DNA of 64,000 bases from Alistipes sp. (lineage in GTDB: Bacteria; Bacteroidota; Bacteroidia; Bacteroidales; Rikenellaceae): assembly GCA_017416915.1 (NCBI GenBank), contig JAFQAN010000006.1, positions 50,095 to 114,094 of the forward strand. The letters are read 5' to 3'. The translations under genes and the position numbers were made by a program. Every line of letters starts with the position of its first letter. Within the stretch, counting starts at the first letter, position 1. Positions 1 to 64,000 of the stretch are shown here, piece after piece. The notes below the pieces were generated by a model. It was given only the letters and a program-made list of their open reading frames with translations, searched no databases and was not told the DNA's origin.

Positions 1-192
1 ATATAATATTAAATTTTGAAATGAATTTGAAATTAATCATATTTTTATTACCAATATGGCCATTTGGTCAATCATAGCACGGGCTACTACAAAGCATAAT
101 ATATTGTAATATAGCAAATTATAAGATTAGTGATACAATATTGCTCGGCGCTAAGTTTTTTTGCGTATGCAGAGCAGATAGTAAGAAGGACC
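1..192. other. AT-rich intergenic, no gene seen
   Basis: An AT-rich stretch at the window edge. I see no convincing coding frame, RNA gene or clear TAnnTTTG promoter. It leads into the repeat block in front of the first structured element. Confidence 0.5.
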
Positions 193-202
193 GAGAGGGA
201 GA

Positions 203-300
203 AGAAGAGACAACGAGACAACGAGACTGCTGAAAAACCCAGGCATTCTCAGGCGTTCTCAGCTGTGCGAGGCTGTGCGAGGCTGTGCGCTATCGAGCGT
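203..300. repeat. 8-bp and 10-bp minisatellite units
   Basis: Units of the type ACAACGAG (8 bp) occupy about 205-228, followed by 10-bp units of the type GGCRTTCTCA and GGCTGTGCGA from 241 to about 290. The same two unit types recur near 5.7 kb, 13.3 kb and 47.8 kb, so this is a dispersed repeat class. No coding function is evident. Confidence 0.75.
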
Positions 301-307
301 GGTTGAT

Positions 308-448
308 TAGAGAATTTAGGGAAAATAGGGAGTTTAGGGATGTGCGGGCGATGCCCGCTACAAACCAAGTATCTGACGTCTTACCGCTAAATCGAGCGGC
401 GCGCTCCCTAACCTCTCTAAATTCCCTAAACTCACTAAACTCCCCACT
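308..448. repeat. Inverted minisatellite arms around a GCGGGC/GCCCGC core
   Basis: The left arm (about 308-340) carries units ending in TTTAGGGA. The right arm (about 405-445) carries the complementary units TCCCTAAA with a 9-bp period. Between them lies the short palindrome GCGGGC-GAT-GCCCGC at 344-358. The whole block can fold into a large imperfect cruciform. A second such arrangement, with different arm sequence but an almost identical core, lies at 5630-5888. Confidence 0.65.
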
Positions 449-483
449 AACTGCGCGCTATCGCCACGCTCCCAAGCGAGATT

Positions 484-610
484 GCTTGGCGTCAGAGTGG
501 TGCAGATGTGGTGCCAAGTCGAAGTTTGGCTGGATGGGGGTGTACTTGGCGTACATCCCCATTCAGACGAACGAGCTTGGTGCCGCAGATGCGCCGCTAT
601 CACGCCAAGC
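484..610 (+). ncRNA. Structured intergenic element, copy A
   Basis: A 127-nt element closed by a perfect 9-bp stem (GCTTGGCGT at 484, ACGCCAAGC at 602). Inside it follow AGTGGTGC paired with GCGCCGCT, a CAGATG facing CAGATG (C-G, A-U, G-A, A-G, U-A, G-C), GGTGCCAAG with CTTGGTGCC, and a long apical hairpin closed by GTAC-TTGGC-GTAC. Nearly all wobble positions are G-U if the plus strand is the RNA, and would be A-C on the other strand. It ends 18 nt from the stop codon of the convergent rlmH. The RNA type is not recognised. It could instead be a DNA-level element. Confidence 0.6.
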
Positions 611-628
611 ACCCCTTATCACAAAAAT

Positions 629-1102
629 TTACTCGTGGTGGTAGGGCTCGTGATTAATAATCGTAAATGCTCGGTAGAGCTGCTCGGTAAATATAGCACG
701 AACAATCTGGTGCGAAAAGGTCATCTTCGAGAGAGAGAGCTTGGCATCAGCGCGCTGGTAGAGAGCATCCGAAAAGCCATAAGGACCACCTATGATAAAG
801 ACAAGACGCTTGGTGCCTGACGCCATACGGCGCTGCATAAGGTCGGCAAACTCGATAGAGCGCAGCTCCATACCATGCTCATCGAGCAGCATAACGTAAT
901 CGGTATCTGTGAGTTGCTTCATTATCGCCTCGCCCTCGATGCGCTTCTGCTCTACAACCGACAGCTTCTTGGTGTTGCGCACATCGGCAATCGTCGTAGT
1001 GGCAAAGCGAACATAGCGGTTGATGCGCTTGGCATACATATCAACCAACGCCTCAACCTCCCTCATATCGGTTTTACCGACAACGATAAACTCAATATTC
1101 AT
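629..1102 (-). CDS. rlmH: RlmH, 23S rRNA (pseudouridine1915-N3)-methyltransferase
   Basis: A 157-residue SPOUT-fold methyltransferase that methylates N3 of pseudouridine 1915 in helix 69 of 23S rRNA, using SAM in assembled 70S ribosomes. The length and the family signatures fit: an N-terminal IEFIVVGKT strand, LLDEHG in mid-protein, FIIGGPYGFS forming the SAM-binding knot, and the C-terminal LSLSKMTFSHQIVRAIFTEQLYRA block followed by an HEPYHHE tail. It starts 40 nt downstream of the GH2-like gene and is probably co-transcribed with it. The structured element copy A lies just beyond its stop codon on the opposite strand. Identification is secure. Confidence 0.96.
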   Translation of the reverse strand: MNIEFIVVGKTDMREVEALVDMYAKRINRYVRFATTTIADVRNTKKLSVVEQKRIEGEAIMKQLTDTDYVMLLDEHGMELRSIEFADLMQRRMASGTKRLVFIIGGPYGFSDALYQRADAKLSLSKMTFSHQIVRAIFTEQLYRAFTIINHEPYHHE

Positions 1103-1142
1103 AATCGTCTATCTTAGGGTTATATCGCTAATAGTATGATAC

Positions 1143-2474
1143 TTACTCAATATCGGTATTCCACTCGCCCTCGGCTGCGGGGTAGATAATGGCACGGCTA
1201 TCGCCCATCGACTTCAACAGCTCGTACGCCTTGTAGAGGTTGTAGCCATTGCCCGATGAGGTGTTGCTCAGCGAAAAGGCGATGATGCAGACGTGATTTT
1301 GTGCGCGTCGGTACATCGCCTCGACACGTGCGAGGTAGTCTTCGACGAGTTCGGGGGCGTTTACGGGCGTACCCTCAGCAGTACGAATATCGCTATTTGT
1401 AGGCGACGACACAGCGGCGCAGTCGATGACATATATGCCCACCTTATCGCATATATCATAGAACCACGATGGTTGCGGGTAGTCGGGACAAAGGGTGTTT
1501 GTTCCCTTAGCTTTCAGCGCCTTTATCTCTCGCTCGGTAGTTGCACGATCCACCGCTGCATTGTAGCGTTCACGCTTCAACGCCAACGGTTTATCGAAGA
1601 GTGTTATCTCGCCATTTTCGTTATAGCCATACTCGGCAAAGCCGACCTTCAATGGTATATACTCCCACAGGATGCCGCTACGCTTGACATAGAGCGTGAG
1701 GTCGTAGAGTTTGGGGTTGCTTGGCGACCAACGGTTGGGATTTGAGTGATATACATAGGGGGTAAAGCGCAGTGTATCACGCGAACGCCCCCTCAACGAT
1801 ATGTCGTTTACGCTATAATCGACGAGCTTGCCTGCGGGGTCGTATAGGTCGTAGCCTACCTCGATGGTCTCGTCGGTGGTGAAAGAGTTATCTACCAACA
1901 CGTCGAGGTGCAGCTGCGCAAAGCGGTCAAGCGAGTCGGGCAGGAGACGCACATTGAAGTCGTAGATGCCCAGGCGGCGCTGCGCAAAGATGTAGCTATT
2001 GGAGAATTGTGTGCGTTTCACGGGGTTAGCCTCCTCAAATATACGCGACATATAAGGCTCCTCGACCACGGCAATAGCCACCACATTTTCGCCCTGCTGC
2101 AAGTAGGGCGAGATAAATAGCTCGCCAGGGGTGAAGCAGTCGATGGGTGCGCATAGCTGCTTGCCGTTGATGAACACCACGTAGTCGGCGCCGACATTCT
2201 CGACGTGCATATATGCGTTATAGTCGTTCCAGGCGGCGGGGACGTCGATGGTCTGCTCATAGACAGCGCGTAGCGTACCCTCCTGCTCGAAGCTGAGCGT
2301 CGGGCTAAGGGCTATATATTTGTCGATATTTTGGCGGATGTCGCGCTTGGCATCCTCACGCTTATCATAGCAGATGAACTCCGAGCGCGCTATACGTGCC
2401 TGAGAGTGTGCCACAACGGGCATCAACAGCAGGGCGACGATGAGCAGCAGCGAACAATATATTCTCGTTTGCAT
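1143..2474 (-). CDS. Secreted GH2-like protein lacking the catalytic acid/base
   Basis: A 443-residue exported protein with a signal peptide (residues 1-24, ending AHS). It has a glycoside hydrolase family 2-like layout: a sugar-binding jelly roll (about 60-150), an Ig-like sandwich (about 180-290), and the first part of a TIM barrel containing KVGIYVIDCAA, which resembles the segment before the active site of beta-galactosidases. Where active enzymes have SLGNE, this one reads SLSNT near residue 405, so the acid/base Glu is Thr. The protein ends soon after, without the nucleophile half of the barrel. It is probably a non-catalytic carbohydrate-binding or scaffold protein. The start at 2474 was chosen because a good promoter lies directly upstream and a signal peptide follows. 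An upstream in-frame Met at 2723 would place the promoter inside the gene. Confidence 0.7.
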   Translation of the reverse strand: MQTRIYCSLLLIVALLLMPVVAHSQARIARSEFICYDKREDAKRDIRQNIDKYIALSPTLSFEQEGTLRAVYEQTIDVPAAWNDYNAYMHVENVGADYVVFINGKQLCAPIDCFTPGELFISPYLQQGENVVAIAVVEEPYMSRIFEEANPVKRTQFSNSYIFAQRRLGIYDFNVRLLPDSLDRFAQLHLDVLVDNSFTTDETIEVGYDLYDPAGKLVDYSVNDISLRGRSRDTLRFTPYVYHSNPNRWSPSNPKLYDLTLYVKRSGILWEYIPLKVGFAEYGYNENGEITLFDKPLALKRERYNAAVDRATTEREIKALKAKGTNTLCPDYPQPSWFYDICDKVGIYVIDCAAVSSPTNSDIRTAEGTPVNAPELVEDYLARVEAMYRRAQNHVCIIAFSLSNTSSGNGYNLYKAYELLKSMGDSRAIIYPAAEGEWNTDIE

Positions 2475-2499
2475 AGTTATATTCTTAAATATTCTCTCA

Positions 2500-2529
2500 C
2501 AAAGGTACAAAAAAGTGGCGAGAGTGCAA
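2500..2529 (-). promoter_or_regulatory. Promoter for the GH2-like gene
   Basis: On the minus strand a TTG (2527-2529) is followed after 19 nt by TACCTTTG (2500-2507), a full match to the Bacteroidota -33/-7 consensus. The start codon lies 26 nt downstream. It is divergent from the asnS promoter. Confidence 0.75.
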
Positions 2530-2548
2530 TCGTTTACGAAATTTTTAG

Positions 2549-2556
2549 TAATTTTG
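2549..2556 (+). promoter_or_regulatory. Promoter -7 box for asnS
   Basis: TAATTTTG matches TAnnTTTG, 57 nt before the asnS start codon. I see no clear -33 TTG at the standard spacing. Confidence 0.5.
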
Positions 2557-2613
2557 CACGATATTATGCCCTGCATAGAGAACGATACAAACGAATAAAA
2601 TAATATATACACT

Positions 2614-4002
2614 ATGAAACTTATCAGAATAGCCCAGATGCTCCAAATGGAGGGCGACGGCAGAGAGATTACCGTTAAGGGTTGGGTAAGAACCAAACGC
2701 GGAAACAAGAACGTGGCATTCATCGCACTTAACGATGGCTCGTGCGTGTCTAATATTCAGGTAGTTGTCGATTTGACAAAGATTGACGAGTCAGAGTTAA
2801 AGAGCGTAACGACGGGTGCTTGTCTGCGCGTCGATGGTAAGCTTGTAGCATCACTTGGCGCAGGTCAGGGTGTCGAAATTCAGGCAGATAAAATCGAGGT
2901 ATATGGCACTGCCGACCCCGAGACCTACCCTCTACAAAAGAAGGGACACTCGCTCGAATTTTTGCGCGAGATAGCCTACTTGCGCCCCCGCACCAACACC
3001 TTTGGCGCCGTGTTGCGCATACGCCACGCTATGGCATACGCCATCCACAAGTACTTCAACGACCGTGGCTTCTACTATATGCACACACCCCTTATCACCG
3101 CTTCGGACTGTGAGGGTGCTGGCGCTATGTTCAACGTAACGACGCTCGACATCAAGAACCCGCCACGCACCGAGACGGGCGAGGTGGACTACTCGCAGGA
3201 CTTCTTCGGCAAGCCGTGCAGCCTCACCGTATCGGGACAGTTGGAGGGCGAGCTTGGCGCCTTGGCATTGGGACAGATTTATACCTTCGGTCCTACGTTC
3301 CGCGCCGAGAACTCTAACACGCCACGCCACCTTGCCGAGTTCTGGATGATTGAGCCTGAGATGGCTTTCTACGAGTTGCAGGACAATATGGACCTCGCCG
3401 AGGACTTCCTCAAATACCTCATTCGCTACGCTATGGAGAACTGCCGCGAGGACCTCGAATTTATGAATAAGATGTGGGACAAGGGTCTTATGGAGCGTTT
3501 GCAGTTTGTTCTCGACAACGACTTCGTGCGCTTGGACTACACCGAGGGTATCGAGATTTTGAAGAGGTCGGGCAAGAAGTTCGAGTTCCCCTGCGACTGG
3601 GGTTGCGACTTGCAGTCGGAACACGAGCGCTACCTCGTCGAGGAGCATTTCAAGCGCCCCGTAATCCTTATTAACTATCCTAAGGAGATTAAGGCGTTCT
3701 ATATGAAGCAGAACGAGGATGGCAAGACCGTACGCGCTATGGACGTCCTCTTCCCGCAAATTGGAGAAATTATCGGTGGCTCGGAGCGCGAAGCAGACTT
3801 TGGCAAGCTTTGTGCAAGAGTGGACGAGTTAGGCATGAGCCGTCGCGAGCTGTGGTGGTACCTCGACACACGTCGTTGGGGGTCGGCGCCCCACTCGGGC
3901 TTCGGTCTTGGCTTTGAGCGTCTGCTACTCTTCGTTACGGGTATGGCAAACATCCGCGATGTGATACCCTTCCCGCGTACGACGAAGAACGCCGAGTTCT
4001 AA
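2614..4002 (+). CDS. asnS: Asparaginyl-tRNA synthetase
   Basis: A 462-residue class IIb aminoacyl-tRNA synthetase that charges tRNA-Asn in the cytoplasm. An N-terminal OB-fold anticodon-binding domain (about 15-100, with [17 protein letters not shown]) precedes the class II catalytic core. Motif 2 is seen as [25 protein letters not shown], and motif 3 as [21 protein letters not shown] near the C terminus. The length is standard for bacterial AsnRS. Asn specificity over Asp follows from overall similarity to the [15 protein letters not shown] form. It is followed by a strongly structured spacer and then rpoN on the same strand. Confidence 0.97.
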
Positions 4003-4018
4003 GCCGCGACACGACACC

Positions 4019-4141
4019 TAAGGGGCTGATTAAAAGAGGATGGCTCACGCCTAATGACCCTACGTAAGCTGCATCTACACTAAGAGTATGCGGCGCGTCA
4101 GAGGCGAGGCACGACGACAACCCCTTATGGTCAGCCTCTTG
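4019..4141 (+). other. Structured spacer, possible sixth diverged element or large terminator
   Basis: Nested stems are visible: AAGGGGCTGATT (4020-4031) with GGTCAGCCTCTT (4129-4140), a 12-bp helix with three G-U pairs on the plus strand. Inside it are GCCT/AGGC, TGAC/GTCA and GCTGCAT/ATGCGGC. A short T-run follows. The overall length (about 122 nt) and the CCCCTTAT just inside the 3' strand resemble the structured element at 13530, but the CAGA and GTAC-loop signatures are missing. Confidence 0.45.
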
Positions 4142-4167
4142 TATTTTTGTGTAACAGAAGATAAACT

Positions 4168-5592
4168 ATGGCAAATCGACTTCAACAGACTATTGCGTTG
4201 CAGACCAAAATCTCGCCGCAACAGATACAGATGATTAAGCTCTTGGAGCTGCCCACAATGCAGCTCGAAGAGCGTATCAAGCGCGAGATTGAGGAGAATA
4301 TTGTGTTGGAGGAGGATGCCGATAGCAAGAGCGAGGAGGAGGCTCCCGAGAAAATCTCTGTCGAGGAGTACCTCGGCAAGGAGGACGATACGCCGTCGTA
4401 TAAGTCGAGGGTGAACAACTACTCGAAGGACGACAAGCAGCGCCCAGTATATATCAGCGAGGGTCGTTCGCTCAGCGAGTCGCTTATGGAGCAGCTCAGC
4501 TTCCGCTCGCTCAGCGACGAACAGATGGTCATCGCCGCATATATCGTCGGTAGCATCGACGATGATGGCTACCTGCGCCGCGACCTCGTATCGCTCTCGG
4601 ACGACCTCGCCTTTACGCGAGGTATGGACGTCAGCGTCGAGCAGATAGAGGAGGTGCTTGCCATCGTTCACGAATTGGAGCCTGCTGGCATCGGCGCCCG
4701 CACATTGCAGGAGTGCCTGCTGTTGCAGATGCGCCAACAGAGCTTAGATACGCCCGCTAAACGTCTGGCGATGAAGATACTAACCTCGCATTTCGAGGCT
4801 TTTACGAAGAAGCATTACGAGAAGCTTATCGCACGTCTTGGCGTCAGCGAGGCGGAGTTCCGCGACGCCATAGAGCATATACGCAGCCTCTCGCCTAAGC
4901 CTGGCAACCTATATTCGGAGGGGGGCATCGACACCACGCCATACGTCGTCCCCGACTTCATCCTCGATATGTCGGACGGCAATATGCGCCTCTCGCTCAA
5001 CTCGTCGGGCATCCCCGAGGTGCGTATCTCGCGCCGCTATCGCGATATGATACGCGATATGGTCGCCCCCGACGGCACGGTCAAGGAGAAGGACCGCGAG
5101 GCGTTGCAGTTTGTCAAGAGCAAGATAGACTCGGCAAAGTGGTTTATCTCGGCGATTAAGCAGCGCCACGATACCCTTATGCGCACTATGCAGACCATCT
5201 TGGACCTACAACGCGACTACTTCGTCGATGGCGATATGAGTAAGCTGCGCCCGATGATATTGAAGGATGTGGCAGACCGCACAGGGTTGGACGTCTCGAC
5301 AATATCGCGCGTGGTCAATAGCAAGTACATACAGACGCACTTCGGCATAATATTGTTGAAGTCGCTCTTCTCGGAGGGTATGCAGACCACCTCGGGCGAG
5401 GAGGTGTCGTCGCACGAGATAAAGAAGATTTTGCAGGACTGCATCGCCAGCGAGGATAAGCGCCATCCGCTCACGGATGAACATCTTATGGACATTCTCA
5501 ACGAGAAGGGCTATCGCATTGCTCGCCGCACGGTCGCCAAATACCGCGAGATGCTCGACATCCCCGTTGCCCGTATGCGCAAGCAGATATAG
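4168..5592 (+). CDS. rpoN: RNA polymerase sigma-54 factor
   Basis: A 474-residue sigma-54 that directs core RNA polymerase to -24/-12 promoters and needs AAA+ activators. Region I (1-50) is Gln/Leu rich (LQQTIALQTKISPQQIQMIKL), and an acidic region II follows. The core-binding domain spans about 100-290. The C-terminal domain carries a HTH and the RpoN box, here ARRTVAKYREML near residue 455, which contacts the -24 element. Length and domain order are normal. No bacterial enhancer-binding activator gene is visible in this window. Confidence 0.96.
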   Translation: MANRLQQTIALQTKISPQQIQMIKLLELPTMQLEERIKREIEENIVLEEDADSKSEEEAPEKISVEEYLGKEDDTPSYKSRVNNYSKDDKQRPVYISEGRSLSESLMEQLSFRSLSDEQMVIAAYIVGSIDDDGYLRRDLVSLSDDLAFTRGMDVSVEQIEEVLAIVHELEPAGIGARTLQECLLLQMRQQSLDTPAKRLAMKILTSHFEAFTKKHYEKLIARLGVSEAEFRDAIEHIRSLSPKPGNLYSEGGIDTTPYVVPDFILDMSDGNMRLSLNSSGIPEVRISRRYRDMIRDMVAPDGTVKEKDREALQFVKSKIDSAKWFISAIKQRHDTLMRTMQTILDLQRDYFVDGDMSKLRPMILKDVADRTGLDVSTISRVVNSKYIQTHFGIILLKSLFSEGMQTTSGEEVSSHEIKKILQDCIASEDKRHPLTDEHLMDILNEKGYRIARRTVAKYREMLDIPVARMRKQI

Positions 5593-5629
5593 GCGGTTGG
5601 GCAGCGGCACAGCGGGACGGCTGATAGGC

Positions 5630-5888
5630 GCGCGATTGGCTGGGGCGCGATTGGCTGGGGCGCGATTGGCTGAGAATGACTGGGAATGCCTGAGAAAGAC
5701 TGAGAAAGACTGGGAAGCGCGCCAATGAGACTGCGAGACTACGAGACAACGAGAGTACAAAAAAAATGCGGGCATCGCCCGCAATATCCCGTAGTCCCGA
5801 AGTCCCGTGTTCTCGTAAAAAACACAGGCGTTCTCAGGCATTCTCAGGCGTTCCCAGTCGTGCGAGGCAGTGCGAGGCAGTGCGAGGC
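5630..5888. repeat. Palindromic minisatellite block (15-, 10- and 8-bp units)
   Basis: Three 15-bp units GCGCGATTGGCTGGG lie at 5630-5674, then 10-bp units of the ACTGAGAAAG type to about 5714, then 8-bp units (ACTACGAG, ACAACGAG). A central palindrome GCGGGC-ATC-GCCCGC follows at 5768-5782. To its right come the complementary 8-bp (AGTCCCGT) and 10-bp (GGCGTTCTCA) units, up to the structured element at 5890. The block therefore reads as one large imperfect inverted repeat. No gene is supported between rpoN and 6211. Confidence 0.7.
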
Positions 5889-5889
5889 A

Positions 5890-6016
5890 GCTTGGCGTCA
5901 GAGTGGTGCAGATGTGGTGCCAAGTCGAAGTTTGGCTGGATGGGGGTGTACTTGGCGTACATCCCCATTCAGACGGACGAGCTTGGTGCCGCAGATGCGC
6001 CGCTATCACGCCAAGC
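5890..6016 (+). ncRNA. Structured intergenic element, copy B
   Basis: 127 nt, identical to copy A (484-610) except for one base. That difference (GACGAAC to GACGGAC) turns an A-U pair of the apical stem into a G-U pair. It has the same closing stem GCTTGGCGT/ACGCCAAGC and the same CAGATG/CAGATG pairing. It lies between rpoN and the TlpA-like gene. The function is unknown. Confidence 0.6.
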
Positions 6017-6210
6017 GCAGCGTTTCAACCTCAATTTTTTCCGCTTCACTGATTTTTTTGCGTTAATGTGCTACGATTTGCTATTTTTTCACTATCTTGC
6101 AACGAATTTGGAATGGTAGCCAAAAATTGTCTTACCCTTGGTAAGAGTTTGGCATCAGCCAAAATGTGATATTAGAGAGTAAAATATTAACTTAAAACTT
6201 CTATTGAACT

Positions 6211-6693
6211 ATGAAAAAGATGTTGTTTTTGATGCTTGCACTCTTCGTTGGCGTAAGCGCATCGGCTCAGACTTTGCCCGATGTAAAGGTTGAAAATCAG
6301 GATGGTAAGGTTATCTCTACCAAGTCGTTGGCAGATGGTACGCCTATGATTATCTCGTTCTGGTCAACAACGTGCAAGCCCTGTATTATGGAGCTTAACG
6401 CTATCAACGACTCACTCTACGACTGGTTGGAGGAGGTAGATATGAAGGTTGTTGCCGTATCGGTGGACGACGCTCGTACCGTAAGCCGCGCTCGCGCTAT
6501 GGCTCAGGGTCAGGGCTGGGACGACTTCGAATGTATCTACGACAAGAATCAGGACTTCAAGCGCGCTATGAACGTGAGCCTCACACCCCACGTATTCATC
6601 GTCGATGGCAAGGGCAACATCGTATATTCGCACTCGGGCTACACCCCTGGCAGCGAGCAGGAGCTATTCGAGAAGATTAAGAAGCTCCGCTAA
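6211..6693 (+). CDS. TlpA-like periplasmic thioredoxin
   Basis: A 160-residue exported thioredoxin-fold protein. The signal peptide (1-20, ending ASA) is followed by an AhpC/TSA-Redoxin/TlpA domain with the redox motif CKPC in SFWSTTCKPCIMEL (about residues 52-55). The cis-Pro region is VSLTPHVFIVDGKG. It should reduce or exchange disulfides of envelope proteins. It lies directly upstream of an outer-membrane barrel and two Omp28-like lipoproteins with CPNC motifs, which are plausible partners. That partnership is inferred from neighbourhood only. Confidence 0.88.
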   Translation: MKKMLFLMLALFVGVSASAQTLPDVKVENQDGKVISTKSLADGTPMIISFWSTTCKPCIMELNAINDSLYDWLEEVDMKVVAVSVDDARTVSRARAMAQGQGWDDFECIYDKNQDFKRAMNVSLTPHVFIVDGKGNIVYSHSGYTPGSEQELFEKIKKLR

Positions 6694-6728
6694 GAGAGTC
6701 TCATTTCCTTGAAATTAGGTTAGTTAAT

Positions 6729-6757
6729 GGGGTTGTGCGACACCCTCACACAACCCC
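6729..6757 (+). terminator. Hairpin after the TlpA-like gene
   Basis: A 9-bp stem GGGGTTGTG/CACAACCCC with an 11-nt loop, followed by CCTCTTTG. The U-tract is poor, so it may terminate weakly or separate expression of the next gene. Confidence 0.5.
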
Positions 6758-6783
6758 CTCTTTGAACACTAAAAGAGCATAGA

Positions 6784-8652
6784 ATGAAGAAATTTTTACT
6801 TTTTGTTGGTGTGGCAGCGGCTACATTTATGGTTGAGAGCGCAAGCGCACAGGTGCAGGTCGGCAAGGGACAGTTGTCTGGCTCGTTGGAGAGCAACAAC
6901 ATCCTATACGTTACCGACGAGGCAACAGCCTCAGTGGACGATTGGCAGGACCCACGTCTGCGTAACTTCGGTTCGCACGACTACCTCAAATTGGACTATA
7001 CCCTCGACCGCTTCTCGGCAGGTATTCAGATTGATGGCTACCTCCCCGCACTCTATGGTTATGACGTTTATCGTTTTAACCGCAACGAAATGGAGGACCC
7101 CAAAGGCAAGAGGCTATTTGGCGGCTTCCTTACGAAGTACATACAGTGGGAGGATACCAACTATGGCATCCGCGTAGGCGATATTTACGACCAGTTTGGT
7201 AATGGTCTTATCTTCCGTGCATACGAGGAGCGCGCCTTGGGCTTCAACAACTCGGTAGCGGGCGCTCGTGTTCACTACAACCTCAAAAACTACTTCAACA
7301 TCAAGGTTTTGGCAGGTAGCCCCCGCCTCTATGACGAGCGCGCTGGCAACTGGGTGTGGGGTGGCGATTTGAGCCTCTCAATCTCGGATATGGCGGGCTG
7401 GAACGACGGTATGGTATCGTTGGAGGGTAGCTACGTTGGTCGCTACCAGAAGGATGCGCAGCTTGTAACGCTGCCGGCATATGGCTTATCATTGGCAGAT
7501 AAGGGTCTCGACAGCGACCTGCTCAATATGGTATCGGGTCGTTTCAACTTCGAGTATGCAGGCTTCACGCTGCGTAGCGAGTATGCCGCAAAGCTCAACA
7601 ACGACATCTTCCCAGGTAGTGATGCCGCTAAGGGTAACGCCATATACCTCGACTTAGGTTATAGCTATAAGCGCTTCTCGGCAACGGCAACATTCCGTCG
7701 TCAGGTAAATATGAACACTATGACGAAGCTCGACGGCAAGTGCTTTGATGAGCCGCCAATTATCCACACTATCAATTACTTGCCAATGCTTACGCGTCAA
7801 TATACCTACTCGCTTGCCAACCTTAACCCCTACACAGGTGTTAAGAACGACCGCGAGGCGGGTGGTCAGATAGACCTCTACTACTCGTTGCGTAACCCGA
7901 AGAACCGCGCTAAGTATTGGAACTTCCACCTTAACGCATCGCTCTTCTATCAGCTTAAAGACGAGTTGCACCCCGAGGCACATTTAAGATGGTTCGATAT
8001 CAACGCCGATGTTGATAGACAGTGGAGCCGCAAGCTCAAAACTACGTTCCTCTACTCGCGTCAGCAGTACGACAGCAACTACCTTGGTTGGGGTCCAAAC
8101 GGCGAGAAGGAGACTATCTACTGCGTATCGGACATCTTCGTAGCAGACCTTACCTACAAGTTCAACAAGAAGCACTCGTTGCGCGTAGAGTTGCAGTATC
8201 TGTGGGATGCTACCAACCTCTACTACCCCTTCAAGGATGACGAGACAGCGCAGAGTACCTTTGAGATGAGTATGAGCGACAAGGAGGCCAAGCTCTTTGA
8301 GCAGGGCAAGATTGACGAGGCGACAATGATTCGCAAGGGTAAGAATCGCGCCTACGACAACGACGGCGACTGGGTTGCTGCAACCATAGAGTACAACTTC
8401 GCACCTATGTTCAGCTTCTACGTTAGCGATATGTGGAACATTACCAAGAGCTTGGGCTATTATAGCGTAGATGGCGGTAATCAAGGCAAGTTGCTACACT
8501 ACTACCAGGTGGGTGCAAGCTTTACATACGACCGCTACCGTGTGCAGCTCTCGTACGGACGTAACCGCGCAGGTACCGTCTGCTCGGGTGGTGTATGCCG
8601 CTACCAGCCCGCATACACAGGTGCTAACCTCTCATTCACAGCATCGTTCTAA
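6784..8652 (+). CDS. Outer-membrane beta-barrel protein (DUF6029-like)
   Basis: A 622-residue exported protein with a signal peptide (1-22, ending ASA) and alternating aromatic/hydrophobic strands typical of an outer-membrane barrel. The C terminus is a terminal strand ending in Phe (ANLSFTASF). The layout resembles the DUF6029 family of Bacteroidota, which I recall from annotation. The role is unknown. It contains no TonB-box or plug domain that I can see. It sits between a thioredoxin and Omp28-type lipoproteins, suggesting an envelope module. The outer-membrane location is inferred from the sequence pattern. Confidence 0.65.
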   Translation: MKKFLLFVGVAAATFMVESASAQVQVGKGQLSGSLESNNILYVTDEATASVDDWQDPRLRNFGSHDYLKLDYTLDRFSAGIQIDGYLPALYGYDVYRFNRNEMEDPKGKRLFGGFLTKYIQWEDTNYGIRVGDIYDQFGNGLIFRAYEERALGFNNSVAGARVHYNLKNYFNIKVLAGSPRLYDERAGNWVWGGDLSLSISDMAGWNDGMVSLEGSYVGRYQKDAQLVTLPAYGLSLADKGLDSDLLNMVSGRFNFEYAGFTLRSEYAAKLNNDIFPGSDAAKGNAIYLDLGYSYKRFSATATFRRQVNMNTMTKLDGKCFDEPPIIHTINYLPMLTRQYTYSLANLNPYTGVKNDREAGGQIDLYYSLRNPKNRAKYWNFHLNASLFYQLKDELHPEAHLRWFDINADVDRQWSRKLKTTFLYSRQQYDSNYLGWGPNGEKETIYCVSDIFVADLTYKFNKKHSLRVELQYLWDATNLYYPFKDDETAQSTFEMSMSDKEAKLFEQGKIDEATMIRKGKNRAYDNDGDWVAATIEYNFAPMFSFYVSDMWNITKSLGYYSVDGGNQGKLLHYYQVGASFTYDRYRVQLSYGRNRAGTVCSGGVCRYQPAYTGANLSFTASF

Positions 8653-8722
8653 GGCATAGTTCAAAGACCGAAAAACAGAGAATACAATAGAAGAAAACAA
8701 ACAATTAAAAATTTACAAAGCT

Positions 8723-9844
8723 ATGAAAATTACAAAGTTCTTTGCGCTTATGTGCGCAGCGATTGCATTTGTGGGTTGCGATGATTCCAATCCCGATGAT
8801 TCAGGCAAAGGGCCAATACCGCCCGAGCCCAAAGGCAATCTTGAATTGACCGCAAGTGTTGAGATTGGCGAGATGAATCAGCCTATCACCTTTACCGTAA
8901 TGCAGGGTGAGGATGAGGCTTCAATGGTAGATGTTACTGCCGATTGCACTATCTACAACAAGGAGACCTACGAGCAGGTTAGCAACCCCTTTACCCCCAC
9001 TTTGGATGGCGTTTACAGCTTCTACGCTGTTAAGGGTCCGTCGGTAAGCCCCACCATTTCGATTACCGTTAAGGAGGCTGTTCCCGTACTTCCCACAGAC
9101 CCCGACGCTTCAAGCACCGACTTCAAGCACCGCGCCTTGATTATCGACCACACAGGTACTGGTTGCCCCAACTGCCCCCGTGTATTCTCGGCTATCAAGT
9201 TGTTGGAGGATACCAAGTACCACGACTGGTTCTATGAGGCATTTGCTCACTCTTACAACAGTAGCGACCCTGCATCTTCGGATGACGCTTACGTTGTTAG
9301 CTCATTCTGTGGCGTAAGAGGCTGGCCAACTGTAACGGGTAACTTCTATGGCTCAATCAATTCTGGTGATTATCCGTCAGGTATCGCTTCGAACATTATG
9401 GAGTTCCTCGATGGCGTACACAAGGAGAAGGCGGATGTAGGTATCTCAGCATCTACTGTTGCTCTCTCGAAGAAGGTATCGGTAGCCGTTGAGGTTAAGT
9501 CGGGCAAGAGCCAGGAGTACAGAGTTGCTTGCTGGTTGCTCGAAGACAACATCTACGGTCAGCAGGCGCATGCTTCGGAGGCTTGGCAGAACACGCACAA
9601 CAACGCTATCCGCAAGATTACTGGTGTGAACAACAGCAATATCACTGGCAATAGCATCGGCGTAGTAAACGAGGGTGAGACTTGGAGCGACATCATCGAG
9701 ATTACTCCTCTTGGCAAAAAGTGGGTACGCGAGAACTTGGAGGTAATGGTTATCGTAACAGCAGCTAACGAGAGCGGCAAGTTCGACGTGGCTAACGTAG
9801 CCATCTGCCCCATCAACTCTACCGTTGAGTACGCTTACAACTAA
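8723..9844 (+). CDS. Omp28-like thioredoxin-fold lipoprotein, paralogue 1
   Basis: A 373-residue lipoprotein. The signal peptide ends in a lipobox with acylated Cys near residue 19 (AFVGC), then an acidic Pro-rich linker. An N-terminal Ig-like region (about 40-120) precedes an Omp28-type domain that opens with HRALIIDHTGTGCPNCPRV. The CPNC resembles a thioredoxin active site. It shares layout and many motifs (NHTHNNAIRKI-like segment, WLLEDNIYG) with the next gene, a tandem paralogue. Probable outer-membrane surface or periplasmic redox/adhesion role. The exact function is unknown. Confidence 0.8.
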   Translation: MKITKFFALMCAAIAFVGCDDSNPDDSGKGPIPPEPKGNLELTASVEIGEMNQPITFTVMQGEDEASMVDVTADCTIYNKETYEQVSNPFTPTLDGVYSFYAVKGPSVSPTISITVKEAVPVLPTDPDASSTDFKHRALIIDHTGTGCPNCPRVFSAIKLLEDTKYHDWFYEAFAHSYNSSDPASSDDAYVVSSFCGVRGWPTVTGNFYGSINSGDYPSGIASNIMEFLDGVHKEKADVGISASTVALSKKVSVAVEVKSGKSQEYRVACWLLEDNIYGQQAHASEAWQNTHNNAIRKITGVNNSNITGNSIGVVNEGETWSDIIEITPLGKKWVRENLEVMVIVTAANESGKFDVANVAICPINSTVEYAYN

Positions 9845-9884
9845 TCGTACAAGCCCTAATGGATGTAGCCTGCCGTAGGTGGGC

Positions 9885-9905
9885 TACTCCCATTTATGGG
9901 GAGTA
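9885..9905 (+). terminator. Hairpin between Omp28-like paralogues
   Basis: A 7-bp stem TACTCCC/GGGAGTA followed by CTTTAAG. It may terminate or attenuate transcription between the two paralogues. Confidence 0.4.
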
Positions 9906-9978
9906 CTTTAAGAGGGGCGAAGGGTGAAACCACCCATAATAGAGATCGCCCTACAACCTTTCAACAAGACAAAAAGTT

Positions 9979-11076
9979 ATGAAAGCAACAAGATTTTTTG
10001 CACTGCTTGCTGCCGCAGCGACACTCGGCACAGCCTGCGAAACAACCGAGACCCCTGGCGAGGACGACAAAGGCAACAAGCCCGACACGACAACAATCGA
10101 GTTGAGCGTGAATAACGACCTCCCCAGCATCGAGGAGCAGATAACCTTCACCGTAACACATAACGGCGAGGATGTTACTGCACAATCTACAATCTACAAC
10201 GCCGCAGATAACTCGGTTGTGAGCAACCCCTACACCACACCGTCGGAGACCTGCTCATTGGAGTTCTACGCACAGTGGGGATTCTACGAGTCGGACCGTA
10301 TCAGCGTAGAGGTATCGACGGGCGATAACTTCAACCACCGTGTACTGCTCGTGGACCATTCGGGAACAAACTGCCCGAACTGCCCCCGTATGATGGCGGC
10401 GCTAAAAGCACTGAGCGAAGATAGCAAGTACCACCGCCGCTACAACGAGGTAGTATGCCACACATACAACTCGTCAGACCCCGCATCATCGACCGACGCA
10501 TACACCATATCAAACTACTATCGCACAAACATTGATCCTTCGTTTGGCTACCCGCGTCTATTCTTCAACTTCTGCCATATGGAGTCAGCAAGCGGCGGAC
10601 AGACACCCGCAATAGGTCGCGACAACATCATCAAGGAGATTGACAAGTTGTGGAAGGTTGCCGCAGATGCTGGCATCAAGGCATCATCAACATTCGAGGG
10701 CGATAACTTGGTTGTCGATGTGGAGGTAACGGCTAAAAAGGAGCAGGAGTATCGCGTTGCCGTATGGCTCTTGGAGGATGGCATCAGCGCCCGCCAAAAT
10801 GGTGGTTACGAGCCGTGGATGAACACCCACAACAACGCTGTGCGCCGCATTAGCGCAGGCTCAGCCGAGGACCTCTCGGGCGAGAGCCTTGGCACAATCG
10901 CCGTGGATGGCGTAGCTACCAAGAAGATTAGCTTAGGGGTAAATAGCGGCTGGGAGCGCGAAAACCTCAAAGCCCTAATCATCGTGAGCGCACCAAACGC
11001 TGTCGGTGGCAAATACGAGGTGGTAAATACCGCCCTATGCCCCGCAGCTGGCTCGGTGGACTACGAGTACCGTTAG
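9979..11076 (+). CDS. Omp28-like thioredoxin-fold lipoprotein, paralogue 2
   Basis: A 365-residue lipoprotein, lipobox Cys near residue 20 (LGTAC), acidic linker, Ig-like region and an Omp28-type domain beginning NHRVLLVDHSGTNCPNCPRM with the CPNC pair. The C-terminal half (YRVAVWLLEDGI, NTHNNAVRRI) aligns with the preceding gene, so the two arose by tandem duplication. It differs most in the middle loop (the SFGYPRLFFNF segment). The role is the same as, and equally uncertain as, that of paralogue 1. Confidence 0.8.
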   Translation: MKATRFFALLAAAATLGTACETTETPGEDDKGNKPDTTTIELSVNNDLPSIEEQITFTVTHNGEDVTAQSTIYNAADNSVVSNPYTTPSETCSLEFYAQWGFYESDRISVEVSTGDNFNHRVLLVDHSGTNCPNCPRMMAALKALSEDSKYHRRYNEVVCHTYNSSDPASSTDAYTISNYYRTNIDPSFGYPRLFFNFCHMESASGGQTPAIGRDNIIKEIDKLWKVAADAGIKASSTFEGDNLVVDVEVTAKKEQEYRVAVWLLEDGISARQNGGYEPWMNTHNNAVRRISAGSAEDLSGESLGTIAVDGVATKKISLGVNSGWERENLKALIIVSAPNAVGGKYEVVNTALCPAAGSVDYEYR

Positions 11077-11091
11077 TGGGATAGGAGCTTA

Positions 11092-11200
11092 GGGAGACCT
11101 CGCGGGAAGACCTTGTGGGAAGACCTTGTGGGAGACCTCGTGGGAGACCTCGTGGGAGACCTCGTGGGAGACCTCGTGGGAGACCTCGTGGGAGACCTCG
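11092..11200. repeat. 12-bp minisatellite
   Basis: About nine tandem copies of GGGAGACCTCGT, with two 13-bp variants (GGGAAGACCTTGT) near the start, directly after the Omp28-like paralogue 2. The 12-bp length keeps frame, but no start or protein-like context supports translation. The array should vary in copy number between strains. Confidence 0.85.
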
Positions 11201-11219
11201 GCTACCTATATATAATAAT

Positions 11220-11250
11220 AAGGCACGATTCTCTTCGGGAGTTGTGCCTT
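11220..11250 (+). terminator. Terminator after the Omp28-like block
   Basis: A 13-bp stem from AAGGCACGATTCT to GGAGTTGTGCCTT with a short CTTCG loop. The non-Watson-Crick pairs are G-U on the plus strand. GTTGTTT follows. A convincing intrinsic terminator. Confidence 0.7.
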
Positions 11251-11374
11251 GTTGTTTGCGGCATTAGCACAATATTATGCGCCCAATTTAGCAACCGAGG
11301 GGTAATTAGAGCGGTAATAGCATATTATTTGCATATTAAACGTCCGAAACGCAATAATTTTTATTTTTTTTCGC

Positions 11375-11382
11375 TATATTTG
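11375..11382 (+). promoter_or_regulatory. Promoter -7 box for the ompH pair
   Basis: TATATTTG matches TAnnTTTG, 24 nt before the start codon at 11407, in an AT-rich stretch. Confidence 0.55.
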
Positions 11383-11406
11383 TAGAACGAACTAACATTT
11401 AATATT

Positions 11407-11916
11407 ATGAGACGTTGGATTTTAACCCTCGCCGTGGCTGTGATGAGCATCGGCTGGGCATCGGCACAGAACTATATGGTCGTAGATAGCGAGAAGATTT
11501 TTAAGTCTATCTCGGCATATAACGACGCATTGGAGAAGATTGAGACCCTCGCAGAGGAGTACCAAAAGAGCGTGGACGCCAAGTTCGCAGAGGTGGAGAA
11601 CCTCTACAACAGATATATGGCGCAGCGCGCATCGCTCAGCGAGGCAACACGTCAGCAGTACGAGCAGGAGATACTCAACAGAGAGGCTGAGGCGACCGAG
11701 TATCAGGAGTCGCTATTTGGCACCGATGGCGAGCTGATGAACAAGCGTGTGGAGCTTATACAGCCCATTCAGGAGAGGGTATTCGACACCATCGAGAACT
11801 TCTCGAAGCAGTATGGCTACGACCTCGTACTCGATATTTCGGCAAACCCCACCGTGCTGTACTACTCGACAAAGGTGGACTTCACCGACCGTATCATTCA
11901 AGCACTGAGATACTAA
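11407..11916 (+). CDS. OmpH/Skp-family periplasmic chaperone 1
   Basis: A 169-residue exported protein with a signal peptide (1-20, WASAQ) and the OmpH/Skp pattern: an N-terminal strand MVVDSEKIFKS, a long charged helical hairpin (about 45-130), and a C-terminal strand region DLVLDISANPTVLYYS. Skp trimers hold unfolded outer-membrane proteins in the periplasm. It is followed 71 nt later by a paralogue, the pair arrangement common in Bacteroidota. No BamA gene lies beside it here. Confidence 0.9.
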   Translation: MRRWILTLAVAVMSIGWASAQNYMVVDSEKIFKSISAYNDALEKIETLAEEYQKSVDAKFAEVENLYNRYMAQRASLSEATRQQYEQEILNREAEATEYQESLFGTDGELMNKRVELIQPIQERVFDTIENFSKQYGYDLVLDISANPTVLYYSTKVDFTDRIIQALRY

Positions 11917-11987
11917 GGGACGATAACATAGCCGTCATTAGCAACAAAAAAAATAGCTGAGATAACTAATAATTAAGATAATCTAAG

Positions 11988-12530
11988 ATGAAGAAGTTTT
12001 TGAAACTGACCCTCGCCGTAGCACTCGTATTGAGCTGCTCGACGACATTTGCACAGAAGTTCGGACGCTTTGATATAGCAGCCGTAGTACCCAACATGGC
12101 GGAGTTTAAGGAGGCACAGACCAACCTCGAAGCCTATGGTAAGGACTTGCAGGACCAGCTCGAACAGATACAGGTGGAGTTCAACACGAAGCTCGCCGAG
12201 TACGAGAAGAACGCTGCGACATATACCGACTCGGTACGTCAGCTCAAAGAGAGCGAGCTTACTCAGTTGCAGCAGCGCTACCAAGACTTCTCGCAGATAG
12301 CACAGCAGGATATGCAGAAGAAGCAGCAGGAGTTGCTTGCACCTATCTATGAGAAGGCTAATGCCGCAGTAGAAAAGATTGCGAAGGAGGGCGGCTTCCT
12401 CGTGGTGTTCAGCACCGCGGGCGATGACCCCGCATCAGCAGGCTTGGCATACTTCGACAAGGAGGCGCTCATCGACATCACTGCACAGGTGAAGAAGGAG
12501 CTTGGCGTAACCGACGCCCCTGCACAGTAA
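11988..12530 (+). CDS. OmpH/Skp-family periplasmic chaperone 2
   Basis: A 180-residue Skp-like protein with a signal peptide (1-22, TTFAQ). The N-terminal segment KFGRFDIAAVVPNMAEF matches the conserved first strand, then comes a Gln/Glu-rich coiled coil (about 45-125) and the C-terminal segment FLVVFSTAGDDPASAGLAYFD. It is probably co-transcribed with the preceding paralogue, and a strong terminator follows 55 nt after its stop. Chaperone of outer-membrane precursors by family. Confidence 0.9.
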   Translation: MKKFLKLTLAVALVLSCSTTFAQKFGRFDIAAVVPNMAEFKEAQTNLEAYGKDLQDQLEQIQVEFNTKLAEYEKNAATYTDSVRQLKESELTQLQQRYQDFSQIAQQDMQKKQQELLAPIYEKANAAVEKIAKEGGFLVVFSTAGDDPASAGLAYFDKEALIDITAQVKKELGVTDAPAQ

Positions 12531-12584
12531 ACAGTTGCCGCGTGGTGGACTCGTGAGGAGCCTACAACGCAGATAACGACCAAC

Positions 12585-12622
12585 AAAATTAGGCTGTCCC
12601 AATCTCGGGACAGCCTAATTTT
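12585..12622. terminator. Strong bidirectional terminator
   Basis: A perfect 16-bp stem AAAATTAGGCTGTCCC / GGGACAGCCTAATTTT with a 6-nt loop. It serves the ompH pair and, in the other direction, the DksA/TraR-type gene. Confidence 0.9.
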
Positions 12623-12698
12623 ATGGTGTTGTATGCGTGGTAGTTGCAACGAGCGGCACACACGAAGGGTGCAGCACTCGCATCCGCCTGTTCACACG

Positions 12699-13073
12699 CT
12701 ACCTGCGGGCATTCTTCGCCTCGATGCACTCTGTTGCGTGAGGTACGCACATAAGGCGCTCCTTGGGGATGAGCTTGCCCGTGGTCTTGCAGATGCCGTA
12801 GGTCTTGTTCTGGATACGCACCAGAGCCATTTCGAGGTTGCGTATAAACTTTGCCTGACGTGCTGCCAAACGACCATACTCCTCCTTAGATAGCGTTGTA
12901 GCACCCTCCTCCATCACCTTGAAGGTGGGCGACGAATCCTCAGTATCGTTCTCGTTCACTGTCGAAGAACGCAACATTTCGTAGTCGGCACGTGCCGATG
13001 CCAACTTCTGCTCAATCAGCTGACGGAACTCTTCAAGCTCAACGTCGCTATATCTTGTCTTCTCCGCTGCCAT
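12699..13073 (-). CDS. TraR/DksA-family zinc-finger protein
   Basis: A 124-residue DksA-like protein. A coiled-coil region (about 10-75) leads into the C-terminal motif YGICKTTGKLIPKERLMCVPHATECIEAK. DksA-type proteins enter the RNA polymerase secondary channel and tune rRNA and stress promoters. The first pair of the C4 zinc site is degenerate (C followed by T where Cys is usual) while two later Cys remain, so metal binding is uncertain. The start at 13073 (MAAEKTRYSD) was chosen over an upstream in-frame Met because the upstream part is AT-rich non-protein-like sequence. Confidence 0.85.
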   Translation of the reverse strand: MAAEKTRYSDVELEEFRQLIEQKLASARADYEMLRSSTVNENDTEDSSPTFKVMEEGATTLSKEEYGRLAARQAKFIRNLEMALVRIQNKTYGICKTTGKLIPKERLMCVPHATECIEAKNARR

Positions 13074-13270
13074 AGTTGTATGCGTTTTTTGCAGTTTTCT
13101 AATATTAATAATTGTAAAATTAAACAAAAAATATCAAACTTGCAAATATTGGACAAAAAAAGTATCAAGCAGGGAGATAGTAAGACCCGCAAGGAAAGAG
13201 TGATAACGACGTAAAGGGGGCAAAATGGCTATGTTTTCAGCGGTAGGGGACAATGCACCCAGGCACTCTC
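13074..13270. other. Intergenic upstream of the DksA/TraR-type gene
   Basis: AT-rich near the start codon, then unremarkable sequence. I see no gene here. Confidence 0.4.
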
Positions 13271-13403
13271 AGACGCCCCAAGTTTTCCCTGTCGTTCTCA
13301 GTCGTTCTCAGTCGTTCTCAGTCGTTCTCAGTCGTTCCCAGTCGTTCCCAGTCGTTCTCAGCCGTTCTCAGTCTTTCTCAGGCGTTCTCAGTCGTGCGAG
13401 GCC
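13271..13403. repeat. 10-bp minisatellite GTCGTTCTCA
   Basis: About eleven tandem 10-bp units (GTCGTTCTCA with C/T variants such as GTCGTTCCCA) at 13291-13400, ending in GTCGTGCGAG directly before structured element copy C. The same GTGCGAGG junction precedes copy B. Confidence 0.85.
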
Positions 13404-13529
13404 ACTTGTCGTCAGAGTGGTGCAGATGTACCGCCGATAAAGAGATTGGGCTGGATGGATAGTACTGTGCGTACATTCCATTCAGCCCAATGATTGAGGC
13501 GGCGCAGATGTGCCACTATCACGACAAGT
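13404..13529 (+). ncRNA. Structured intergenic element, copy C
   Basis: 126 nt. The closing stem is ACTTGTCGT/ACGACAAGT, different from copies A and B but fully paired. The next stem AGTGGTGC/GTGCCACT is followed by CAGATG facing CAGATG. The apical hairpin TGGGCTGGATGG ... CCATTCAGCCCA ends in GTAC-TGTGC-GTAC. Copy D begins at the very next base. The function is unknown. Confidence 0.6.
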
Positions 13530-13657
13530 GCTTGGTGTCAGAAGGGTGCCGAGTGCTACACTCGGCAAAAATGCCGTCGATGGGTAGTACTAAGGCGTAC
13601 GTCCCATTGACGGCATTTTTTGTTAGGGGACGCAAACGACCCCTTATCGCACCAAGC
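13530..13657 (+). ncRNA. Structured intergenic element, copy D (variant)
   Basis: 128 nt with closing stem GCTTGGTGT/GCACCAAGC (one U-G). It keeps the CAGA after the 5' strand, TATC before the 3' strand, and the apical hairpin AATGCCGTC ... GACGGCATT with GTAC-TAAGGC-GTAC. It lacks the CAGATG pairing and instead carries an extra hairpin GCCGAGTG-CTA-CACTCGGC. It ends 7 nt from the ileS stop codon, on the opposite strand. Confidence 0.55.
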
Positions 13658-13664
13658 TATAACT

Positions 13665-16600
13665 CTAAGCCAACGAAATGGCAATCTTCAACGACGCCTC
13701 CTCCAAGTCGGTATCTACCACAAACTTACCCTCGGGCGATGCCGCTGTGCGAACTTCGACAGAGAGGGTCTGCGATGCGATGTAGTCGGCAAAGCTCTCG
13801 ACAGCAGCCGCTGTGAGGTCGTTATGCTCAATCTCGACACTAATCTTATCGGTAACCTCCAAGCCTGACTCCTTACGGATGTTCTGGATGCGGTTTACAA
13901 GCTCGCGGGCAATACCCTCGCGGCGCAACTCCTCGGTAATGGTAATGTCGAGAGCCACGGTGAGCTTGCCCTCCGAAGATACCAACCAGCCAGGCATATC
14001 CTCCGAGGTAATCTCGAAGTCGGCAGCGGTAACCACCACCTGCTGACCATTAACATCGAGCGTGGTCTCATCGTTAGCCTCGATAGCGGCAATCTGCTCC
14101 TGCGAGAAGCTGGCGATAAGCGCCGACATAGCCTTCGACAGCGGAGCATAGCGCTGGCAGAACGACTTGAAGTTGAGCTTAATACGCTTGGTGATGACAC
14201 CCGTGGTATCGGTGATAAGCTCCACATTCTTGACATTGACCTCCTCCATGATGAGCGCTCGCATCTTGTCGATATCCTCCGCCATAGTCTTATCCAGAAC
14301 GGGGATAAGTATCTTAGCCAGAGGCTGACGCACCTTGATATTTACCTTACGGCGCAATGCGTGGACCATAGATGTAGTACGCTGTGCCAAGGCCATCATA
14401 CGTTCGAGATCGACATTGATAAGCGACTCGTCGCATACGGGGTACGTAGCGAGGTGTACGCTCGACTCGGCGTGGCTACCACTCACGGCATTGAGGTCCG
14501 TGAAGATGCGGTCGGTGATGAAGGGTGCGATGGGCGCAGCCAACATTGCCACGGTCTCCAAGCAGGTGTAGAGCGTCTGGTAGGCTGCCAGCTTATCGTC
14601 ATTCATAGCGCCTGCCCAGAAGCGGCGACGGTTGAGACGTACATACCAGTTAGAGAGGTTCTCATCGACAAACGCATCAATAAGACGTGCCGCAGGCGTG
14701 GGGTCGTACGCTTCGAGCGATGCCGTAACGTCGCGGACAAGGGTGTTAAGCTCCGAAAGTATCCAACGGTCAATCTCGGGGCGCTTAGCAACAGGAATCT
14801 CGGCCTCGCGACCCGTAAAGCCGTCGATGTTGGCATAGAGGGCGAAGAACGAGTAGGTGTTATAGAACGTACCGAAGAACTTACGGCGGCACTCATCAAC
14901 GCCATCGACGTCAAATTTGAGGTTATCCCACGGCTGCGAGTTTGATATCATATACCAACGTGTTGCGTCAGCACCATACCTCTTCAACACCTCAAAGGGA
15001 TCCACGGCATTACCCAGACGCTTCGACATCTTGTTGCCATTCTTGTCGAGTACCAAACCGTTAGATATGATATTCTTGAAGGCTACCGAGTCGAAGAGCA
15101 TCGTTGCGATAGCGTGCAACGTGTAGAACCAACCACGCGTCTGATCGACACCCTCGGCGATGAAGTCGGCGGGATATATCTGATCGAAGCCCTCCTTCGC
15201 CTCGAAGGGGTAGTGTACCTGTGCATAGGGCATAGCACCCGAGTCGAACCATACGTCGATGAGGTCGGGTTCGCGGCGCATAGGCTCGCCTGTCGATGAT
15301 ACGAGGATGATGTTATCTACATAGGGGCGGTGCAGGTCGATATTCTCTGTCGAGTAGTTCTGCTTCGACATATCGCCCACCTTGAAGTTCTTGTAGGGGT
15401 TCTCTGCCATCACACCAGCAGCCACCGCCTTCTCAATCTCGGCGATAAGCTCCTCGATAGAGCCTATACACTTTAACTCGGTGCGGTCCTCCGTAGCCCA
15501 GATGGGGAGCGGAGTACCCCAGAAGCGCGAACGCGAGAGGTTCCAGTCGTTGATATTTTCGAGCCACTTGCCGAAACGTCCCGTACCCGTACTCTCGGGC
15601 TTCCAGTAGATGGTCTTGTTAAGCTCCATCATACGCTCACGCAGCGCCGTGGTGCGGATAAACCACGAGTCCAGAGGGTAGTACAACACGGGCTTATCGG
15701 TACGCCAGCAGTGGGGATAGTTGTGGGTATGCTTCTCGATTTTGAAGACCTTGTTCGCCTCTTTGAGCTTTATCGAGATGTAGATGTCGAGGTTTTCGGC
15801 AGCCGCAGCAGCCTTCTCGTCATAGCGACCATCAACGGTAAACTGCGGGTCGTAAGCGTTCTTCACCCAGCGACCCTCATACTCGTTGTAAGCCTCCGCC
15901 ACACAACTCTTAGCAAACTCCTCGTCGAGTTCGGCACGAAGGTAGAACTTACCCGTGAAATCGACCATCGGGCGGGTCTCGCCACGCTTGTTAATCATAA
16001 AGAGCGAGGGGATGCCTGCCTGACGCGCTACAAAGGCGTCGTCAGCACCAAACGTAGGTGCGATATGTACGATACCTGTACCATCCTCGGTGGTAACGTA
16101 GTCGCCGAGAATCACGCGGAAAGCCTTCTCCGACGCCTCCTTCCAGTTGCCATTCTCGTCAGCCTCGACGGGCTTCACCCACGGCAAGAGCTGCTCGTAG
16201 TGCATACCACAAAGCTCCGTACCCCTCCACTTGCCAACAACCTCGAAGGGGATGAGCTTATCGCCCGCCTTATACTCCGACAACGCGATACCCTCGGCCT
16301 TCTTGTTGAAGAGCGAGTAGAGCAACGGCTCGGCAACAACCGCCGTAATCTTCTCGGCAGTGTAGGGGTTGTAGGTGCGTACTGCCACGTAGTCAATCTT
16401 TGGACCAACGCAGAGTGCTGTATTCGAGGGCAGTGTCCACGGCGTAGTTGTCCACGCGAGGAATACGGGTGTTCCCCAGCCCTCCATCTCCGCCTTGGGG
16501 TCGAGGATGCGGAACTGCGCGGTGCAGGTGGTATCCTTAACATCGCGATAGCAGCCAGGCTGGTTAAGCTCGTGCGTCGAGAGACCTGTACCTGCGGCGG

Positions 16601-17150
16601 GCGAGTAGGGCTGAATGGTATAGCCCTTGTAGAGCAAGCCCTTGTCGTAGAGCTGCTTCAAGAGCCACCAAAGCGTCTCGATAAACTTATTATCGTAGGT
16701 GATATATGGATCGTCCATATTTACCCAGTAGCCCATCTTGCGTGTAAGGTCCTCCCAGATGTCGGTGAACTCCATAACTGCCTCACGGCACTGGCGGTTG
16801 TACTCCTCGATGGTAATCTTCTTGCCAATATCCTCCTTTGTGATGCCGAGCTTCTTCTCTACGCCCAACTCCACGGGCAGACCGTGGGTATCCCATCCCG
16901 CCTTGCGGTGTACGAGATAGCCCTTCTGCGTCTTATAGCGGCAGAAGACATCCTTGATGGTACGTGCCATCACGTGGTGGATACCTGGTATACCATTTGC
17001 CGAGGGGGGACCCTCATAGAAGACAAACGTGGGATGACCCTCACGTGTGGTTATACTCTTGTGAAAGGTATCGTCCTCGGTCCAGCGTGCCAACACCTCA
17101 TCGGCAACACCTGCGAGATCCAACTCCTCATATCGCTTAAACTTATCCAT
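13665..17150 (-). CDS. ileS: Isoleucyl-tRNA synthetase
   Basis: A 1161-residue class Ia synthetase charging tRNA-Ile, with editing of Val. The HIGH-type motif is in PSANGIPGIHHV (about 50-62). A large CP1 editing domain lies in the middle third. The KMSKS-type loop reads KMSKR in NGNKMSKRLGNAVDP (about 710). A C-terminal anticodon-binding region and extension follow. No C-terminal zinc finger of the E. coli type is seen, and the length fits the longer (type 2-like) form common in Bacteroidota. It follows the YebC gene by 32 nt, probably co-transcribed. Confidence 0.97.
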   Translation of the reverse strand: MDKFKRYEELDLAGVADEVLARWTEDDTFHKSITTREGHPTFVFYEGPPSANGIPGIHHVMARTIKDVFCRYKTQKGYLVHRKAGWDTHGLPVELGVEKKLGITKEDIGKKITIEEYNRQCREAVMEFTDIWEDLTRKMGYWVNMDDPYITYDNKFIETLWWLLKQLYDKGLLYKGYTIQPYSPAAGTGLSTHELNQPGCYRDVKDTTCTAQFRILDPKAEMEGWGTPVFLAWTTTPWTLPSNTALCVGPKIDYVAVRTYNPYTAEKITAVVAEPLLYSLFNKKAEGIALSEYKAGDKLIPFEVVGKWRGTELCGMHYEQLLPWVKPVEADENGNWKEASEKAFRVILGDYVTTEDGTGIVHIAPTFGADDAFVARQAGIPSLFMINKRGETRPMVDFTGKFYLRAELDEEFAKSCVAEAYNEYEGRWVKNAYDPQFTVDGRYDEKAAAAAENLDIYISIKLKEANKVFKIEKHTHNYPHCWRTDKPVLYYPLDSWFIRTTALRERMMELNKTIYWKPESTGTGRFGKWLENINDWNLSRSRFWGTPLPIWATEDRTELKCIGSIEELIAEIEKAVAAGVMAENPYKNFKVGDMSKQNYSTENIDLHRPYVDNIILVSSTGEPMRREPDLIDVWFDSGAMPYAQVHYPFEAKEGFDQIYPADFIAEGVDQTRGWFYTLHAIATMLFDSVAFKNIISNGLVLDKNGNKMSKRLGNAVDPFEVLKRYGADATRWYMISNSQPWDNLKFDVDGVDECRRKFFGTFYNTYSFFALYANIDGFTGREAEIPVAKRPEIDRWILSELNTLVRDVTASLEAYDPTPAARLIDAFVDENLSNWYVRLNRRRFWAGAMNDDKLAAYQTLYTCLETVAMLAAPIAPFITDRIFTDLNAVSGSHAESSVHLATYPVCDESLINVDLERMMALAQRTTSMVHALRRKVNIKVRQPLAKILIPVLDKTMAEDIDKMRALIMEEVNVKNVELITDTTGVITKRIKLNFKSFCQRYAPLSKAMSALIASFSQEQIAAIEANDETTLDVNGQQVVVTAADFEITSEDMPGWLVSSEGKLTVALDITITEELRREGIARELVNRIQNIRKESGLEVTDKISVEIEHNDLTAAAVESFADYIASQTLSVEVRTAASPEGKFVVDTDLEEASLKIAISLA

Positions 17151-17182
17151 ACCTAACTTATTGAGTTATATATATATCGCTA

Positions 17183-17920
17183 TTATTCTTCGTCGCCCTC
17201 GTCGTCGCTCTCGGCCATTGTGGTATAGACGTTGGTAACGTCGTCGTCCTCTTCGAGATGCTCGATGAGCTTGTTCACAGCCTCGCGCTCCTCGGCTGAA
17301 AGCTCCTTTTGGTCGGTGGGGATACGTACCGACTCTCCCGATACAAGCTCGTAGCCCTTCTCCTCAATCCAGGTCTGAATCTGACCGAACGACTCGTACG
17401 CTGCATATACGGTAACCTCACCCTCCTCGGCGTAGAACTCATCGACACCAAAGTCAATCATCTCCAACTCCATCTCTTCGAGGTCGGCACCTGCTGTGGG
17501 CTTGAACTTAAATACGCACTTATGATCGAACATAAAGCCTACCGAGCCTGATGTACCAAGTGCGCCGCCATACTTGTTGAAGTACATACGCACCGAAGCG
17601 ACCGTACGGTTGGTGTTGTCGGTAGCTGTCTCAACCAATATTGCGATACCGTGAGGACCGTAGCCCTCGTATATCATCTCCTTATAGTCGGCAGAGTCCT
17701 TGTCGGTAGCTCGCTTGATGGCACGCTCTACATTCTCCTTGGGCATATTCTCAGCCTTGGCGTTCTGCATCAACAGACGCAAGCGGAGGTTTGTCGAGGG
17801 ATCGGGACCCGACGCCTTAACCGCCATCTCTATCTCCTTACCAATCTTCGTAAATACTCGCGCCATATGTCCCCAGCGCTTCATCTTTCTCGCCTTGCGA
17901 TACTCAAATGCTCTTCCCAT
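17183..17920 (-). CDS. YebC/PmpR-family transcriptional regulator or translation factor
   Basis: A 245-residue YebC/PmpR (TACO1-like) protein. It opens MGRAFEYRKARKMKRWGHMAR and carries the family core GPDPSTNLRLRLLMQNAKAENMPKENVERAIKRA and YEGYGPHGIAILVETATDN, ending in a very acidic tail. Members have been described as DNA-binding regulators and, for some, as ribosome-associated factors easing poly-proline translation; which applies here cannot be told. It heads the yebC-ileS transcript. Confidence 0.92.
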   Translation of the reverse strand: MGRAFEYRKARKMKRWGHMARVFTKIGKEIEMAVKASGPDPSTNLRLRLLMQNAKAENMPKENVERAIKRATDKDSADYKEMIYEGYGPHGIAILVETATDNTNRTVASVRMYFNKYGGALGTSGSVGFMFDHKCVFKFKPTAGADLEEMELEMIDFGVDEFYAEEGEVTVYAAYESFGQIQTWIEEKGYELVSGESVRIPTDQKELSAEEREAVNKLIEHLEEDDDVTNVYTTMAESDDEGDEE

Positions 17921-17980
17921 AATTTTGTAGTTTTACTATATTTTTGTTATCTATTACTCCTATATATATACACAATGGCG

Positions 17981-17988
17981 CAAAGATA
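17981..17988 (-). promoter_or_regulatory. Promoter -7 box for yebC-ileS
   Basis: On the minus strand TATCTTTG, 61 nt upstream of the YebC start codon. Divergent from the helicase promoter about 60 nt away. Confidence 0.55.
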
Positions 17989-18045
17989 CAAAAATTTTTG
18001 AAAAAATACACGCATTACCCACAATTCTGAGTTTGGCGCTCCATA

Positions 18046-18077
18046 TTGCGGCTTCTAACAAAAATTTAGTATCTTTG
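18046..18077 (+). promoter_or_regulatory. Promoter for the PcrA/UvrD helicase
   Basis: TTG (18046-18048), a 21-nt spacer, then TATCTTTG (18070-18077), a full Bacteroidota-type promoter. The start codon lies 22 nt downstream. Confidence 0.75.
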
Positions 18078-18098
18078 TACTCTAAACCTTAGACGAGA

Positions 18099-20573
18099 AT
18101 GTACGAAGATATACTTGAAGGACTTAACCCCCCACAGCGTGAGGCTGTTACAAACTACGAGGGACCATCGCTAATCATCGCGGGCGCAGGCTCGGGAAAG
18201 ACACGTGTGCTTACCACGCGTATCGCCTATATGCTTGCAAACGGCGTTGCTCCAAGCTCGATATTGGCACTCACCTTCACCAATAAGGCGGCGCGCGAGA
18301 TGCGCGAACGTATCGAGAAGTTGGTGGGCGACAAGGCGCGTTTTATACGTATGGGTACGTTCCACTCCGTATTCTCGCGACTGCTCAGAGAGAATGCCGA
18401 GCGCATAGGCTTCCCTCAGAGCTACACCATCTATGAGTCAAACGACGCCAAGAACCTCATAAAGACCATCATAAAGGAGAAAAACCTATCCGACGACCGC
18501 TACAAGCCGCAGAATGTGGCAGCGCGTATCTCGATGGCGAAAAACTGCCTCATCACGCCTGGCGCATACATCGCCAACGCGGTGCTTATGGCAGAAGACA
18601 GGGAGATGCGCACACCCGAGATTGGCGATATATATGCCGAATACACAGCACGTTGCAAGCGTAACGGCGCTATGGACTTCGACGATTTGCTGTTGCAGAC
18701 AAACATCCTTTTGCGCGACGCCCCCGATGTCTTGGAGGGCTACCAGCAGCGATTCAAGTATATCTTGGTGGACGAGTATCAGGATACCAATATGGCGCAG
18801 TACCTCATCGTGCGCCGATTGGCACTCAACCACTCGAACGTATGTGTGGTGGGCGACGACGCGCAGAGTATCTACGCCTTCCGTGGTGCAAAGATAGAGA
18901 ATATACTCTCGTTTCAGCGCGACTACCCCACAGCCAAGGTCTATAAATTGGAGCAGAACTACCGCTCGACGCAGACCATCGTCGATGCCGCCAACTCGCT
19001 CATCAGCCACAACTCGCGCCGTCTCGAAAAGCGTTGCTTCTCGGCAGCCGACAAGGGCGAGAAGATACGCTTAGTGCGCGTTATGGAGGACCGCAGTGAG
19101 GCGTTGGAGGTAGCCATCGACATCAAAGACAAGATGCGAGAGGGGGCTTCGTACCGCGACTTCGCCATCCTCTACCGCACAAACAAGCAGCACGGTCTCT
19201 TCGAGCAGGCACTATCGAGCCGAGGCATACCCTACCGCGTATATCGCGGTATGTCGCTACTGGAACATAAGGACATACGCAATATGCTGGCATACCTGAG
19301 CCTTATCATCAACCCCAACGACGACGAGGCATTCAAGCGCATCATAAACTACCCTGCACGAGGCATCGGCGCAACGACCGTGGAGCGCATATCGCAACTC
19401 GCCGCAGAGCGTGGGCGCTCGATGTGGCACACCGTAGAGCTACTACAACAGGAGCTTGCCGCAGCATCGCCCAAAAGCCCCGAAGAGGCGCAGCAGCACG
19501 CCCTCATACGTACCGTAATACGCAAGGTGCAGGAGTTCGTGGCACTCATCAGCGAGCTGTCGTTGAAACGCTCGACAATGGGCGTTGCGGAGTTTGCTCA
19601 GGAGGTGATAACACGCTCGGGCATAATGCATCTGTTAGAGTCGGAGCAGAAGCCCGAGAACGACACCGCCAAAGACTACCTCGAACAGCTGCTGACGATG
19701 ATGAGCGCCTACGAGGAGGAGGTAGCGCGCGACGTGGAGGATGGCCTGCGCGACGAAAACGACAAGCCGACAATCGACGAGTGGATGCAGAATATGATGT
19801 TGCAGACCGACCAAGATACCGAGGATGATGACGACAAGGTTACGCTGATGACCGTACACTCTGCCAAGGGTCTCGAATACGACTACGTATATATCGTAGG
19901 TATGGAGGAGCAGCTATTCCCGTTGCAGCGTAGCACCGAGTCGCTGTCGGATTTGGAGGAGGAGCGACGACTCTTCTACGTGGCGCTGACACGCGCTCGC
20001 AAGGAGGCGATGCTCACCTTCTCGGAGACACGCCACGTGTGGAGCAAGACCGAAAATACGCAACCCAGCCGCTTCCTGCGCGACATCGACAAGCAGTACC
20101 TCGACGCCAACTTTGACATCGAAGAGCTATCGGGACGTAGCCGCTGTGAGCGCGCCTTGCGCGGTATGGATGACGATGATGAGAGGTCCACACGCTTCGA
20201 CGAGCTGCGCCGCCGTAACACCCCTTCGGGCAGCTACGGCACACGTAGCAGTGGCGACAGGCTCTTTGCGCATCGCAGCAGCCCTGCACAACCAGCAGCA
20301 CCACGCCCCGAGATTATCTCGACACCCGCGCCCCTCGACCCCGCAAAGGCGGGTATGCGCAAGGTGGCGGTACGTCCGCGCACGGAGATACAACACGACG
20401 ACCTTGGAGTGTGCGCTTATAGCGCTGGCGAGCGTGTCGAGCATCCGAAGTTCGGCGTCGGCACAGTGGAGCGTGTCGAGCCATTAGCAACGGACCACAA
20501 GGTGGTGGTGATGTTCGATAAGTTCGGCAGCAAGACGCTACTTGCCAAGTTCGCGAAACTCAACAAATTATAG
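18099..20573 (+). CDS. pcrA: PcrA/UvrD-type ATP-dependent 3'-5' DNA helicase
   Basis: An 824-residue SF1A helicase. Motif I is GAGSGKTRVLTTR (about 30-42), motif II DEYQDTN (about 225), motif IV/V region LTFSE and VTLMTVHSAKGLEYDYV (about 585). The C terminus has a linker rich in Arg/Pro/Ser followed by a Tudor-like tail (GERVEHPKFGVGTVERV) typical of PcrA, which contacts RNA polymerase. It removes RecA filaments and acts in repair and replication-transcription conflicts. Length is slightly above the family norm owing to the linker. It starts a run of same-strand genes. Confidence 0.94.
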   Translation: MYEDILEGLNPPQREAVTNYEGPSLIIAGAGSGKTRVLTTRIAYMLANGVAPSSILALTFTNKAAREMRERIEKLVGDKARFIRMGTFHSVFSRLLRENAERIGFPQSYTIYESNDAKNLIKTIIKEKNLSDDRYKPQNVAARISMAKNCLITPGAYIANAVLMAEDREMRTPEIGDIYAEYTARCKRNGAMDFDDLLLQTNILLRDAPDVLEGYQQRFKYILVDEYQDTNMAQYLIVRRLALNHSNVCVVGDDAQSIYAFRGAKIENILSFQRDYPTAKVYKLEQNYRSTQTIVDAANSLISHNSRRLEKRCFSAADKGEKIRLVRVMEDRSEALEVAIDIKDKMREGASYRDFAILYRTNKQHGLFEQALSSRGIPYRVYRGMSLLEHKDIRNMLAYLSLIINPNDDEAFKRIINYPARGIGATTVERISQLAAERGRSMWHTVELLQQELAAASPKSPEEAQQHALIRTVIRKVQEFVALISELSLKRSTMGVAEFAQEVITRSGIMHLLESEQKPENDTAKDYLEQLLTMMSAYEEEVARDVEDGLRDENDKPTIDEWMQNMMLQTDQDTEDDDDKVTLMTVHSAKGLEYDYVYIVGMEEQLFPLQRSTESLSDLEEERRLFYVALTRARKEAMLTFSETRHVWSKTENTQPSRFLRDIDKQYLDANFDIEELSGRSRCERALRGMDDDDERSTRFDELRRRNTPSGSYGTRSSGDRLFAHRSSPAQPAAPRPEIISTPAPLDPAKAGMRKVAVRPRTEIQHDDLGVCAYSAGERVEHPKFGVGTVERVEPLATDHKVVVMFDKFGSKTLLAKFAKLNKL

Positions 20574-20603
20574 GCAGTTTTAACACAACTACGAATATAT
20601 CGA

Positions 20604-21548
20604 GTGATTATGCAGAGTCCAGAGGTCGTAGTATCGGTGGTGATGACCACCTACAACCACGAGGCATTCCTCGCAGAGGCTATCGAGAGTGTGTTGCGCC
20701 AGCGCACCACATTTCGCTACGAGATAGTCATCGGCGAGGATTGCAGCACCGACCGCACCTTGGAGTTGGCACAACGCTACGCTGCCAACCACCCCGACAT
20801 CGTACGCATCGTGCGCTCGGAGAGGAATGTGGGTTGGCGCGCCAACTACCGACGCACGATAGCTGCCGCCAAGGGACGTTACATCGCCCTGCTTGACGGC
20901 GACGATATGTTCATCGACGACGACAAGCTACAACGTCAAGTCGAGCTGTTGGAGGCGGACAGCACGGTAGGTATGTGCTACACACGCTCGATACGCCGCG
21001 ACGAGAGGGGCAACGAAACGATATACCCCGAGGGTCCGTGCCACACCTCGTTTGACGAGATGTTGCGCCGCAACCCCGCCGAGAACTGCACCGTAGTAGC
21101 CCGCCGCGACCTTGTGGAGCAGTACTACTCGGAGATTCGCCCCGACCTACACGACGAGTGGCTTACCGACGACCTACCTATGTGGTTGTGGTTTGCTGCC
21201 ACGAGCCGCTACGCCGCCATAGATAAGCCAATGGCAGTACACCGCGTACTGACATACAGCGTGAGCCACAGCCCCGACTATCGCCGAAAGATAGCCTTCT
21301 GCGACTCACTCAGCGAGATAAGCCTCTGGTATGACGAGCGTTACAACAGCTGCCGCCTACGCCGCGAACTGCTGCGTTCGAAGCAGAATACCGCCCTATG
21401 GGTACTATCCTACAATGGTAGCGTCGGTGAATACCTGAGGCGCTGGTGGAGCGATGTGCGTCGCTCACCACGACTGATGTTTAACATTGCCTCATACGGC
21501 CTCTTCGTAAAGAAGGTAGCGTGGCGTATGTGGCGCAAACAGAGTTAG
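20604..21548 (+). CDS. Family 2 glycosyltransferase
   Basis: A 314-residue GT-A fold enzyme. The N terminus has VVSVVMTTYNHEAFLAEAIES and the nucleotide-sugar binding region EDCSTDRT, and the metal-binding DxD motif is ALLDGDD (about 98). The probable catalytic region is around NCTVVARRDL. The C-terminal part is basic. It likely adds a sugar to a surface glycan. Substrate is unknown, and there is no glycan cluster nearby, since the neighbours are repair genes. It is 30 nt downstream of the helicase and 4 nt upstream of endonuclease III, so it is probably in the same transcript. Confidence 0.88.
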   Translation: MIMQSPEVVVSVVMTTYNHEAFLAEAIESVLRQRTTFRYEIVIGEDCSTDRTLELAQRYAANHPDIVRIVRSERNVGWRANYRRTIAAAKGRYIALLDGDDMFIDDDKLQRQVELLEADSTVGMCYTRSIRRDERGNETIYPEGPCHTSFDEMLRRNPAENCTVVARRDLVEQYYSEIRPDLHDEWLTDDLPMWLWFAATSRYAAIDKPMAVHRVLTYSVSHSPDYRRKIAFCDSLSEISLWYDERYNSCRLRRELLRSKQNTALWVLSYNGSVGEYLRRWWSDVRRSPRLMFNIASYGLFVKKVAWRMWRKQS

Positions 21549-21552
21549 TTGA

Positions 21553-22218
21553 ATGACTACAAAAGAGCGTTTTAGTGCCGTCGAGGAGTACTTCCTAAAA
21601 GCTATGCCCGAGGCGTCGAGTGAGCTGAACTTCAACACCCCCTTTGAGCTGCTTGTGGCTGTGGTACTATCGGCGCAGTGTACCGACAAACGGGTAAATT
21701 TGACCACCCCCGCACTCTTTGCCGCCTACCCCACTGCCGAGGCGATGGCAAAGGCGACACCCGAGCAGATTTACCAAATAATACGCAGCATATCGTACCC
21801 CAATAACAAGGCGCGACACCTGGTTGCCCTCGCGCGCGACATCGTGGAGCGCTTCGGCGGCGAGGTACCCCGCGACGGCGAGGCGTTGGAGTCGCTGCCA
21901 GGCGTAGGACGCAAGACCGCCAACGTGGTGGGTGCTGTGCTATGGGGCAGAGAGGTGATGCCCGTCGATACCCACGTCTTCCGCGTGGCAGCGCGCTTGG
22001 GTCTGAGCCGCAATGCCCGTACACCCCTTGCCACCGAGCGACAACTCGAAGCGGGATTTCGCAAGGAGCTGTTACCCTTGGCGCACCACTGGCTAATACT
22101 GCACGGTCGCTACACCTGCACAGCACGTAAGCCCAAGTGTGCGAGCTGCGCTCTTAGTGCTATCTGCCGACACTACACCGCAGAGCAGCGTAAAAATGCA
22201 AAAATGGAGAATAAATAA
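21553..22218 (+). CDS. nth: Endonuclease III, DNA glycosylase/AP lyase
   Basis: A 221-residue HhH-GPD glycosylase removing oxidised pyrimidines and cutting AP sites. The helix-hairpin-helix is in LESLPGVGRKTANVV (about 115-128) with the catalytic Lys, and the conserved Asp follows in VDTHVFRV. The 4Fe-4S cluster motif C-X6-C-X2-C-X5-C is complete in CTARKPKCASCALSAIC. The length is standard. The stop codon lies 4 nt before the start of the protease gene. Confidence 0.96.
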   Translation: MTTKERFSAVEEYFLKAMPEASSELNFNTPFELLVAVVLSAQCTDKRVNLTTPALFAAYPTAEAMAKATPEQIYQIIRSISYPNNKARHLVALARDIVERFGGEVPRDGEALESLPGVGRKTANVVGAVLWGREVMPVDTHVFRVAARLGLSRNARTPLATERQLEAGFRKELLPLAHHWLILHGRYTCTARKPKCASCALSAICRHYTAEQRKNAKMENK

Positions 22219-22222
22219 TACG

Positions 22223-23701
22223 ATGAATATGAGCAGATTACATATTGCAATATACGCTATTGCCGCCTCTGTTGCGGTTGGCTGCACCAACTATGGCGGC
22301 AACTACTTCCCCGATGATAAGCCGTCGGGCGGTGGGCAGCAAAGCGACGACTTGGCGATAATCAACTACATCGACCAGCGCTTGGAGGAGGAGTACTACT
22401 GGTTGGACGAGGTGAAGGAGAAGAGCGCCACCTTCAACCGCCGTCTGCCGTGGGAGGAGTACCTCAAAGCCTCGCTATCGAAGCTAACAACCAATAGCGA
22501 CGACGGCTACTACAACCACAACGGTCAGCGTTACTACTACTCGTTCATCCGCGAGGATGTATCGACACGTGCGCAGACCTCGGGCTACGGCATATCGCTG
22601 CACTACACGCTATTAGCGCTCGACCAGACACGTCTCGGCATCGCCGTAGAGTGGGTATATGAGGGTACTCCCGCCGCCGAGAGTGGCATACGACGTGGCG
22701 ACATCATCGTTAAGTACAACAACGCCAACATCACGCGCGACAACTATATGACGGTATTCAACGCCATACAAAATGGCACGGGTGGCACGATACATCTTAT
22801 GTTGCAACGCCAGCTCACGGTCGAGGGCGAAGAAAACTCGTTCAACACCCAGATAGATGTGGCAACATACGCCCCCAGCCCCGTGGTATTCAGTAGCGTT
22901 AATGAGGAGTACGGCACGAAGATAGGATACTTGGTATATACGTCGTTCGACACGGAGTACGACGAGGAGCTACTATCGACACTGCAAGGGTTTCAGACCG
23001 AGGGCATTGAGGCGCTAATTTTGGACCTAAGATGCAATAGCGGAGGCAATATCATATCGGCAATAAAGCTCGTCTCGGCAATCCTCGGCACAGAGTATAA
23101 CGAACGACTGTTGTGTGAGGTGCGCCGCAACCCGCTCAACAGCCGAGCAGAGGCAAGCACCGAATTTCTGTTGGAGGATGTGGGTGTGGCACTAAACCTA
23201 CGAGAGGTTACGATTATCTGCTCCGAGAACTCGGCGTCGGCATCTGAGATGGTCATCGAGGGTCTTAGAGGCTTGGACATCCCCGTAAAGTTAGTGGGCA
23301 ACCGCACCGAGGGTAAAAACTGCGGTATGGATGTTTCGTACCGAACAATAAACGGCACCCACTTGGAGTATGCGCCCATTACCTTTATGTGCTTCAATGC
23401 CAAGGGTTTCGGCGATTTTGGCGAGGGCATCGAACCCGACATCAACATCTCGACAGAGAACAGCCTCGACCTTACCGACAAGAACTACCCGCTGCCTCGC
23501 TGCACGTGGGGAGGCAGTGGCGATGCGGCATACGTTGCAGCGCTCGCAATGACGCTCAACATCGACAGCACGACAACCTCACAGAGCAATGTGCCAGCCT
23601 CGCTCCTAACAACTCTCCTTGCCACAAGCGAAGAGTGCCGCTACGACGAGGTATCGCTGCCGCGTAGGTTTATCGGCACACGTATTATCGTCGAGGAGTA
23701 G
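22223..23701 (+). CDS. S41-family C-terminal processing protease, lipoprotein
   Basis: A 492-residue lipoprotein (lipobox ending VAVGC, about residue 21) with an S41 peptidase layout. An N-terminal cap (about 40-130) precedes a PDZ domain (about 150-235, GTPAAESGIRRGDIIVKYN), followed by the protease core. The catalytic Ser is in SENSASASEMVIEG (about 345), and the Lys is in VGNRTEGKNCG (about 370). It probably cleaves envelope proteins on the periplasmic side. The start at 22223 was chosen because it begins the signal peptide and lies just after the nth stop. An upstream in-frame Met lies inside nth. Confidence 0.88.
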   Translation: MNMSRLHIAIYAIAASVAVGCTNYGGNYFPDDKPSGGGQQSDDLAIINYIDQRLEEEYYWLDEVKEKSATFNRRLPWEEYLKASLSKLTTNSDDGYYNHNGQRYYYSFIREDVSTRAQTSGYGISLHYTLLALDQTRLGIAVEWVYEGTPAAESGIRRGDIIVKYNNANITRDNYMTVFNAIQNGTGGTIHLMLQRQLTVEGEENSFNTQIDVATYAPSPVVFSSVNEEYGTKIGYLVYTSFDTEYDEELLSTLQGFQTEGIEALILDLRCNSGGNIISAIKLVSAILGTEYNERLLCEVRRNPLNSRAEASTEFLLEDVGVALNLREVTIICSENSASASEMVIEGLRGLDIPVKLVGNRTEGKNCGMDVSYRTINGTHLEYAPITFMCFNAKGFGDFGEGIEPDINISTENSLDLTDKNYPLPRCTWGGSGDAAYVAALAMTLNIDSTTTSQSNVPASLLTTLLATSEECRYDEVSLPRRFIGTRIIVEE

Positions 23702-23806
23702 AGCATCGCAGGTATGCTGCACCATTTCACGGCACGATTTGGGCGCTTCACCTCGCATAATTGAACATTTCGCACTACAACGCGACTAAAATTCATAAAT
23801 TTATAC

Positions 23807-23814
23807 TATCTTTG
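23807..23814 (+). promoter_or_regulatory. Promoter -7 box for the Ser-rich lipoprotein
   Basis: TATCTTTG in the 300-nt gap between the protease and the lipoprotein gene. It would give a leader of about 180 nt. No clear -33 TTG. Confidence 0.55.
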
Positions 23815-23819
23815 TATTA

Positions 23820-23886
23820 AGCAAGGGTGTATAACCTGTTTATTGGTCGGAAATTTGCGACTCGCACATACCGAAGAGTCCTTGCT
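23820..23886 (+). promoter_or_regulatory. Structured 5' leader of the Ser-rich lipoprotein transcript
   Basis: AGCAAGG at the predicted transcript start (23820-23826) pairs with CCTTGCT (23880-23886), closing a 67-nt domain. No known riboswitch consensus is recognised. The rest of the gap (23702-23806 and 23887-24001) holds nothing else I can name. Confidence 0.35.
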
Positions 23887-24001
23887 AAACGTTTATTAAT
23901 AGAGGGTTGCCACAGAGGACTGCGTGATGGTTGCACCCAAAAGGGATATGCACAACGACAGTTTTTGATTACGGCACACTAAACGATAAGGAGATTAAGT
24001 T

Positions 24002-25540
24002 ATGAGACGACTACTAAGTATTTTTGCAATTGGTGCATCGGCAGTGCTGTTGCACGGTTGTACGGCGATGTTTAACTCGTCGTCGTATGGTTCGAGCGAT
24101 CTCTACCGTACCGACAACCGCGTGGAGGTTGCCAACCGTCTGCGCGCCGAAGCTGAGGCAGAGCGCGCCGAGGCAGAGGCACGTCGCGCACAGTGGGAGG
24201 CACGTCAGGCAGAGGCAGCAGCAAACCGCGCCGAAGCGGACTACTACGCCTCGTTCAACGATGAGCCTAACTTCAACAATATCGTCGTAAACGACTACAA
24301 TAGCGCCTATGCTCGCCGCTTGTATGGCTTCCAGTCGCCGACCTACCGTATGCCGTCGAGCTACTACGACTTAGTTGGTAGCAGCGCGATGTTCTACGCC
24401 ACGGCGTACGACCCCGCGTTCTACAATGTGATGGTATCGGGCAATCAGGTATGGGTAGAGCCTAAGTACATTACCTCGATGTTTGGCTCGTGGGGTGCTA
24501 CCAACATATCGTTCGGCATCTATGCGTCGCCGTGGACCTTCGGTTGGAGCTACCGCGTAGATCCGTTCTACTACTCGTGGTGGGGTTATCCGCACTACTC
24601 GTGGTACGACTGGAACTGGACGTTGTGCTACAACCCGTGGCACAACCACTACTACGACTGGTGGTATGGTGGCTACTATCCTGGGTATCCGCACCATCCT
24701 TACCACCCGCACAACCCGCCGCGTCCGCCACAGCACCGTCCGCAGCCTGGTCACGGACCCGACTACCGTCCTGGACACGGTCCTACGGGTTCGGGAGCGT
24801 CGTCGGGACCCAACTATAACCTGAACGGTAACCGCGAGACGACCGCATCACGTTATACGTCGCCCACGACAAACCGCAACTTCGGTGCAAGCACGACAAC
24901 ACGTCCTTCGGCATCGACAGGCTCAACATCGACGGGTATATATGGAGGCAACGACCGCCCGAGCAGTTCGTCGAATAGCTCGTCGCGCGACAACCTCAAC
25001 AATAAGAGCAATATGTTTGATAGCAACACCCGTTTCGACGGCACGGTGAGCAATAAGGCTACCACGAACAATGGTAACTACTCGTTTAGCACATCCTCAT
25101 CGTCGAGTAACAGTGTTAGTGGCTCGGGCAGTAGCGCAACGAACACGACGAACAATAAGAATACGAGTAATTTCCGTCAGGGTACATCGTCGAGTCGCAA
25201 CAACACCTCGACAGGCTCGTCAAAGGTGTCGTCGGGCAGCAGCAGCTCGTCATCAAAGGTAACGGGAGGTAGCACCTCAACACGTCGCGGTGGCAGCAGT
25301 AGCGTCTCGTCAGGCTCGTCGAGCAAGTCTTCAAGCTCGTCGTACCGCTCGGGCTCTTCGTCGCGTAGCTCTTCATCATCAAGCAGATCGTCAAGTTTCT
25401 CGCAGAAAGCGTCTAACTCGTACCGCTCGACAATATCTACAACCTCTCGTTCGGGCAGCAGCATCGGCAGCTCGGGAGGAGGTTTCAGCTCGGGCAGTTC
25501 ACGCTCGGGAGGTGGTGGCAGCACATCATCGCGTCGCTAA
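24002..25540 (+). CDS. Ser-rich lipoprotein with Ala/Glu/Arg coiled coil and Tyr/Trp-rich core
   Basis: A 512-residue lipoprotein (lipobox LLHGC, Cys about 20). A short helix rich in AEAERAEAEARRAQWEARQ (about 45-80) precedes a region unusually rich in Tyr and Trp (about 160-235, e.g. WSYRVDPFYYSWWGYP), then a His/Pro-rich linker (about 235-265) and a low-complexity tail of about 230 residues dominated by Ser, Thr, Asn and Gly. I do not recognise a catalytic domain. It could be a surface-exposed structural or matrix protein. Bacteroides homologues carry vague labels, as I recall, so function is open. Confidence 0.75.
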   Translation: MRRLLSIFAIGASAVLLHGCTAMFNSSSYGSSDLYRTDNRVEVANRLRAEAEAERAEAEARRAQWEARQAEAAANRAEADYYASFNDEPNFNNIVVNDYNSAYARRLYGFQSPTYRMPSSYYDLVGSSAMFYATAYDPAFYNVMVSGNQVWVEPKYITSMFGSWGATNISFGIYASPWTFGWSYRVDPFYYSWWGYPHYSWYDWNWTLCYNPWHNHYYDWWYGGYYPGYPHHPYHPHNPPRPPQHRPQPGHGPDYRPGHGPTGSGASSGPNYNLNGNRETTASRYTSPTTNRNFGASTTTRPSASTGSTSTGIYGGNDRPSSSSNSSSRDNLNNKSNMFDSNTRFDGTVSNKATTNNGNYSFSTSSSSSNSVSGSGSSATNTTNNKNTSNFRQGTSSSRNNTSTGSSKVSSGSSSSSSKVTGGSTSTRRGGSSSVSSGSSSKSSSSSYRSGSSSRSSSSSSRSSSFSQKASNSYRSTISTTSRSGSSIGSSGGGFSSGSSRSGGGGSTSSRR

Positions 25541-25551
25541 ATAGCAATACG

Positions 25552-25578
25552 GGAGTATGTCATCGGATGGCATACTCC
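25552..25578 (+). terminator. Hairpin after the Ser-rich lipoprotein
   Basis: An 8-bp stem GGAGTATG/CATACTCC with an 11-nt loop, followed by TTGATTATA. A plausible weak terminator between two envelope genes. Confidence 0.5.
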
Positions 25579-25606
25579 TTGATTATAACCGATAAAAGAG
25601 AAAACT

Positions 25607-27295
25607 ATGAGAAAACTATACGCTCTACTTGCCGCGACGCTGCTTCTGGGCAGCGCCAATAACGCCTCTGCGCAGACGGTGGACTTTGGCGGCACAACGC
25701 TCAACAACGACATCGTAGGCTTTACGGACCTCTACACACTGAGCTTCACGGCGCACAACTACGGTACGGCGCGCTCAATGGGTATGGGTAACGCATTTAC
25801 CGCCCTCGGCGCCGATATGGTATCTGCGTCGCTCAACCCCGCGGGTATAGGTATGTATGTCGATAGCGATGTTAGCTTCTCGCTTATGATGCAGTTTACC
25901 AAGAGTCCTACCACCAATAGCGACCCCTACTACAACGACGTGCCGCGCAGCCAGCAGGAGTTCTCGGACCATACCGAGCGCTTCGGGATGTCGAGTGCGG
26001 GCGGCGTATTTACGGCTTACCGTGGCACAGGCGCGCTGACGAACTTCAACGTAGGCTTCGTCTATAACCGTATCGCCGACTTCAACCACAACTCGCTCAA
26101 TGCCTCGATAGGTAACCACGCCTCGCAGTCGATGGCAAACCTCTTCTGCACACTATCGAATGTCGATGGCTTGCAGACAGACTCTAATGGCAGGATGGAT
26201 TTTGGCAACGACCCATACTACTGGGGCGCGGTGTTGGCGTACAAGAATGGCGTAACGAACAAGGATGAACAGGGTTGGGTTATCGACCGCATAGACCCCT
26301 CGGCAGAGATTGACCAATACTCGTCGGTGGAGACCCGCGGCTCGATAGGCGAATACGCTATTACGATGGGCTTCAACTTCGTAGATAAGTTATACTTTGG
26401 TGCGTCGTTAGGTATTCAGAGCGTAAACTACAAGCGCAATACCTACTATGGCGAAAACTACGTATATCTCAACGACCAATACCCGTCGGGCGACTTTATG
26501 CCCTATCAGCTCGACTATATGAACTATATGCAGCGTACACGCATCTCGGGTACGGGTATCAACCTTAAATTGGGTGCTACCTACCGCCCTGTGGACTTCC
26601 TACGCATAGGTATCGCCTACCACACGCCTACCTACTACTCGCTATCGCTACGCTACGATGCAGAGATGTGGTCGCGCACATATAGCGCGGGTAACAACCC
26701 CGATGGCTACGACCTCGGACCTAACGGCTATATGTACGACAACGTATATTCGGGCGTATGGGAGGATACGGGCAGCTACGGTTGGGGCTTCCGCTCGCCC
26801 TCGCGCCTGCTTACGGGTGTTGCGGTAACCATCGCCAAGCGTGTCATCCTCTCGGCAGACTACGAGCGTAGCTGGTATCAGGGTATTCGCTTGAAGAAGA
26901 GCCCTATCAATGGCTTGGAGTACCCCGTTGTCGAGGATTTGTTCAAGGGTAGCAACACGGTACGTGTAGGTGCCGAGGGTATGGTTATGCCGTGGTTGGC
27001 ACTCCGTGCAGGATATATTTGGAGCGGCTCGACACTGCGCAACGAGTATAAGGATGTCATCCTCACGCACCCCATAGCTAAGCAGCAGAGCTATATCACC
27101 GCAGGTCTTGGCATCAAGTTCACCCGCAGCGTATATCTCGACCTTGCGTATCAGTACAACACCACAAAATACACCCCCTATAAGACGTTCTACGCTATCG
27201 ACAGTGTGGACGCGGCAAACGACATTGAGAGCCGCCTCTACACCACCCGCACAAAACGTCATATCGCGGTGCTGACCCTCGGCTTCCGCTTCTAA
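25607..27295 (+). CDS. OmpP1/FadL-family outer-membrane transport protein
   Basis: A 562-residue outer-membrane barrel with a signal peptide (1-22, ASAQ). The N-terminal segment GTARSMGMGNAFTALGADMVSASLNPAGIGMY matches the OmpP1/FadL/TodX hatch pattern (ARSMGMGNAFTA... NPAGI). The C terminus ends in a terminal strand with Phe (LTLGFRF). FadL-type proteins pass hydrophobic molecules by lateral diffusion. The substrate here is unknown; Bacteroidota members are often labelled hemin receptor without proof. Confidence 0.85.
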   Translation: MRKLYALLAATLLLGSANNASAQTVDFGGTTLNNDIVGFTDLYTLSFTAHNYGTARSMGMGNAFTALGADMVSASLNPAGIGMYVDSDVSFSLMMQFTKSPTTNSDPYYNDVPRSQQEFSDHTERFGMSSAGGVFTAYRGTGALTNFNVGFVYNRIADFNHNSLNASIGNHASQSMANLFCTLSNVDGLQTDSNGRMDFGNDPYYWGAVLAYKNGVTNKDEQGWVIDRIDPSAEIDQYSSVETRGSIGEYAITMGFNFVDKLYFGASLGIQSVNYKRNTYYGENYVYLNDQYPSGDFMPYQLDYMNYMQRTRISGTGINLKLGATYRPVDFLRIGIAYHTPTYYSLSLRYDAEMWSRTYSAGNNPDGYDLGPNGYMYDNVYSGVWEDTGSYGWGFRSPSRLLTGVAVTIAKRVILSADYERSWYQGIRLKKSPINGLEYPVVEDLFKGSNTVRVGAEGMVMPWLALRAGYIWSGSTLRNEYKDVILTHPIAKQQSYITAGLGIKFTRSVYLDLAYQYNTTKYTPYKTFYAIDSVDAANDIESRLYTTRTKRHIAVLTLGFRF

Positions 27296-27326
27296 ACGGG
27301 GCGAGAATAGAGGCTTGCTACATATC

Positions 27327-27364
27327 AACAACAAAGGCGCACGATGTCGTGCGCCTTTGTTGTT
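27327..27364. terminator. Bidirectional terminator between convergent genes
   Basis: A perfect 18-bp stem AACAACAAAGGCGCACGA / TCGTGCGCCTTTGTTGTT with a 2-3 nt loop between the OmpP1 gene (+) and the CoA-transferase gene (-). Confidence 0.85.
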
Positions 27365-27380
27365 ATGTAGCAATGTTGCT

Positions 27381-28670
27381 CTACGCTCTTAGGAAGCCGA
27401 TGCCAAAACGCTCGACAGCAGCTCTTTCGAGATCCTCGCGTACAGATGGGTCGGCAATCGAGATAAGCAGCTTGGCACGCTGCGCCAACGACTTGTTACG
27501 CAGATAGACAATACCATGCTCCGTAGCGATATACTGCGCCTGGAAGCGTGTGGTAACGACACCTGCACCCTTGGTTAGCGTAGGCACAATCTTCGAGATA
27601 CCCTTGTTGGTAATAGAGGGCAGAGCGATAAAGCACTTGCCACCCTCCGACAGCGCACCACCATACATAAAGTCGTGCTGGCCACCTACACCCGAGAAGA
27701 TGCGCTCACCGATACTATCGGCACATATCTGTCCCGTGAGGTCCACCTCGATAGCCGAGTTGATAGCCATCACATTGGGGTTTTGGCGGATATTCTGCGG
27801 GTCGTTGGTCCACGCCACATCGCGGATTACCACGTCGCGGTTGCCGTCTAAGTAGTCGTAGAGACGCTGGCTACCGAGACAGAGACACGCTACCGACTTG
27901 CCTGGGTATATCTTTTTGAGCGAGTTGTCGATAATACCCTTCTGAATAAGGGGTACAACGCCATCGGTCATCGCCTCGGTGTGCAAGCCGAGGTGCTTGT
28001 GGTCGTGCAGAGCGTCGAGGACAGCGTTGGGGATACCTCCCACGCCAATCTGCATCGTAGCACCATCGGGTATCTCCTGCGCGATGTAGTTACCTATGGC
28101 GCGCTCCACCTCGTTGGGAACTACCGTAGGCACCTCCACCAGAGGCTCGTCGCCACGTACCATAGCGTCAATCTTCGAGACGTGTATCACGGGATCGCCA
28201 AAGGTGCGGGGCATATACTTGTTTACCTGTGCGATGATAATCTTAGAACACTCGGCAGCCGAGAAGGCGAGGTCGGCAGATACACCATACGAACAGTATC
28301 CCTCCTCGTCAGGCTCCGAGACGTTGAGAAGCGTAACATCCAAAGGTACCTGTCCCGAGCGGAAGAGGAAGGGTATCTCGCCGAGGAATGCGGGGATGGT
28401 CTGCGCCACACCCTCCTTGATGGCGTTACGCAGGTTGTTGGCAACGAAGAAGCTCAGCGGCTCGAACGAGTCGCGCAACTCGCGCTTGGCATAGGGGGCA
28501 TCGAAGCGACCTATGGCAAAGGCTGAATATACCTTCACGTCGCGCAACTCCGACGCACGGTCGGTCATTGCCTGAACAAGAACTTCGGGGATAGATGTCG
28601 AACCCTGGATAAAGACCGAGTCGCCCGATTTGATAAGTTTTACGGCTTCCGCCGCGCTCACTAAATTCAT
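27381..28670 (-). CDS. Acetyl-CoA hydrolase/transferase family (acyl-CoA:acetate CoA-transferase)
   Basis: A 429-residue family I CoA-transferase close in length and layout to 4-hydroxybutyrate or butyryl CoA-transferases. It opens VSAAEAVKLIKSGDSVFIQG. The catalytic Glu is in LGLHTEAMTDGVVPL (about 235), followed by the AcetylCoA-hyd C-terminal half with FSGVGGQHDFMYGG and TTRFQAQYIATEHGIVYLRNK. It lies downstream of genes for an aminotransferase and arylpyruvate ferredoxin oxidoreductase. A role in releasing arylacetate (or branched acid) from the CoA ester fits, but is inferred from context. Confidence 0.85.
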   Translation of the reverse strand: MNLVSAAEAVKLIKSGDSVFIQGSTSIPEVLVQAMTDRASELRDVKVYSAFAIGRFDAPYAKRELRDSFEPLSFFVANNLRNAIKEGVAQTIPAFLGEIPFLFRSGQVPLDVTLLNVSEPDEEGYCSYGVSADLAFSAAECSKIIIAQVNKYMPRTFGDPVIHVSKIDAMVRGDEPLVEVPTVVPNEVERAIGNYIAQEIPDGATMQIGVGGIPNAVLDALHDHKHLGLHTEAMTDGVVPLIQKGIIDNSLKKIYPGKSVACLCLGSQRLYDYLDGNRDVVIRDVAWTNDPQNIRQNPNVMAINSAIEVDLTGQICADSIGERIFSGVGGQHDFMYGGALSEGGKCFIALPSITNKGISKIVPTLTKGAGVVTTRFQAQYIATEHGIVYLRNKSLAQRAKLLISIADPSVREDLERAAVERFGIGFLRA

Positions 28671-28688
28671 ATAAACTTATTCGGTTTA

Positions 28689-28718
28689 AGAGGGGCTGTC
28701 CGTAGTGGGCAGCCCTCT
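28689..28718. terminator. Hairpin upstream of the CoA-transferase
   Basis: AGAGGGGCTGTCC pairs with GGGCAGCCCTCT with one bulged G. It lies between the aminotransferase stop and the CoA-transferase start. There is no strong U-run on either strand, so it could act as partial terminator or leader structure. Confidence 0.4.
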
Positions 28719-28771
28719 GTTATTTGTTAATTTGTGGCTTCGTTGAAGGCATCATAAGAGCCTATCACGCC

Positions 28772-28897
28772 AATTTATTGTCAGACGCCGTGAGATACGG
28801 GCTACCCCGAAAACTTACTCGATGGGGCTGTACCTTGGTGTAGCCCCATTCGGTAAGATGGGCGTAGTGCCGTAAATGGCGCTTATCACAATAAATT
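28772..28897 (+). ncRNA. Structured intergenic element, copy E
   Basis: 126 nt. The closing stem AATTTATTGT/ACAATAAATT (10 bp) differs at most positions from the other copies yet stays fully paired. CAGA and TATC junctions are kept. The apical hairpin CTTACTCGATGGGG ... CCCCATTCGGTAAG keeps the GATGGG/CCCATT core. The 3' end overlaps the aminotransferase stop codon (28896-28898, minus strand). Just before the element, TATCACGCCAA at 28763-28773 repeats the 3' terminus of copies A and B and may be a remnant of an adjoining copy. Confidence 0.55.
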
Positions 28898-30212
28898 AGT
28901 AATCCTGCGAGAATAGACGTAGGCGCCTATCAAGCTCGTCGTACTGGTAGTCCGAAATCATTGACACACAACCTCTAAGACCCTCGCGCGCGCTACCCGT
29001 AGGAGCAAGCGTAATAGCCGAGATACCATAGTAGATGAGCTTGTTGATAAGCTGCTCACCCGTCATATCCTTATAGCCGAAGGTGAAGAAGAAGCCGTCG
29101 CTGACCTCCTTGTCGCAATCCTTGTCATAGACAATATGGAAGCCGTTGCGCACCATAATCTCCTTAACACGCGCTGCACGACGCGCATACTCGCGTGTGT
29201 GGCTCACATAGTCTAAACGACCGTCGGACGCTGCGCGGAACATCGCCGCGAGAGCGTACTGCGCCGAGTGGGGAACACCCGACGAGAGGACGTAGAGGAT
29301 GTTGAAGATGAAGTTGCGACGGAACTGACCATCGTTGCCATAGCGCTCGGCGAAGCCTTCGTAGCAGCGGTCCGAGAGCTTGGGGTTGAGAGCCACCACA
29401 GCGACACGCTGACCCGCATACGAGAACATCTTAGAGCCTGAAAGCAGGTGCATACAGTTGTCCGTGTAGCGCGCTACCGAGGGCTGATAGGGCGGCTCGA
29501 AAGGCACTGAACGGTCCTCACGGAAGTCCATATTGAGGTACGCCAAATCCTCGATGACGATGACATCGTACTTGGTAGCCATACGACCGATAATCTCCAA
29601 CTCCTCCTCGTTGAGACACATCCACGACGGGTTGTTGGGGTTAGAGTATATCATACCGCTGATACGTCCCGACGAAAGTATCTCTTCGAGCTTCGCTTCG
29701 AGCCTCTTACCACGGTAGTCGATGACATCGAACGACTCGAAACGCACACCCTGCACCTTACACTGCATCTTCTGCACGGGGAAGCCTGGGTCGATGAAGA
29801 GGATGGTGTCGCGGTCTTTGCGCATCTGCGACAGCGCCATAAATGCTGCAAAAGCACCCTGCATAGAGCCTACCGTGGGTACGAAGCACACGGGAGGAAT
29901 GTCGAGGTTGATGAACGCTTTGACAAAGCGCGATGCCTCCTTGGTGAGTGGCTCGATACCCGTGATAAGGGGGTATTTAGAGCCTACACCATTGAGCAAC
30001 GCCTCGTGTTCTGCCTCGATACCTATCTGCTCGGCGGGCAGGCCTGGCTCGCCAATCTCCATACGGATATACTCGATACCCGTCTTTGCCTCGATGTCCT
30101 TAACGACACTCACAAACTGACGTATCGACGCCGCACCAAGCTCCTTGGCATTGCGCAGACCGTTGGCAATACAGATATTATCTACGGTTTGTTTATCTAA
30201 TGGACGATCCAT
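28896..30212 (-). CDS. Class I/II PLP aminotransferase
   Basis: A 438-residue fold-type I aminotransferase. PLP contacts are seen in YSNPNNPSWMC (the Asn) and VIEDLAYLNMDF (the Asp, with Tyr), and the Schiff-base Lys in LLSGSKMFSYAGQRVAV (about 270). A C-terminal Arg region LAPTGSAREGLRGCVSM binds the carboxylate. It lies 5 nt downstream of iorB and after iorA, so aromatic or branched amino acids are the likely substrates, giving 2-oxo acids to the IorAB enzyme. The substrate is inferred from context. Confidence 0.88.
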   Translation of the reverse strand: MDRPLDKQTVDNICIANGLRNAKELGAASIRQFVSVVKDIEAKTGIEYIRMEIGEPGLPAEQIGIEAEHEALLNGVGSKYPLITGIEPLTKEASRFVKAFINLDIPPVCFVPTVGSMQGAFAAFMALSQMRKDRDTILFIDPGFPVQKMQCKVQGVRFESFDVIDYRGKRLEAKLEEILSSGRISGMIYSNPNNPSWMCLNEEELEIIGRMATKYDVIVIEDLAYLNMDFREDRSVPFEPPYQPSVARYTDNCMHLLSGSKMFSYAGQRVAVVALNPKLSDRCYEGFAERYGNDGQFRRNFIFNILYVLSSGVPHSAQYALAAMFRAASDGRLDYVSHTREYARRAARVKEIMVRNGFHIVYDKDCDKEVSDGFFFTFGYKDMTGEQLINKLIYYGISAITLAPTGSAREGLRGCVSMISDYQYDELDRRLRLFSQDY

Positions 30213-30217
30213 AGCGA

Positions 30218-30799
30218 CTACTTTTTAATGCTGTTGTTATAGCCAGCGTGTACCGCAGCGAGGTTCTTCTCGATAACCTCCTCACCCTTACGAGCGAAGA
30301 TACGGCGGATACCTGCCTCAATCTTCTCCAACTCGATGTCGAGCATCGGTATAGCGGCACCCAGCAGCACCATATTTGCCGCCTGCAAGGGTGCGCCAGC
30401 CTCCTTAGCAAGCTGCTCAACGTTGAGCGATACGCAGTTGGGCAACGCTGCAAGGTGAGCATTTAGCTCCTCCTCGGTGGGATAGTTGGGGATGTTGATG
30501 AATGGCACATTGCTGGTAACAACCCAGCCATCTTTCTTTAAGTAAGAGAGGTAGCGCAAAGCCTCCATAGGCTCCAACGATATGATGATGTCGGCACCAC
30601 CCTTAGCGATAAGATCCGAGGCGATAGGCTCGGTAGAGAGGCGCAGGTTACTCTGCACATCGCCACCACGCTGGCTCATGCCGTGAACCTCTGCCTGCTT
30701 GATGTTCCATCCTTCGGCCATAGCAGCCTCGCCAATGACCGTGGCAATCGACAGAATACCCTGTCCGCCGACGCCTGCCAATATGATATCTTTCTTCAT
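30218..30799 (-). CDS. iorB: Indolepyruvate ferredoxin oxidoreductase beta subunit
   Basis: A 193-residue pyruvate:ferredoxin oxidoreductase gamma-type subunit that opens KKDIILAGVGGQGILSIATVIGEAA and contains VHGMSQRGGDVQSNLRLS, both hallmarks of IorB. With IorA it oxidatively decarboxylates arylpyruvates to arylacetyl-CoA, reducing ferredoxin. The start lies 16 nt downstream of the iorA stop. Confidence 0.93.
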   Translation of the reverse strand: MKKDIILAGVGGQGILSIATVIGEAAMAEGWNIKQAEVHGMSQRGGDVQSNLRLSTEPIASDLIAKGGADIIISLEPMEALRYLSYLKKDGWVVTSNVPFINIPNYPTEEELNAHLAALPNCVSLNVEQLAKEAGAPLQAANMVLLGAAIPMLDIELEKIEAGIRRIFARKGEEVIEKNLAAVHAGYNNSIKK

Positions 30800-30815
30800 T
30801 GTTTTGTCCTCCTGA

Positions 30816-32432
30816 TTATTTGTTAGCTGCTGCCTTAGCCTTAGCGTGACGCTTAGCGGTCTGAATACACTCGCGACGAGGTATGACTACCGATACACCG
30901 TTGTACTCAATCTCCTCGCGCAAAGTCTGCTTAATCTCCTCCATATTCTTGGGCAGAGGCACCACAACGCGCACGTGGTCGGGATGAACACCCAAGCCGC
31001 GGCATATATCCTCCAACTTACCCGTACCTGCCGAGTCCTGACCACCTGTCATACCCGTTGTGAGGTTGTCCGAGATGATAACCACAACATTTGACTTAGA
31101 GTTCACGCAGTCCAAAAGACCCGTCATACCCGAGTGGGTGAATGTAGAGTCGCCAATAACGGCAAATGCGGGGAACTGACCAGCATCCGAAGCACCCTTT
31201 GCCATAGTTATCGAAGCACCCATCTCAACGCAGGCGTGCAGCGCGTGGAAGGGCGACAAAGCACCCAATGTGTAGCAGCCAATATCGCCAAAGATGCGGG
31301 GATTCTCATACTCGGCAGCCACCTCGTTGAGCGCCTTATACATATCGCGGTGTCCGCAACCCTGACACAAGGCGGGAGGACGTGCTACTACGATGTTGTC
31401 TGCGTCGAGACGCTCCAATGGAGCAAGACCCAATGAGAGGCGTACGCTATCGGGCGTAAGCTCGCCCACGCGGGGCAAATCACCCGTAAGGCGGCCCTTA
31501 ACGGCTACGGTCGAAGGCACGATGGCGCGCACCATCTCCTCGACAACGGGCTGACCCTCCTCCATAACAAGTATCTCCTTGGCGCCATCCTCAACCATAC
31601 GCTCGATAAGAGCTACGGGCAGAGGATACTGCGACACCTTCAATACGCTACGGTCGGTGCCGTCGGCGCAGTTCTCCATAAAGTAGTTGTAGGCGATACC
31701 CGTCGTAATGACGCCACGCTCGGGGTTAGAACCCTTGGTGTAGGCGTTGAACTTAGACTCTACCGACGAACGTTGCAGGTCGTCCTGCTGCGCAATAAGC
31801 TCGTTGTAGCGAAGGCGGGCAAAGGCGGGCAGAAGAATCCAGCGACGCACATCCTCGGGACGTTTGATGTCGCTCTGCTTGCGTGGCGAGTCGGTAATCT
31901 CGACTACGGCGCGTGAGTGCGCCATACGTGTAGTTACGCGCATAAGCACGGGGAGGTGTACCGCCTCCGATAGCTCGAACGCTGCACGTGTCATCTCGTA
32001 GGCCTCCTGCTGTGATGAAGGCTCGAAGATGGGCATCATAGCGAACTTGCCATAGAAGCGCGAGTCCTGCTCGTTCTGCGACGAGTGCATCGATGGGTCG
32101 TCAGCAGCAACAACCACCAAGCCACCGTTTACGCCTGTCATAGCAGAGTTCACAAAGGGGTCAGCAGCCACGTTCATACCGACGTGCTTCATACAAACAA
32201 GCGCACGCTTGCCCATATACGACATACCGAGAGCGCCCTCCATTGCGGTCTTCTCGTTGGTCGCCCAACGGCAGAAAATGGGTGCCTCAGCATCGCCGCG
32301 CTTCTCCTCGCGCAGCTGAATAAATTCGGTAATTTCGGTTGAGGGTGTTCCGGGGTAGGCATATACTCCCGACAGACCTGAGTCGATAGCGGCCTGTGCA
32401 ATAGCCTCATCACCGAGAAGTAATTTTCTCAT
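30816..32432 (-). CDS. iorA: Indolepyruvate ferredoxin oxidoreductase alpha subunit, no ferredoxin domain
   Basis: A 538-residue thiamine-diphosphate subunit. The N-terminal pyrimidine-binding domain (LLLGDEAIAQAAIDSGLSGVYAYPGTPSTEI) and the C-terminal TPP domain (PALCQGCGHRDMYKAL, then GDIGCYTLG and VIGDSTFTHSG) are intact. Many archaeal IorA proteins continue with a 2[4Fe-4S] domain. This one stops at VVIPRRECIQTAKRHAKAKAA with no CxxCxxC motif, so electrons must leave by another route or carrier. It is the first gene of the iorA-iorB-aminotransferase run, and possibly of the CoA-transferase. Confidence 0.93.
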   Translation of the reverse strand: MRKLLLGDEAIAQAAIDSGLSGVYAYPGTPSTEITEFIQLREEKRGDAEAPIFCRWATNEKTAMEGALGMSYMGKRALVCMKHVGMNVAADPFVNSAMTGVNGGLVVVAADDPSMHSSQNEQDSRFYGKFAMMPIFEPSSQQEAYEMTRAAFELSEAVHLPVLMRVTTRMAHSRAVVEITDSPRKQSDIKRPEDVRRWILLPAFARLRYNELIAQQDDLQRSSVESKFNAYTKGSNPERGVITTGIAYNYFMENCADGTDRSVLKVSQYPLPVALIERMVEDGAKEILVMEEGQPVVEEMVRAIVPSTVAVKGRLTGDLPRVGELTPDSVRLSLGLAPLERLDADNIVVARPPALCQGCGHRDMYKALNEVAAEYENPRIFGDIGCYTLGALSPFHALHACVEMGASITMAKGASDAGQFPAFAVIGDSTFTHSGMTGLLDCVNSKSNVVVIISDNLTTGMTGGQDSAGTGKLEDICRGLGVHPDHVRVVVPLPKNMEEIKQTLREEIEYNGVSVVIPRRECIQTAKRHAKAKAAANK

Positions 32433-32462
32433 ATAGTTATTGTTTTAGGTTTGTCTAATTGT

Positions 32463-32470
32463 CAAAGTTA
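32463..32470 (-). promoter_or_regulatory. Promoter -7 box for the iorAB operon
   Basis: TAACTTTG on the minus strand, 31 nt upstream of the iorA start codon. Confidence 0.55.
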
Positions 32471-32600
32471 CGATTTTTTTTTGAGACTGAAAAATAAATT
32501 GCAACTTTTTTGACCACAACACGAAAAAGAGGGCTGTTTTAGGGGCGAACTATGCAGTTAGTAGGGAGTAGCGGGCGGATGTTTTCTGCGACGGGGCGCG

Positions 32601-32744
32601 GGACAACGAGACGACGAGACGACGAGACGACGGGACGACGGGACAACGGGACGACGAGACGACGGAACGACGGAACGACGGGGCGCGAGACAATGGGGCG
32701 ACGGGACGACGGGACGACGGGGCGACGGGACGACGAGACGACGA
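32601..32744. repeat. 8-bp minisatellite ACGRGACG
   Basis: About 17 tandem 8-bp units (ACGAGACG, ACGGGACG, ACGGAACG and a few longer variants) in the gap between iorA and the radical SAM gene. Open frames through it are low-complexity (Arg/Asp/Thr) and not credible proteins. The rest of the gap (32745-32924) contains short degenerate direct repeats around GAGCGTAGTTTTTGTG and nothing else recognised. Confidence 0.85.
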
Positions 32745-32924
32745 GCCTGCAAGCCTACAAGACAGCGCACCCTCCCCCACCTTGCGGGTCCCATTTTAAT
32801 ACCAGCAAAGTGAGGAAGGGTGCATTTAGTGAAGACTTTGTATTTAGGTCAGCATTGAGCTGCCGAGCGTAGTTTTTGTGAGCCTCTGAGCGTAGTTTTT
32901 GTGGGTTGCCGAGCGCGCGGTCGG

Positions 32925-34001
32925 CTATCGCACTAAGCGCTCGTAGTGGCAGACAAGCAGATTTCCCTCATCGTCGTAGAGGTGCATACCATTGCCCTCG
33001 CAATATTGCCACATCTTGCACTTGGCACACTTGCCCTTACGCGCCCAATCGCGGTTACGGAACTTCTGGAAGCGGTTTTGCCACACATCCCAAAAGTTGT
33101 CGCGATAGATGTTGCCCTGCGTGAAGTTGGCACGTACACTCGTACATCCCGAAATATCGCCATTGACACGTATAGAGGCGACGCTGAGGCCCGCGTGGCA
33201 CTCGAAGGGCGACTTGCGAGCCTTCAACTCGTAGCCACCGAGGAAGCCCTCGCAGCCATACGATACGCTAATGCGCCCCTCGCGGCAGCTATCGTCGATA
33301 AACTGCATAAGGTAGGTAAACTCCTCGTTGTTGAGCTGCAACGAGCTATCCTGAGCAGCACGGCCAACGGGGAAGATGGTAAAGACGCGCCAGTGGCGCA
33401 CACCGAGGCTATACAAAAACTCCTTAAACTCGCCGAGGCGCGGCAGTAGCGCAGGGGTTACGCAGGTAACCACATCCGAGGCAAGCTCCTTATCTGCCGA
33501 TATCATACGCACAGCCTCCACAGCGCGCGCAAAGCTCTCTCGGTTTTGGCGAATGTGGAAGTGATGCTCCTCGAAGCCATCGAGCGACACCGTGATAGAG
33601 TGCAAGCCCGCACGGATGAGCGAGTCGAGGCGTCGGCGCGTGAGAGCCATACCGTTGGTAACCATACCCCACGGGTAGCCACGACGGTAGAGGTTGATAC
33701 CTATCTCTTCGAGGTCCTTGCGCACAAGCACCTCGCCGCCCGACAAGATTACAAGCACCTTATTGGGGTTTACGTTGGGTGTTATCTCATTGTCGAGTAC
33801 ACGAAAAAAATCCTTGGCGGGCATATCGCTCAGCGTTGTATCGACGCGGCAGTCGCTACCGCAGTGGCGACATTGCAGATTACAGCGCAACGTACACTCC
33901 CAAAAGAGGGTGTCGAGCGTATGCTCCTTTTGGTGTATCTTATGTAGTCTTTTGAATAGTTTGAGTACGAGCCACTGTCGTACACTTAATCGCTTGCCCA
34001 T
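32925..34001 (-). CDS. Radical SAM/SPASM-type enzyme of a rSAM-lipoprotein cassette
   Basis: A 358-residue radical SAM protein. The cluster motif C-X3-C-X2-C is CNLQCRHC (Cys 40, 44, 47), followed by LSGGEVLVRKDLEEIG in the barrel. The C terminus has a SPASM-like Cys set: CHAGLSVASIRVNGDISGC, then GKCAKCKMWQYCEGNG and VCHYERL, for auxiliary Fe-S clusters typical of peptide-modifying enzymes. Its start codon overlaps the stop of the 67-aa lipoprotein gene by one base (TAATG), so the two are probably translationally coupled. I recall a Bacteroidales rSAM/lipoprotein system of this type (TIGR04133/TIGR04134); substrate unproven. Confidence 0.85.
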   Translation of the reverse strand: MGKRLSVRQWLVLKLFKRLHKIHQKEHTLDTLFWECTLRCNLQCRHCGSDCRVDTTLSDMPAKDFFRVLDNEITPNVNPNKVLVILSGGEVLVRKDLEEIGINLYRRGYPWGMVTNGMALTRRRLDSLIRAGLHSITVSLDGFEEHHFHIRQNRESFARAVEAVRMISADKELASDVVTCVTPALLPRLGEFKEFLYSLGVRHWRVFTIFPVGRAAQDSSLQLNNEEFTYLMQFIDDSCREGRISVSYGCEGFLGGYELKARKSPFECHAGLSVASIRVNGDISGCTSVRANFTQGNIYRDNFWDVWQNRFQKFRNRDWARKGKCAKCKMWQYCEGNGMHLYDDEGNLLVCHYERLVR

Positions 34002-34204
34002 TACTCTTCTACGGGGTTTTCGTTATCAGTTTCACTATCATCCATAATGTCGATGCCGTCATCTTCCACTCGCTCCGAGGGGTGGTACATCGACGATGCG
34101 GGGCCATACATAGGCGCAGGACCATACATATCGGGTTCAGGTCCACAGCCTGTCATACCTACACCAAGCAGACCCAACATCGAGAGAATTGCTCGCTTCT
34201 TCAT
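34001..34204 (-). CDS. Small lipoprotein with MYGP repeats, translationally coupled to rSAM
   Basis: A 67-residue precursor with a lipobox ending MTGC (Cys about 20). The mature part is GPEPDMYGPAPMYGP, with repeated MYGPA motifs, then SSMYHPSE and an acidic tail. The shared leader LGLLGVGMTGC links it to the four larger lipoproteins upstream. Its stop overlaps the rSAM start, which makes it the best candidate substrate or partner of that enzyme. This is inference. The repeated Met-Tyr-Gly-Pro units would be natural modification sites. Confidence 0.75.
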   Translation of the reverse strand: MKKRAILSMLGLLGVGMTGCGPEPDMYGPAPMYGPASSMYHPSERVEDDGIDIMDDSETDNENPVEE

Positions 34205-34240
34205 CGCTTATCGTTTTATTGGTTGTTATCGCTGTTATGT

Positions 34241-34588
34241 CTATTTGTCGTCGAGGCGTTCGAGCTTTATATCGCCCAAATAGTGGTCGCTCTCGGAGAG
34301 TATTATGCGCCGAGCGGCAAACTCGCCACCATTCGACTCGCCATCAATATCTTGGATAAGTAGCTCGCCACCCGTAGCACGGAGCGAAAACCTGCCATCA
34401 TCGTCCGAGAGGTCGTTATCGCCACCCAACGAGAGCTGTATGCCACTGATAGCGTTGCCCTTATCATCGACAACACGTCCCGACGTACCCCACTCTTCGT
34501 GGTACTCGTCATAGGGCGTACCGTAGCACGCCACTGTGGTTATGGATATGCCCATAAGGGCAAAGAGCCTTGTTAGAAATCGTCCCAT
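34241..34588 (-). CDS. Small lipoprotein, rSAM cassette member 2
   Basis: 115 residues, lipobox TTVAC (Cys about 21). It carries the family pattern GRVVDDKGNAISGIQLSLGG and IQDIDGESNGGEFAARRIIL ... YLGDIKLERLDD, a compact Ig/carboxypeptidase-regulatory-like fold. It is shorter than the two members upstream. The start at 34588 is chosen because it begins the signal peptide and lies 10 nt after the preceding stop. Confidence 0.75.
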   Translation of the reverse strand: MGRFLTRLFALMGISITTVACYGTPYDEYHEEWGTSGRVVDDKGNAISGIQLSLGGDNDLSDDDGRFSLRATGGELLIQDIDGESNGGEFAARRIILSESDHYLGDIKLERLDDK

Positions 34589-34598
34589 AACCCAATAC

Positions 34599-35027
34599 TT
34601 AGTTATCGGCAAAATCCACCTGCATCAGTTCAATATCGCCAAGTTCGATAAAACTGCTCCCTAAAAAGCCGTTCGAGTCGGCTTTTTGAGGTGGCGTCAA
34701 GAGTGAACTTATATCCACAACACGCGTCGCCCATATGCCACGGTTATACTCGCCATCAACATCCTCAAATACAATCTTTACCGGCTTGTAGGGGTCGATA
34801 TGGGTATTGCCACCCATCTCACCCTTATAGTCGGTGTAGCCCTCGCGTCCTGGGAATTTTGCCCCCTCGGGATAGACATAGATGCCCTGTATCGGCTCGC
34901 CTGCCTCATCCACGACACGCGCCGTAATCCACAGCACGTAGTACTGGTTTTTCTTCAATGTCTGCTCCTTCTCGCAACCAGCAACACCTAATAGCAGGGC
35001 TAATATTACGATAAAATACCTCCTCAT
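34599..35027 (-). CDS. Small lipoprotein, rSAM cassette member 3
   Basis: 142 residues, lipobox GVAGC (Cys about 18). Pattern ITARVVDEAGEPIQGIYVYPEG, then YTDYKGEMGG and FEDVDGEYNRGIWATRVVDIS, ending FIELGDIELMQVDFADN. It belongs to the same Ig-like family as its neighbours but is more diverged in the middle. An upstream in-frame alternative start exists at 35048 (TTG). The ATG at 35027 was chosen because it begins the signal peptide. Confidence 0.75.
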   Translation of the reverse strand: MRRYFIVILALLLGVAGCEKEQTLKKNQYYVLWITARVVDEAGEPIQGIYVYPEGAKFPGREGYTDYKGEMGGNTHIDPYKPVKIVFEDVDGEYNRGIWATRVVDISSLLTPPQKADSNGFLGSSFIELGDIELMQVDFADN

Positions 35028-35053
35028 AATGCCTTGTTTTTGATGCAATTAAT

Positions 35054-35509
35054 CTACTCGTTACTATCTTTTCGTGTCATAACCACGTCGCCCAGAGAGA
35101 CCTCGTAATCGCCATCGTACCAAGCGCCCTCGCCCTCGTGGGTCTGCTGCACCTTGTCGGATATATCGAGCCGCAGAGTCTCGAACTCTCCCCCATTCAG
35201 CTCGCCGTCAATATCGACAAACTCAACAACATTCTGACTACCTGGCCAACAGCTGCCCGAAGCATCAATTAGCCCTAAATAGTCCGACACGCCTGTTTGA
35301 TTGTCAAAGCTATCGCCCTCTGGACTCGCAACGATACCCTGAATGGGGTTACCCTCGCTATCAACAACACGTGCCGAGAGTCGGAATTGAATGTGCGGAA
35401 CTCCATATTCTGCCACTCCGCCACCATCCCAGCCACCATCCGAGCCATCATCACAGCCCGAGACACCAACGCCAAGAAGTCCTAAAAGAATGTAGATAAG
35501 TCGTTTCAT
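35054..35509 (-). CDS. Small lipoprotein, rSAM cassette member 4
   Basis: 151 residues, lipobox GVSGC (Cys about 19). A glycine/Asp spacer precedes LSARVVDSEGNPIQGIVASPEG, VSDYLGLIDASGS, FVDIDGELNGGEFETLRLDIS and YEVSLGDVVMTRKD. It aligns closely with member 5 (shared DIDGELNGGEFE and LGDVVMxRKD). The repeated family suggests local duplication. Confidence 0.78.
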   Translation of the reverse strand: MKRLIYILLGLLGVGVSGCDDGSDGGWDGGGVAEYGVPHIQFRLSARVVDSEGNPIQGIVASPEGDSFDNQTGVSDYLGLIDASGSCWPGSQNVVEFVDIDGELNGGEFETLRLDISDKVQQTHEGEGAWYDGDYEVSLGDVVMTRKDSNE

Positions 35510-35523
35510 ACTCCTATATATTA

Positions 35524-35976
35524 TTATCTATTTTCGTCTGTTTCGCCGTGTGGCTCGGCACCGTCTTTATCTTTGCGCTTCATTACCACATCGCCCAACT
35601 CCGCCTCGAAAGCTCCCCCATACCACTCGCCACTACCATTTTCGGTCTGAACAACACGACCCGCAAGGCTAACCTCCTGCTGCTCAAACTCGCCGCCGTT
35701 CAGCTCGCCATCAATATCCTCAAAAATAAGCCTATCTGGGCAACTTGACATATACCCTCCCTGAGCATCAATGTTTCCTAAGTAGTCGGAGTAACCCGTG
35801 TTTGCTCCAAAGTGTCCATAATTGCCTCGCACCAAAATACCTTGGATGGGAGTACCCTGCTCATCAACAACACGTGCAGTAAGGCGAAAATCGACGTGCG
35901 GCGCACCATACTCCACCCTACAACTTGCCATCGTTACCCCAAAAAGACCGAGCAGAAAGTAGATTAGTCGTTTCAT
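35524..35976 (-). CDS. Small lipoprotein, rSAM cassette member 5 (operon head)
   Basis: 150 residues, MKRLIYFLLGLFGVTMASC leader, then LTARVVDEQGTPIQGILVRGNYG, YSDYLGNIDAQGGY, FEDIDGELNGGEFEQQEVS and FEAELGDVVMKRKDK. It is the closest paralogue of member 4. It is the first gene after a good promoter at 36026-36058. Start at 35976 was preferred over the Met two codons upstream because it matches the leader of member 4. Confidence 0.78.
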   Translation of the reverse strand: MKRLIYFLLGLFGVTMASCRVEYGAPHVDFRLTARVVDEQGTPIQGILVRGNYGHFGANTGYSDYLGNIDAQGGYMSSCPDRLIFEDIDGELNGGEFEQQEVSLAGRVVQTENGSGEWYGGAFEAELGDVVMKRKDKDGAEPHGETDENR

Positions 35977-36025
35977 TGTCATCTCGATTTTTGCTTATTT
36001 TCGGCTATTAAGCCTTTGCTTAGTG

Positions 36026-36058
36026 CAAAGTTACAACACACACGTACCATTTTCCAAA
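36026..36058 (-). promoter_or_regulatory. Promoter for the lipoprotein-rSAM operon
   Basis: On the minus strand TTTG (36055-36058), 21-nt spacer, then TAACTTTG (36026-36033). It lies 50 nt upstream of the first lipoprotein start. Confidence 0.65.
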
Positions 36059-36097
36059 TTTTTTAACCAAAAATATTTCAGCGGCCGACTTACAAAC

Positions 36098-36170
36098 CAT
36101 TGAAAAACAGTACGTTACAAAATGAAACTTTGCCAATTTTTTAACTCATTGATTTTCAGTAAGTTACAAA
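36098..36170. repeat. Two 24-bp direct repeats, period 49, in the lipoprotein-ispG gap
   Basis: CATTGAaaaaCAGTAcGTTACAAA (36098-36121) and CATTGAttttCAGTAaGTTACAAA (36147-36170), differing at five positions, in a 300-bp AT-rich divergent intergenic region. A further TTGTAAC/GTTACA half-site lies near 36198. Possible regulator sites. No gene is seen between 35977 and 36310. Confidence 0.5.
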
Positions 36171-36281
36171 GGTGTATTTTTAACGACGCTATCAAATATT
36201 GTAACATATTGATAATCAATGCATAGCACCCAAGCAAAAGTTAAAAACGCGGGGAGCGCACCATTTTCCGAGAAAAAAGGC

Positions 36282-36289
36282 TAACTTTG
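36282..36289 (+). promoter_or_regulatory. Promoter -7 box for ispG
   Basis: TAACTTTG, 21 nt before the ispG start codon. Confidence 0.55.
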
Positions 36290-36310
36290 TAGAGTAATTT
36301 TTCGAGAGCT

Positions 36311-37789
36311 ATGCAGATAACAAAATTTTTGCGCCGACGCGCCCACGAAGTACGCATAGGCGACACCCTAATAGGCGGCAACCACCCTATCGCCGTGCAG
36401 TCGATGACCAACACCCCGACAGCCGATGTCGAGCTGTCCGTAGCGCAGACACGCCGCATAGCCGATGCGGGCGCCCCGATAGTGCGTCTCACGGCGCAGG
36501 GCAGACGCGAGGGCGAGGCACTTGCCCCGATTGTCGAGCGGCTGCGTAGCGATGGTTACAACACCGCCATAGTCGCCGACATACACTTCACGCCCGAGAT
36601 AGCGATGATAGCCGCCGAGGCGGTGGACAAGGTGCGCATAAACCCTGGTAACTTCCGCACGTCGAATGGCGAGTTGGAGCGACTCGTAGCGATATGTCGT
36701 CGCCGCGGCGTAGCACTGCGCATAGGCGTAAACCACGGCTCACTTGCCAAGCGCATATTTGACCAGTGGGGCGACACACCCGAGGGTATGGTTGCCTCGG
36801 CGATGGAGTTTCTAAGGATGTGCCGTGAGCTACAATTCGAGGATGTGGTGGTGTCGATGAAGTCGAGCAACACCCGCGTAATGGTACACGCATACCGCCT
36901 CCTGGTCGAGGCGATGGAGCGCGAAGAGATGACCTTCCCACTGCACATTGGCGTAACCGAGGCGGGCGACGGCATCGAGGGTAGAGTGAAGAGCGCCGTA
37001 GGCATTGGCTCTCTGCTTGCCGACGGCATCGGCGACACGTTGCGCGTATCGCTGACCGAAGATCCCGAGTGCGAGGTACCCGTAGGCAACGCCCTCGTGG
37101 CACACTTTGCAAAGCGCGACGGCGAATTTGAGGTAAAGCACCCCGAGCGCTACTCGCCCACGAAGTATCAGCCACGAACAACACATAAGCCTATAATACA
37201 TAGCGAGATAACCGACCTATACGACATTGTGGATGCTACCTCGGCAAACCCCACAGCAGAGTGGCGCGCAGCGATACTCAACCGCGACGACAGCCGCCCC
37301 GTAGTGATACGTCGTCGCTACGACGAGAGCGACAAGGAGCTTGTGGCACTTCACGCCGCAGCAGATATGGGTCTGCTACTCATAGACGGTCTTGCCGACG
37401 GCGTATGGGTGGACGCCCCTGCGCTGAGCGAGGCCGAGCAGAGCGACTTAGAGCTGATGATACTGCAAGCGGCGCGTGTACGCTTCTCGCGTACGGAGTA
37501 TATAGCGTGTCCAAGCTGCGGACGTACGCTCTACGACATACAGCAGACACTCGCTACGATAAAGGCTCGAACATCACACCTCAAAGACCTGAAAATAGGC
37601 GTGATGGGGTGCATCGTGAACGGACCTGGCGAGATGGCAGATGCCGACTACGGCTATGTAGGCTCGTCACCAGAACACATTACACTATATCGCGGCAGAG
37701 AGATTGTCGAGCGCAACATCCACCAGAGCGAAGCTCTCGACCACCTCATCGAGATTATCAAGGCGGACGGCCGCTGGATAGAGCCTTAA
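36311..37789 (+). CDS. ispG: 4-hydroxy-3-methylbut-2-enyl-diphosphate synthase
   Basis: A 492-residue IspG (GcpE) of the MEP isoprenoid pathway, converting MEcPP to HMBPP with a 4Fe-4S cluster. The TIM barrel opens VRIGDTLIGGNHPIAVQSMTNT. The cluster ligands are in CPSCGRTLYD, GVMGCIVNGPGE (Cys, Cys, Cys and Glu). Many Bacteroidota and plant enzymes are about 600-740 residues because of a third A* domain. This one is 492, longer than the E. coli form (about 370) but with a reduced insert between about residues 270 and 395. Confidence 0.94.
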   Translation: MQITKFLRRRAHEVRIGDTLIGGNHPIAVQSMTNTPTADVELSVAQTRRIADAGAPIVRLTAQGRREGEALAPIVERLRSDGYNTAIVADIHFTPEIAMIAAEAVDKVRINPGNFRTSNGELERLVAICRRRGVALRIGVNHGSLAKRIFDQWGDTPEGMVASAMEFLRMCRELQFEDVVVSMKSSNTRVMVHAYRLLVEAMEREEMTFPLHIGVTEAGDGIEGRVKSAVGIGSLLADGIGDTLRVSLTEDPECEVPVGNALVAHFAKRDGEFEVKHPERYSPTKYQPRTTHKPIIHSEITDLYDIVDATSANPTAEWRAAILNRDDSRPVVIRRRYDESDKELVALHAAADMGLLLIDGLADGVWVDAPALSEAEQSDLELMILQAARVRFSRTEYIACPSCGRTLYDIQQTLATIKARTSHLKDLKIGVMGCIVNGPGEMADADYGYVGSSPEHITLYRGREIVERNIHQSEALDHLIEIIKADGRWIEP

Positions 37790-37807
37790 CCAAAACTATC
37801 TTGGAGC

Positions 37808-38536
37808 GTGGCACTCAAATCGTACAAAGCACGAGGCATAGTTCTCGGCAGGTTGAAGTATGGCGATAACGGCGTTATTGTGCATATACTCACCGACGTT
37901 GTGGGTCGCCAGAGCTATATGATACAGGGGGTAAAACCCACAGCGCGTGGCTCGAAGATGGCTCTTCTGCAACCGATGTTTACGGTAGAGTTTGAGGGTC
38001 TTACATCGTCAAAGATGTCGCTGCACCGCATGAAGGACGTCGTCCCAGGCATCGTACTACAAAGCATACCCTTCGACGTGCGAAAATCGACAATGGCGCT
38101 CTTTATGGCAGAGGTGCTATACCGTCTTGTGCGCGAAAACGAGGTGGCCGAGGGTCTCTTCGACTTTGTATGGGGTTCGGTGGCGGCACTCGACCACATT
38201 GACGAGGGCATCGCCAACTTCCACCTATGGTTCTTGGCAAACCTGAGCCGACCATTAGGCTTCTCGCCCGACAACGAATACTGCGACGGCGCGTGGCTCG
38301 ACATCCGCGACGGACACTTCACACCACACGCCCTGCTACCCTCCGAGGCGCTGACACCCGAGAACGCACGAATACTGCACGATATGTTGGAGTGCGACGT
38401 GCGCTACTTAGGAGAGATAGGACTCAACCGCGCCGAACGTGTAGAGTTCTTGGAGGCGATGCTCAAATACTACGCCTACCACCTCGACTCGATACGCTCA
38501 GTCGAATCACTCCGCGTCCTCCAAGAAGTTTTTTAG
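37808..38536 (+). CDS. recO: DNA repair protein RecO
   Basis: 242 residues. An N-terminal OB fold (KSYKARGIVLGRLKYGDNGVIVHILTD) is followed by a helical domain. RecO acts with RecR to load RecA on SSB-coated gaps. It begins with GTG at 37808, preceded by a TTGGAG-like ribosome site. It lies 18 nt downstream of ispG, probably co-transcribed. No zinc-finger Cys set is evident, as in many Bacteroidota RecO. Confidence 0.85.
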   Translation: MALKSYKARGIVLGRLKYGDNGVIVHILTDVVGRQSYMIQGVKPTARGSKMALLQPMFTVEFEGLTSSKMSLHRMKDVVPGIVLQSIPFDVRKSTMALFMAEVLYRLVRENEVAEGLFDFVWGSVAALDHIDEGIANFHLWFLANLSRPLGFSPDNEYCDGAWLDIRDGHFTPHALLPSEALTPENARILHDMLECDVRYLGEIGLNRAERVEFLEAMLKYYAYHLDSIRSVESLRVLQEVF

Positions 38537-38599
38537 ACGATGGGGAGCGAAACTCCCTGCCGAGCGAAAAGGGGAAACAATAGAAGACTATACAGACCA

Positions 38600-39730
38600 A
38601 TGAAACGCATACTTCTCGCATTCGACAAATTCAAGGGGTCGCTTACATCCGACGAGGTTGCCGACGCCTTTGCGCACGGCATTAGAGATGTCGTACCCCA
38701 CTGCGAGATACGCCGCATAGCGATTGCCGACGGCGGCGAGGGTACTACCGAGACACTATGTCGAGAGCTGAGTGCCGAGCGTGTGAGCCTCACGGTGAGC
38801 GACCCTCTGGGACGTCCCATCGAGGCACACTACGCCATAAGCGGTCGCACGGCAATAATAGAGATGGCAGCGGCGAGCGGTCTGACACTGCTGACATCGA
38901 ACGAGCGCAACCCTCTCAAAACCACGACATACGGCACTGGCGAGATGGTGGCTGATGCCATAGCTCGGGGCTGCCAACACATAGTCTTGGGCATAGGTGG
39001 CAGCGCCACAAACGATGGTGGTATGGGGTTACTCGAAGCCTTAGGATGCCGCTTCTTGGATGCCACAGGAGAGCCTCTCTATGGCTGTGGCGAGAGCCTC
39101 GAACAGATAGCCACAATTGATAGCAGCACCCTCCTTCCTCAACTTACCAGCACCCGCATAACCATCGCCTGCGACGTTGATAACCCGCTTACGGGGGAGT
39201 GTGGCGCCGCTCGCATATATGCCCCACAAAAGGGTGCCGACGAGGCTACGGTAGTACGCCTCGACAAGGGTATGGAACACTTTGCCGACATCGTGCTGAG
39301 CACCATAGGCATCGCGATAAAAGAGATGGCTGGTGCGGGGGCTGCGGGCGGTATGGGTGGCGGGTGCTATGCGCTGCTTGGCGCTCGGCTACGGCGCGGC
39401 ATAGAGGTAGTATTGGAGCTACTGCGCTTCGACGAATATGCCGAGGGCTGCGACCTTATAATCACGGGCGAGGGGCGCATCGACAGACAGACGCTACGTG
39501 GCAAGGCCCCACACGGAATACTGCGCCACGCACAACGATTGGGTATCCCCGTAATAGCCGTTGGCGGCAGCGTGGAACTATCTGATGGACTGCGCAATAG
39601 CGGCTTTCGGGCGATATATGCCACAACACCCGACACTATGTCGCTCGACGAGGCTATGCGCCACGACACAGCGAAGCGCAACCTGCGACTCACAGCACAG
39701 CGTATCGCCCAGGAGTGGCTACTCAGATAA
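38600..39730 (+). CDS. glxK: Glycerate 2-kinase
   Basis: A 376-residue GK-I family kinase that phosphorylates D-glycerate to 2-phosphoglycerate. It opens MKRILLAFDKFKGSLTSDEVADAF and contains ADGGEGTTETL, IGGSATNDGGMGLLEALG, and MAGAGAAGGMGGGCYALLGA, all family signatures, ending with TGEGRIDRQTLRGKAPHG. The start at 38600 is chosen because the family's first strand begins here. An upstream in-frame Met adds a non-conserved basic stretch. Follows recO by 63 nt. Confidence 0.93.
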   Translation: MKRILLAFDKFKGSLTSDEVADAFAHGIRDVVPHCEIRRIAIADGGEGTTETLCRELSAERVSLTVSDPLGRPIEAHYAISGRTAIIEMAAASGLTLLTSNERNPLKTTTYGTGEMVADAIARGCQHIVLGIGGSATNDGGMGLLEALGCRFLDATGEPLYGCGESLEQIATIDSSTLLPQLTSTRITIACDVDNPLTGECGAARIYAPQKGADEATVVRLDKGMEHFADIVLSTIGIAIKEMAGAGAAGGMGGGCYALLGARLRRGIEVVLELLRFDEYAEGCDLIITGEGRIDRQTLRGKAPHGILRHAQRLGIPVIAVGGSVELSDGLRNSGFRAIYATTPDTMSLDEAMRHDTAKRNLRLTAQRIAQEWLLR

Positions 39731-39783
39731 TGAAAGCGGACTGACCTAAAAAGGGGATTTTGTCAGCCCCCAAAAAACAAAGA

Positions 39784-39804
39784 GAGTGAACGAATTATTC
39801 ACTC
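39784..39804. terminator. Hairpin between convergent glxK and AraC genes
   Basis: A 7-bp stem GAGTGAA/TTCACTC with a 7-nt loop, followed by CCCTTC. Likely modest terminator. Confidence 0.4.
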
Positions 39805-39859
39805 CCCTTCATTTAACTCATCGCGCAAGATGATTGCCCCGATGGTCGATTGTAAGCGT

Positions 39860-40717
39860 TTACTGCTCTGCCAACTTCTTGGCACGAGCCTCCTTACGAA
39901 TCTTCAACGGCGTCTTCTTCAAATATTTGCGACAGAAGAGTGCGAAGTGTCCGTGGTTGGTAAAGCTATACATCTTGATAATACTCTTCAACGGCACGTT
40001 GGTCTCCGTAAGCAAGCGCTCAATCTCGACAATACGCTGCTTCTGCATCCAGCTATACGGCGTATCGTTGAACTCCTGCTTAAACATATTGTTGAAGTGC
40101 TGGATGCTGAAACCGCAGATGTCGGCAAGCTCCTCGACGGTCTTGACGCGCGGTGCGTTGTTGCGTACCAACGAGGCGAATGACTGGTTGCGGTCGAAGA
40201 GGTTGTAGAATGTGCGAAGCTGTATCTGCGGCGTATAGAAGAACTTGAAGATGACGAACATCTCCTGTATCTTGGCGCGATGCAGATGGTTACACTTCAT
40301 ATTGTTCTGCTGATAGAGCTTAACCGAGCGCAACAGCAAATCAAGAGGCTCGTTGAAGGCTACCTGCGTAAACTTGTAGTTAATCTTCTTAATCTTGCCG
40401 ACAATGCTGTTGAACGGTATCATATCACACGCAGCGCCAGCAGCGATAAAGTGTGCCTTGACAATCTCGACATCGCTAAGTGCCACAATCTCATAGGTGT
40501 AGGCACGGAAGCAGAAGACGAAGTGTCCCTCACGCACGACATAGTTGCGGCGCTCCTCCGAGGTAATCTCGAAGCTACCCGACATCAGGAAGATAAGGTT
40601 GTTCTGTTCTCCATTTTGGATTGTTAGCGTCTCACCCTCACGCAAGGTTATAAAGTTAAAACCCGCCTCGGGTTCCAAGGTGTATGAATGGCAGGTTGCT
40701 GGACACTGATTTGACAT
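39860..40717 (-). CDS. AraC-family transcriptional regulator
   Basis: 285 residues. An N-terminal cupin-like sensing domain (about 1-100, FNFITLREGETLTIQNGEQ) precedes a C-terminal double HTH (about 185-285; VKTVEELADICGFSIQHFNNMFKQEFNDTPYSWMQKQR and LKSIIKMYSFTNHGHFALFCRKYLKKTPL). The effector is unknown. An inverted repeat just upstream of its own promoter suggests autoregulation. No metabolic gene is divergent from it, so its target is unclear. Confidence 0.9.
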   Translation of the reverse strand: MSNQCPATCHSYTLEPEAGFNFITLREGETLTIQNGEQNNLIFLMSGSFEITSEERRNYVVREGHFVFCFRAYTYEIVALSDVEIVKAHFIAAGAACDMIPFNSIVGKIKKINYKFTQVAFNEPLDLLLRSVKLYQQNNMKCNHLHRAKIQEMFVIFKFFYTPQIQLRTFYNLFDRNQSFASLVRNNAPRVKTVEELADICGFSIQHFNNMFKQEFNDTPYSWMQKQRIVEIERLLTETNVPLKSIIKMYSFTNHGHFALFCRKYLKKTPLKIRKEARAKKLAEQ

Positions 40718-40771
40718 ACTATTTATAATTTTAGGTTGTAGTTTTTGATTATTTGCCTCCTAATAGCAATA

Positions 40772-40801
40772 CAAATATACGCACGAATTTTGAATATCCA
40801 A
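40772..40801 (-). promoter_or_regulatory. Promoter of the AraC regulator
   Basis: On the minus strand TTG (40799-40801), 19-nt spacer, TATATTTG (40772-40779). The start codon follows 54 nt downstream. Confidence 0.65.
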
Positions 40802-40803
40802 GC

Positions 40804-40839
40804 ATTTTGCACACAAAATATTAATAAAATGTGCAAAAT
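40804..40839. promoter_or_regulatory. Perfect 10-bp inverted repeat, probable operator
   Basis: ATTTTGCACA (40804-40813) and TGTGCAAAAT (40830-40839), 16-nt spacer, directly upstream of the -33 box of the AraC gene. A third imperfect copy, ATATGCACTTTT, follows at 40838-40849. The position suits an activator or autoregulator site. Confidence 0.5.
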
Positions 40840-40944
40840 ATGCACTTTTAAGGTCTTTTTTCACCCCTAAAAGATAACGATGCTACAAAATGTTGGATAT
40901 ATAAATTGGGCTACGAGTCTCTCGAAGGAGAGCTAAGCAGCCAC

Positions 40945-42009
40945 CTAAGGCTCGAAGTTACAACGCAGTATCACGGGCTGCGGCTCCTCCGCCTTAATCG
41001 CCGCAATCATCCTATCCAAGTAGCACTGGATGTCATCGCGCAGACGCTTGTAGAGCGGGCAAGAGGTGTAGTTCTCGTTGTCGAGCAGCACGTCGCGTAT
41101 CGAGCGCAGGGTATTGGTGTAGTTTTGCAGCTCGTTCTTCTTGGCAACACCCTCGACCTTCGACTGATGAATCTTCGCCACGGAGAGCTGTCGTAGCTTA
41201 TCACACACAGCACTAAGCAGAGGCATTACCACGTTGTCCATAAGTGTATGGCCGTGCATAAAGAGGTAGCAGTTATCTCTCTCGACACCCAACGACCTGA
41301 GGCGCTCGGCATAGGCCTCCATTTGCAGCCTCTCTTCGGGGTTATTCTCCTCCAACGAACGTAGCCTACGCTCCACGTTGCGCTGCAACCACGCCAACGT
41401 ACTCTCGCCATTGAGGCGTATATCGACATAGTTGAGACGCACCGAGGCACGGAACTCGGCGAGCGTGAAGATATTTTCGTGCGACTGCTGCGCCGAATAT
41501 ACATACCACAAAAATAGCGGATAGATGGTCGAAGAGTAGGCGGCAAAGAAGCGCTCGAAGTCGAAGATGCGCGTATCGTTCTTCGTAGCCTTGACACATA
41601 CGTTACGTAGCGACGGCGCATAGCAGAGGTAGTTCTCCGTGGCGTAGGTATAGGTATGGAACATATTGTCGGCGGCAAGGATGTCGTGCGACTGCTCCGT
41701 GCTACCATCGAAGAGGTAGTCGAAGTCGGAATCGACACACAGCAACACCTCGTCGGCGGCATAGCGACCTATCATCGACATCAGCACCTTCTTACCCTTG
41801 GGTAGGTCATCGCGGTTGGGGACCGATATTTCGAAGCGCAGGTAGGGGTTGTGAAAGTGGTCGAAGATGCCACGCCAAAAGGCGACATCCTCGTAGCCCT
41901 CGACAAAGACACGCACCAACTTACGGTCATCCTCGGGTGGCAGTATCTCGGGTAGGCGGTCGGGGTTAAACGACGTCAGATTACGCTTACGTTTTCTGTT
42001 TCGGCTCAT
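40945..42009 (-). CDS. DUF4435 protein with Toprim-like acidic motifs
   Basis: 354 residues. The first conserved block VRVFVEGYEDVAFW supplies a Glu (37) and the second LLCVDSDFDYLF a D-x-D (93, 95), the arrangement of Toprim nuclease/primase folds. The DUF4435 family (PF14491) fits by these motifs and by length. Several DUF4435 members occur next to AAA ATPases in defence-type loci. Here it stands alone, with no ATPase partner. A basic start (MSRNRKRKRN) could bind nucleic acid. Activity is unknown. Confidence 0.7.
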   Translation of the reverse strand: MSRNRKRKRNLTSFNPDRLPEILPPEDDRKLVRVFVEGYEDVAFWRGIFDHFHNPYLRFEISVPNRDDLPKGKKVLMSMIGRYAADEVLLCVDSDFDYLFDGSTEQSHDILAADNMFHTYTYATENYLCYAPSLRNVCVKATKNDTRIFDFERFFAAYSSTIYPLFLWYVYSAQQSHENIFTLAEFRASVRLNYVDIRLNGESTLAWLQRNVERRLRSLEENNPEERLQMEAYAERLRSLGVERDNCYLFMHGHTLMDNVVMPLLSAVCDKLRQLSVAKIHQSKVEGVAKKNELQNYTNTLRSIRDVLLDNENYTSCPLYKRLRDDIQCYLDRMIAAIKAEEPQPVILRCNFEP

Positions 42010-42063
42010 CGCTTTTTCAGATGTTTGTTTTGTTTGTCTGTGGTAAAGTTACAAAAAAAATAT

Positions 42064-42071
42064 TAACTTTG
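42064..42071 (+). promoter_or_regulatory. Promoter -7 box for the SUI1-family gene
   Basis: TAACTTTG, giving a leader of about 90 nt. A weaker divergent TAACTTTA lies on the minus strand just before it, suitable for the DUF4435 gene. Confidence 0.5.
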
Positions 42072-42166
42072 TGCTTAGAAGCGACGTTTCGGAGAAATTA
42101 TGTGCCGTAGGCATAGTTTTTTCGTCGGCAACAACCAAACATTAATAGCACAAACAACACTCAACA

Positions 42167-42508
42167 ATGGCAAACGACTGGAAAGAGCGCTTGGGTGTGG
42201 TCTTCTCAACCAACCCCGACTACCAATACGATACCGCTACCGAGAGCGAGGCGGAGACCTTAGCGCCCGAGAAGCAGAACCTACGCATATGGCTTGATAG
42301 GCTCAAAGGCGGACGTGTGGCAACCGTCATACGCGGCTTCGTAGGCTCGGCCGATGACCTCGCGGCACTTGGCAAGGAGCTAAAAACACGCTGCGGCGTG
42401 GGAGGCACGGCAAAGGAGGGCGAGATAATCATTCAGGGCGACCACCGCGACCGCATCTTGGAGCTGCTGACAAAGGCGGGATACCGCTGCAAAAAGTCGG
42501 GAGGATAG
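42167..42508 (+). CDS. SUI1/YciH-family translation factor
   Basis: A 113-residue eIF1-like protein. The C-terminal SUI1 domain (about 40-110) shows LKGGRVATVIRGFVG, LKTRCGVGGTAKEGEIIIQGDHRDRILELL and a Gly-rich end. Eukaryotic eIF1 checks start-codon fidelity. Bacterial YciH modulates initiation with non-canonical codons. The first 40 residues are a variable leader. It stands alone with its own promoter. Confidence 0.9.
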   Translation: MANDWKERLGVVFSTNPDYQYDTATESEAETLAPEKQNLRIWLDRLKGGRVATVIRGFVGSADDLAALGKELKTRCGVGGTAKEGEIIIQGDHRDRILELLTKAGYRCKKSGG

Positions 42509-42592
42509 CCCCACACGCCATTGACAAGCCCCCACTTAACGCGTTGCGACACCTTTTATCTACACACTTATACACATTTTTAGCTGTGGAAG

Positions 42593-42623
42593 TTGTAAAA
42601 GTTAGCGAAAAAACGTATCTTTG
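42593..42623 (+). promoter_or_regulatory. Promoter for kbl
   Basis: TTG (42593-42595), 20-nt spacer, TATCTTTG (42616-42623). The kbl start codon is 71 nt further on. Confidence 0.75.
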
Positions 42624-42693
42624 TAGGAGTTTGTCCCGCAAATATCGACAAAAGAGTACAAAACAATACATAAACTACTAAAATCTATTAGCA

Positions 42694-43881
42694 ATGTACG
42701 GAAAATTTCAGCAACACTTGCAGAACGAATTGGCAGAGATTAAGGCTGCTGGTCTTTACAAGACAGAGCGCATCATCGAGTCGCCCCAGCGCGCCGAGAT
42801 TGACGTGGCTAACCGCCCTGTATTGAACTTCTGCGCAAACAACTACTTGGGTCTTTCAGACAACCAGCGTCTTATCGACGCCGCAAAGCGCGCTATGGAC
42901 GAGCGTGGCTTCGGTATGTCGTCGGTACGCTTCATCTGCGGCTGTCAGGATATGCACAAGGAGCTTGAAAAGGCTATCGCCGACTACTTCGGCACCGAGG
43001 ACACAATCCTCTATGCAGCTTGCTTCGACGCCAACGGTGGCGTCTTCGAGCCTCTGTTTACCGCCGAGGATGCTATCATCTCGGATGCCCTGAACCACGC
43101 CTCGATTATCGACGGCGTACGCCTCTGCAAGGCACAGCGCTACCGCTACGCCAACGCCGATATGGCAGAGTTGGAGGAGTGCTTGAAGCAGGCTCAGGCA
43201 CAGCGTTTCCGCATCATCGTTACCGACGGTGTATTCTCAATGGATGGTAACGCCGCTCCACTCGACAAGATTTGCGAGCTGGCAGAGAAGTACGACGCTC
43301 TGGTGATGGTCGATGAGTGCCACTCGGCAGGTGTCTTGGGTAAGACGGGTCGCGGTATTACCGAACTCTTCGACCTCCGTGGCAAGGTGGACATCCTCAC
43401 AGGTACGCTTGGCAAGGCATTTGGTGGTGCTGTGGGTGGCTTCACAACAGGCCGCAAGGAGATTATCGACATGCTCCGTCAGCGTTCACGCCCCTACCTC
43501 TTCTCGAACTCTCTGCCCCCCGCCGTTGTGGGTGCATCTATCGAGATGTTCAAGATGTTGGAGGAGAGCGATAAGCTCCACGATCAGCTCGTAGCCAACG
43601 TCGAGCATTTCCGTACGAAGATGATTGCCGCAGGCTTCGACATCAAGCCTACACAGTCGGCTATCTGCGCCGTGATGCTCTACGATGCCAAGCTCTCGCA
43701 GGACTTCGCAGCAGAGTTGCAGCAGGAGGGCGTATTCGTTACAGGCTTCTACTACCCCGTTGTTCCGAAGGGTCAGGCACGTATCCGCGTACAGGTGTCG
43801 GCAGGTCATACTACCGAGCAGCTCGACCGCTGTGTTGAGGCATTCGTGAAGGTGGGCAAGAAGCTCAACGTCCTCAAATAG
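42694..43881 (+). CDS. kbl: Glycine C-acetyltransferase (2-amino-3-ketobutyrate CoA ligase)
   Basis: A 395-residue alpha-oxoamine synthase cleaving 2-amino-3-ketobutyrate to glycine and acetyl-CoA. PLP Lys is in LTGTLGKAFGGAVGGF (about 240), with NFCANNYLGLS and DECHSAGVLGKTGRG as family signatures. The usual partner threonine 3-dehydrogenase is not next to it. Strong promoter upstream and terminator hairpin downstream. Confidence 0.95.
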   Translation: MYGKFQQHLQNELAEIKAAGLYKTERIIESPQRAEIDVANRPVLNFCANNYLGLSDNQRLIDAAKRAMDERGFGMSSVRFICGCQDMHKELEKAIADYFGTEDTILYAACFDANGGVFEPLFTAEDAIISDALNHASIIDGVRLCKAQRYRYANADMAELEECLKQAQAQRFRIIVTDGVFSMDGNAAPLDKICELAEKYDALVMVDECHSAGVLGKTGRGITELFDLRGKVDILTGTLGKAFGGAVGGFTTGRKEIIDMLRQRSRPYLFSNSLPPAVVGASIEMFKMLEESDKLHDQLVANVEHFRTKMIAAGFDIKPTQSAICAVMLYDAKLSQDFAAELQQEGVFVTGFYYPVVPKGQARIRVQVSAGHTTEQLDRCVEAFVKVGKKLNVLK

Positions 43882-43921
43882 TCTAACTTAGCGGGAATAC
43901 CGCAAGGACCTTTCTATTTTG

Positions 43922-43951
43922 GCGTATGGTGGGTTGAACGCCACCATACGC
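43922..43951 (+). terminator. Terminator after kbl
   Basis: An 11-bp stem GCGTATGGTGG/CCACCATACGC with an 8-nt loop, followed by ACTATTTTA. Confidence 0.7.
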
Positions 43952-43998
43952 ACTATTTTAGAGGCTGCACAAAGCACCTCTCACTAAATTTTGATGCT

Positions 43999-44451
43999 AT
44001 GTCGGTAATAAGACTTACCAAAGAGTTTACCTTCGAGACAGCCCATATGTTGGAGGGCTACGACGGACTGTGCCGCGAGATTCACGGACACTCGTACCGC
44101 CTGCTCGTAACAATCAAGGGTGAGCCAGAGAGAGACCCCGAGTCGCCCAAGTTGGGTATGGTGATGGACTTCGGCGTACTCAAACGCATTGTCAATGAGC
44201 AGATTGTCGAACGCCTCGACCACTCGTTTATGATGCGCAACACGTTAGCTGCCGAGCAGGTTGCCAACGACCTCGGCTATCGCTTCTCGAAGGTGGTACT
44301 CACGGAGTATCAGCCGACGTGCGAAAATATGCTGTCGGACTTTGCCGAGAGGCTACTCGGTGCGCTGCCCGACGACATAGAGCTATGCTCACTGCGTCTG
44401 CACGAGACAGCATCGTCGTATGCCGAGTGGCACGCCTCAGATAACTTCTAA
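43999..44451 (+). CDS. queD: 6-carboxy-tetrahydropterin synthase (QueD/PTPS family)
   Basis: A 150-residue PTPS-family enzyme of queuosine biosynthesis. The zinc ligands are in FETAHML (His) and CREIHGHSY (two His), with the catalytic Cys before HGH and MDFGVLK plus DHSFMM as further signatures. The conserved C-terminal Glu is in LHETASSYAEW. Other preQ0 genes (queC, queE, folE) are not in the window, so QueD versus another pterin role is by family. Confidence 0.88.
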   Translation: MSVIRLTKEFTFETAHMLEGYDGLCREIHGHSYRLLVTIKGEPERDPESPKLGMVMDFGVLKRIVNEQIVERLDHSFMMRNTLAAEQVANDLGYRFSKVVLTEYQPTCENMLSDFAERLLGALPDDIELCSLRLHETASSYAEWHASDNF

Positions 44452-44471
44452 ACGAGCAACACAAGCCAACT

Positions 44472-47417
44472 ATGAGTCGAGGAAAACTATTCTTGGTTGA
44501 TGCCTATGCATTGATTTTCAGATACTACTACGCCTTTATGGGGCGTCCTATGCGTAGCCGCGACGGGATGAATACGTCCGTAGTCTTCGGTTTTACGAAG
44601 TTTCTGCGCGATATTCTACGCCGCGAGCAACCCGACCTTATAGGCGTCGCCTTCGACCCCCCAGGCGGCTCGTTCCGTTGCAAGCTGTACCCCGAATATA
44701 AGGCTAACCGCCCCCCTACGCCCGAGGATATAAAGCTCTCGGTACCCTACGTTAAGCGCCTCCTCGAAGCTATGTGCATCCCCGTATTGGAGGTTGCGGG
44801 CTACGAGGCAGACGACGTTATCGGCACGTTGGCAAAGCGTGGTGCAGCGGCAGGATATGACGTATTTATGGTTACGCCCGACAAGGACTACGGTCAGCTT
44901 GTAGATGATAAGTGCGTGATATACAAACAGAAAGGCGACGGCATCGAGATTATCGGCAAGGCAGAGATAGAGGCTAAATATGGCTTCTCTAACCCCGAGT
45001 TGGTACGCGACGTACTAGCATTATGGGGCGACTCATCGGACAACATCCCAGGAGTGCCAGGCATTGGCGAGAAGGGTGCATGCAAGCTCGTCAAGGAGTG
45101 GGGAACGGTGGAAAACATACTGCTCAACACCGATAAGATTGGCGGCAAAACAGGAGACAACATCGCGGCATCGCGCGAGTCGTTGATGCTTGCTAAGACC
45201 CTTACAACCATAGCATTGGATGTACCCATCGAGTTTCGCGAGGAGGAGCTAAGGATGTGCTGCCCCAACTACACACTGCTGCGCGGTCTCTACGCCGAGC
45301 TGAACTTCACATCGTTTCTCCGCGACTTGGAGAATATGGCACCCGAGACCCCTGCTCCCTCGCCAACCGTGCCGCAACAAGCACCACAAACGCAGTTGCA
45401 GGAGGTGGCACGTAGCAAGAGCGAGGCGCGCCGACGTGCCAAGCTCGAAGGTCAGGGCGACCTCTTTGCGATGTTCGACACGGCAGCAGCTACACCCGCC
45501 GCAACAGCCCCAGCCACCACAACCGAGCCACTTGCAGGACAAAGCACCGATAGCTTAGAGCCTGACACGATAGAGGCGATGGAGACCGCGACAGATGTCG
45601 TTGGAGAGCTTAAAACCATCGCCGACACGCCGCACGACTATCGCACGATACAGAGCGAGAGCGAGTTGCGCGAGTTAGTAAAACACCTCTTCACATTCAC
45701 GGAGTTCTGCTTCGACACCGAGACCACGGGCTTGGACCCCATAGCAAGCCGAGTTATAGGTATGTCGTTTGCCGCAGAGCCTTTCAAGGCGTGGTACCTC
45801 CCTATCAGCCCCGCAACACAAGAGAGCTATGCGGCGATACTCAGACCACTATTCGAGGATGAGCGCATCGCCAAGATAGGTCAGAATATGAAGTTCGACA
45901 TTATGGTTTTGCACCGTATGGGTATTGAGCTGCGTGGTGCTAAGTATGACACGATGCTACTGCACTACATCCTCGATGCCGAGGCGCGCCACAACCTCAA
46001 CTTCCTCGCCGAGCGCTACCTAAGCTACACGCCTATCGCCATCGAGACACTCATTGGCAAGGGTGCTAAGCAGCTGACGATGGACCTTGTGGGTATCGAG
46101 CGCGTCGCGGAGTATGCCGCCGAGGATGCCGACGTGGCACTGCGCCTCAAAGGGGTGCTTGCCCGCGAGGTGGAACAACGCGGTATGATGGAGCTGTACC
46201 GCACTGTCGAGGAGCCTATGATTGACGTGTTGGCAGATATGGAGATGGAGGGCGTACGTATAAACACCTCTGCACTGGCAGACTACGCCGTGGAGCTGCG
46301 CACACTGCTCTCTACACTCGAAACGGAGGTAAGGGAGCTTGCCGACGAGCCGTCGCTCAATATCAACTCATCGCGACAGCTTGGCGAGGTGCTGTTCGCA
46401 AAGCTGCGCATCGCGGAGAAGCCAAAGATGACACGCACCAAGCAGTTCTCCACCGAGGAGGAGTACTTGCAGGGCTTCGCACACTCCTACCCCATCGTCG
46501 GTAAGATATTGGAGTACCGCGGCGTCAAGAAGCTACTATCGACATACGTCGAAGCCCTGCCCGAATTGGTAAACCCACTATCGGGACGCATACATACATC
46601 GTATAATCAGGCGGTTACCGCCACGGGGCGTCTCTCATCGACCAACCCCAACTTGCAAAATATACCCATCCGCGACGCCCTCGGCAAGCCTATACGTGCC
46701 GCCTTTGTCGCCTCGGCGGAGGACCGTGTACTGGTCGCTGCCGACTACTCACAGATAGAGCTGCGCCTTATGGCACACCTCAGCGGCGATGCCTCGCTTA
46801 TCGACGCCTTTATGCAGGGCGAGGACATCCACGCCGCTACCGCCGCGCGCCTCTTCCATAAGAGTCCCGCGGAGGTTACTGCCGACGAGCGCCGCCGCGC
46901 CAAGACCGCCAACTTCGGCATCATATATGGCATATCAGCATTCGGCTTAGCACAGCGCCTCGACATCCCCAACCGCGAGGCTCGCGACCTCATAGAGAGC
47001 TACTTTGTGTCATACCCCGACGTCAAGCGATATATGGACGATGCGGTAAGTAAAGCGACGCAGAATGGATATGTCGAGACGATGTTTGGTCGCCGCCGCA
47101 CGTTGCACGACATCTCGTCGAACAACCGCACGGTGCGTGGCGTGGCAGAGCGCAACGCCATAAACGCCCCGATACAAGGCTCTGCTGCCGACATTATGAA
47201 GTTGGCGATGATAGAGATACGCCGCCGCTTCAATGCCGAAGGCATACGCTCAAAGATGATATTGCAGGTACACGACGAGGTTGTCATCGACACGCTACAA
47301 AGCGAGTTGGAGAGGGTAAAGGCGATTGTCAAGGGAGCTATGGAGAGCGTCGCGCAACTGCGCGTACCACTCACCGCCGAGGTAAACAGCGGCGACAACT
47401 GGCTCGCCGCACACTAA
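44472..47417 (+). CDS. polA: DNA polymerase I
   Basis: 981 residues. The 5'-3' flap exonuclease domain (1-300, VDAYALIFRYYYAF, YEADDVIGTLA, GDSSDNIPGVPGIG) is followed by a variable Ala/Pro/Thr-rich linker (about 300-390). The 3'-5' exonuclease is active-looking (FCFDTETTGLDP, YAAEDADVAL). The polymerase domain has motif A DYSQIELRLMAHLSGD, motif B RRRAKTANFGIIYG and motif C QVHDEVV. It handles Okazaki fragments and repair synthesis. Lies 20 nt downstream of queD, so possibly co-transcribed. Confidence 0.97.
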   Translation: MSRGKLFLVDAYALIFRYYYAFMGRPMRSRDGMNTSVVFGFTKFLRDILRREQPDLIGVAFDPPGGSFRCKLYPEYKANRPPTPEDIKLSVPYVKRLLEAMCIPVLEVAGYEADDVIGTLAKRGAAAGYDVFMVTPDKDYGQLVDDKCVIYKQKGDGIEIIGKAEIEAKYGFSNPELVRDVLALWGDSSDNIPGVPGIGEKGACKLVKEWGTVENILLNTDKIGGKTGDNIAASRESLMLAKTLTTIALDVPIEFREEELRMCCPNYTLLRGLYAELNFTSFLRDLENMAPETPAPSPTVPQQAPQTQLQEVARSKSEARRRAKLEGQGDLFAMFDTAAATPAATAPATTTEPLAGQSTDSLEPDTIEAMETATDVVGELKTIADTPHDYRTIQSESELRELVKHLFTFTEFCFDTETTGLDPIASRVIGMSFAAEPFKAWYLPISPATQESYAAILRPLFEDERIAKIGQNMKFDIMVLHRMGIELRGAKYDTMLLHYILDAEARHNLNFLAERYLSYTPIAIETLIGKGAKQLTMDLVGIERVAEYAAEDADVALRLKGVLAREVEQRGMMELYRTVEEPMIDVLADMEMEGVRINTSALADYAVELRTLLSTLETEVRELADEPSLNINSSRQLGEVLFAKLRIAEKPKMTRTKQFSTEEEYLQGFAHSYPIVGKILEYRGVKKLLSTYVEALPELVNPLSGRIHTSYNQAVTATGRLSSTNPNLQNIPIRDALGKPIRAAFVASAEDRVLVAADYSQIELRLMAHLSGDASLIDAFMQGEDIHAATAARLFHKSPAEVTADERRRAKTANFGIIYGISAFGLAQRLDIPNREARDLIESYFVSYPDVKRYMDDAVSKATQNGYVETMFGRRRTLHDISSNNRTVRGVAERNAINAPIQGSAADIMKLAMIEIRRRFNAEGIRSKMILQVHDEVVIDTLQSELERVKAIVKGAMESVAQLRVPLTAEVNSGDNWLAAH

Positions 47418-47491
47418 GCGCAATATATTAGGAGAGGCACACAACGACATAGACCTCAACGAGTGAGGCGCTTTTTGATGGAAAAGAGCGT

Positions 47492-47925
47492 GAGGAGTCC
47501 CGCAATGTGGGGGGAGCGGCGAGGCGTTTGGGGTGCGGCTGTCTTGTCGTCTCGTAGTCCCGAGTTCTCGAAAGCGCTCGGGTAGGTAAAAACCTACCCG
47601 CAATGCGAAAGATGACCCGCAATACAGGAGGGTGGTGGGCGCTTTGGGCGGAAAGACGACCCGCAATGTGAGGGGGGAATAAGGCGTTTTTTGAGGAGTG
47701 CGCGGAAGAAGACCCGCAATGTGTGGGGGGGGGCGGCGAGGCGTTTGGGGTGCGGCTGTCTTGTCGTCTCGTAGTCTCATCGTCTCGTCGTCCCGTGGTC
47801 TTGTTGGCGCGACCCCCAGTCATTCTCAGGCGTTCCCAGGCGTTCTCAGTCATTCTCAGACAATCGCGCGCGCCCAGTCGTCCTTGTCGTCTCGTAGTCC
47901 CGTAGTCTCGCGGGTATTAAAAAAC
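47492..47925. repeat. Complex repeat block (ACCCGCAAT, 8-bp and 10-bp units, 44-bp duplication)
   Basis: The 570-bp gap after polA holds five scattered copies of (A/T)CCCGCAAT near 47500, 47597, 47617, 47661 and 47713. It also has a 44-bp direct duplication (47516-47559 and 47733-47776), a palindrome GGGTAGGT-AAAA-ACCTACCC near 47580-47600, and at 47761-47910 the 8-bp GTCTCGTN and 10-bp CNTTCTCAGG units seen elsewhere. Frames through it are low-complexity. No gene supported. Confidence 0.7.
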
Positions 47926-47936
47926 CATCCGCAAAA

Positions 47937-47962
47937 AAAGGATAGCTGCCTGCTATCCTTTT
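47937..47962. terminator. Terminator between polA region and the zinc-ribbon gene
   Basis: AAAAGGATAGC pairs with GCTATCCTTTT. On the minus strand it is followed by a run of T, so it terminates the zinc-ribbon gene. It can also work for polA. Confidence 0.7.
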
Positions 47963-47991
47963 CTTGTTAAGTAACACGGTTGCCGTAGCCA

Positions 47992-49308
47992 CTACTCGAA
48001 GTAGCTCTCTTGTGAGCCGCTAAGGCGTCCGTCGATATATATATCGAAGCGGTATGTACCCTTCTCAAACTTCTCGCTGTCGTAGAAGATGCTCACTGGA
48101 ACGGTCTGATTCTCATAATCGACCTTACGCACTGCCGAAGCCATCATCTCTTCGCCCTCGAACATAAAGAGTATGGGCGACTGCTGAGCCATAACATAGC
48201 CATGAGGGTCTGTGATACAGAGATATACGCTCTTCTCGCCTGGCTCGGCAAGCTCGTTGGCTGTGAGGTCGAAATCGACACGCATACGTGTAGCGCGGTT
48301 TACCTTAACCTCCTTGCCGCGCTCGTTAATAAGTGCTGCACGGATGCCGCTACAACGTATCACAGCACCGATACGCACCTTAGTATTCAGCTCATCCGCC
48401 TTCTCCTCGGCGACATCGGCTCGTAGCTGAGCATCGCCAATCTCCCTCTTATACTCGATATTCTCCGCCTGCAAGTTGCGGTTTATGTTGTTGAGCGAGT
48501 CGATTTGGCGCAGATAGCCCTTCATAACACCTTTAAGCGTCTCAACCTCACGCTTATAGCGCGCCAGCTGATCGTAGTTATAGGTCTTCTCCCTCTGCAA
48601 CTGCTCCAACATAACCACCGCCTCGTTATACTTGACCATCATCGTATCGTTGCGATCCTTCAAGTTCTCCAACTCGGCAACCAGGTCCTCAGCGTCGTGC
48701 TGCAACATAGCGTTCTGCTCCTCGAAGAGCTTGCGCGCCGACTCCACAAGGGCATAGTCCTGCTCGACGGTCTTTATCTTCTTGCCGTAGCGCACAAGGA
48801 AGTAGCCCGCAGGCAACAGCAACAGTATCAGCACAATAACAGCGATATATAGTCCTCGTATAGAGCGGTTTTTACGTTGCAGCTCGTTCTGCAAATCCTC
48901 CACATCGGCATCATACTCATCGTCGTAATACTCTGCCTCAGAAGCACCCTCTGTCGTAGGGATGGGCATCGGGGCGGGGGCAGGGGTGGGCGTATGCGCT
49001 GTCGTCGCCTTGGTCTCCTCCGTCGAGAGGGTATCGTGCAGGGTGCGAGGCTTACTGCTCTCTGCCAATATATCGTTCAACGTCTTAGGTTGCGACGCGC
49101 TTATAGCTGGCTCTGCGGGGGCTGTGCCGACAGGCTGCTCCGCGGGGGCGGTGCCAACAGACTGCTCCACAGGGGCAACAGGCTCAACAGGTGCGCTCTG
49201 CTCGACAGCCTCCTGCTCGGGGGCGCTAAGTGGTGTGCCGCACACGGGACACGCCTTAGACTTGCTCGAAACGGGGCTGCCACACTGCTTACATCGTATA
49301 AGTGCCAT
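47992..49308 (-). CDS. Zinc-ribbon, single-TM, coiled-coil membrane protein
   Basis: 438 residues. An N-terminal zinc ribbon (CKQCGSPVSSKSKACPVCG, residues 6-24) is followed by a long Pro/Ala/Glu linker, a transmembrane helix (about 150-172, GLYIAVIVLILLLLPAGYFL) and a coiled coil (about 180-310). A beta-rich C-terminal domain has VRIGAVIRCSGIRA and EKSVYLCITDPHGYVMAQQSP. The topology suggests a cytoplasmic ribbon with a periplasmic coiled coil. Function is not recognised. Driven by a duplicated promoter. Confidence 0.7.
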   Translation of the reverse strand: MALIRCKQCGSPVSSKSKACPVCGTPLSAPEQEAVEQSAPVEPVAPVEQSVGTAPAEQPVGTAPAEPAISASQPKTLNDILAESSKPRTLHDTLSTEETKATTAHTPTPAPAPMPIPTTEGASEAEYYDDEYDADVEDLQNELQRKNRSIRGLYIAVIVLILLLLPAGYFLVRYGKKIKTVEQDYALVESARKLFEEQNAMLQHDAEDLVAELENLKDRNDTMMVKYNEAVVMLEQLQREKTYNYDQLARYKREVETLKGVMKGYLRQIDSLNNINRNLQAENIEYKREIGDAQLRADVAEEKADELNTKVRIGAVIRCSGIRAALINERGKEVKVNRATRMRVDFDLTANELAEPGEKSVYLCITDPHGYVMAQQSPILFMFEGEEMMASAVRKVDYENQTVPVSIFYDSEKFEKGTYRFDIYIDGRLSGSQESYFE

Positions 49309-49337
49309 AATCTAAATCGTATAAAGTGGTATTAATG

Positions 49338-49361
49338 TTGCAAATATAACGTAAATTTATT
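49338..49361 (-). promoter_or_regulatory. Promoter repeat, proximal copy
   Basis: A 24-bp sequence containing, on the minus strand, TTTACG-T-TATATTTG (-7 box 49341-49348), 32 nt upstream of the zinc-ribbon start. An exact copy lies at 49412-49435. Confidence 0.6.
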
Positions 49362-49411
49362 CTATGGCTATGAAAACACGCTTTTGAATGTTCCCATAAC
49401 TCAAATTGTGC

Positions 49412-49435
49412 TTGCAAATATAACGTAAATTTATT
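49412..49435 (-). promoter_or_regulatory. Promoter repeat, distal copy
   Basis: An exact 24-bp copy of 49338-49361, 74 bp further upstream in the same orientation, with the -7 box TATATTTG at 49415-49422, just after the recG stop codon. Confidence 0.55.
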
Positions 49436-49443
49436 TAGTGTTA

Positions 49444-51564
49444 TTACGAAATATTCGAAAAATCAATCTTTTCGCGCTTGCGGTGGCGCTCTCTAAGCTC
49501 GGCAAGCAGGGTATTTTCAGCCCTTTCCAACTTGGGGTCCTTATCGAGGATGGCTATCGCCTCGTCGCGCGTGAGTTGCATTATCTGCGTGTCGGTAGCG
49601 AGGTTGGCGATGTTCAACTCAAAGGCGTCGCCACTCTGTTGTGTGCCGTGAATATCCCCCGCGCCACGTAGTTTGAGGTCCAACTCCGAGAGTTCGAAGC
49701 CGTCGTTGGTGGCACACATAGCATCCAAACGAGCGCGACTCTCCTTCGAGAGTTTATCGCCCGACATCAAGATACAGTAAGACTGCTCGCCACCACGCCC
49801 CACACGTCCTCGTAGCTGGTGCAGCTGCGATAGTCCGAAGCGCTCTGCCGACTCGATGACCATAACCGTAGCATTCGGCACATCTACACCCACCTCGATA
49901 ACAGATGTGGCAACAAGGATGTCGGCCTCACCACGCTTAAACTGCGCCATTGCCGCCTCCTTATCCTCATTCTTCATCTTGCCGTGGCATACCGTGGTGC
50001 GATATTGTGGTAGCGGGAAGTCGCGCGAAATGGACTCGAAGCCGTCGTAGAGGTCCTTGTAGTCCATCTTCTCGGACTCCTTTATAAGCGGATAGACGAT
50101 ATACACCTGGCGCCCCTTGGCAATCTCCTCGCGCAAGAAGCCAAACATCCTTAGACGCGCCGAGTCGTAGTAGTGGAACGTGCGTATGGGCTTGCGTCCT
50201 GGTGGCAGCTCGTCGATAACCGACACCTCCAAGTCGCCATAGAGCGTCATCGCAAGGGTGCGCGGGATAGGTGTGGCGGTCATAACAAGGATATGTGGCG
50301 GTTGCAGATTTTTGGTCCACAGCTTGGCACGCTGCTCAACGCCGAAGCGGTGTTGCTCGTCGATGACCACATAGCCGAGGTTGGCAAACTGCACCTTGTC
50401 CTCGATAAGGGCGTGTGTGCCGATGAGGATGTCTATATCGCCCGAGGCGATGCCCTCAATCGCGGTGCTACGCTCACGTGTCTTGGAGGCACCCGTGAGT
50501 ATCGCCACACGAACGCCTATGCCCTCCGCAAAGCGCGACATCGAGGCGTAGTGCTGGCGCGCAAGAATCTCGGTAGGCGCCATAATACACGCCTGAAAGC
50601 CATTATCGACAGCCAAGAGCATCGACATAAACGCCACCATAGTCTTGCCACTACCGACGTCGCCCTGCAACAGGCGATTCATCTGGCGTCCCGACAACAT
50701 ATCGCCACGAATCTCCTTGATTACGCGCTGCTGTGCCGCGGTCAGGCTAAAAGGTAACTTTGTGTGATAGAAGGCGTTAAACGCCTCGCCAACGCGAGGA
50801 AAGAGGAAGCCGTCATTACGCGCCTTACGCTCCGAGCGACGTGCCTGTATGGTGAGCTGCACACCGAGCAACTCATCGTATTTGAGGCGGTATTGCGCCT
50901 CACGTAGCCGTTCGGCAGATTGTGGAAAGTGGATGTTGTAGAGGGCGTCGTACAGCGACATCAGTCCATTGCGGCGTCGCATATCCTCTGGCAGCGGGTC
51001 GCGGATAGCATCCTTCTCGGCAGCAATAAGTTGCCAGGCGTTGTGTACTATGGTGTGCATCGTCTTGACGCCTATGGCCTCCGACAGACGCTCCGTAGAG
51101 GCATAGATACCCTGAAAGCCACTCTGCTGCTTACGCGACAGTGCCTGCTCGATAGGCTCGATGTCGGGGTGTATGATGCTCAGTCGGCTACGGAAGAACG
51201 AGGGACGACCAAAGATAAGGTATTCGCGCCCTACCTCCAATCGCCTCTCTATCCATTTGATGCCGTGAAACCATACCAACTCGCAAGACCCCGTGGCATC
51301 GCTGCACTCCACCATAAAGCGACGCTTGCGCAACTCGCCCGAGTAGGCGAAGCCAACCACACGGCAGCGTAGCTGTATGTAGGTACTATCCATCGACTCA
51401 TCAACCTCGTCGATACGCAGTATGCGCGAACGGTCGATGTAGCGGTACGGAAAGCGGTAGATGAGATCTGCAATAGTGCGTACGCCTATCTCACGATCGA
51501 GCAGACGAGCGCGAGCTTCGCCCACGCCGCCAACAAACTTTATATCGCGCGATAATAGACTCAT
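49444..51564 (-). CDS. recG: ATP-dependent DNA helicase RecG
   Basis: 706 residues. An N-terminal wedge/OB domain (VGEARARLLDREIGVRTIADLIYRFPYRYIDRS) precedes two RecA-like lobes: Walker A LLQGDVGSGKTMVAF, DEQHRFGV (DEQH box), MTATPIPRTLAM, and the C-terminal VGVDVPNATVMVIESAERFGLSQLHQLRGRVGRG. RecG regresses stalled forks and acts on R-loops. The length is normal. Its stop is followed at once by the distal zinc-ribbon promoter. Confidence 0.96.
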   Translation of the reverse strand: MSLLSRDIKFVGGVGEARARLLDREIGVRTIADLIYRFPYRYIDRSRILRIDEVDESMDSTYIQLRCRVVGFAYSGELRKRRFMVECSDATGSCELVWFHGIKWIERRLEVGREYLIFGRPSFFRSRLSIIHPDIEPIEQALSRKQQSGFQGIYASTERLSEAIGVKTMHTIVHNAWQLIAAEKDAIRDPLPEDMRRRNGLMSLYDALYNIHFPQSAERLREAQYRLKYDELLGVQLTIQARRSERKARNDGFLFPRVGEAFNAFYHTKLPFSLTAAQQRVIKEIRGDMLSGRQMNRLLQGDVGSGKTMVAFMSMLLAVDNGFQACIMAPTEILARQHYASMSRFAEGIGVRVAILTGASKTRERSTAIEGIASGDIDILIGTHALIEDKVQFANLGYVVIDEQHRFGVEQRAKLWTKNLQPPHILVMTATPIPRTLAMTLYGDLEVSVIDELPPGRKPIRTFHYYDSARLRMFGFLREEIAKGRQVYIVYPLIKESEKMDYKDLYDGFESISRDFPLPQYRTTVCHGKMKNEDKEAAMAQFKRGEADILVATSVIEVGVDVPNATVMVIESAERFGLSQLHQLRGRVGRGGEQSYCILMSGDKLSKESRARLDAMCATNDGFELSELDLKLRGAGDIHGTQQSGDAFELNIANLATDTQIMQLTRDEAIAILDKDPKLERAENTLLAELRERHRKREKIDFSNIS

Positions 51565-51594
51565 CCACGTCGGCAGGTTAAACGCTTAGCAGCT

Positions 51595-52155
51595 CTAAAT
51601 CACCGAGATAGAGCGCACGGGGGCAATCTTACGCAGACGCTCCGCACCACCCAACTCTTCAAGCTCGACGATAAAGACGAACTCCTTGACACGGATGCCA
51701 TACTCCTTGCCGTCGCGCACGATGCGCATCGCTTGGAGCGACTCTGCAAGGCTCTCGGCAGTACCACCCGTGGCGAGGACGTCATCGAGGATGGTAACCT
51801 CGAAGCAGTCGCCATTGGTCTTACCCGCAGCGATGTCGCTCAGACGGTAGTAGAGCTTGTCGCAGCCATACTCCTTCTCGATAAGCACCTCGTGTAGGTC
51901 GCCCTCGGCAAAGGGGAGCTTACCGCTCTTACGCACAGGCACGATGTTCTCCACGCCAGGCTCGGTAACGAGCAACGGAGCGGCGAAGAGGAAGCCACGA
52001 GCCTCGGGAGCCACGATATTGGGGGTTGTGCAGCACTCGCCAATCTTCTTGATAAGGGTGCTATATACCCCCTTGTTTTGCAGATAGGGGATAATATCGA
52101 CAAAGTTGATGCCCTCCTTGGGGAAATCCTTGTAAAATTTGAGTACCTCTTTCAT
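51595..52155 (-). CDS. apt: Adenine phosphoribosyltransferase
   Basis: A 186-residue type I phosphoribosyltransferase that salvages adenine to AMP using PRPP. The PRPP loop is VTILDDVLATGGTAESL (about 120-135), and the N-terminal segment APEARGFLFAAPLL supplies the base-binding region. The length is normal. Own promoter at 52180-52187, and recG lies 30 nt downstream. Confidence 0.93.
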   Translation of the reverse strand: MKEVLKFYKDFPKEGINFVDIIPYLQNKGVYSTLIKKIGECCTTPNIVAPEARGFLFAAPLLVTEPGVENIVPVRKSGKLPFAEGDLHEVLIEKEYGCDKLYYRLSDIAAGKTNGDCFEVTILDDVLATGGTAESLAESLQAMRIVRDGKEYGIRVKEFVFIVELEELGGAERLRKIAPVRSISVI

Positions 52156-52179
52156 ACTATAATATTGTAATTATTGCTA

Positions 52180-52187
52180 CAAAGATA
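52180..52187 (-). promoter_or_regulatory. Promoter -7 box for apt (and recG)
   Basis: TATCTTTG on the minus strand, 25 nt upstream of the apt start codon. The gap 52188-52350 holds nothing else recognised. Confidence 0.55.
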
Positions 52188-52356
52188 GAAAAAAGTAGGC
52201 GGAAAAGCTATGAATTAGCGAAAAATATCGCGGTTGCATACTATCTTGTAGTCGCGTTACACTAAACAGCAAAACTTCTATCCGCGTTAAAGGGGGTGGA
52301 AGAGCGCCATTTTTTGCGTTTTAAGCATCGTGCAGACGAAATAGAGTCGTGGATAA

Positions 52357-52387
52357 TTGCACATTTTATCCTTTTTTTATAAATTTG
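52357..52387 (+). promoter_or_regulatory. Promoter of the RyR-TPR-TIR operon
   Basis: TTG (52357-52359), 20-nt spacer, TAAATTTG (52380-52387). This predicts a leader of about 160 nt before the channel-like gene. Confidence 0.7.
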
Positions 52388-52554
52388 CATTTGCAGAGTG
52401 TATATGCCTCTGCGACAAATGGTCTATGGCAGCTCCTATAAATTGGGCCGGAGCGTATCGCAATAATTTCAAAAGCGACCAAAATAGAGGCTGCCAACAA
52501 CGATTTATTAATTTGTAGGAGGTACCTAATAACACCGATAAAACTAACCCATCT

Positions 52555-55077
52555 ATGCTCAATAAACTAAAAAAGGCTGCCCTTGTCATAGCTATTGCAG
52601 TCAGCTTCATTGCCATATTCTCAATACTCGGCATCATCCCCGCCCAATACATTGACCCTGTATGCAACGTCGCAGGTGGTGTAGGTCTTATATACGTAGG
52701 TTGGATGCTATGGATATGTCTCTTTGACCCGATAAAGCGCGACTGGATGATTGTGCGCGGATGGTTTGTGGCGCAGATTGTGGCCTTTGTCATATACATA
52801 CCCTTCGTGGCGACATTCATTATCCACCACACCGACAACAGCTTCTCATCATACAACATCACCTACGACGAGCTGTTATACCCCCACGAGGAGCGTGTCG
52901 GAGATGATGGCAAGATGGAGATAGCATCTACCCTCGACGCCAAGCCGCTCAAACAGCAGGAGACACCCAACCTTATATGGTCGGTATATTTTCACTACAT
53001 CGACCCAGGAAACCAAAATATGGCGATAAGCCCCAAAGGACGTACGGGCGCTGCTATAATGGCGATACTCGGCATCTTCCTACTCAACGGACTACTCATA
53101 TCGACACTAACAAGCTACTTTGACCGTCGCAAGGAGCGCTGGACAAAGGGCGAGGCTCGCTACGACTTCTTCTTTGCGCGCCGAAAACACTATATCGTAA
53201 TAGGCGGTACGGAGGTGGCGATGGGCGTTGTGGCTCAGATATTTAAGCAGCACTCCAACAATGGTATGGCAATACCATATATCTTGGTGCAGACGTCGCG
53301 CAATGTCGAGGAGTTTCGCCAAGAACTCTTCTCGACACTCAACAACGACGAACAGAAGCACACGATAATTTACTACGGCAACCGCACCTCATTAGAGGAC
53401 ATCAAGAGCCTAAAACCATACCGTGCCGAGGAGGTGTATATAATCGGCGAAAAGAGCCGCGAGAGCCGCGATGAGGGCGATGGCGAGACATATCACGACA
53501 CCTACAACATGCGCGCCTTGGAGCATATATCAAGTATATACAGCGCCGCGCGCAAGGATAACAATAAGGAGCGCCAAAAGTTGAAGTGTCGCGTGATGTT
53601 CGAGTACCAAACATCGTTCTCAATATACCAATTTGCCGACATCAGTAGCCACATAAAGAGCTTTATCGACTTCGTCCCATTCAACATCTACGAGATGTGG
53701 GCGCAGAGGGTACTCGTAAATCGCAACACACACATCGTCGCCCGCAGCCAATATCTGCCATTGGAGGGACATAAACCCATACTACGCGACTCGGACGACT
53801 ACGTACATCTAATCGTAATAGGTATGTCGCGTATGGGTACGGCGCTGGCTATCGAGGCGGCACACCTCGCCCACTACCCCAACTTCAACACTCGTAAACG
53901 TCGATCGCGCATTACCATCATCGACGATAATATGCGCCATGAAAAGGACTTTTTTATGGGTCGTTTCCGCTCGTTGTTCGATGTGGCACCACAGCGCTTT
54001 ATCGACCTCGACGCCTCAACTACCATCCCCGAGTGGTACAACCCGCTGACCGACCCCGAGTCGAAGTCGCCATACCGCGGTAACTACCTCGGCGAGGAGT
54101 TCATCGACATTGAGTGGGAGTTCGTGCAAGGCTCTATCGAATCGCCCGCCGTGCAGCAGTTTATCGCCGCAGCAGCCAACGAACAACACGTAAGACTGAG
54201 CATCGCTGTATGTATTCCCGACGCCAACAAGTCGCTTGCAGCGGCACTCTACCTGCCGCGCACGGTATTCGACAGTGCAATACAAATACTTGTAAATCAG
54301 CGTGGTGGCGACCGCCTTGTGGAGCAGATAACGCAGGAGTGTTACCACAACCCGTTCCACAACAAGCTACGCCCCTTTGGTATGGCGCGCAGTGGCTACG
54401 ACTACTCGTTAGTGCAGTTCAGCGAGCATATTGCCAGCCAGGTAAAACGCGACTATGAGGAGGCCTCAGCAGATAGCAACGGCGACATACAACGCTTTAC
54501 CGACAAGCTTATAGAGATGTTTGACGACACCAAGGCAGCAGAGCGCGCTCGCGACGTTGTGCGCCAGAATATGGAGCAGATACGAGGCGATAAAGATGCC
54601 GTAAAACTCGCCAACGAGACCATCACAGATCTTTTGGGCGAGAGGGCGCGGATATGCCTCGACTGCAACCTGCAAAGTATAGGCAAGACCGAGGCGGCAA
54701 AGAGCTGGTCGAGTATCTATAACAGCAATATGATGTGGACTAAGCTACGCAGCGCAGGTAAGATTAATGGCGAGTTAAGCGAGCAGCAGGTGTGGGACTT
54801 GGCCATTGTCGAACACAACCGCTGGAATATGGAGCAGCTACTTATGACCTATCGTCCGCTGACACGCGAGGAGCAGTTTGCGGTCTATAACAGTCAAAAT
54901 GATGAGGTCAAGGAGGTCTTCAAGGGCCGTATGGCACACTATAATATATGCTCGTGGGAGATGCTTACGGCATTAGACAATACGCTGAAAATTGATGTCT
55001 ATTACGCTAAAAAGCTTCTTGATTACCTCGCCACAGCGGAGAGTAAAGAGGCAAAAAGCGCAGCACCAAACAAGTAA
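52555..55077 (+). CDS. Channel-like membrane protein with tandem RCK-type Rossmann domains and C-terminal RyR domain
   Basis: 840 residues. Three N-terminal transmembrane helices (about 8-30, 40-57, 70-91) precede a pore-loop-like segment YFHYIDPGNQNM (145-156) and a fourth helix (165-187). Two nucleotide-binding Rossmann domains follow, starting HYIVIGGTEVAMG (about 212) and LIVIGMSRMGTALA (about 418). This order, with DPGN before the last helix, resembles CASTOR/POLLUX-type channels. The C terminus (about 740-830, VWDLAIVEHNRWNMEQ) is a degenerate RyR repeat. It heads a five-gene operon ending in a TIR protein. Channel function is inferred, not shown. Confidence 0.75.
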   Translation: MLNKLKKAALVIAIAVSFIAIFSILGIIPAQYIDPVCNVAGGVGLIYVGWMLWICLFDPIKRDWMIVRGWFVAQIVAFVIYIPFVATFIIHHTDNSFSSYNITYDELLYPHEERVGDDGKMEIASTLDAKPLKQQETPNLIWSVYFHYIDPGNQNMAISPKGRTGAAIMAILGIFLLNGLLISTLTSYFDRRKERWTKGEARYDFFFARRKHYIVIGGTEVAMGVVAQIFKQHSNNGMAIPYILVQTSRNVEEFRQELFSTLNNDEQKHTIIYYGNRTSLEDIKSLKPYRAEEVYIIGEKSRESRDEGDGETYHDTYNMRALEHISSIYSAARKDNNKERQKLKCRVMFEYQTSFSIYQFADISSHIKSFIDFVPFNIYEMWAQRVLVNRNTHIVARSQYLPLEGHKPILRDSDDYVHLIVIGMSRMGTALAIEAAHLAHYPNFNTRKRRSRITIIDDNMRHEKDFFMGRFRSLFDVAPQRFIDLDASTTIPEWYNPLTDPESKSPYRGNYLGEEFIDIEWEFVQGSIESPAVQQFIAAAANEQHVRLSIAVCIPDANKSLAAALYLPRTVFDSAIQILVNQRGGDRLVEQITQECYHNPFHNKLRPFGMARSGYDYSLVQFSEHIASQVKRDYEEASADSNGDIQRFTDKLIEMFDDTKAAERARDVVRQNMEQIRGDKDAVKLANETITDLLGERARICLDCNLQSIGKTEAAKSWSSIYNSNMMWTKLRSAGKINGELSEQQVWDLAIVEHNRWNMEQLLMTYRPLTREEQFAVYNSQNDEVKEVFKGRMAHYNICSWEMLTALDNTLKIDVYYAKKLLDYLATAESKEAKSAAPNK

Positions 55078-55090
55078 TACTCAACACGTT

Positions 55091-55378
55091 ATGAACAACT
55101 ACACACCACATCCCATAGACCTCTCTGACATTGAGCTACCCGAGGAGCTACTATCTCTCCGCGAAGATATAGCGCGCAACGTCCACGAGGCGTGGGCTGC
55201 ACAGCGCTACGCCGATGGATGGAGCTATGGCCCCGAGCGCAACGACCGCCTACGCCAGCATCCCTGCCTTGTGTCCTACGACGAGCTATCGGAGGAGGAG
55301 CGCGAATACGACCGCACAACGGCACTAAATACGCTGCGAATGATATATTATCTCGGCTTCAAAATCGAAAAACAATAA
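55091..55378 (+). CDS. Stand-alone RyR-domain protein
   Basis: A 95-residue protein made almost entirely of one RyR repeat (PF02026): PHPIDLSDIELPEELLSL, then NVHEAWAAQRYADGWSYGPERND, HPCLVSYDELSEEEREYDRTTA and LNTLRMIYYLGFKI. Every conserved block of the repeat is present. Bacterial RyR domains have been proposed to bind nucleotides; that is a family-level hypothesis. It sits 13 nt after the channel-like gene and 13 nt before the first TPR gene. The start at 55091 (ATG) removes an overlap with the preceding gene. Confidence 0.85.
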   Translation: MNNYTPHPIDLSDIELPEELLSLREDIARNVHEAWAAQRYADGWSYGPERNDRLRQHPCLVSYDELSEEEREYDRTTALNTLRMIYYLGFKIEKQ

Positions 55379-55391
55379 GAGGATATTACCA

Positions 55392-57149
55392 ATGAAACGC
55401 ATACTTACAGCCATAGTTTTCAGCCTCTTAGCACTCTCTGCCGCGGCGCAAACGCAGCGTGTAGTGGTCAAGACCCCTGGTCGTCAGCAGGATGATGGCT
55501 CGATTATTAAGGGTCAGCGCATTGCCGAGGCATACGTTACGGTGCAGGGCGGCAACACCTACGAGAGCGACACCAACGGAGAGTTGCGTATGGGTAAGCC
55601 CTCGACGGGCAAGTATCGTTTCAGCAGTGTGCGCAAGGAGGGTTACGAACTCTCCGACGCCGACTTTCTGATGCTCGACCACAACTACTCGGCGGAGAAT
55701 ACGCTATATATCAATATGGATAGCGGCGATGAGCTGCGAGCGCTAACGCGCAAGGTTGAGAATAAGGTGCGTCGCAACTATATGGCGCAACTACAAGCAA
55801 AAACCGATGAGATAGAGCGTCTTAGAGCCGAGGGCAAGACAACACGTGAGGAGTTACTGCGTATGCAGGCAGAGATAGACGCTGCGTGGGATAACTTTGA
55901 GAAGATGGTTGAGGAGAAGGCACGCGAATACCTCACCATAGACTTTGACCTAACGGATGACTTCAAGAGCGAGATTAGCTACTACATTATCAATGGTGAG
56001 TTGCAAAAGGCGGACTCGATGCTTGCCACACGTGGCGACCTCGACGAGCGTATTACTCACAATATACGACTGCGCGAACAGACTGAAAAAGAGATTGTTT
56101 CACTTGCTGAGGAGTGCTATTATAAGCACGATATATGTAGTCAGCGCTTCGAGCGCGATTCGGCGGCATATTGGTTGGAGCGCCGTGCAGAACTCGACCC
56201 CGAAAATGTGGAGTGGCTAGATGACGTGGCGCAATATGTTTATGACTTCATTGGTGATTACAATAAGGCGTTGGAGTATTACAATAAGGCGCTGAAAATA
56301 TATGAAAAGGTTTTAGGTGTAGAGCATCTTTATACTGCAACATCATACAATAATATTGGAGCGTGTTACAATAGTTTGGGCGATTACGACAAGGTGTGGG
56401 AGTATTACAATAAGGCGCTGGAAATACGAGAAAAAGTTTTAGGTACAGAGCATCCAAGTACAGCAACATCATACAATAATATTGGAGCGTGTTACGGCAA
56501 TTTGGGCGATTACGAAAATGCGTTGAAGTATCACAATAAAGCGCTGAAAATCTTTGAAAAAGTTTTGGGTACAGAGCATCCAAGTACAGCAACATCATAC
56601 AATAATATTGGAGCGTGTTACTACAATTTGGGCGATTACGACAAGGCGTTGGAGTATTACAATAAGGCGCTGAAAATACAAGAAAAAGTTTTAGGCATAG
56701 AGCATCCAAGTACCGCACTATCTTACAATAATATGGGTACGTGTTATACTAAATTGGGCGATTACGACAAGGCGTTGGAGTATTACAATAAGGCGCTGAA
56801 AATATATGAAAAGGTTTTAGGTACAGAGCATCCTGATACAGCATTCTCTTACAATAATATTGGAGTGTGTTACGACAATTTGGGCGATTACGACAAGGCT
56901 TTGGAGTATTACAATAAGGCGCTGGAAATACAAGAAAAAGTTTTGGGTACAGAGCATCCTGATACAGCATTCTCTTACAATAATATTGGAGGGTGTTACT
57001 ATAGTTTAGGCGATTACGACAAGGCGTTGGAATTTTGCGATAAGGCACTGAAAATCTTTGAAAAAGTTTTAGGCATAGAGCATCCTAATACCCAAATAGT
57101 AAAGGAGAATATTGCATACTGCCAAGAGCAATTAGAAGCAACAAAATAA
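55392..57149 (+). CDS. Exported TPR protein 1 (seven near-identical 42-aa repeats)
   Basis: 585 residues. Signal peptide (1-20, AAAQ), a beta-rich carboxypeptidase-regulatory-like module (about 21-97), a coiled coil (about 120-190), a linker with RFERDSAAYWLERRAELDPEN, then seven kinesin-light-chain-type TPR repeats of exactly 42 residues (YNNIGxCYxxLGDYDKALEYYNKALKI). The repeats are near-identical even in DNA (126-bp period) and more AT-rich than the neighbours, so they expand and contract easily. The first 97 codons almost match TPR protein 2. Probable periplasmic scaffold. Confidence 0.85.
   Translation: MKRILTAIVFSLLALSAAAQTQRVVVKTPGRQQDDGSIIKGQRIAEAYVTVQGGNTYESDTNGELRMGKPSTGKYRFSSVRKEGYELSDADFLMLDHNYSAENTLYINMDSGDELRALTRKVENKVRRNYMAQLQAKTDEIERLRAEGKTTREELLRMQAEIDAAWDNFEKMVEEKAREYLTIDFDLTDDFKSEISYYIINGELQKADSMLATRGDLDERITHNIRLREQTEKEIVSLAEECYYKHDICSQRFERDSAAYWLERRAELDPENVEWLDDVAQYVYDFIGDYNKALEYYNKALKIYEKVLGVEHLYTATSYNNIGACYNSLGDYDKVWEYYNKALEIREKVLGTEHPSTATSYNNIGACYGNLGDYENALKYHNKALKIFEKVLGTEHPSTATSYNNIGACYYNLGDYDKALEYYNKALKIQEKVLGIEHPSTALSYNNMGTCYTKLGDYDKALEYYNKALKIYEKVLGTEHPDTAFSYNNIGVCYDNLGDYDKALEYYNKALEIQEKVLGTEHPDTAFSYNNIGGCYYSLGDYDKALEFCDKALKIFEKVLGIEHPNTQIVKENIAYCQEQLEATK
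56217..57095 (+). repeat. 126-bp tandem repeats within TPR gene 1
   Basis: Successive repeat units start with TCATACAATAATATTGG-like sequence at 56343, 56469, 56595, 56721, 56847 and 56973, exactly 126 bp apart. Units share long identical runs, so homologous slippage is likely. Confidence 0.85.
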
Positions 57150-57162
57150 AAGTCAATTCACT

Positions 57163-59214
57163 ATGAAGCGCATACTTACAGCCATAGTTTTCTGTCTTTT
57201 AGCACTCTCTGCCGCGGCGCAGACGCAGCGTGTAGTGGTCAAGACCCCTGGTCGTCAGCAGGATGACGGCTCTATTACGAAGGGTCAGCGCATTGCCGAG
57301 GCGTACGTTACCGTACAGGGCGGCAACACCTACGAGAGCGACACCAACGGAGAGTTACGTATGGGTAAGCCCTCGACGGGTAAGTATCGTTTCAGCAGTG
57401 TGCGCAAGGAGGGCTACGAACTCTCCGACGCCGACTTTCTGATGCGCAGTTACATCTACTCCGATGTGGAGCCGCTATATATCACCCTCGTAAAGCCCTC
57501 GGAGCAGCTCGAAGTGCAGCTACACGCCGAGCAGAAGGTACGCAGGACATTGAAACAGCAGCTCGAAAGGGTTGAGAGCGAGATTGAGAGGCAGTACGAG
57601 GCACAGAAGATCACAGAGGAGGAGTACTACCAGCGCTTACAGCTGGTGTATGATGATATTGAGCGTAACGACAAGCTAATAGGCTATATGTCGGAGAGGT
57701 ATGCAGGGCTTGACTTTGATTGTATGGATGAGTTTAACCGTGAACTTAACCGACTTATAATCAACGGAGACCTTGCCGAGGCAGACTCACTTCTAATTAC
57801 GGCGGGCGACATTGAGAGTGAGTATGCGGCACTATTGCGCCATCGTGCCATAAACCAAAAGTTGCACCACGACTTGGAGCAGAGCGAGGAGTTTACACGC
57901 AGACGTATCGAGGATATTGCGAGCCGCTGTTATAGCAAGCATCAGATACACAGCTTGCGCTACGAGCGCGACTCGGCAGCCTACTACTTGGAGCTACGCG
58001 CAGAGCTTGACCCCGAAAATATGGAGTGGCAGGTTGAATTAGCCGAGTACCTCATAGAGTATATTGCTGATTATGATACAGCTTTAACAATATACGACAA
58101 GGCTGTGGCAAAAAGCATTGAGATTAATGGCGAAAAGCATCCCGAGACCGCAGACATACTGGGTCTAATGGGCTTATGCTGCCAATACTCCAAGGAGTAT
58201 GACAAGGCGGCAGAGTGCTACAACAGAGCCTTGGATATAAACGTAGAACTTTTCGGCGAAGAACACGAACGCACCGCCATAACATATAAGTATCTGGGAG
58301 AGTACTACACTGGGCTAAACGATTTCAGCAAAGCGGAAGAGTATTTCAACAAGGCATTATACATCCAACAAAAAGTCTTGGGCAAAAAACATAGCGACAA
58401 CGCAACACTATACAACTCTCTCGGAAGCAATTATAATTTTTTAGGCGATTACAATGCCGCTATAAAATACTACAAAAAGGCGCTTGCAATACAAGAGAAG
58501 ATAGACCTAAATCACGCCAATACAGCGATGTCATACGAGGGCATAGGCAGCTGCTACGAGGCGTTGGAGGAGTTTGACAAAGCGTTGGAGTATTACAATA
58601 AAGCGTTGGATATCAATATAGAAGTCGTCGGATTGAATCATCAGCATACGGCGATGACATATAGTCTTATAGGGCGGTGTTATGAGTGTCTAAATAGCTA
58701 CAAAACAGCTCTCTCATACTACTCCAAAGCGTTGGACATCAATGTTACGATATATGGCGAGGAACATCCTCACACATCAATTGTGTATAGTTGCATAGGC
58801 AGATGCTACGAGAATATGTACGAGTATGATACAGCCCTTTTGCATTATCACAAAGCGCTGGATATCACGATAAAATGTAACGGTAAGATGAGTTTGGAAA
58901 CCGCTACTACATATATGATGATTGGTATGTTCTACTTTAAGTTGGAGCAGGTGGATTGTGCATTGGAGTACCTACTTTTAGCAGAGTCTGCCTACGTTGG
59001 CTCGAACGATCCCGAAACGCCATCAATGATGCCTCTGAGGTTGTACGAAGGTATTGGAATGTGCTATGGGGTATTAGGCGATATTAAGAGAACATACGAG
59101 TATCTCGAAAAGGCTCTCAACATAGCAGAGACGACACTCACAGAGAATGACCCAACGTATCAAAATTTACAGTTGCTGGTAGAGAAGTTAAGACCATACG
59201 TATATTTTAACTAA
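57163..59214 (+). CDS. Exported TPR protein 2
   Basis: 683 residues. Signal peptide and N-terminal beta module (1-97) nearly identical to TPR protein 1, then diverging right after DADFLM. A coiled coil (about 120-180) and the shared linker (RYERDSAAYYLELRAELDPEN) precede about ten more diverged TPR units (LGLMGLCCQYSKEYDKAAECYNRAL and similar), which are not identical in DNA. It lies 13 nt after TPR protein 1. It may bind the partner proteins of the operon. Confidence 0.85.
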   Translation: MKRILTAIVFCLLALSAAAQTQRVVVKTPGRQQDDGSITKGQRIAEAYVTVQGGNTYESDTNGELRMGKPSTGKYRFSSVRKEGYELSDADFLMRSYIYSDVEPLYITLVKPSEQLEVQLHAEQKVRRTLKQQLERVESEIERQYEAQKITEEEYYQRLQLVYDDIERNDKLIGYMSERYAGLDFDCMDEFNRELNRLIINGDLAEADSLLITAGDIESEYAALLRHRAINQKLHHDLEQSEEFTRRRIEDIASRCYSKHQIHSLRYERDSAAYYLELRAELDPENMEWQVELAEYLIEYIADYDTALTIYDKAVAKSIEINGEKHPETADILGLMGLCCQYSKEYDKAAECYNRALDINVELFGEEHERTAITYKYLGEYYTGLNDFSKAEEYFNKALYIQQKVLGKKHSDNATLYNSLGSNYNFLGDYNAAIKYYKKALAIQEKIDLNHANTAMSYEGIGSCYEALEEFDKALEYYNKALDINIEVVGLNHQHTAMTYSLIGRCYECLNSYKTALSYYSKALDINVTIYGEEHPHTSIVYSCIGRCYENMYEYDTALLHYHKALDITIKCNGKMSLETATTYMMIGMFYFKLEQVDCALEYLLLAESAYVGSNDPETPSMMPLRLYEGIGMCYGVLGDIKRTYEYLEKALNIAETTLTENDPTYQNLQLLVEKLRPYVYFN

Positions 59215-59244
59215 AATATTACCACACTTAAAACACAAAACTAA

Positions 59245-60375
59245 ATGCAAACCGAGTATAAATATTTTGCCTTTATAAGCTACAACAGCCGTGATGTTCG
59301 TTGGGGTAAGCGCCTGCAACGAAAGCTCGAAGAGTACCGTATGCCAGCGACACTATGTAGCGAGCGCGGCTGGGAGCGTAAACCACTTAAACCCATATTC
59401 TTCGCGCCAACAGACATACAGGTAGGCGAGCTGAACGAGGAGCTGAAAAGCCGCCTCAGCGCATCACGTCATCTTATCGTCATCTGCTCGCCCAATGCCG
59501 CGCAGTCGGAGTGGGTGGGGCGTGAGATAAGCTATTTCCACAGCCTCGGACGCAGCAAAAACATACACTTCTTCATCATCGAGGGTACTCCCAACAGCAG
59601 CGACCCCCGCGAGGAGTGCTTCAACCCCGTGATTAAAGAGCTTGGGCTGGATGGTGTGCTTGGAGCTAACATCAACGAGAAGAACTACACCCTCAAACGC
59701 CTTAACCGTGAGCGCGCCTACGTGCAACTGATAACAACGCTACTCAATGTCGAGTTCGACAGCGTCTGGCAGCGCCACCGTCGCCTGCTTATACGTCGCG
59801 CAATAACCGCCGTCTGCACCATTATCGTCGTAATTGCCGCCATAGTGTGGGCGTGGAGCATTAACCGCCCGACAGACATCACGCTGCACCTGAGCGAGAC
59901 GACAACTGAGAACGACAGCCTACCACCGCTCTGTAACGGAACGGCGACGCTCTACCTCGATAACGACATCATCACAAAGAGTATCGCCGATGGCAGCCGC
60001 GAGATACTATTTCCCAACATCCCGCGCAACAAGCTCGGCAGCAAGGTGCGCATAACCCTTAGCGGCGACAACTACTACCCCACGGAGGCTACACAGACCC
60101 TCGACGAGCAGATGACGCTCAGCATCACACGCGACACACTGCTCTACGGCGATGTATGCTTCCGCCTACGCGATGCGCAGACGACAAAACCCATTGCGGG
60201 CTGCCGCGTCGAGATTGGCGGCATTGAGACGACGAGCGATGTAGAGGGCATAGTAAGATTGTATATCCCCGTAGCACAGCAGCGCAAAGCATACAATATC
60301 GTAGCGGAGCGCGAATTGGACCGCACGACGCTGACAATGCCATCGGGAGACAACGTCGTATTCTTCTGCAAGTAG
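59245..60375 (+). CDS. TIR-domain protein with membrane anchor and C-terminal beta domain
   Basis: 376 residues. N-terminal TIR domain (about 5-150): KYFAFISYNSRDVRWGKRLQ (box 1), then SASRHLIVICSPNAAQSEWVGREISYF, where E94 sits at the position of the catalytic Glu of TIR NADases, although proof is lacking. A transmembrane helix (about 188-206) is followed by an extracytoplasmic beta domain (about 215-376) with a CarboxypepD-reg-like segment (GDVCFRLRDAQTTKPIAGC). The TIR domain should face the cytoplasm. It ends the operon, 30 nt after TPR protein 2. Similar TIR proteins occur in bacterial signalling and defence loci. Confidence 0.85.
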   Translation: MQTEYKYFAFISYNSRDVRWGKRLQRKLEEYRMPATLCSERGWERKPLKPIFFAPTDIQVGELNEELKSRLSASRHLIVICSPNAAQSEWVGREISYFHSLGRSKNIHFFIIEGTPNSSDPREECFNPVIKELGLDGVLGANINEKNYTLKRLNRERAYVQLITTLLNVEFDSVWQRHRRLLIRRAITAVCTIIVVIAAIVWAWSINRPTDITLHLSETTTENDSLPPLCNGTATLYLDNDIITKSIADGSREILFPNIPRNKLGSKVRITLSGDNYYPTEATQTLDEQMTLSITRDTLLYGDVCFRLRDAQTTKPIAGCRVEIGGIETTSDVEGIVRLYIPVAQQRKAYNIVAERELDRTTLTMPSGDNVVFFCK

Positions 60376-60507
60376 GGTAATTCCTCCGCAGGCAAATATT
60401 TATAGCAGATAATATTTCGGGACTGGCAACACCGCGATTAAGCATTCGTCGCCACTGATATTTGTGTCAATTTTCCACTTATCGAAGGCTATCCCACTAT
60501 CCCTCTT

Positions 60508-61998
60508 CTATTTACGCTTCGAGAAGAGCAGCAATGATGTGAAGCAGAGCGCAGCGTTAAGCACAATTATCTCGTAACTGAACGTATAGCCACCGAGCCA
60601 CGCCTCGGAGTGCGCACTGACAATGTAGCACACCACGGGGACTACGACAGCAACAATGGGCGGAGCGTAGCGAAGCGGTAGGCGGCGTGTGCAGAGACCA
60701 AAGGCAAACAGTCCCAAGATGGGACCATAGGTGTAGCCCGCAACGGTGAAGATGAGCTTTATCACGCCGCTACTGCTGAACAGCTCAAAGCAGATGATAA
60801 TCAGCGTCATCGCAACAGCGATAAGGGTGTGTATCCTATGGCGCAAGGTGCTTAATCGCTCCTCCGCGAGGCTCTTGCCACCCATAATATCGAGCGTAAA
60901 CGATGTCGTCAGCGCCGTGAGTGCCGACCCCGCCGATGTATATGTCGAGGCGATAAGTCCGAGCAGAAAGAGGATACCCACAACCATAGGCAGTCCGCAC
61001 TCGGTGGCCACATAGCCAAATAGGTCATCGCCACGTGCCACCACTACACTCCCCGAGGCGTCTGTAAGGGGCATCGCACCCCCCGTAGCGGAGATGCCGC
61101 GCCCAGCCAAATAGAGGTAGAAGAGCGCACCAAGCATCAAGAAGAGCAAGATGACAACGCTCTGCAACACTATCGACGACATCATACCTCGCTGCGCATC
61201 GCGCCGACTGCGACACGAGAGCATCGTCTGCATCATATCCTGATCCAAGCCCGTCATCGCCACAACGAGAAATATGCCTGCTACAAACTGCTTCCAGAAG
61301 TATCTGCTATCCAGCGGGTTATCAAAGAAGAAGATGTCCGACAGGTGGCTATCGGCGACTGCCGCCACAGCACCTCCCACATCGAGGTTCATATCGCCGA
61401 TAACGAAGACTATACACGCCACGATGCTACCCACCATAAGTAGCGTCTTCATCATCTCGGTCCACACCACCGACCTCACGCCTCCGTGCCGCGTATAGAG
61501 CCATACGAGCAACATCATAAGTGCTGCATTTACCGCAAAGGGGATATTGTAGCCATCGAAGAGGAGCGCTTGCAGCACCACGCAGACGACGTATGCGCGC
61601 AACGACGCCGAGGCAATCTTTGCCACAAAAAAGAGCCACGCCCCCGTACGGTGTGCCACACCGCCAAAGCGGCTATCGAGGTACTCGTACAGCGACACCA
61701 CGCCCAAACGGTAGTAGAGCGGTATCAGCACCGTAGAGATGATGACGTAGCCCACAAAGAAGCCCAACGTGGTTTGCAGATATGAAAAACCGTCGGTAAG
61801 CACCGTACCTGGCACCGAGATATAGGTTACGCCCGACATTGCAGCACCCACCATAGCGATAGATGCAACAAGGCGCGGCGTGGTACGCCCACCCGTAAAG
61901 AAGGTGGCATTATCGCCCTTGCGCGCAGCACGACGTGCCACCACAAAGAGCAGGGCAAGATAGCCGCAAAGGGTGAGTATTATCGCTACGGACGACAT
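60508..61998 (-). CDS. Sodium:solute symporter family transporter
   Basis: 496 residues with about 13 hydrophobic helices, first helix SVAIILTLCGYLALLFVVARRAARKG, then FFTGGRTTPRLVASIAMVGAAMSGVTYISVPG, the SSF signature region, and GLDQDMMQTMLSCRSRRDAQRGM. It couples solute uptake to Na+; substrate unknown. Its stop faces the TIR gene. The FAD oxidoreductase gene lies just upstream (9 nt), so the two are probably co-transcribed. Confidence 0.9.
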   Translation of the reverse strand: MSSVAIILTLCGYLALLFVVARRAARKGDNATFFTGGRTTPRLVASIAMVGAAMSGVTYISVPGTVLTDGFSYLQTTLGFFVGYVIISTVLIPLYYRLGVVSLYEYLDSRFGGVAHRTGAWLFFVAKIASASLRAYVVCVVLQALLFDGYNIPFAVNAALMMLLVWLYTRHGGVRSVVWTEMMKTLLMVGSIVACIVFVIGDMNLDVGGAVAAVADSHLSDIFFFDNPLDSRYFWKQFVAGIFLVVAMTGLDQDMMQTMLSCRSRRDAQRGMMSSIVLQSVVILLFLMLGALFYLYLAGRGISATGGAMPLTDASGSVVVARGDDLFGYVATECGLPMVVGILFLLGLIASTYTSAGSALTALTTSFTLDIMGGKSLAEERLSTLRHRIHTLIAVAMTLIIICFELFSSSGVIKLIFTVAGYTYGPILGLFAFGLCTRRLPLRYAPPIVAVVVPVVCYIVSAHSEAWLGGYTFSYEIIVLNAALCFTSLLLFSKRK

Positions 61999-62007
61999 AG
62001 CCTATGG

Positions 62008-63594
62008 TTAAAAGTTGTGTGCCATGCAGTAGCGCGCCACAGCATCCGCCACACGCTCACCGTCAAGGGCTGCCGAGATGATACCGCCAGCATAGCCTGC
62101 TCCCTCACCCGAGGGGAATAGGCCCTCTACCTCGGTGTGCATAAGTGTCTCGCTATCACGCGGTATGCGCACTGGCGTCGATGTTCGCGACTCCACGCCA
62201 ACAACCACCGCCTCATCCGTAACAAAGCCCTTCATACGACGTCCGAAGGTGGCAATACCGCTACGCAGACGCATAGCGATATCCTCGGGCATCCACTCAT
62301 CGAGGCGCGAGGGCGCAAGACCTGGGATGTAGGAGCTGCGAGGCAGCGAGTGCGAGGCGCGACCCGCCACAAAGTCCGATACACGTTGTGCTGGGGCCAC
62401 CTGACGAGCATCGCTATTGCTGCGCGCAAGCTCCTCGAAGAGCTGCTGGTAGCGTAGTCCTGCAAGCTCGCCCCACTCCTCTCTCAGATAAGCAAAGTCC
62501 TCCAAGCGCACCTCGGTAACGAGTCCCGAGTTGGCAAATGCCGAGTTACGGCCGCTCGGCGACATACCGTTTACGACAGTCTGCTTGGCATCGGTCATAG
62601 CGGGTACTATGAAGCCGCCTGGACACATACAGAACGAATATACGCCACGTCCAGCCTCCTGGCTAACAAGCGAATAGCTTGCCGCAGGTAGCCACTCGCC
62701 ACGCTCGTCGCGGTGATACTGTATGCTGTCGATAAGGCGCTGAGGATGCTCAATGCGCACACCCATTGCAAAGGGCTTAGCCTCGATGGCGATGCCTGAG
62801 GCGTGTAGCAGCTCGTAGATGTCGCGCGCCGAGTGTCCTGTGGCAAGCACCACGGCGGCACCCTCTATTATGTTGTCGCCCACCTTGACGCCTGTGATAC
62901 GCCCGCCCTTGACCACAAAGCCCGACACCTTGCTCTCGAACATAACCTTGCCACCATGCTCGGTGATGGTGCGACATATGTTCGAGATGATGCGTGGTAG
63001 CTTGTCCGTACCGATATGTGGATGTGCCTCGTAGAGTATTGCGGGGTTTGCGCCGTGCCATACGAGGGTCTGCAACGCCTTGTTGTAGTCGCCGCGCTTC
63101 TTGCTTCGCGTGAAGAGCTTGCCATCAGAGAATGTGCCAGCACCACCCTCGCCAAAGGCGTAGTTCGAGTCGGGGTCGATGCTGCCACCACGGTTAATCT
63201 GCGCTATGTCCTGCTTACGAGGCAACACAGCCTTGCCGCGCTCCAAAAGTAGAGGTTTGTAGCCCAACTCGATAAGGCGCAACGATGCAAAGAGCCCTGC
63301 GGGACCCGAGCCAACGACGATGACCTCGGTGGCGCTATCTACCGATGGGTAGTCGAAGTGCAGGGGTGCAGGCTGCGGCTCGTTGTCGATATATACCTCG
63401 ACCGAGAGATTAACCTTTGCCATACGCTGACGTGCATCTATCGAGCGTTTTACCACACGTGCTAAGGCGATATCGCTCTGGCGTATTCCGAGGCGACGTG
63501 CCACCTGTGCTATGTAGAACTTCTCGTCGGCAGCCTGCTTGGGCGATAGTTGTAAAGTAACGGTCTTTGGCATAAAGGGAGCGTTTATACGCAC
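62008..63594 (-). CDS. FAD-dependent oxidoreductase (COG2509-like)
   Basis: 528 residues. A short N-terminal domain (about 1-85) is followed by the dinucleotide fold VIVVGSGPAGLFASLRLIELGYKPLLLERG (about 92-120). Further conserved blocks are GEGGAGTFSDGKLFTRSKKRG, PHIGTDKLPRIISNICRTI and FPSGEGAGYAGGIISAALDGERVADAV, which binds FAD. Resembles uncharacterised FAD dehydrogenases of Bacteroidota. Substrate unknown. Upstream of the symporter in the same direction. Confidence 0.85.
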   Translation of the reverse strand: MRINAPFMPKTVTLQLSPKQAADEKFYIAQVARRLGIRQSDIALARVVKRSIDARQRMAKVNLSVEVYIDNEPQPAPLHFDYPSVDSATEVIVVGSGPAGLFASLRLIELGYKPLLLERGKAVLPRKQDIAQINRGGSIDPDSNYAFGEGGAGTFSDGKLFTRSKKRGDYNKALQTLVWHGANPAILYEAHPHIGTDKLPRIISNICRTITEHGGKVMFESKVSGFVVKGGRITGVKVGDNIIEGAAVVLATGHSARDIYELLHASGIAIEAKPFAMGVRIEHPQRLIDSIQYHRDERGEWLPAASYSLVSQEAGRGVYSFCMCPGGFIVPAMTDAKQTVVNGMSPSGRNSAFANSGLVTEVRLEDFAYLREEWGELAGLRYQQLFEELARSNSDARQVAPAQRVSDFVAGRASHSLPRSSYIPGLAPSRLDEWMPEDIAMRLRSGIATFGRRMKGFVTDEAVVVGVESRTSTPVRIPRDSETLMHTEVEGLFPSGEGAGYAGGIISAALDGERVADAVARYCMAHNF

Positions 63595-63628
63595 AAAAAT
63601 ACGAAAAAATAAAATAATTAGGTCAATA

Positions 63629-63661
63629 TTTGCATTTATTGTAAAAAGTTTTTTACCTTTG
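63629..63661 (+). promoter_or_regulatory. Promoter for tRNA-Leu
   Basis: TTTG (63629-63632), 21-nt spacer, TACCTTTG (63654-63661), a full match to the Bacteroidota promoter. The tRNA starts 46 nt downstream. Confidence 0.75.
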
Positions 63662-63707
63662 CAACGCTTTTTCCACCTTGGATAGGTAATGGGTGAGCAA
63701 AGATCCT

Positions 63708-63789
63708 GCGGATATGGTGTAATTGGTAGCCACGTCAGACTTAGGATCTGATGCCGAGAGGCGTGGGGGTTCGAGTCCCTTTATCCGCA
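63708..63789 (+). tRNA. tRNA-Leu, anticodon TAG
   Basis: 82 nt without encoded CCA. The acceptor stem is GCGGATA/TATCCGC, the anticodon arm TCAGA-CTTAGGA-TCTGA gives anticodon TAG (Leu), and a class II variable arm (TGCCGAGAGGCGT) and T-arm GGGGGTTCGAGTCCCT are present. No intron. Confidence 0.95.
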
Positions 63790-63799
63790 CAAGGTTTGA

Positions 63800-63833
63800 G
63801 ACGAGCGACTTTTTAAGTCGTTCGTCTTTTTTT
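63800..63833 (+). terminator. Terminator after tRNA-Leu
   Basis: A 12-bp stem GACGAGCGACTT/AAGTCGTTCGTC (one G-U) followed by TTTTTTT. Confidence 0.85.
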
Positions 63834-63863
63834 GTGAGGTGCGAATAAAGGGCTTATTGGGGC

Positions 63864-63929
63864 TTATTGGTCAAAATAGTACATAAAATCGGAGCGGTTT
63901 TTGATTATTGGTCAAAATTAGTACATAAA
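63864..63929. repeat. Two direct repeats TTATTGGTCAAAAT(T)AGTACATAAA near the window end
   Basis: Copies at 63864-63887 and 63905-63929 differ by one inserted T. They are followed by a hairpin ATGCGGG-TGTTT-CCCGCAT-like (63927-63950). They lie just after a tRNA gene, so they could be part of an element beyond the window. No gene is visible up to 64000. Confidence 0.45.
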
Positions 63930-64000
63930 TGCGGGTGTTTGCCCGCATTTTCTACTTGTATTTGAGTCTAAAATACTCGTCTATAAAGAGCCTTCTATAC

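Follow-up and report, generated by a model that had tools for sequence, protein, structure and literature searches.

A five-gene Alistipes operon encoding a TIR protein, ryanodine receptor (RyR) domain proteins and a channel-family protein: a possible bacterial cyclic ADP-ribose circuit

A single operon in Alistipes sp. encodes a channel-family protein, a solo RyR protein, two TPR proteins and a TIR protein, in that order (Table 1). It lies within a 64,000-nucleotide stretch of contig JAFQAN010000006.1, hereafter the window. The operon is real: coordinates and open reading frames bear out the five genes described in the first-pass annotation, and the coordinates give intergenic gaps of 13, 13, 13 and 30 nt, in keeping with the 13-nt spacing noted there. 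The reading that we favor, at about even odds, is that the TIR protein makes an ADP-ribose signal, that RyR domains bind it, that the channel then opens and that the signal is buffered or removed by the solo RyR protein. The start of the solo RyR gene is taken as the ATG at 55091, the listed open reading frame opening upstream at a TTG (54992). Transcription of all five genes from one promoter is plausible from the sequence; a TATAAATTTG box at about 52378-52387, before the channel gene, fits the Bacteroidota promoter consensus, and a terminator scan of 52100-60700 returned none on the + strand.

Table 1. Positions in the window of the operon genes, their predicted domains and the putative promoter.
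Feature	Position	Strand	Basis
Promoter-like site, Bacteroidota type (TTG ... TATAAATTTG), putative	52357..52387	+	Sequence read by eye against the consensus
Channel-family protein, 840 aa: four TM helices with a pore loop, followed by two Rossmann (RCK-type) domains and a RyR-like C-terminus	52555..55077	+	
Predicted pore helix with DPGN filter-like motif (residues 140-155; D150)	52972..53019	+	Motif in related channels; CASTOR filter likeness
Channel C-terminal RyR-like domain (H754, W757, H795, D814)	54781..55074	+	hhalign and residue alignment
Solo RyR protein of 95 aa, a single RyR domain (H32, W35, H57, D74)	55091..55378	+	Pfam RyR 1.3e-33
Exported TPR protein A, 585 aa (predicted)	55392..57149	+	TPR_12 1.7e-136; N-terminal hydrophobic helix
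Exported TPR protein B, 683 aa, partial duplicate of A (predicted)	57163..59214	+	TPR_12 2.3e-64
Membrane-anchored TIR protein, 376 aa	59245..60375	+	TIR_2 and ThsB_TIR above Pfam cut-off
TIR domain, predicted cytoplasmic, likely catalytic E94 (SEWVGREI)	59257..59604	+	Alignment
Single TM helix, residues 186-204	59800..59856	+	Hydropathy

In the channel-family protein, hydropathy places hydrophobic helices at residues 10-28, 39-57, 72-90 and 167-185, as expected of the four-helix protein first described, and weaker peaks at residues 212-230 and 417-435 correspond to Rossmann strands. The pore-like loop includes WSVYFHYIDPGNQ (residues 142-154), ahead of the last helix, and its DxGN motif is shared by 24 of the 52 related channel-family genes, with DPGS or NQGS in two more. 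Conservation of D, G and N within channel set A1 says little, because that set was selected by the motif [DN][PAQ]G[NS]. The RCK and RyR parts proposed for this protein are detected at the level of the family but not in the window protein alone, for which Pfam gives no family above its cut-off and the RyR HMM does not detect the C-terminal domain. Among 26 channel-family members (Pfam, E up to 0.1), Slo-like_RCK is matched in 12 and RyR in four (best 4.5e-7), and both parts are also matched profile-to-profile. Comparison of channel C-termini with RyR by hhalign gives a probability of 98.9 with a motif-cut set and of 82 (P 1e-5) with a full-length unanchored profile, the hhalign E-values being single-comparison values. 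Because the former set was cut with the motif E[HK]x[RH]W, conservation of the residues equivalent to H75 and W78 of phage RyDEP proteins is partly built in, while that of H100 and D117 is free of this effect. At the family level the channel C-terminus qualifies as homologous to the RyR domain, a judgment made by sequence comparison. Two AlphaFold models are of low confidence (pLDDT 40 for the channel), and neither the pore nor the RyR fold is readable from them. Searches for the channel gave no match in plasmids, no confirmed case among 13 pattern matches in viral contigs and a single relative (L025) in a scan of genome contigs; PADLOC returned nothing for the channel or the RyR protein.

The closest resemblance of the predicted pore is to the plant nuclear Ca2+ channels CASTOR, POLLUX and DMI1. 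CASTOR has four TM helices, and the window channel shares with this group that number, a filter-like loop with DxGN that precedes the last helix and, by prediction, RCK-type domains. The CASTOR filter is given as ADS(A)GNHA, with D265 essential, in PMC6697748. A profile search matches CASTOR weakly to the window channel, aligned in register over the first RCK domain (E 0.27, a sequence similarity not significant alone), and CASTOR is also among the structural matches. The window channel differs from the plant proteins in its extra RyR C-terminus and in being encoded together with a TIR protein; any Ca2+ selectivity is putative.

The solo RyR protein spans the whole of PF02026 (positions 1-91 of 91), and its PDB matches are 3nrt (6.2e-35) and chains of the RyR Repeat12. 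It also matches the animal channel RyR2 (1.7e-56, summed over four stretches), whose Repeat12 is described in PMC12627627 as having an adenine nucleotide-binding site; however, the pores are unrelated, and a 95-aa single domain is being compared with a channel of 5000 aa. Another likeness is to RyDEP, the phage RyR-domain anti-Thoeris proteins. According to a 2026 preprint (PMC13232231), in which phage RyR proteins that bind TIR-made ADP-ribose signals are described, RyDEP proteins bind or cleave 2'/3'cADPR, and H75, W78, H100 and D117 contact 3'cADPR. These four residues align, with the same spacing, to H32, W35, H57 and D74 of the solo protein, and to H754, W757, H795 and D814 of the channel. 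The earlier idea that bacterial RyR domains bind nucleotides is thus strengthened, in that the window domains keep all four residues of the predicted pocket. Among 44 solo RyRs the H100 equivalent is present in 40 and the D117 equivalent in all 44; a separate alignment of the residues comprises 23 solo RyRs. Unlike RyDEP, which is of phage, the window gene belongs to the host and lies beside TIR and channel genes, and any catalysis by its product is putative.

The distribution of these genes among other genomes bears on whether they act together. Conservation of the five-gene order, on which the first-pass annotation had placed weight, was not found: relatives keep the content but not the order (L055, L070, L071 with L150, L077, and L097 with L098). 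Around 58 solo RyR genes, the window included, a channel-family gene on the same strand lies within 500 nt in 29 and within 3 kb in 36, and a TIR gene identified by family HMM lies within 3 kb in 16 and within 8 kb in 22. The HMMs were built on operon members, and 32 TIR-labeled genes within 8 kb were checked: 22 carry the N-terminal TIR motif, and of the 10 that do not, seven were run on Pfam, six of them, four being SIR2-TIR fusions, exceeding the TIR_2 cut-off and one (L083) falling below it. By motif alone the counts become 15/58 and 20/58. Near solo RyR genes, channel and TIR show no positive association: a TIR lies within 3 kb in 7/36 cases with a channel-family gene within 3 kb (11/36 within 8 kb) and in 9/22 cases lacking one. 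The linkage claimed between RyR, TIR and channel therefore stands in part: RyR is tied repeatedly to channel-family and to TIR genes, but all three together are rare. Among genes of 120 aa or more, TIR-motif genes make up 23 of the 264 other genes within RyR operons as against 0 of 459 outside them on the same stretches, an enrichment that is weak on a wider count (20/488 within five genes vs 3/235 beyond, P 0.04). Of the close orthologues of the window TIR, all eight adjoin a TPR gene, and for six of them RyR and a channel-type gene are present at the same locus, these six spanning four family codes (f1, f2, f4 and f102). Window-type TIR orthologues also co-occur with RyR at the genome level (6/8 vs 68/474 overall, P 1.6e-4, uncorrected for phylogeny).

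The same distribution leaves some room for an alternative that we consider a minority prospect, namely that the nucleotide read by the RyR domains and the channel is not a product of the window TIR; it might be ADPR, NAD(H), a cyclic pyrimidine or some metabolite of the host. TIR-TPR and RyR-channel would then be two modules brought together through a shared mobile repertoire. Each pair does occur alone: seven TIR-TPR pairs lie on RyR-free stretches (L151-L154, L157, L159 and L162), and most RyR-channel pairs have no TIR nearby. On a Priestia plasmid, a solo RyR lies within a Pycsar-like cluster next to PycTM, TPR-S and an annotated cyclase gene, and nucleotides of other kinds may thus be read by some RyR domains. 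RyR domains fused to a C39-like domain sit behind a conserved gene of 180-200 aa in 22 of 24 loci, and in 17 of 23 the phosphate-contacting His is replaced by Thr. Against two separate modules stand the tight spacing of the window operon and the six TIR orthologues, in four family codes, that share a locus with RyR and channel-family genes.

The TIR protein matches TIR_2 (3.8e-9) and ThsB_TIR (3.9e-7, 30.8 bits vs a cut-off of 21.2) in Pfam, and ThsB models (best 5.1e-6, a partial match) and one SAVED-TIR model (0.0069) in PADLOC. A PDB profile search with the TIR alignment gave nothing at 0.01; the single TIR domain matched the TLR2 TIR at 0.0028. The Glu proposed as catalytic, which by likeness to SARM1-type TIRs we take to be E94, is invariant in 8/8 aligned TIRs. 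Hydropathy agrees with the suggested membrane anchor, predicting one helix and a periplasmic C-terminal part of about 170 aa; homology of this part to the TPR N-terminal domain was ruled out (hhalign probability 1.2). Many bacterial TIRs deplete NAD+ directly, and the conserved Glu would equally suit a toxin that drains NAD+ on a trigger and stops growth, with the channel and RyR proteins guarding or resetting it. Four TIRs that lie near other solo RyRs (L069, L072, L073 and L116) are SIR2-TIR fusions, which combine NAD-type domains. The toxin reading nevertheless does not account for why RyR is repeatedly linked with membrane proteins of several kinds, in most cases with no TIR nearby, and is improbable.

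Both TPR proteins open with a signal-peptide-like helix, and their export, as first claimed, is predicted from hydropathy. The first 330 nt of the TPR B gene are identical to those of A at 296 positions; PADLOC matches of the two proteins are TPR models, C3a156 and PDC-S28. The exported partners would also suit the same circuit serving envelope or ion stress rather than phage defense, which is unlikely. PrsW-protease genes adjoin RyR in six related loci, and no defense island, a setting that the first-pass annotation had raised, is visible around the window operon, whose neighbors appear by eye to be housekeeping genes. The order apt-recG is retained in five close relatives; no clean empty site was found among the relatives examined, and in an operon-free genome (G017) apt is followed by other genes and then by an oxidoreductase and a symporter. 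A stress role is, however, at odds with a patchy presence resembling that of accessory conflict genes (in the genus, RyR in 44 of 180 genomes and the window TIR family in 10 of 180) and with plasmid RyR genes (10 matches), of which the three loci viewed lie near Pycsar-like genes, restriction and integrase genes, and phage baseplate genes.

In three genomes (G003, G039 and G237) the place of the channel in the RyR-TPR-TIR set is taken by an MscS pore together with a soluble Rossmann-RyR protein encoded separately; the G039 locus is split across two contig ends. The MscS domain is recognized in L077 (PF00924, 1.8e-9). The three MscS proteins do not form a single subfamily: identity is 67% between L071 and L077 but only 34-40% between L055 and either of them. 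Because ordinary MscS proteins in its genus are just as close to L055 (up to 38% identity), MscS recruitment may have happened twice. The exchange of pores about a constant RyR part suggests that RyR carries the input. Accidental proximity of genes with no common function, consistent with the variable gene order and with the lack of a positive channel-TIR link, is very improbable, since the same content recurs in several families with the pores exchanged and a chance neighborhood is thereby excluded.

The hypothesis that a TIR-made signal gates the RyR channel thus draws on the RyR linkages, the TIR Glu, the DxGN loop and the pocket residues, and is weakened by the unconserved gene order and the rarity of the full content. 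In the favored TIR-to-channel circuit, a cue arising on the outer side of the inner membrane, such as phage entry or damage to the envelope, would be detected by the two exported TPR proteins together with the periplasmic portion of the TIR protein. As the conserved Glu and TIR biochemistry suggest, the TIR domain would then convert NAD+ to an ADP-ribose signal, the likeliest form of which is a cyclic ADPR isomer. This signal would be bound by the RyR domain at the C-terminus of the tandem-RCK channel, in which the RyDEP-matching pocket residues are observed, and the gating ring would open the CASTOR-like DxGN cation pore, so that ions, probably including Ca2+, would cross the inner membrane and stop growth or infection. 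The solo RyR protein, modeled on phage RyDEP proteins acting against Thoeris, would buffer or hydrolyze the signal and so set a threshold or reset the circuit.

Thoeris itself is a close comparison, in that a TIR enzyme adjoins a nucleotide-sensing effector and the window TIR passes Pfam ThsB_TIR. TM-macro ThsA effectors are described in PMC11204291 as membrane proteins that bind ADPR products. In the window, by contrast, the sensor domain is RyR, the putative effector is a tandem-RCK channel, with an MscS pore in its place in some relatives, and there are exported TPR partners. Neither SIR2, SLOG nor macro (ThsA) domains occur among the listed matches of the five proteins (for TPR protein A, the best 25 of 53 in Pfam and the best 25 of 32 in NCBIfam); with no ThsA found, the operon is not Thoeris. 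Burroughs and others reportedly predicted in 2015 that RyR, TIR, SLOG, TPR-S and channel-like domains belong to prokaryotic nucleotide-centered conflict systems. No description of a TIR-RyR-channel operon was found in titles and abstracts among the matches listed, subscription papers being outside the scope of the search.

TIR enzymes that make ADPR signals are already known; here a TIR enzyme, RyR proteins and RyR-bearing membrane proteins occur side by side in a host, with a pore that varies by lineage. A broader and more tentative reading is of a circuit serving immunity or stress responses in bacteria, where a cADPR isomer produced by the TIR enzyme acts directly on a channel with a RyR domain and a CASTOR-type pore, and so gates it. 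RyR would then be a portable cADPR receptor on at least three membrane proteins (the tandem-RCK DxGN channel, a RCK-RyR membrane protein lacking DxGN, and MscS), and the solo RyR a host off-switch and possible source of phage RyDEP, the whole setting a precedent for the disputed animal cADPR-RyR link. The operon may be a bacterial relative of that link between cyclic ADP-ribose and the ryanodine receptor. If binding holds, TIR signaling would gain an ion-channel output, the purpose of host RyR domains would be explained and an origin for RyDEP offered, and the long-standing question of cADPR action on RyR would become testable in small bacterial proteins.

The five-gene content proposed for the operon in the first-pass annotation is upheld, as a channel-like protein, a RyR protein, two exported TPR proteins and a membrane TIR protein are all encoded on the + strand, with intergenic gaps of 13, 13, 13 and 30 nt. 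A single RyR match turned up in the genome of the window (G000). Across their first 330 nt the two TPR genes agree at 296 positions, and their TPR arrays differ despite these near-identical 5' ends; one gene therefore arose by recent, partial duplication of the other. Read by eye, the operon is flanked by recG and apt at one end and by symporter and oxidoreductase genes at the other, and no defence island can be made out there. A tRNA-Leu gene lies about 3.3 kb downstream of the operon.

Coordinates of features named in the text
Feature	Stretch	Position	Strand
Solo RyR gene start (ATG)	window	55091	+
TPR gene A, first 330 nt	window	55392-55721	+
TPR gene B, first 330 nt	window	57163-57492	+
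tRNA-Leu gene	window	63708-63790	
TIR C-terminal-half-like protein	L083	5086-6171	
SIR2_2-TIR fusion	L069	666-2123	
SIR2_2-TIR fusion	L072	8646-9971	
SIR2_2-TIR fusion	L073	10886-12343	
SIR2_2-TIR fusion	L116	10743-12110	
1087-aa three-domain protein	L121	11409-14672	
Priestia plasmid stretch	L187 (NZ_CP128553.1)	55612-69890	
Arcobacter plasmid stretch	L189 (CP146529.1)	41424-55615	

Searches with the window TIR in 180 genomes of the genus and 295 of the order reveal close full-length orthologues (48-52% identity) in eight genomes, the window's included. The Glu predicted to be catalytic, E94, is invariant in 8/8 aligned TIRs, and a TPR-family gene adjoins the TIR gene in 8/8, counting a neighbour of only 211 aa in G414 and, in G351, one on the adjoining stretch at a distance of about 0.34 kb. 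RyR and channel-family genes are found at the TIR locus in six of the eight (window, G003, G156, G237, G351 and G039), the locus of G351 being spread over about 20 kb and that of G039 being a presumed single locus on two contig ends (L071, L150); the G414 and G329 genomes, which have a close TIR orthologue, contain no RyR match. Co-occurrence of window-type TIR and RyR stands at 6/8 versus 68/474 genomes (P = 1.6e-4, kinship ignored). Five more distant TIR relatives (L153, L154, L157, L159, L162) adjoin TPR genes on stretches without RyR, and for the distant relatives in G245 and G412 RyR occurs elsewhere in the genome. Because TPR genes stand beside TIR even without RyR, TIR and TPR form the tighter pair, with RyR and channel as a module sometimes added. 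A membrane protein like the C-terminal half of the window TIR is encoded in L083 upstream of TPR, RCK-RyR and RyR genes; Pfam finds no TIR domain in it, only CarboxypepD_reg at 7.7e-5, below the cut-off.

RyR is present in 44/180 genomes of the genus, 25/295 of the order and 27/395 of a phylum sample. The neighbourhood survey covers solo and fused RyR genes, the solo set being 58 genes on 57 stretches, all distinct in sequence, of which seven have a stretch end no more than 3 kb away. A channel-family gene lies on the same strand as the solo RyR within 500 nt in 29/58 and within 3 kb in 36/58, 20 of these 36 being DxGN-type channels. A TIR gene is found within 3 kb in 16/58 and within 8 kb in 22/58 (including L083, whose TIR gene fails Pfam), and 8/58 have neither gene within 8 kb; six other TIR genes without the N-terminal motif pass Pfam, four of them SIR2-TIR fusions. 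Among the 36 solo RyRs with a channel-family gene, TIR lies within 3 kb in 7 and within 8 kb in 11, against 9 within 3 kb among the 22 without one. Channel and TIR are thus not positively linked near solo RyR, which counts against the proposed reading of a TIR signal acting on a RyR-bearing channel; RyR is found with channels and with TIRs, and loci that combine all three, like that of the window, are in the minority. In a control on other genes of at least 120 aa from the same stretches, the window left out, TIR-motif genes number 23/264 inside RyR operons and 0/459 outside (P = 4.6e-11), and by a wider count 20/488 within five genes of RyR versus 3/235 beyond (P = 0.04), the stretches not being independent samples and some being near-identical (L059 and L123).

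SIR2_2-TIR fusions occur near solo RyR in four stretches, the SIR2_2 score in L069 falling just below the cut-off; SIR2 and TIR are NAD-consuming type domains known in anti-phage systems. A protein combining transglutaminase-like, protein kinase and TIR domains is encoded two genes upstream of a solo RyR in L121. Genes for PrsW-type intramembrane proteases adjoin RyR genes in L055, L098, L109, L110, L114 and L116, as assigned by PF13367 (3.6e-38) for L055 and by clustering for the other five.

The solo protein of the window is a full Pfam RyR domain (1.3e-33) and also has hits to animal RyR chains and to the putative bacterial ryanodine-receptor protein 3nrt. The C-terminus of the window channel, judged by profile comparison, is RyR-like: motif-cut channel C-termini align with RyR at an hhalign probability of 98.9 and the uncut full-length profile at 82 (P = 1e-5, match at 743-819), while the RyR HMM run on the window channel alone gives no match. 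RyDEPs are phage RyR-domain anti-Thoeris proteins, and residues H75, W78, H100 and D117 of one of them, gp78 of phage DyoEdafos (L186), contact the ligand according to the preprint (PMC13232231). In the alignment they correspond to H32, W35, H57 and D74 in the window solo RyR, with identical spacing, and to H754, W757, H795 and D814 in the window channel. Their equivalents are kept in 67, 67, 44 and 63 of 67 RyR domains and in 51, 52, 49 and 51 of 52 channel C-termini, where the H75 and W78 counts are partly by construction. Solo RyRs keep H100 in 40/44 and D117 in 44/44; fusions of RyR to a C39-like domain keep H100 in only 4/23, with Thr instead in 17. The preprint also reports one phage RyR protein that cleaves 2'/3'cADPR and 6/8 homologues that bind it without cleavage, and speculates on animal RyRs; the parts of it covered here offer no description of host RyR-channel-TIR operons (PMC13232231). 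The phage collection includes 208 records encoding a RyR domain related to the window protein, and two phage RyRs from human faecal samples (MT837259, MT836850) share 50-53% identity with it over almost the whole length.

The C39-RyR fusions, with RyR behind the peptidase-like domain, occur in L025, L057, L060, L063, L078-L080, L101, L104, L109, L136 and others, the domain call being Peptidase_C39_2 at 0.0032 in L057, below the cut-off. They are preceded in 22/24 loci by a conserved gene of 180-200 aa, which by eye resembles a sigma factor and has no Pfam match. The H100 equivalent is mostly Thr in these fusions. The loci look like a separate RyR system. On the Priestia plasmid a solo RyR gene follows, after 16 nt, the gene of a TPR-S protein whose annotation is cyclase (Pfam cyclase only 0.028). 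The two appear to share an operon with a PycTM (Pycsar effector) protein, and the opposite strand encodes a TIR protein. The Arcobacter plasmid has consecutive genes for TrkA_N, RyR and DUF4062 proteins, with a type I restriction gene and an integrase nearby.

The RyR-TPR-TIR set occurs without the DxGN channel in G003 (L055), G039 (L071) and G237 (L077), the family codes being f1, f4 and f102. An MscS-type protein takes its place in all three (PF00924 at 1.8e-9 for L077, the sole one run against Pfam), and a separate 368-409-aa protein accompanies it, which can be aligned to the channel's second Rossmann part and its RyR-like part. The L071 and L077 MscS proteins are 67% identical, and that of L055 is 34-40% identical to those two. 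Searches against a single genome set for each protein gave no further match above 35% for L077 (295 order genomes) and none above 38% for L055 (180 genus genomes). MscS may therefore have entered these loci on two occasions. Another type consists of RCK-RyR membrane proteins that lack DxGN (L061, L068, L070, L081-L084, L098, L110 and others).

A RyR-TIR link in bacteria was reportedly predicted by a computational study in 2015, and no TIR-RyR-channel operon is described in the literature titles and abstracts among the matches listed. No ThsA was found, so the operon falls outside the definition of Thoeris; its mode of action may nevertheless resemble that of Thoeris systems with TM-macro effectors, which sit in the membrane and bind an ADPR product according to the abstract of PMC11204291. 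In the proposed mechanism, the exported TPR proteins and the periplasmic tail of the TIR protein would sense, the TIR would make an ADPR signal, the RyR domain of the channel would bind it, the pore would then open, and the solo RyR would buffer or clear the signal. Gene content, motifs, residue conservation and linkage are observed, and every biochemical step is inferred; we give this mechanism an even chance, and consider it rather doubtful that a cyclic ADPR isomer is the ligand and gates the channel directly. The best single argument is that the pore is exchanged while the RyR part stays constant, which suggests that RyR serves a membrane effector as its input domain.
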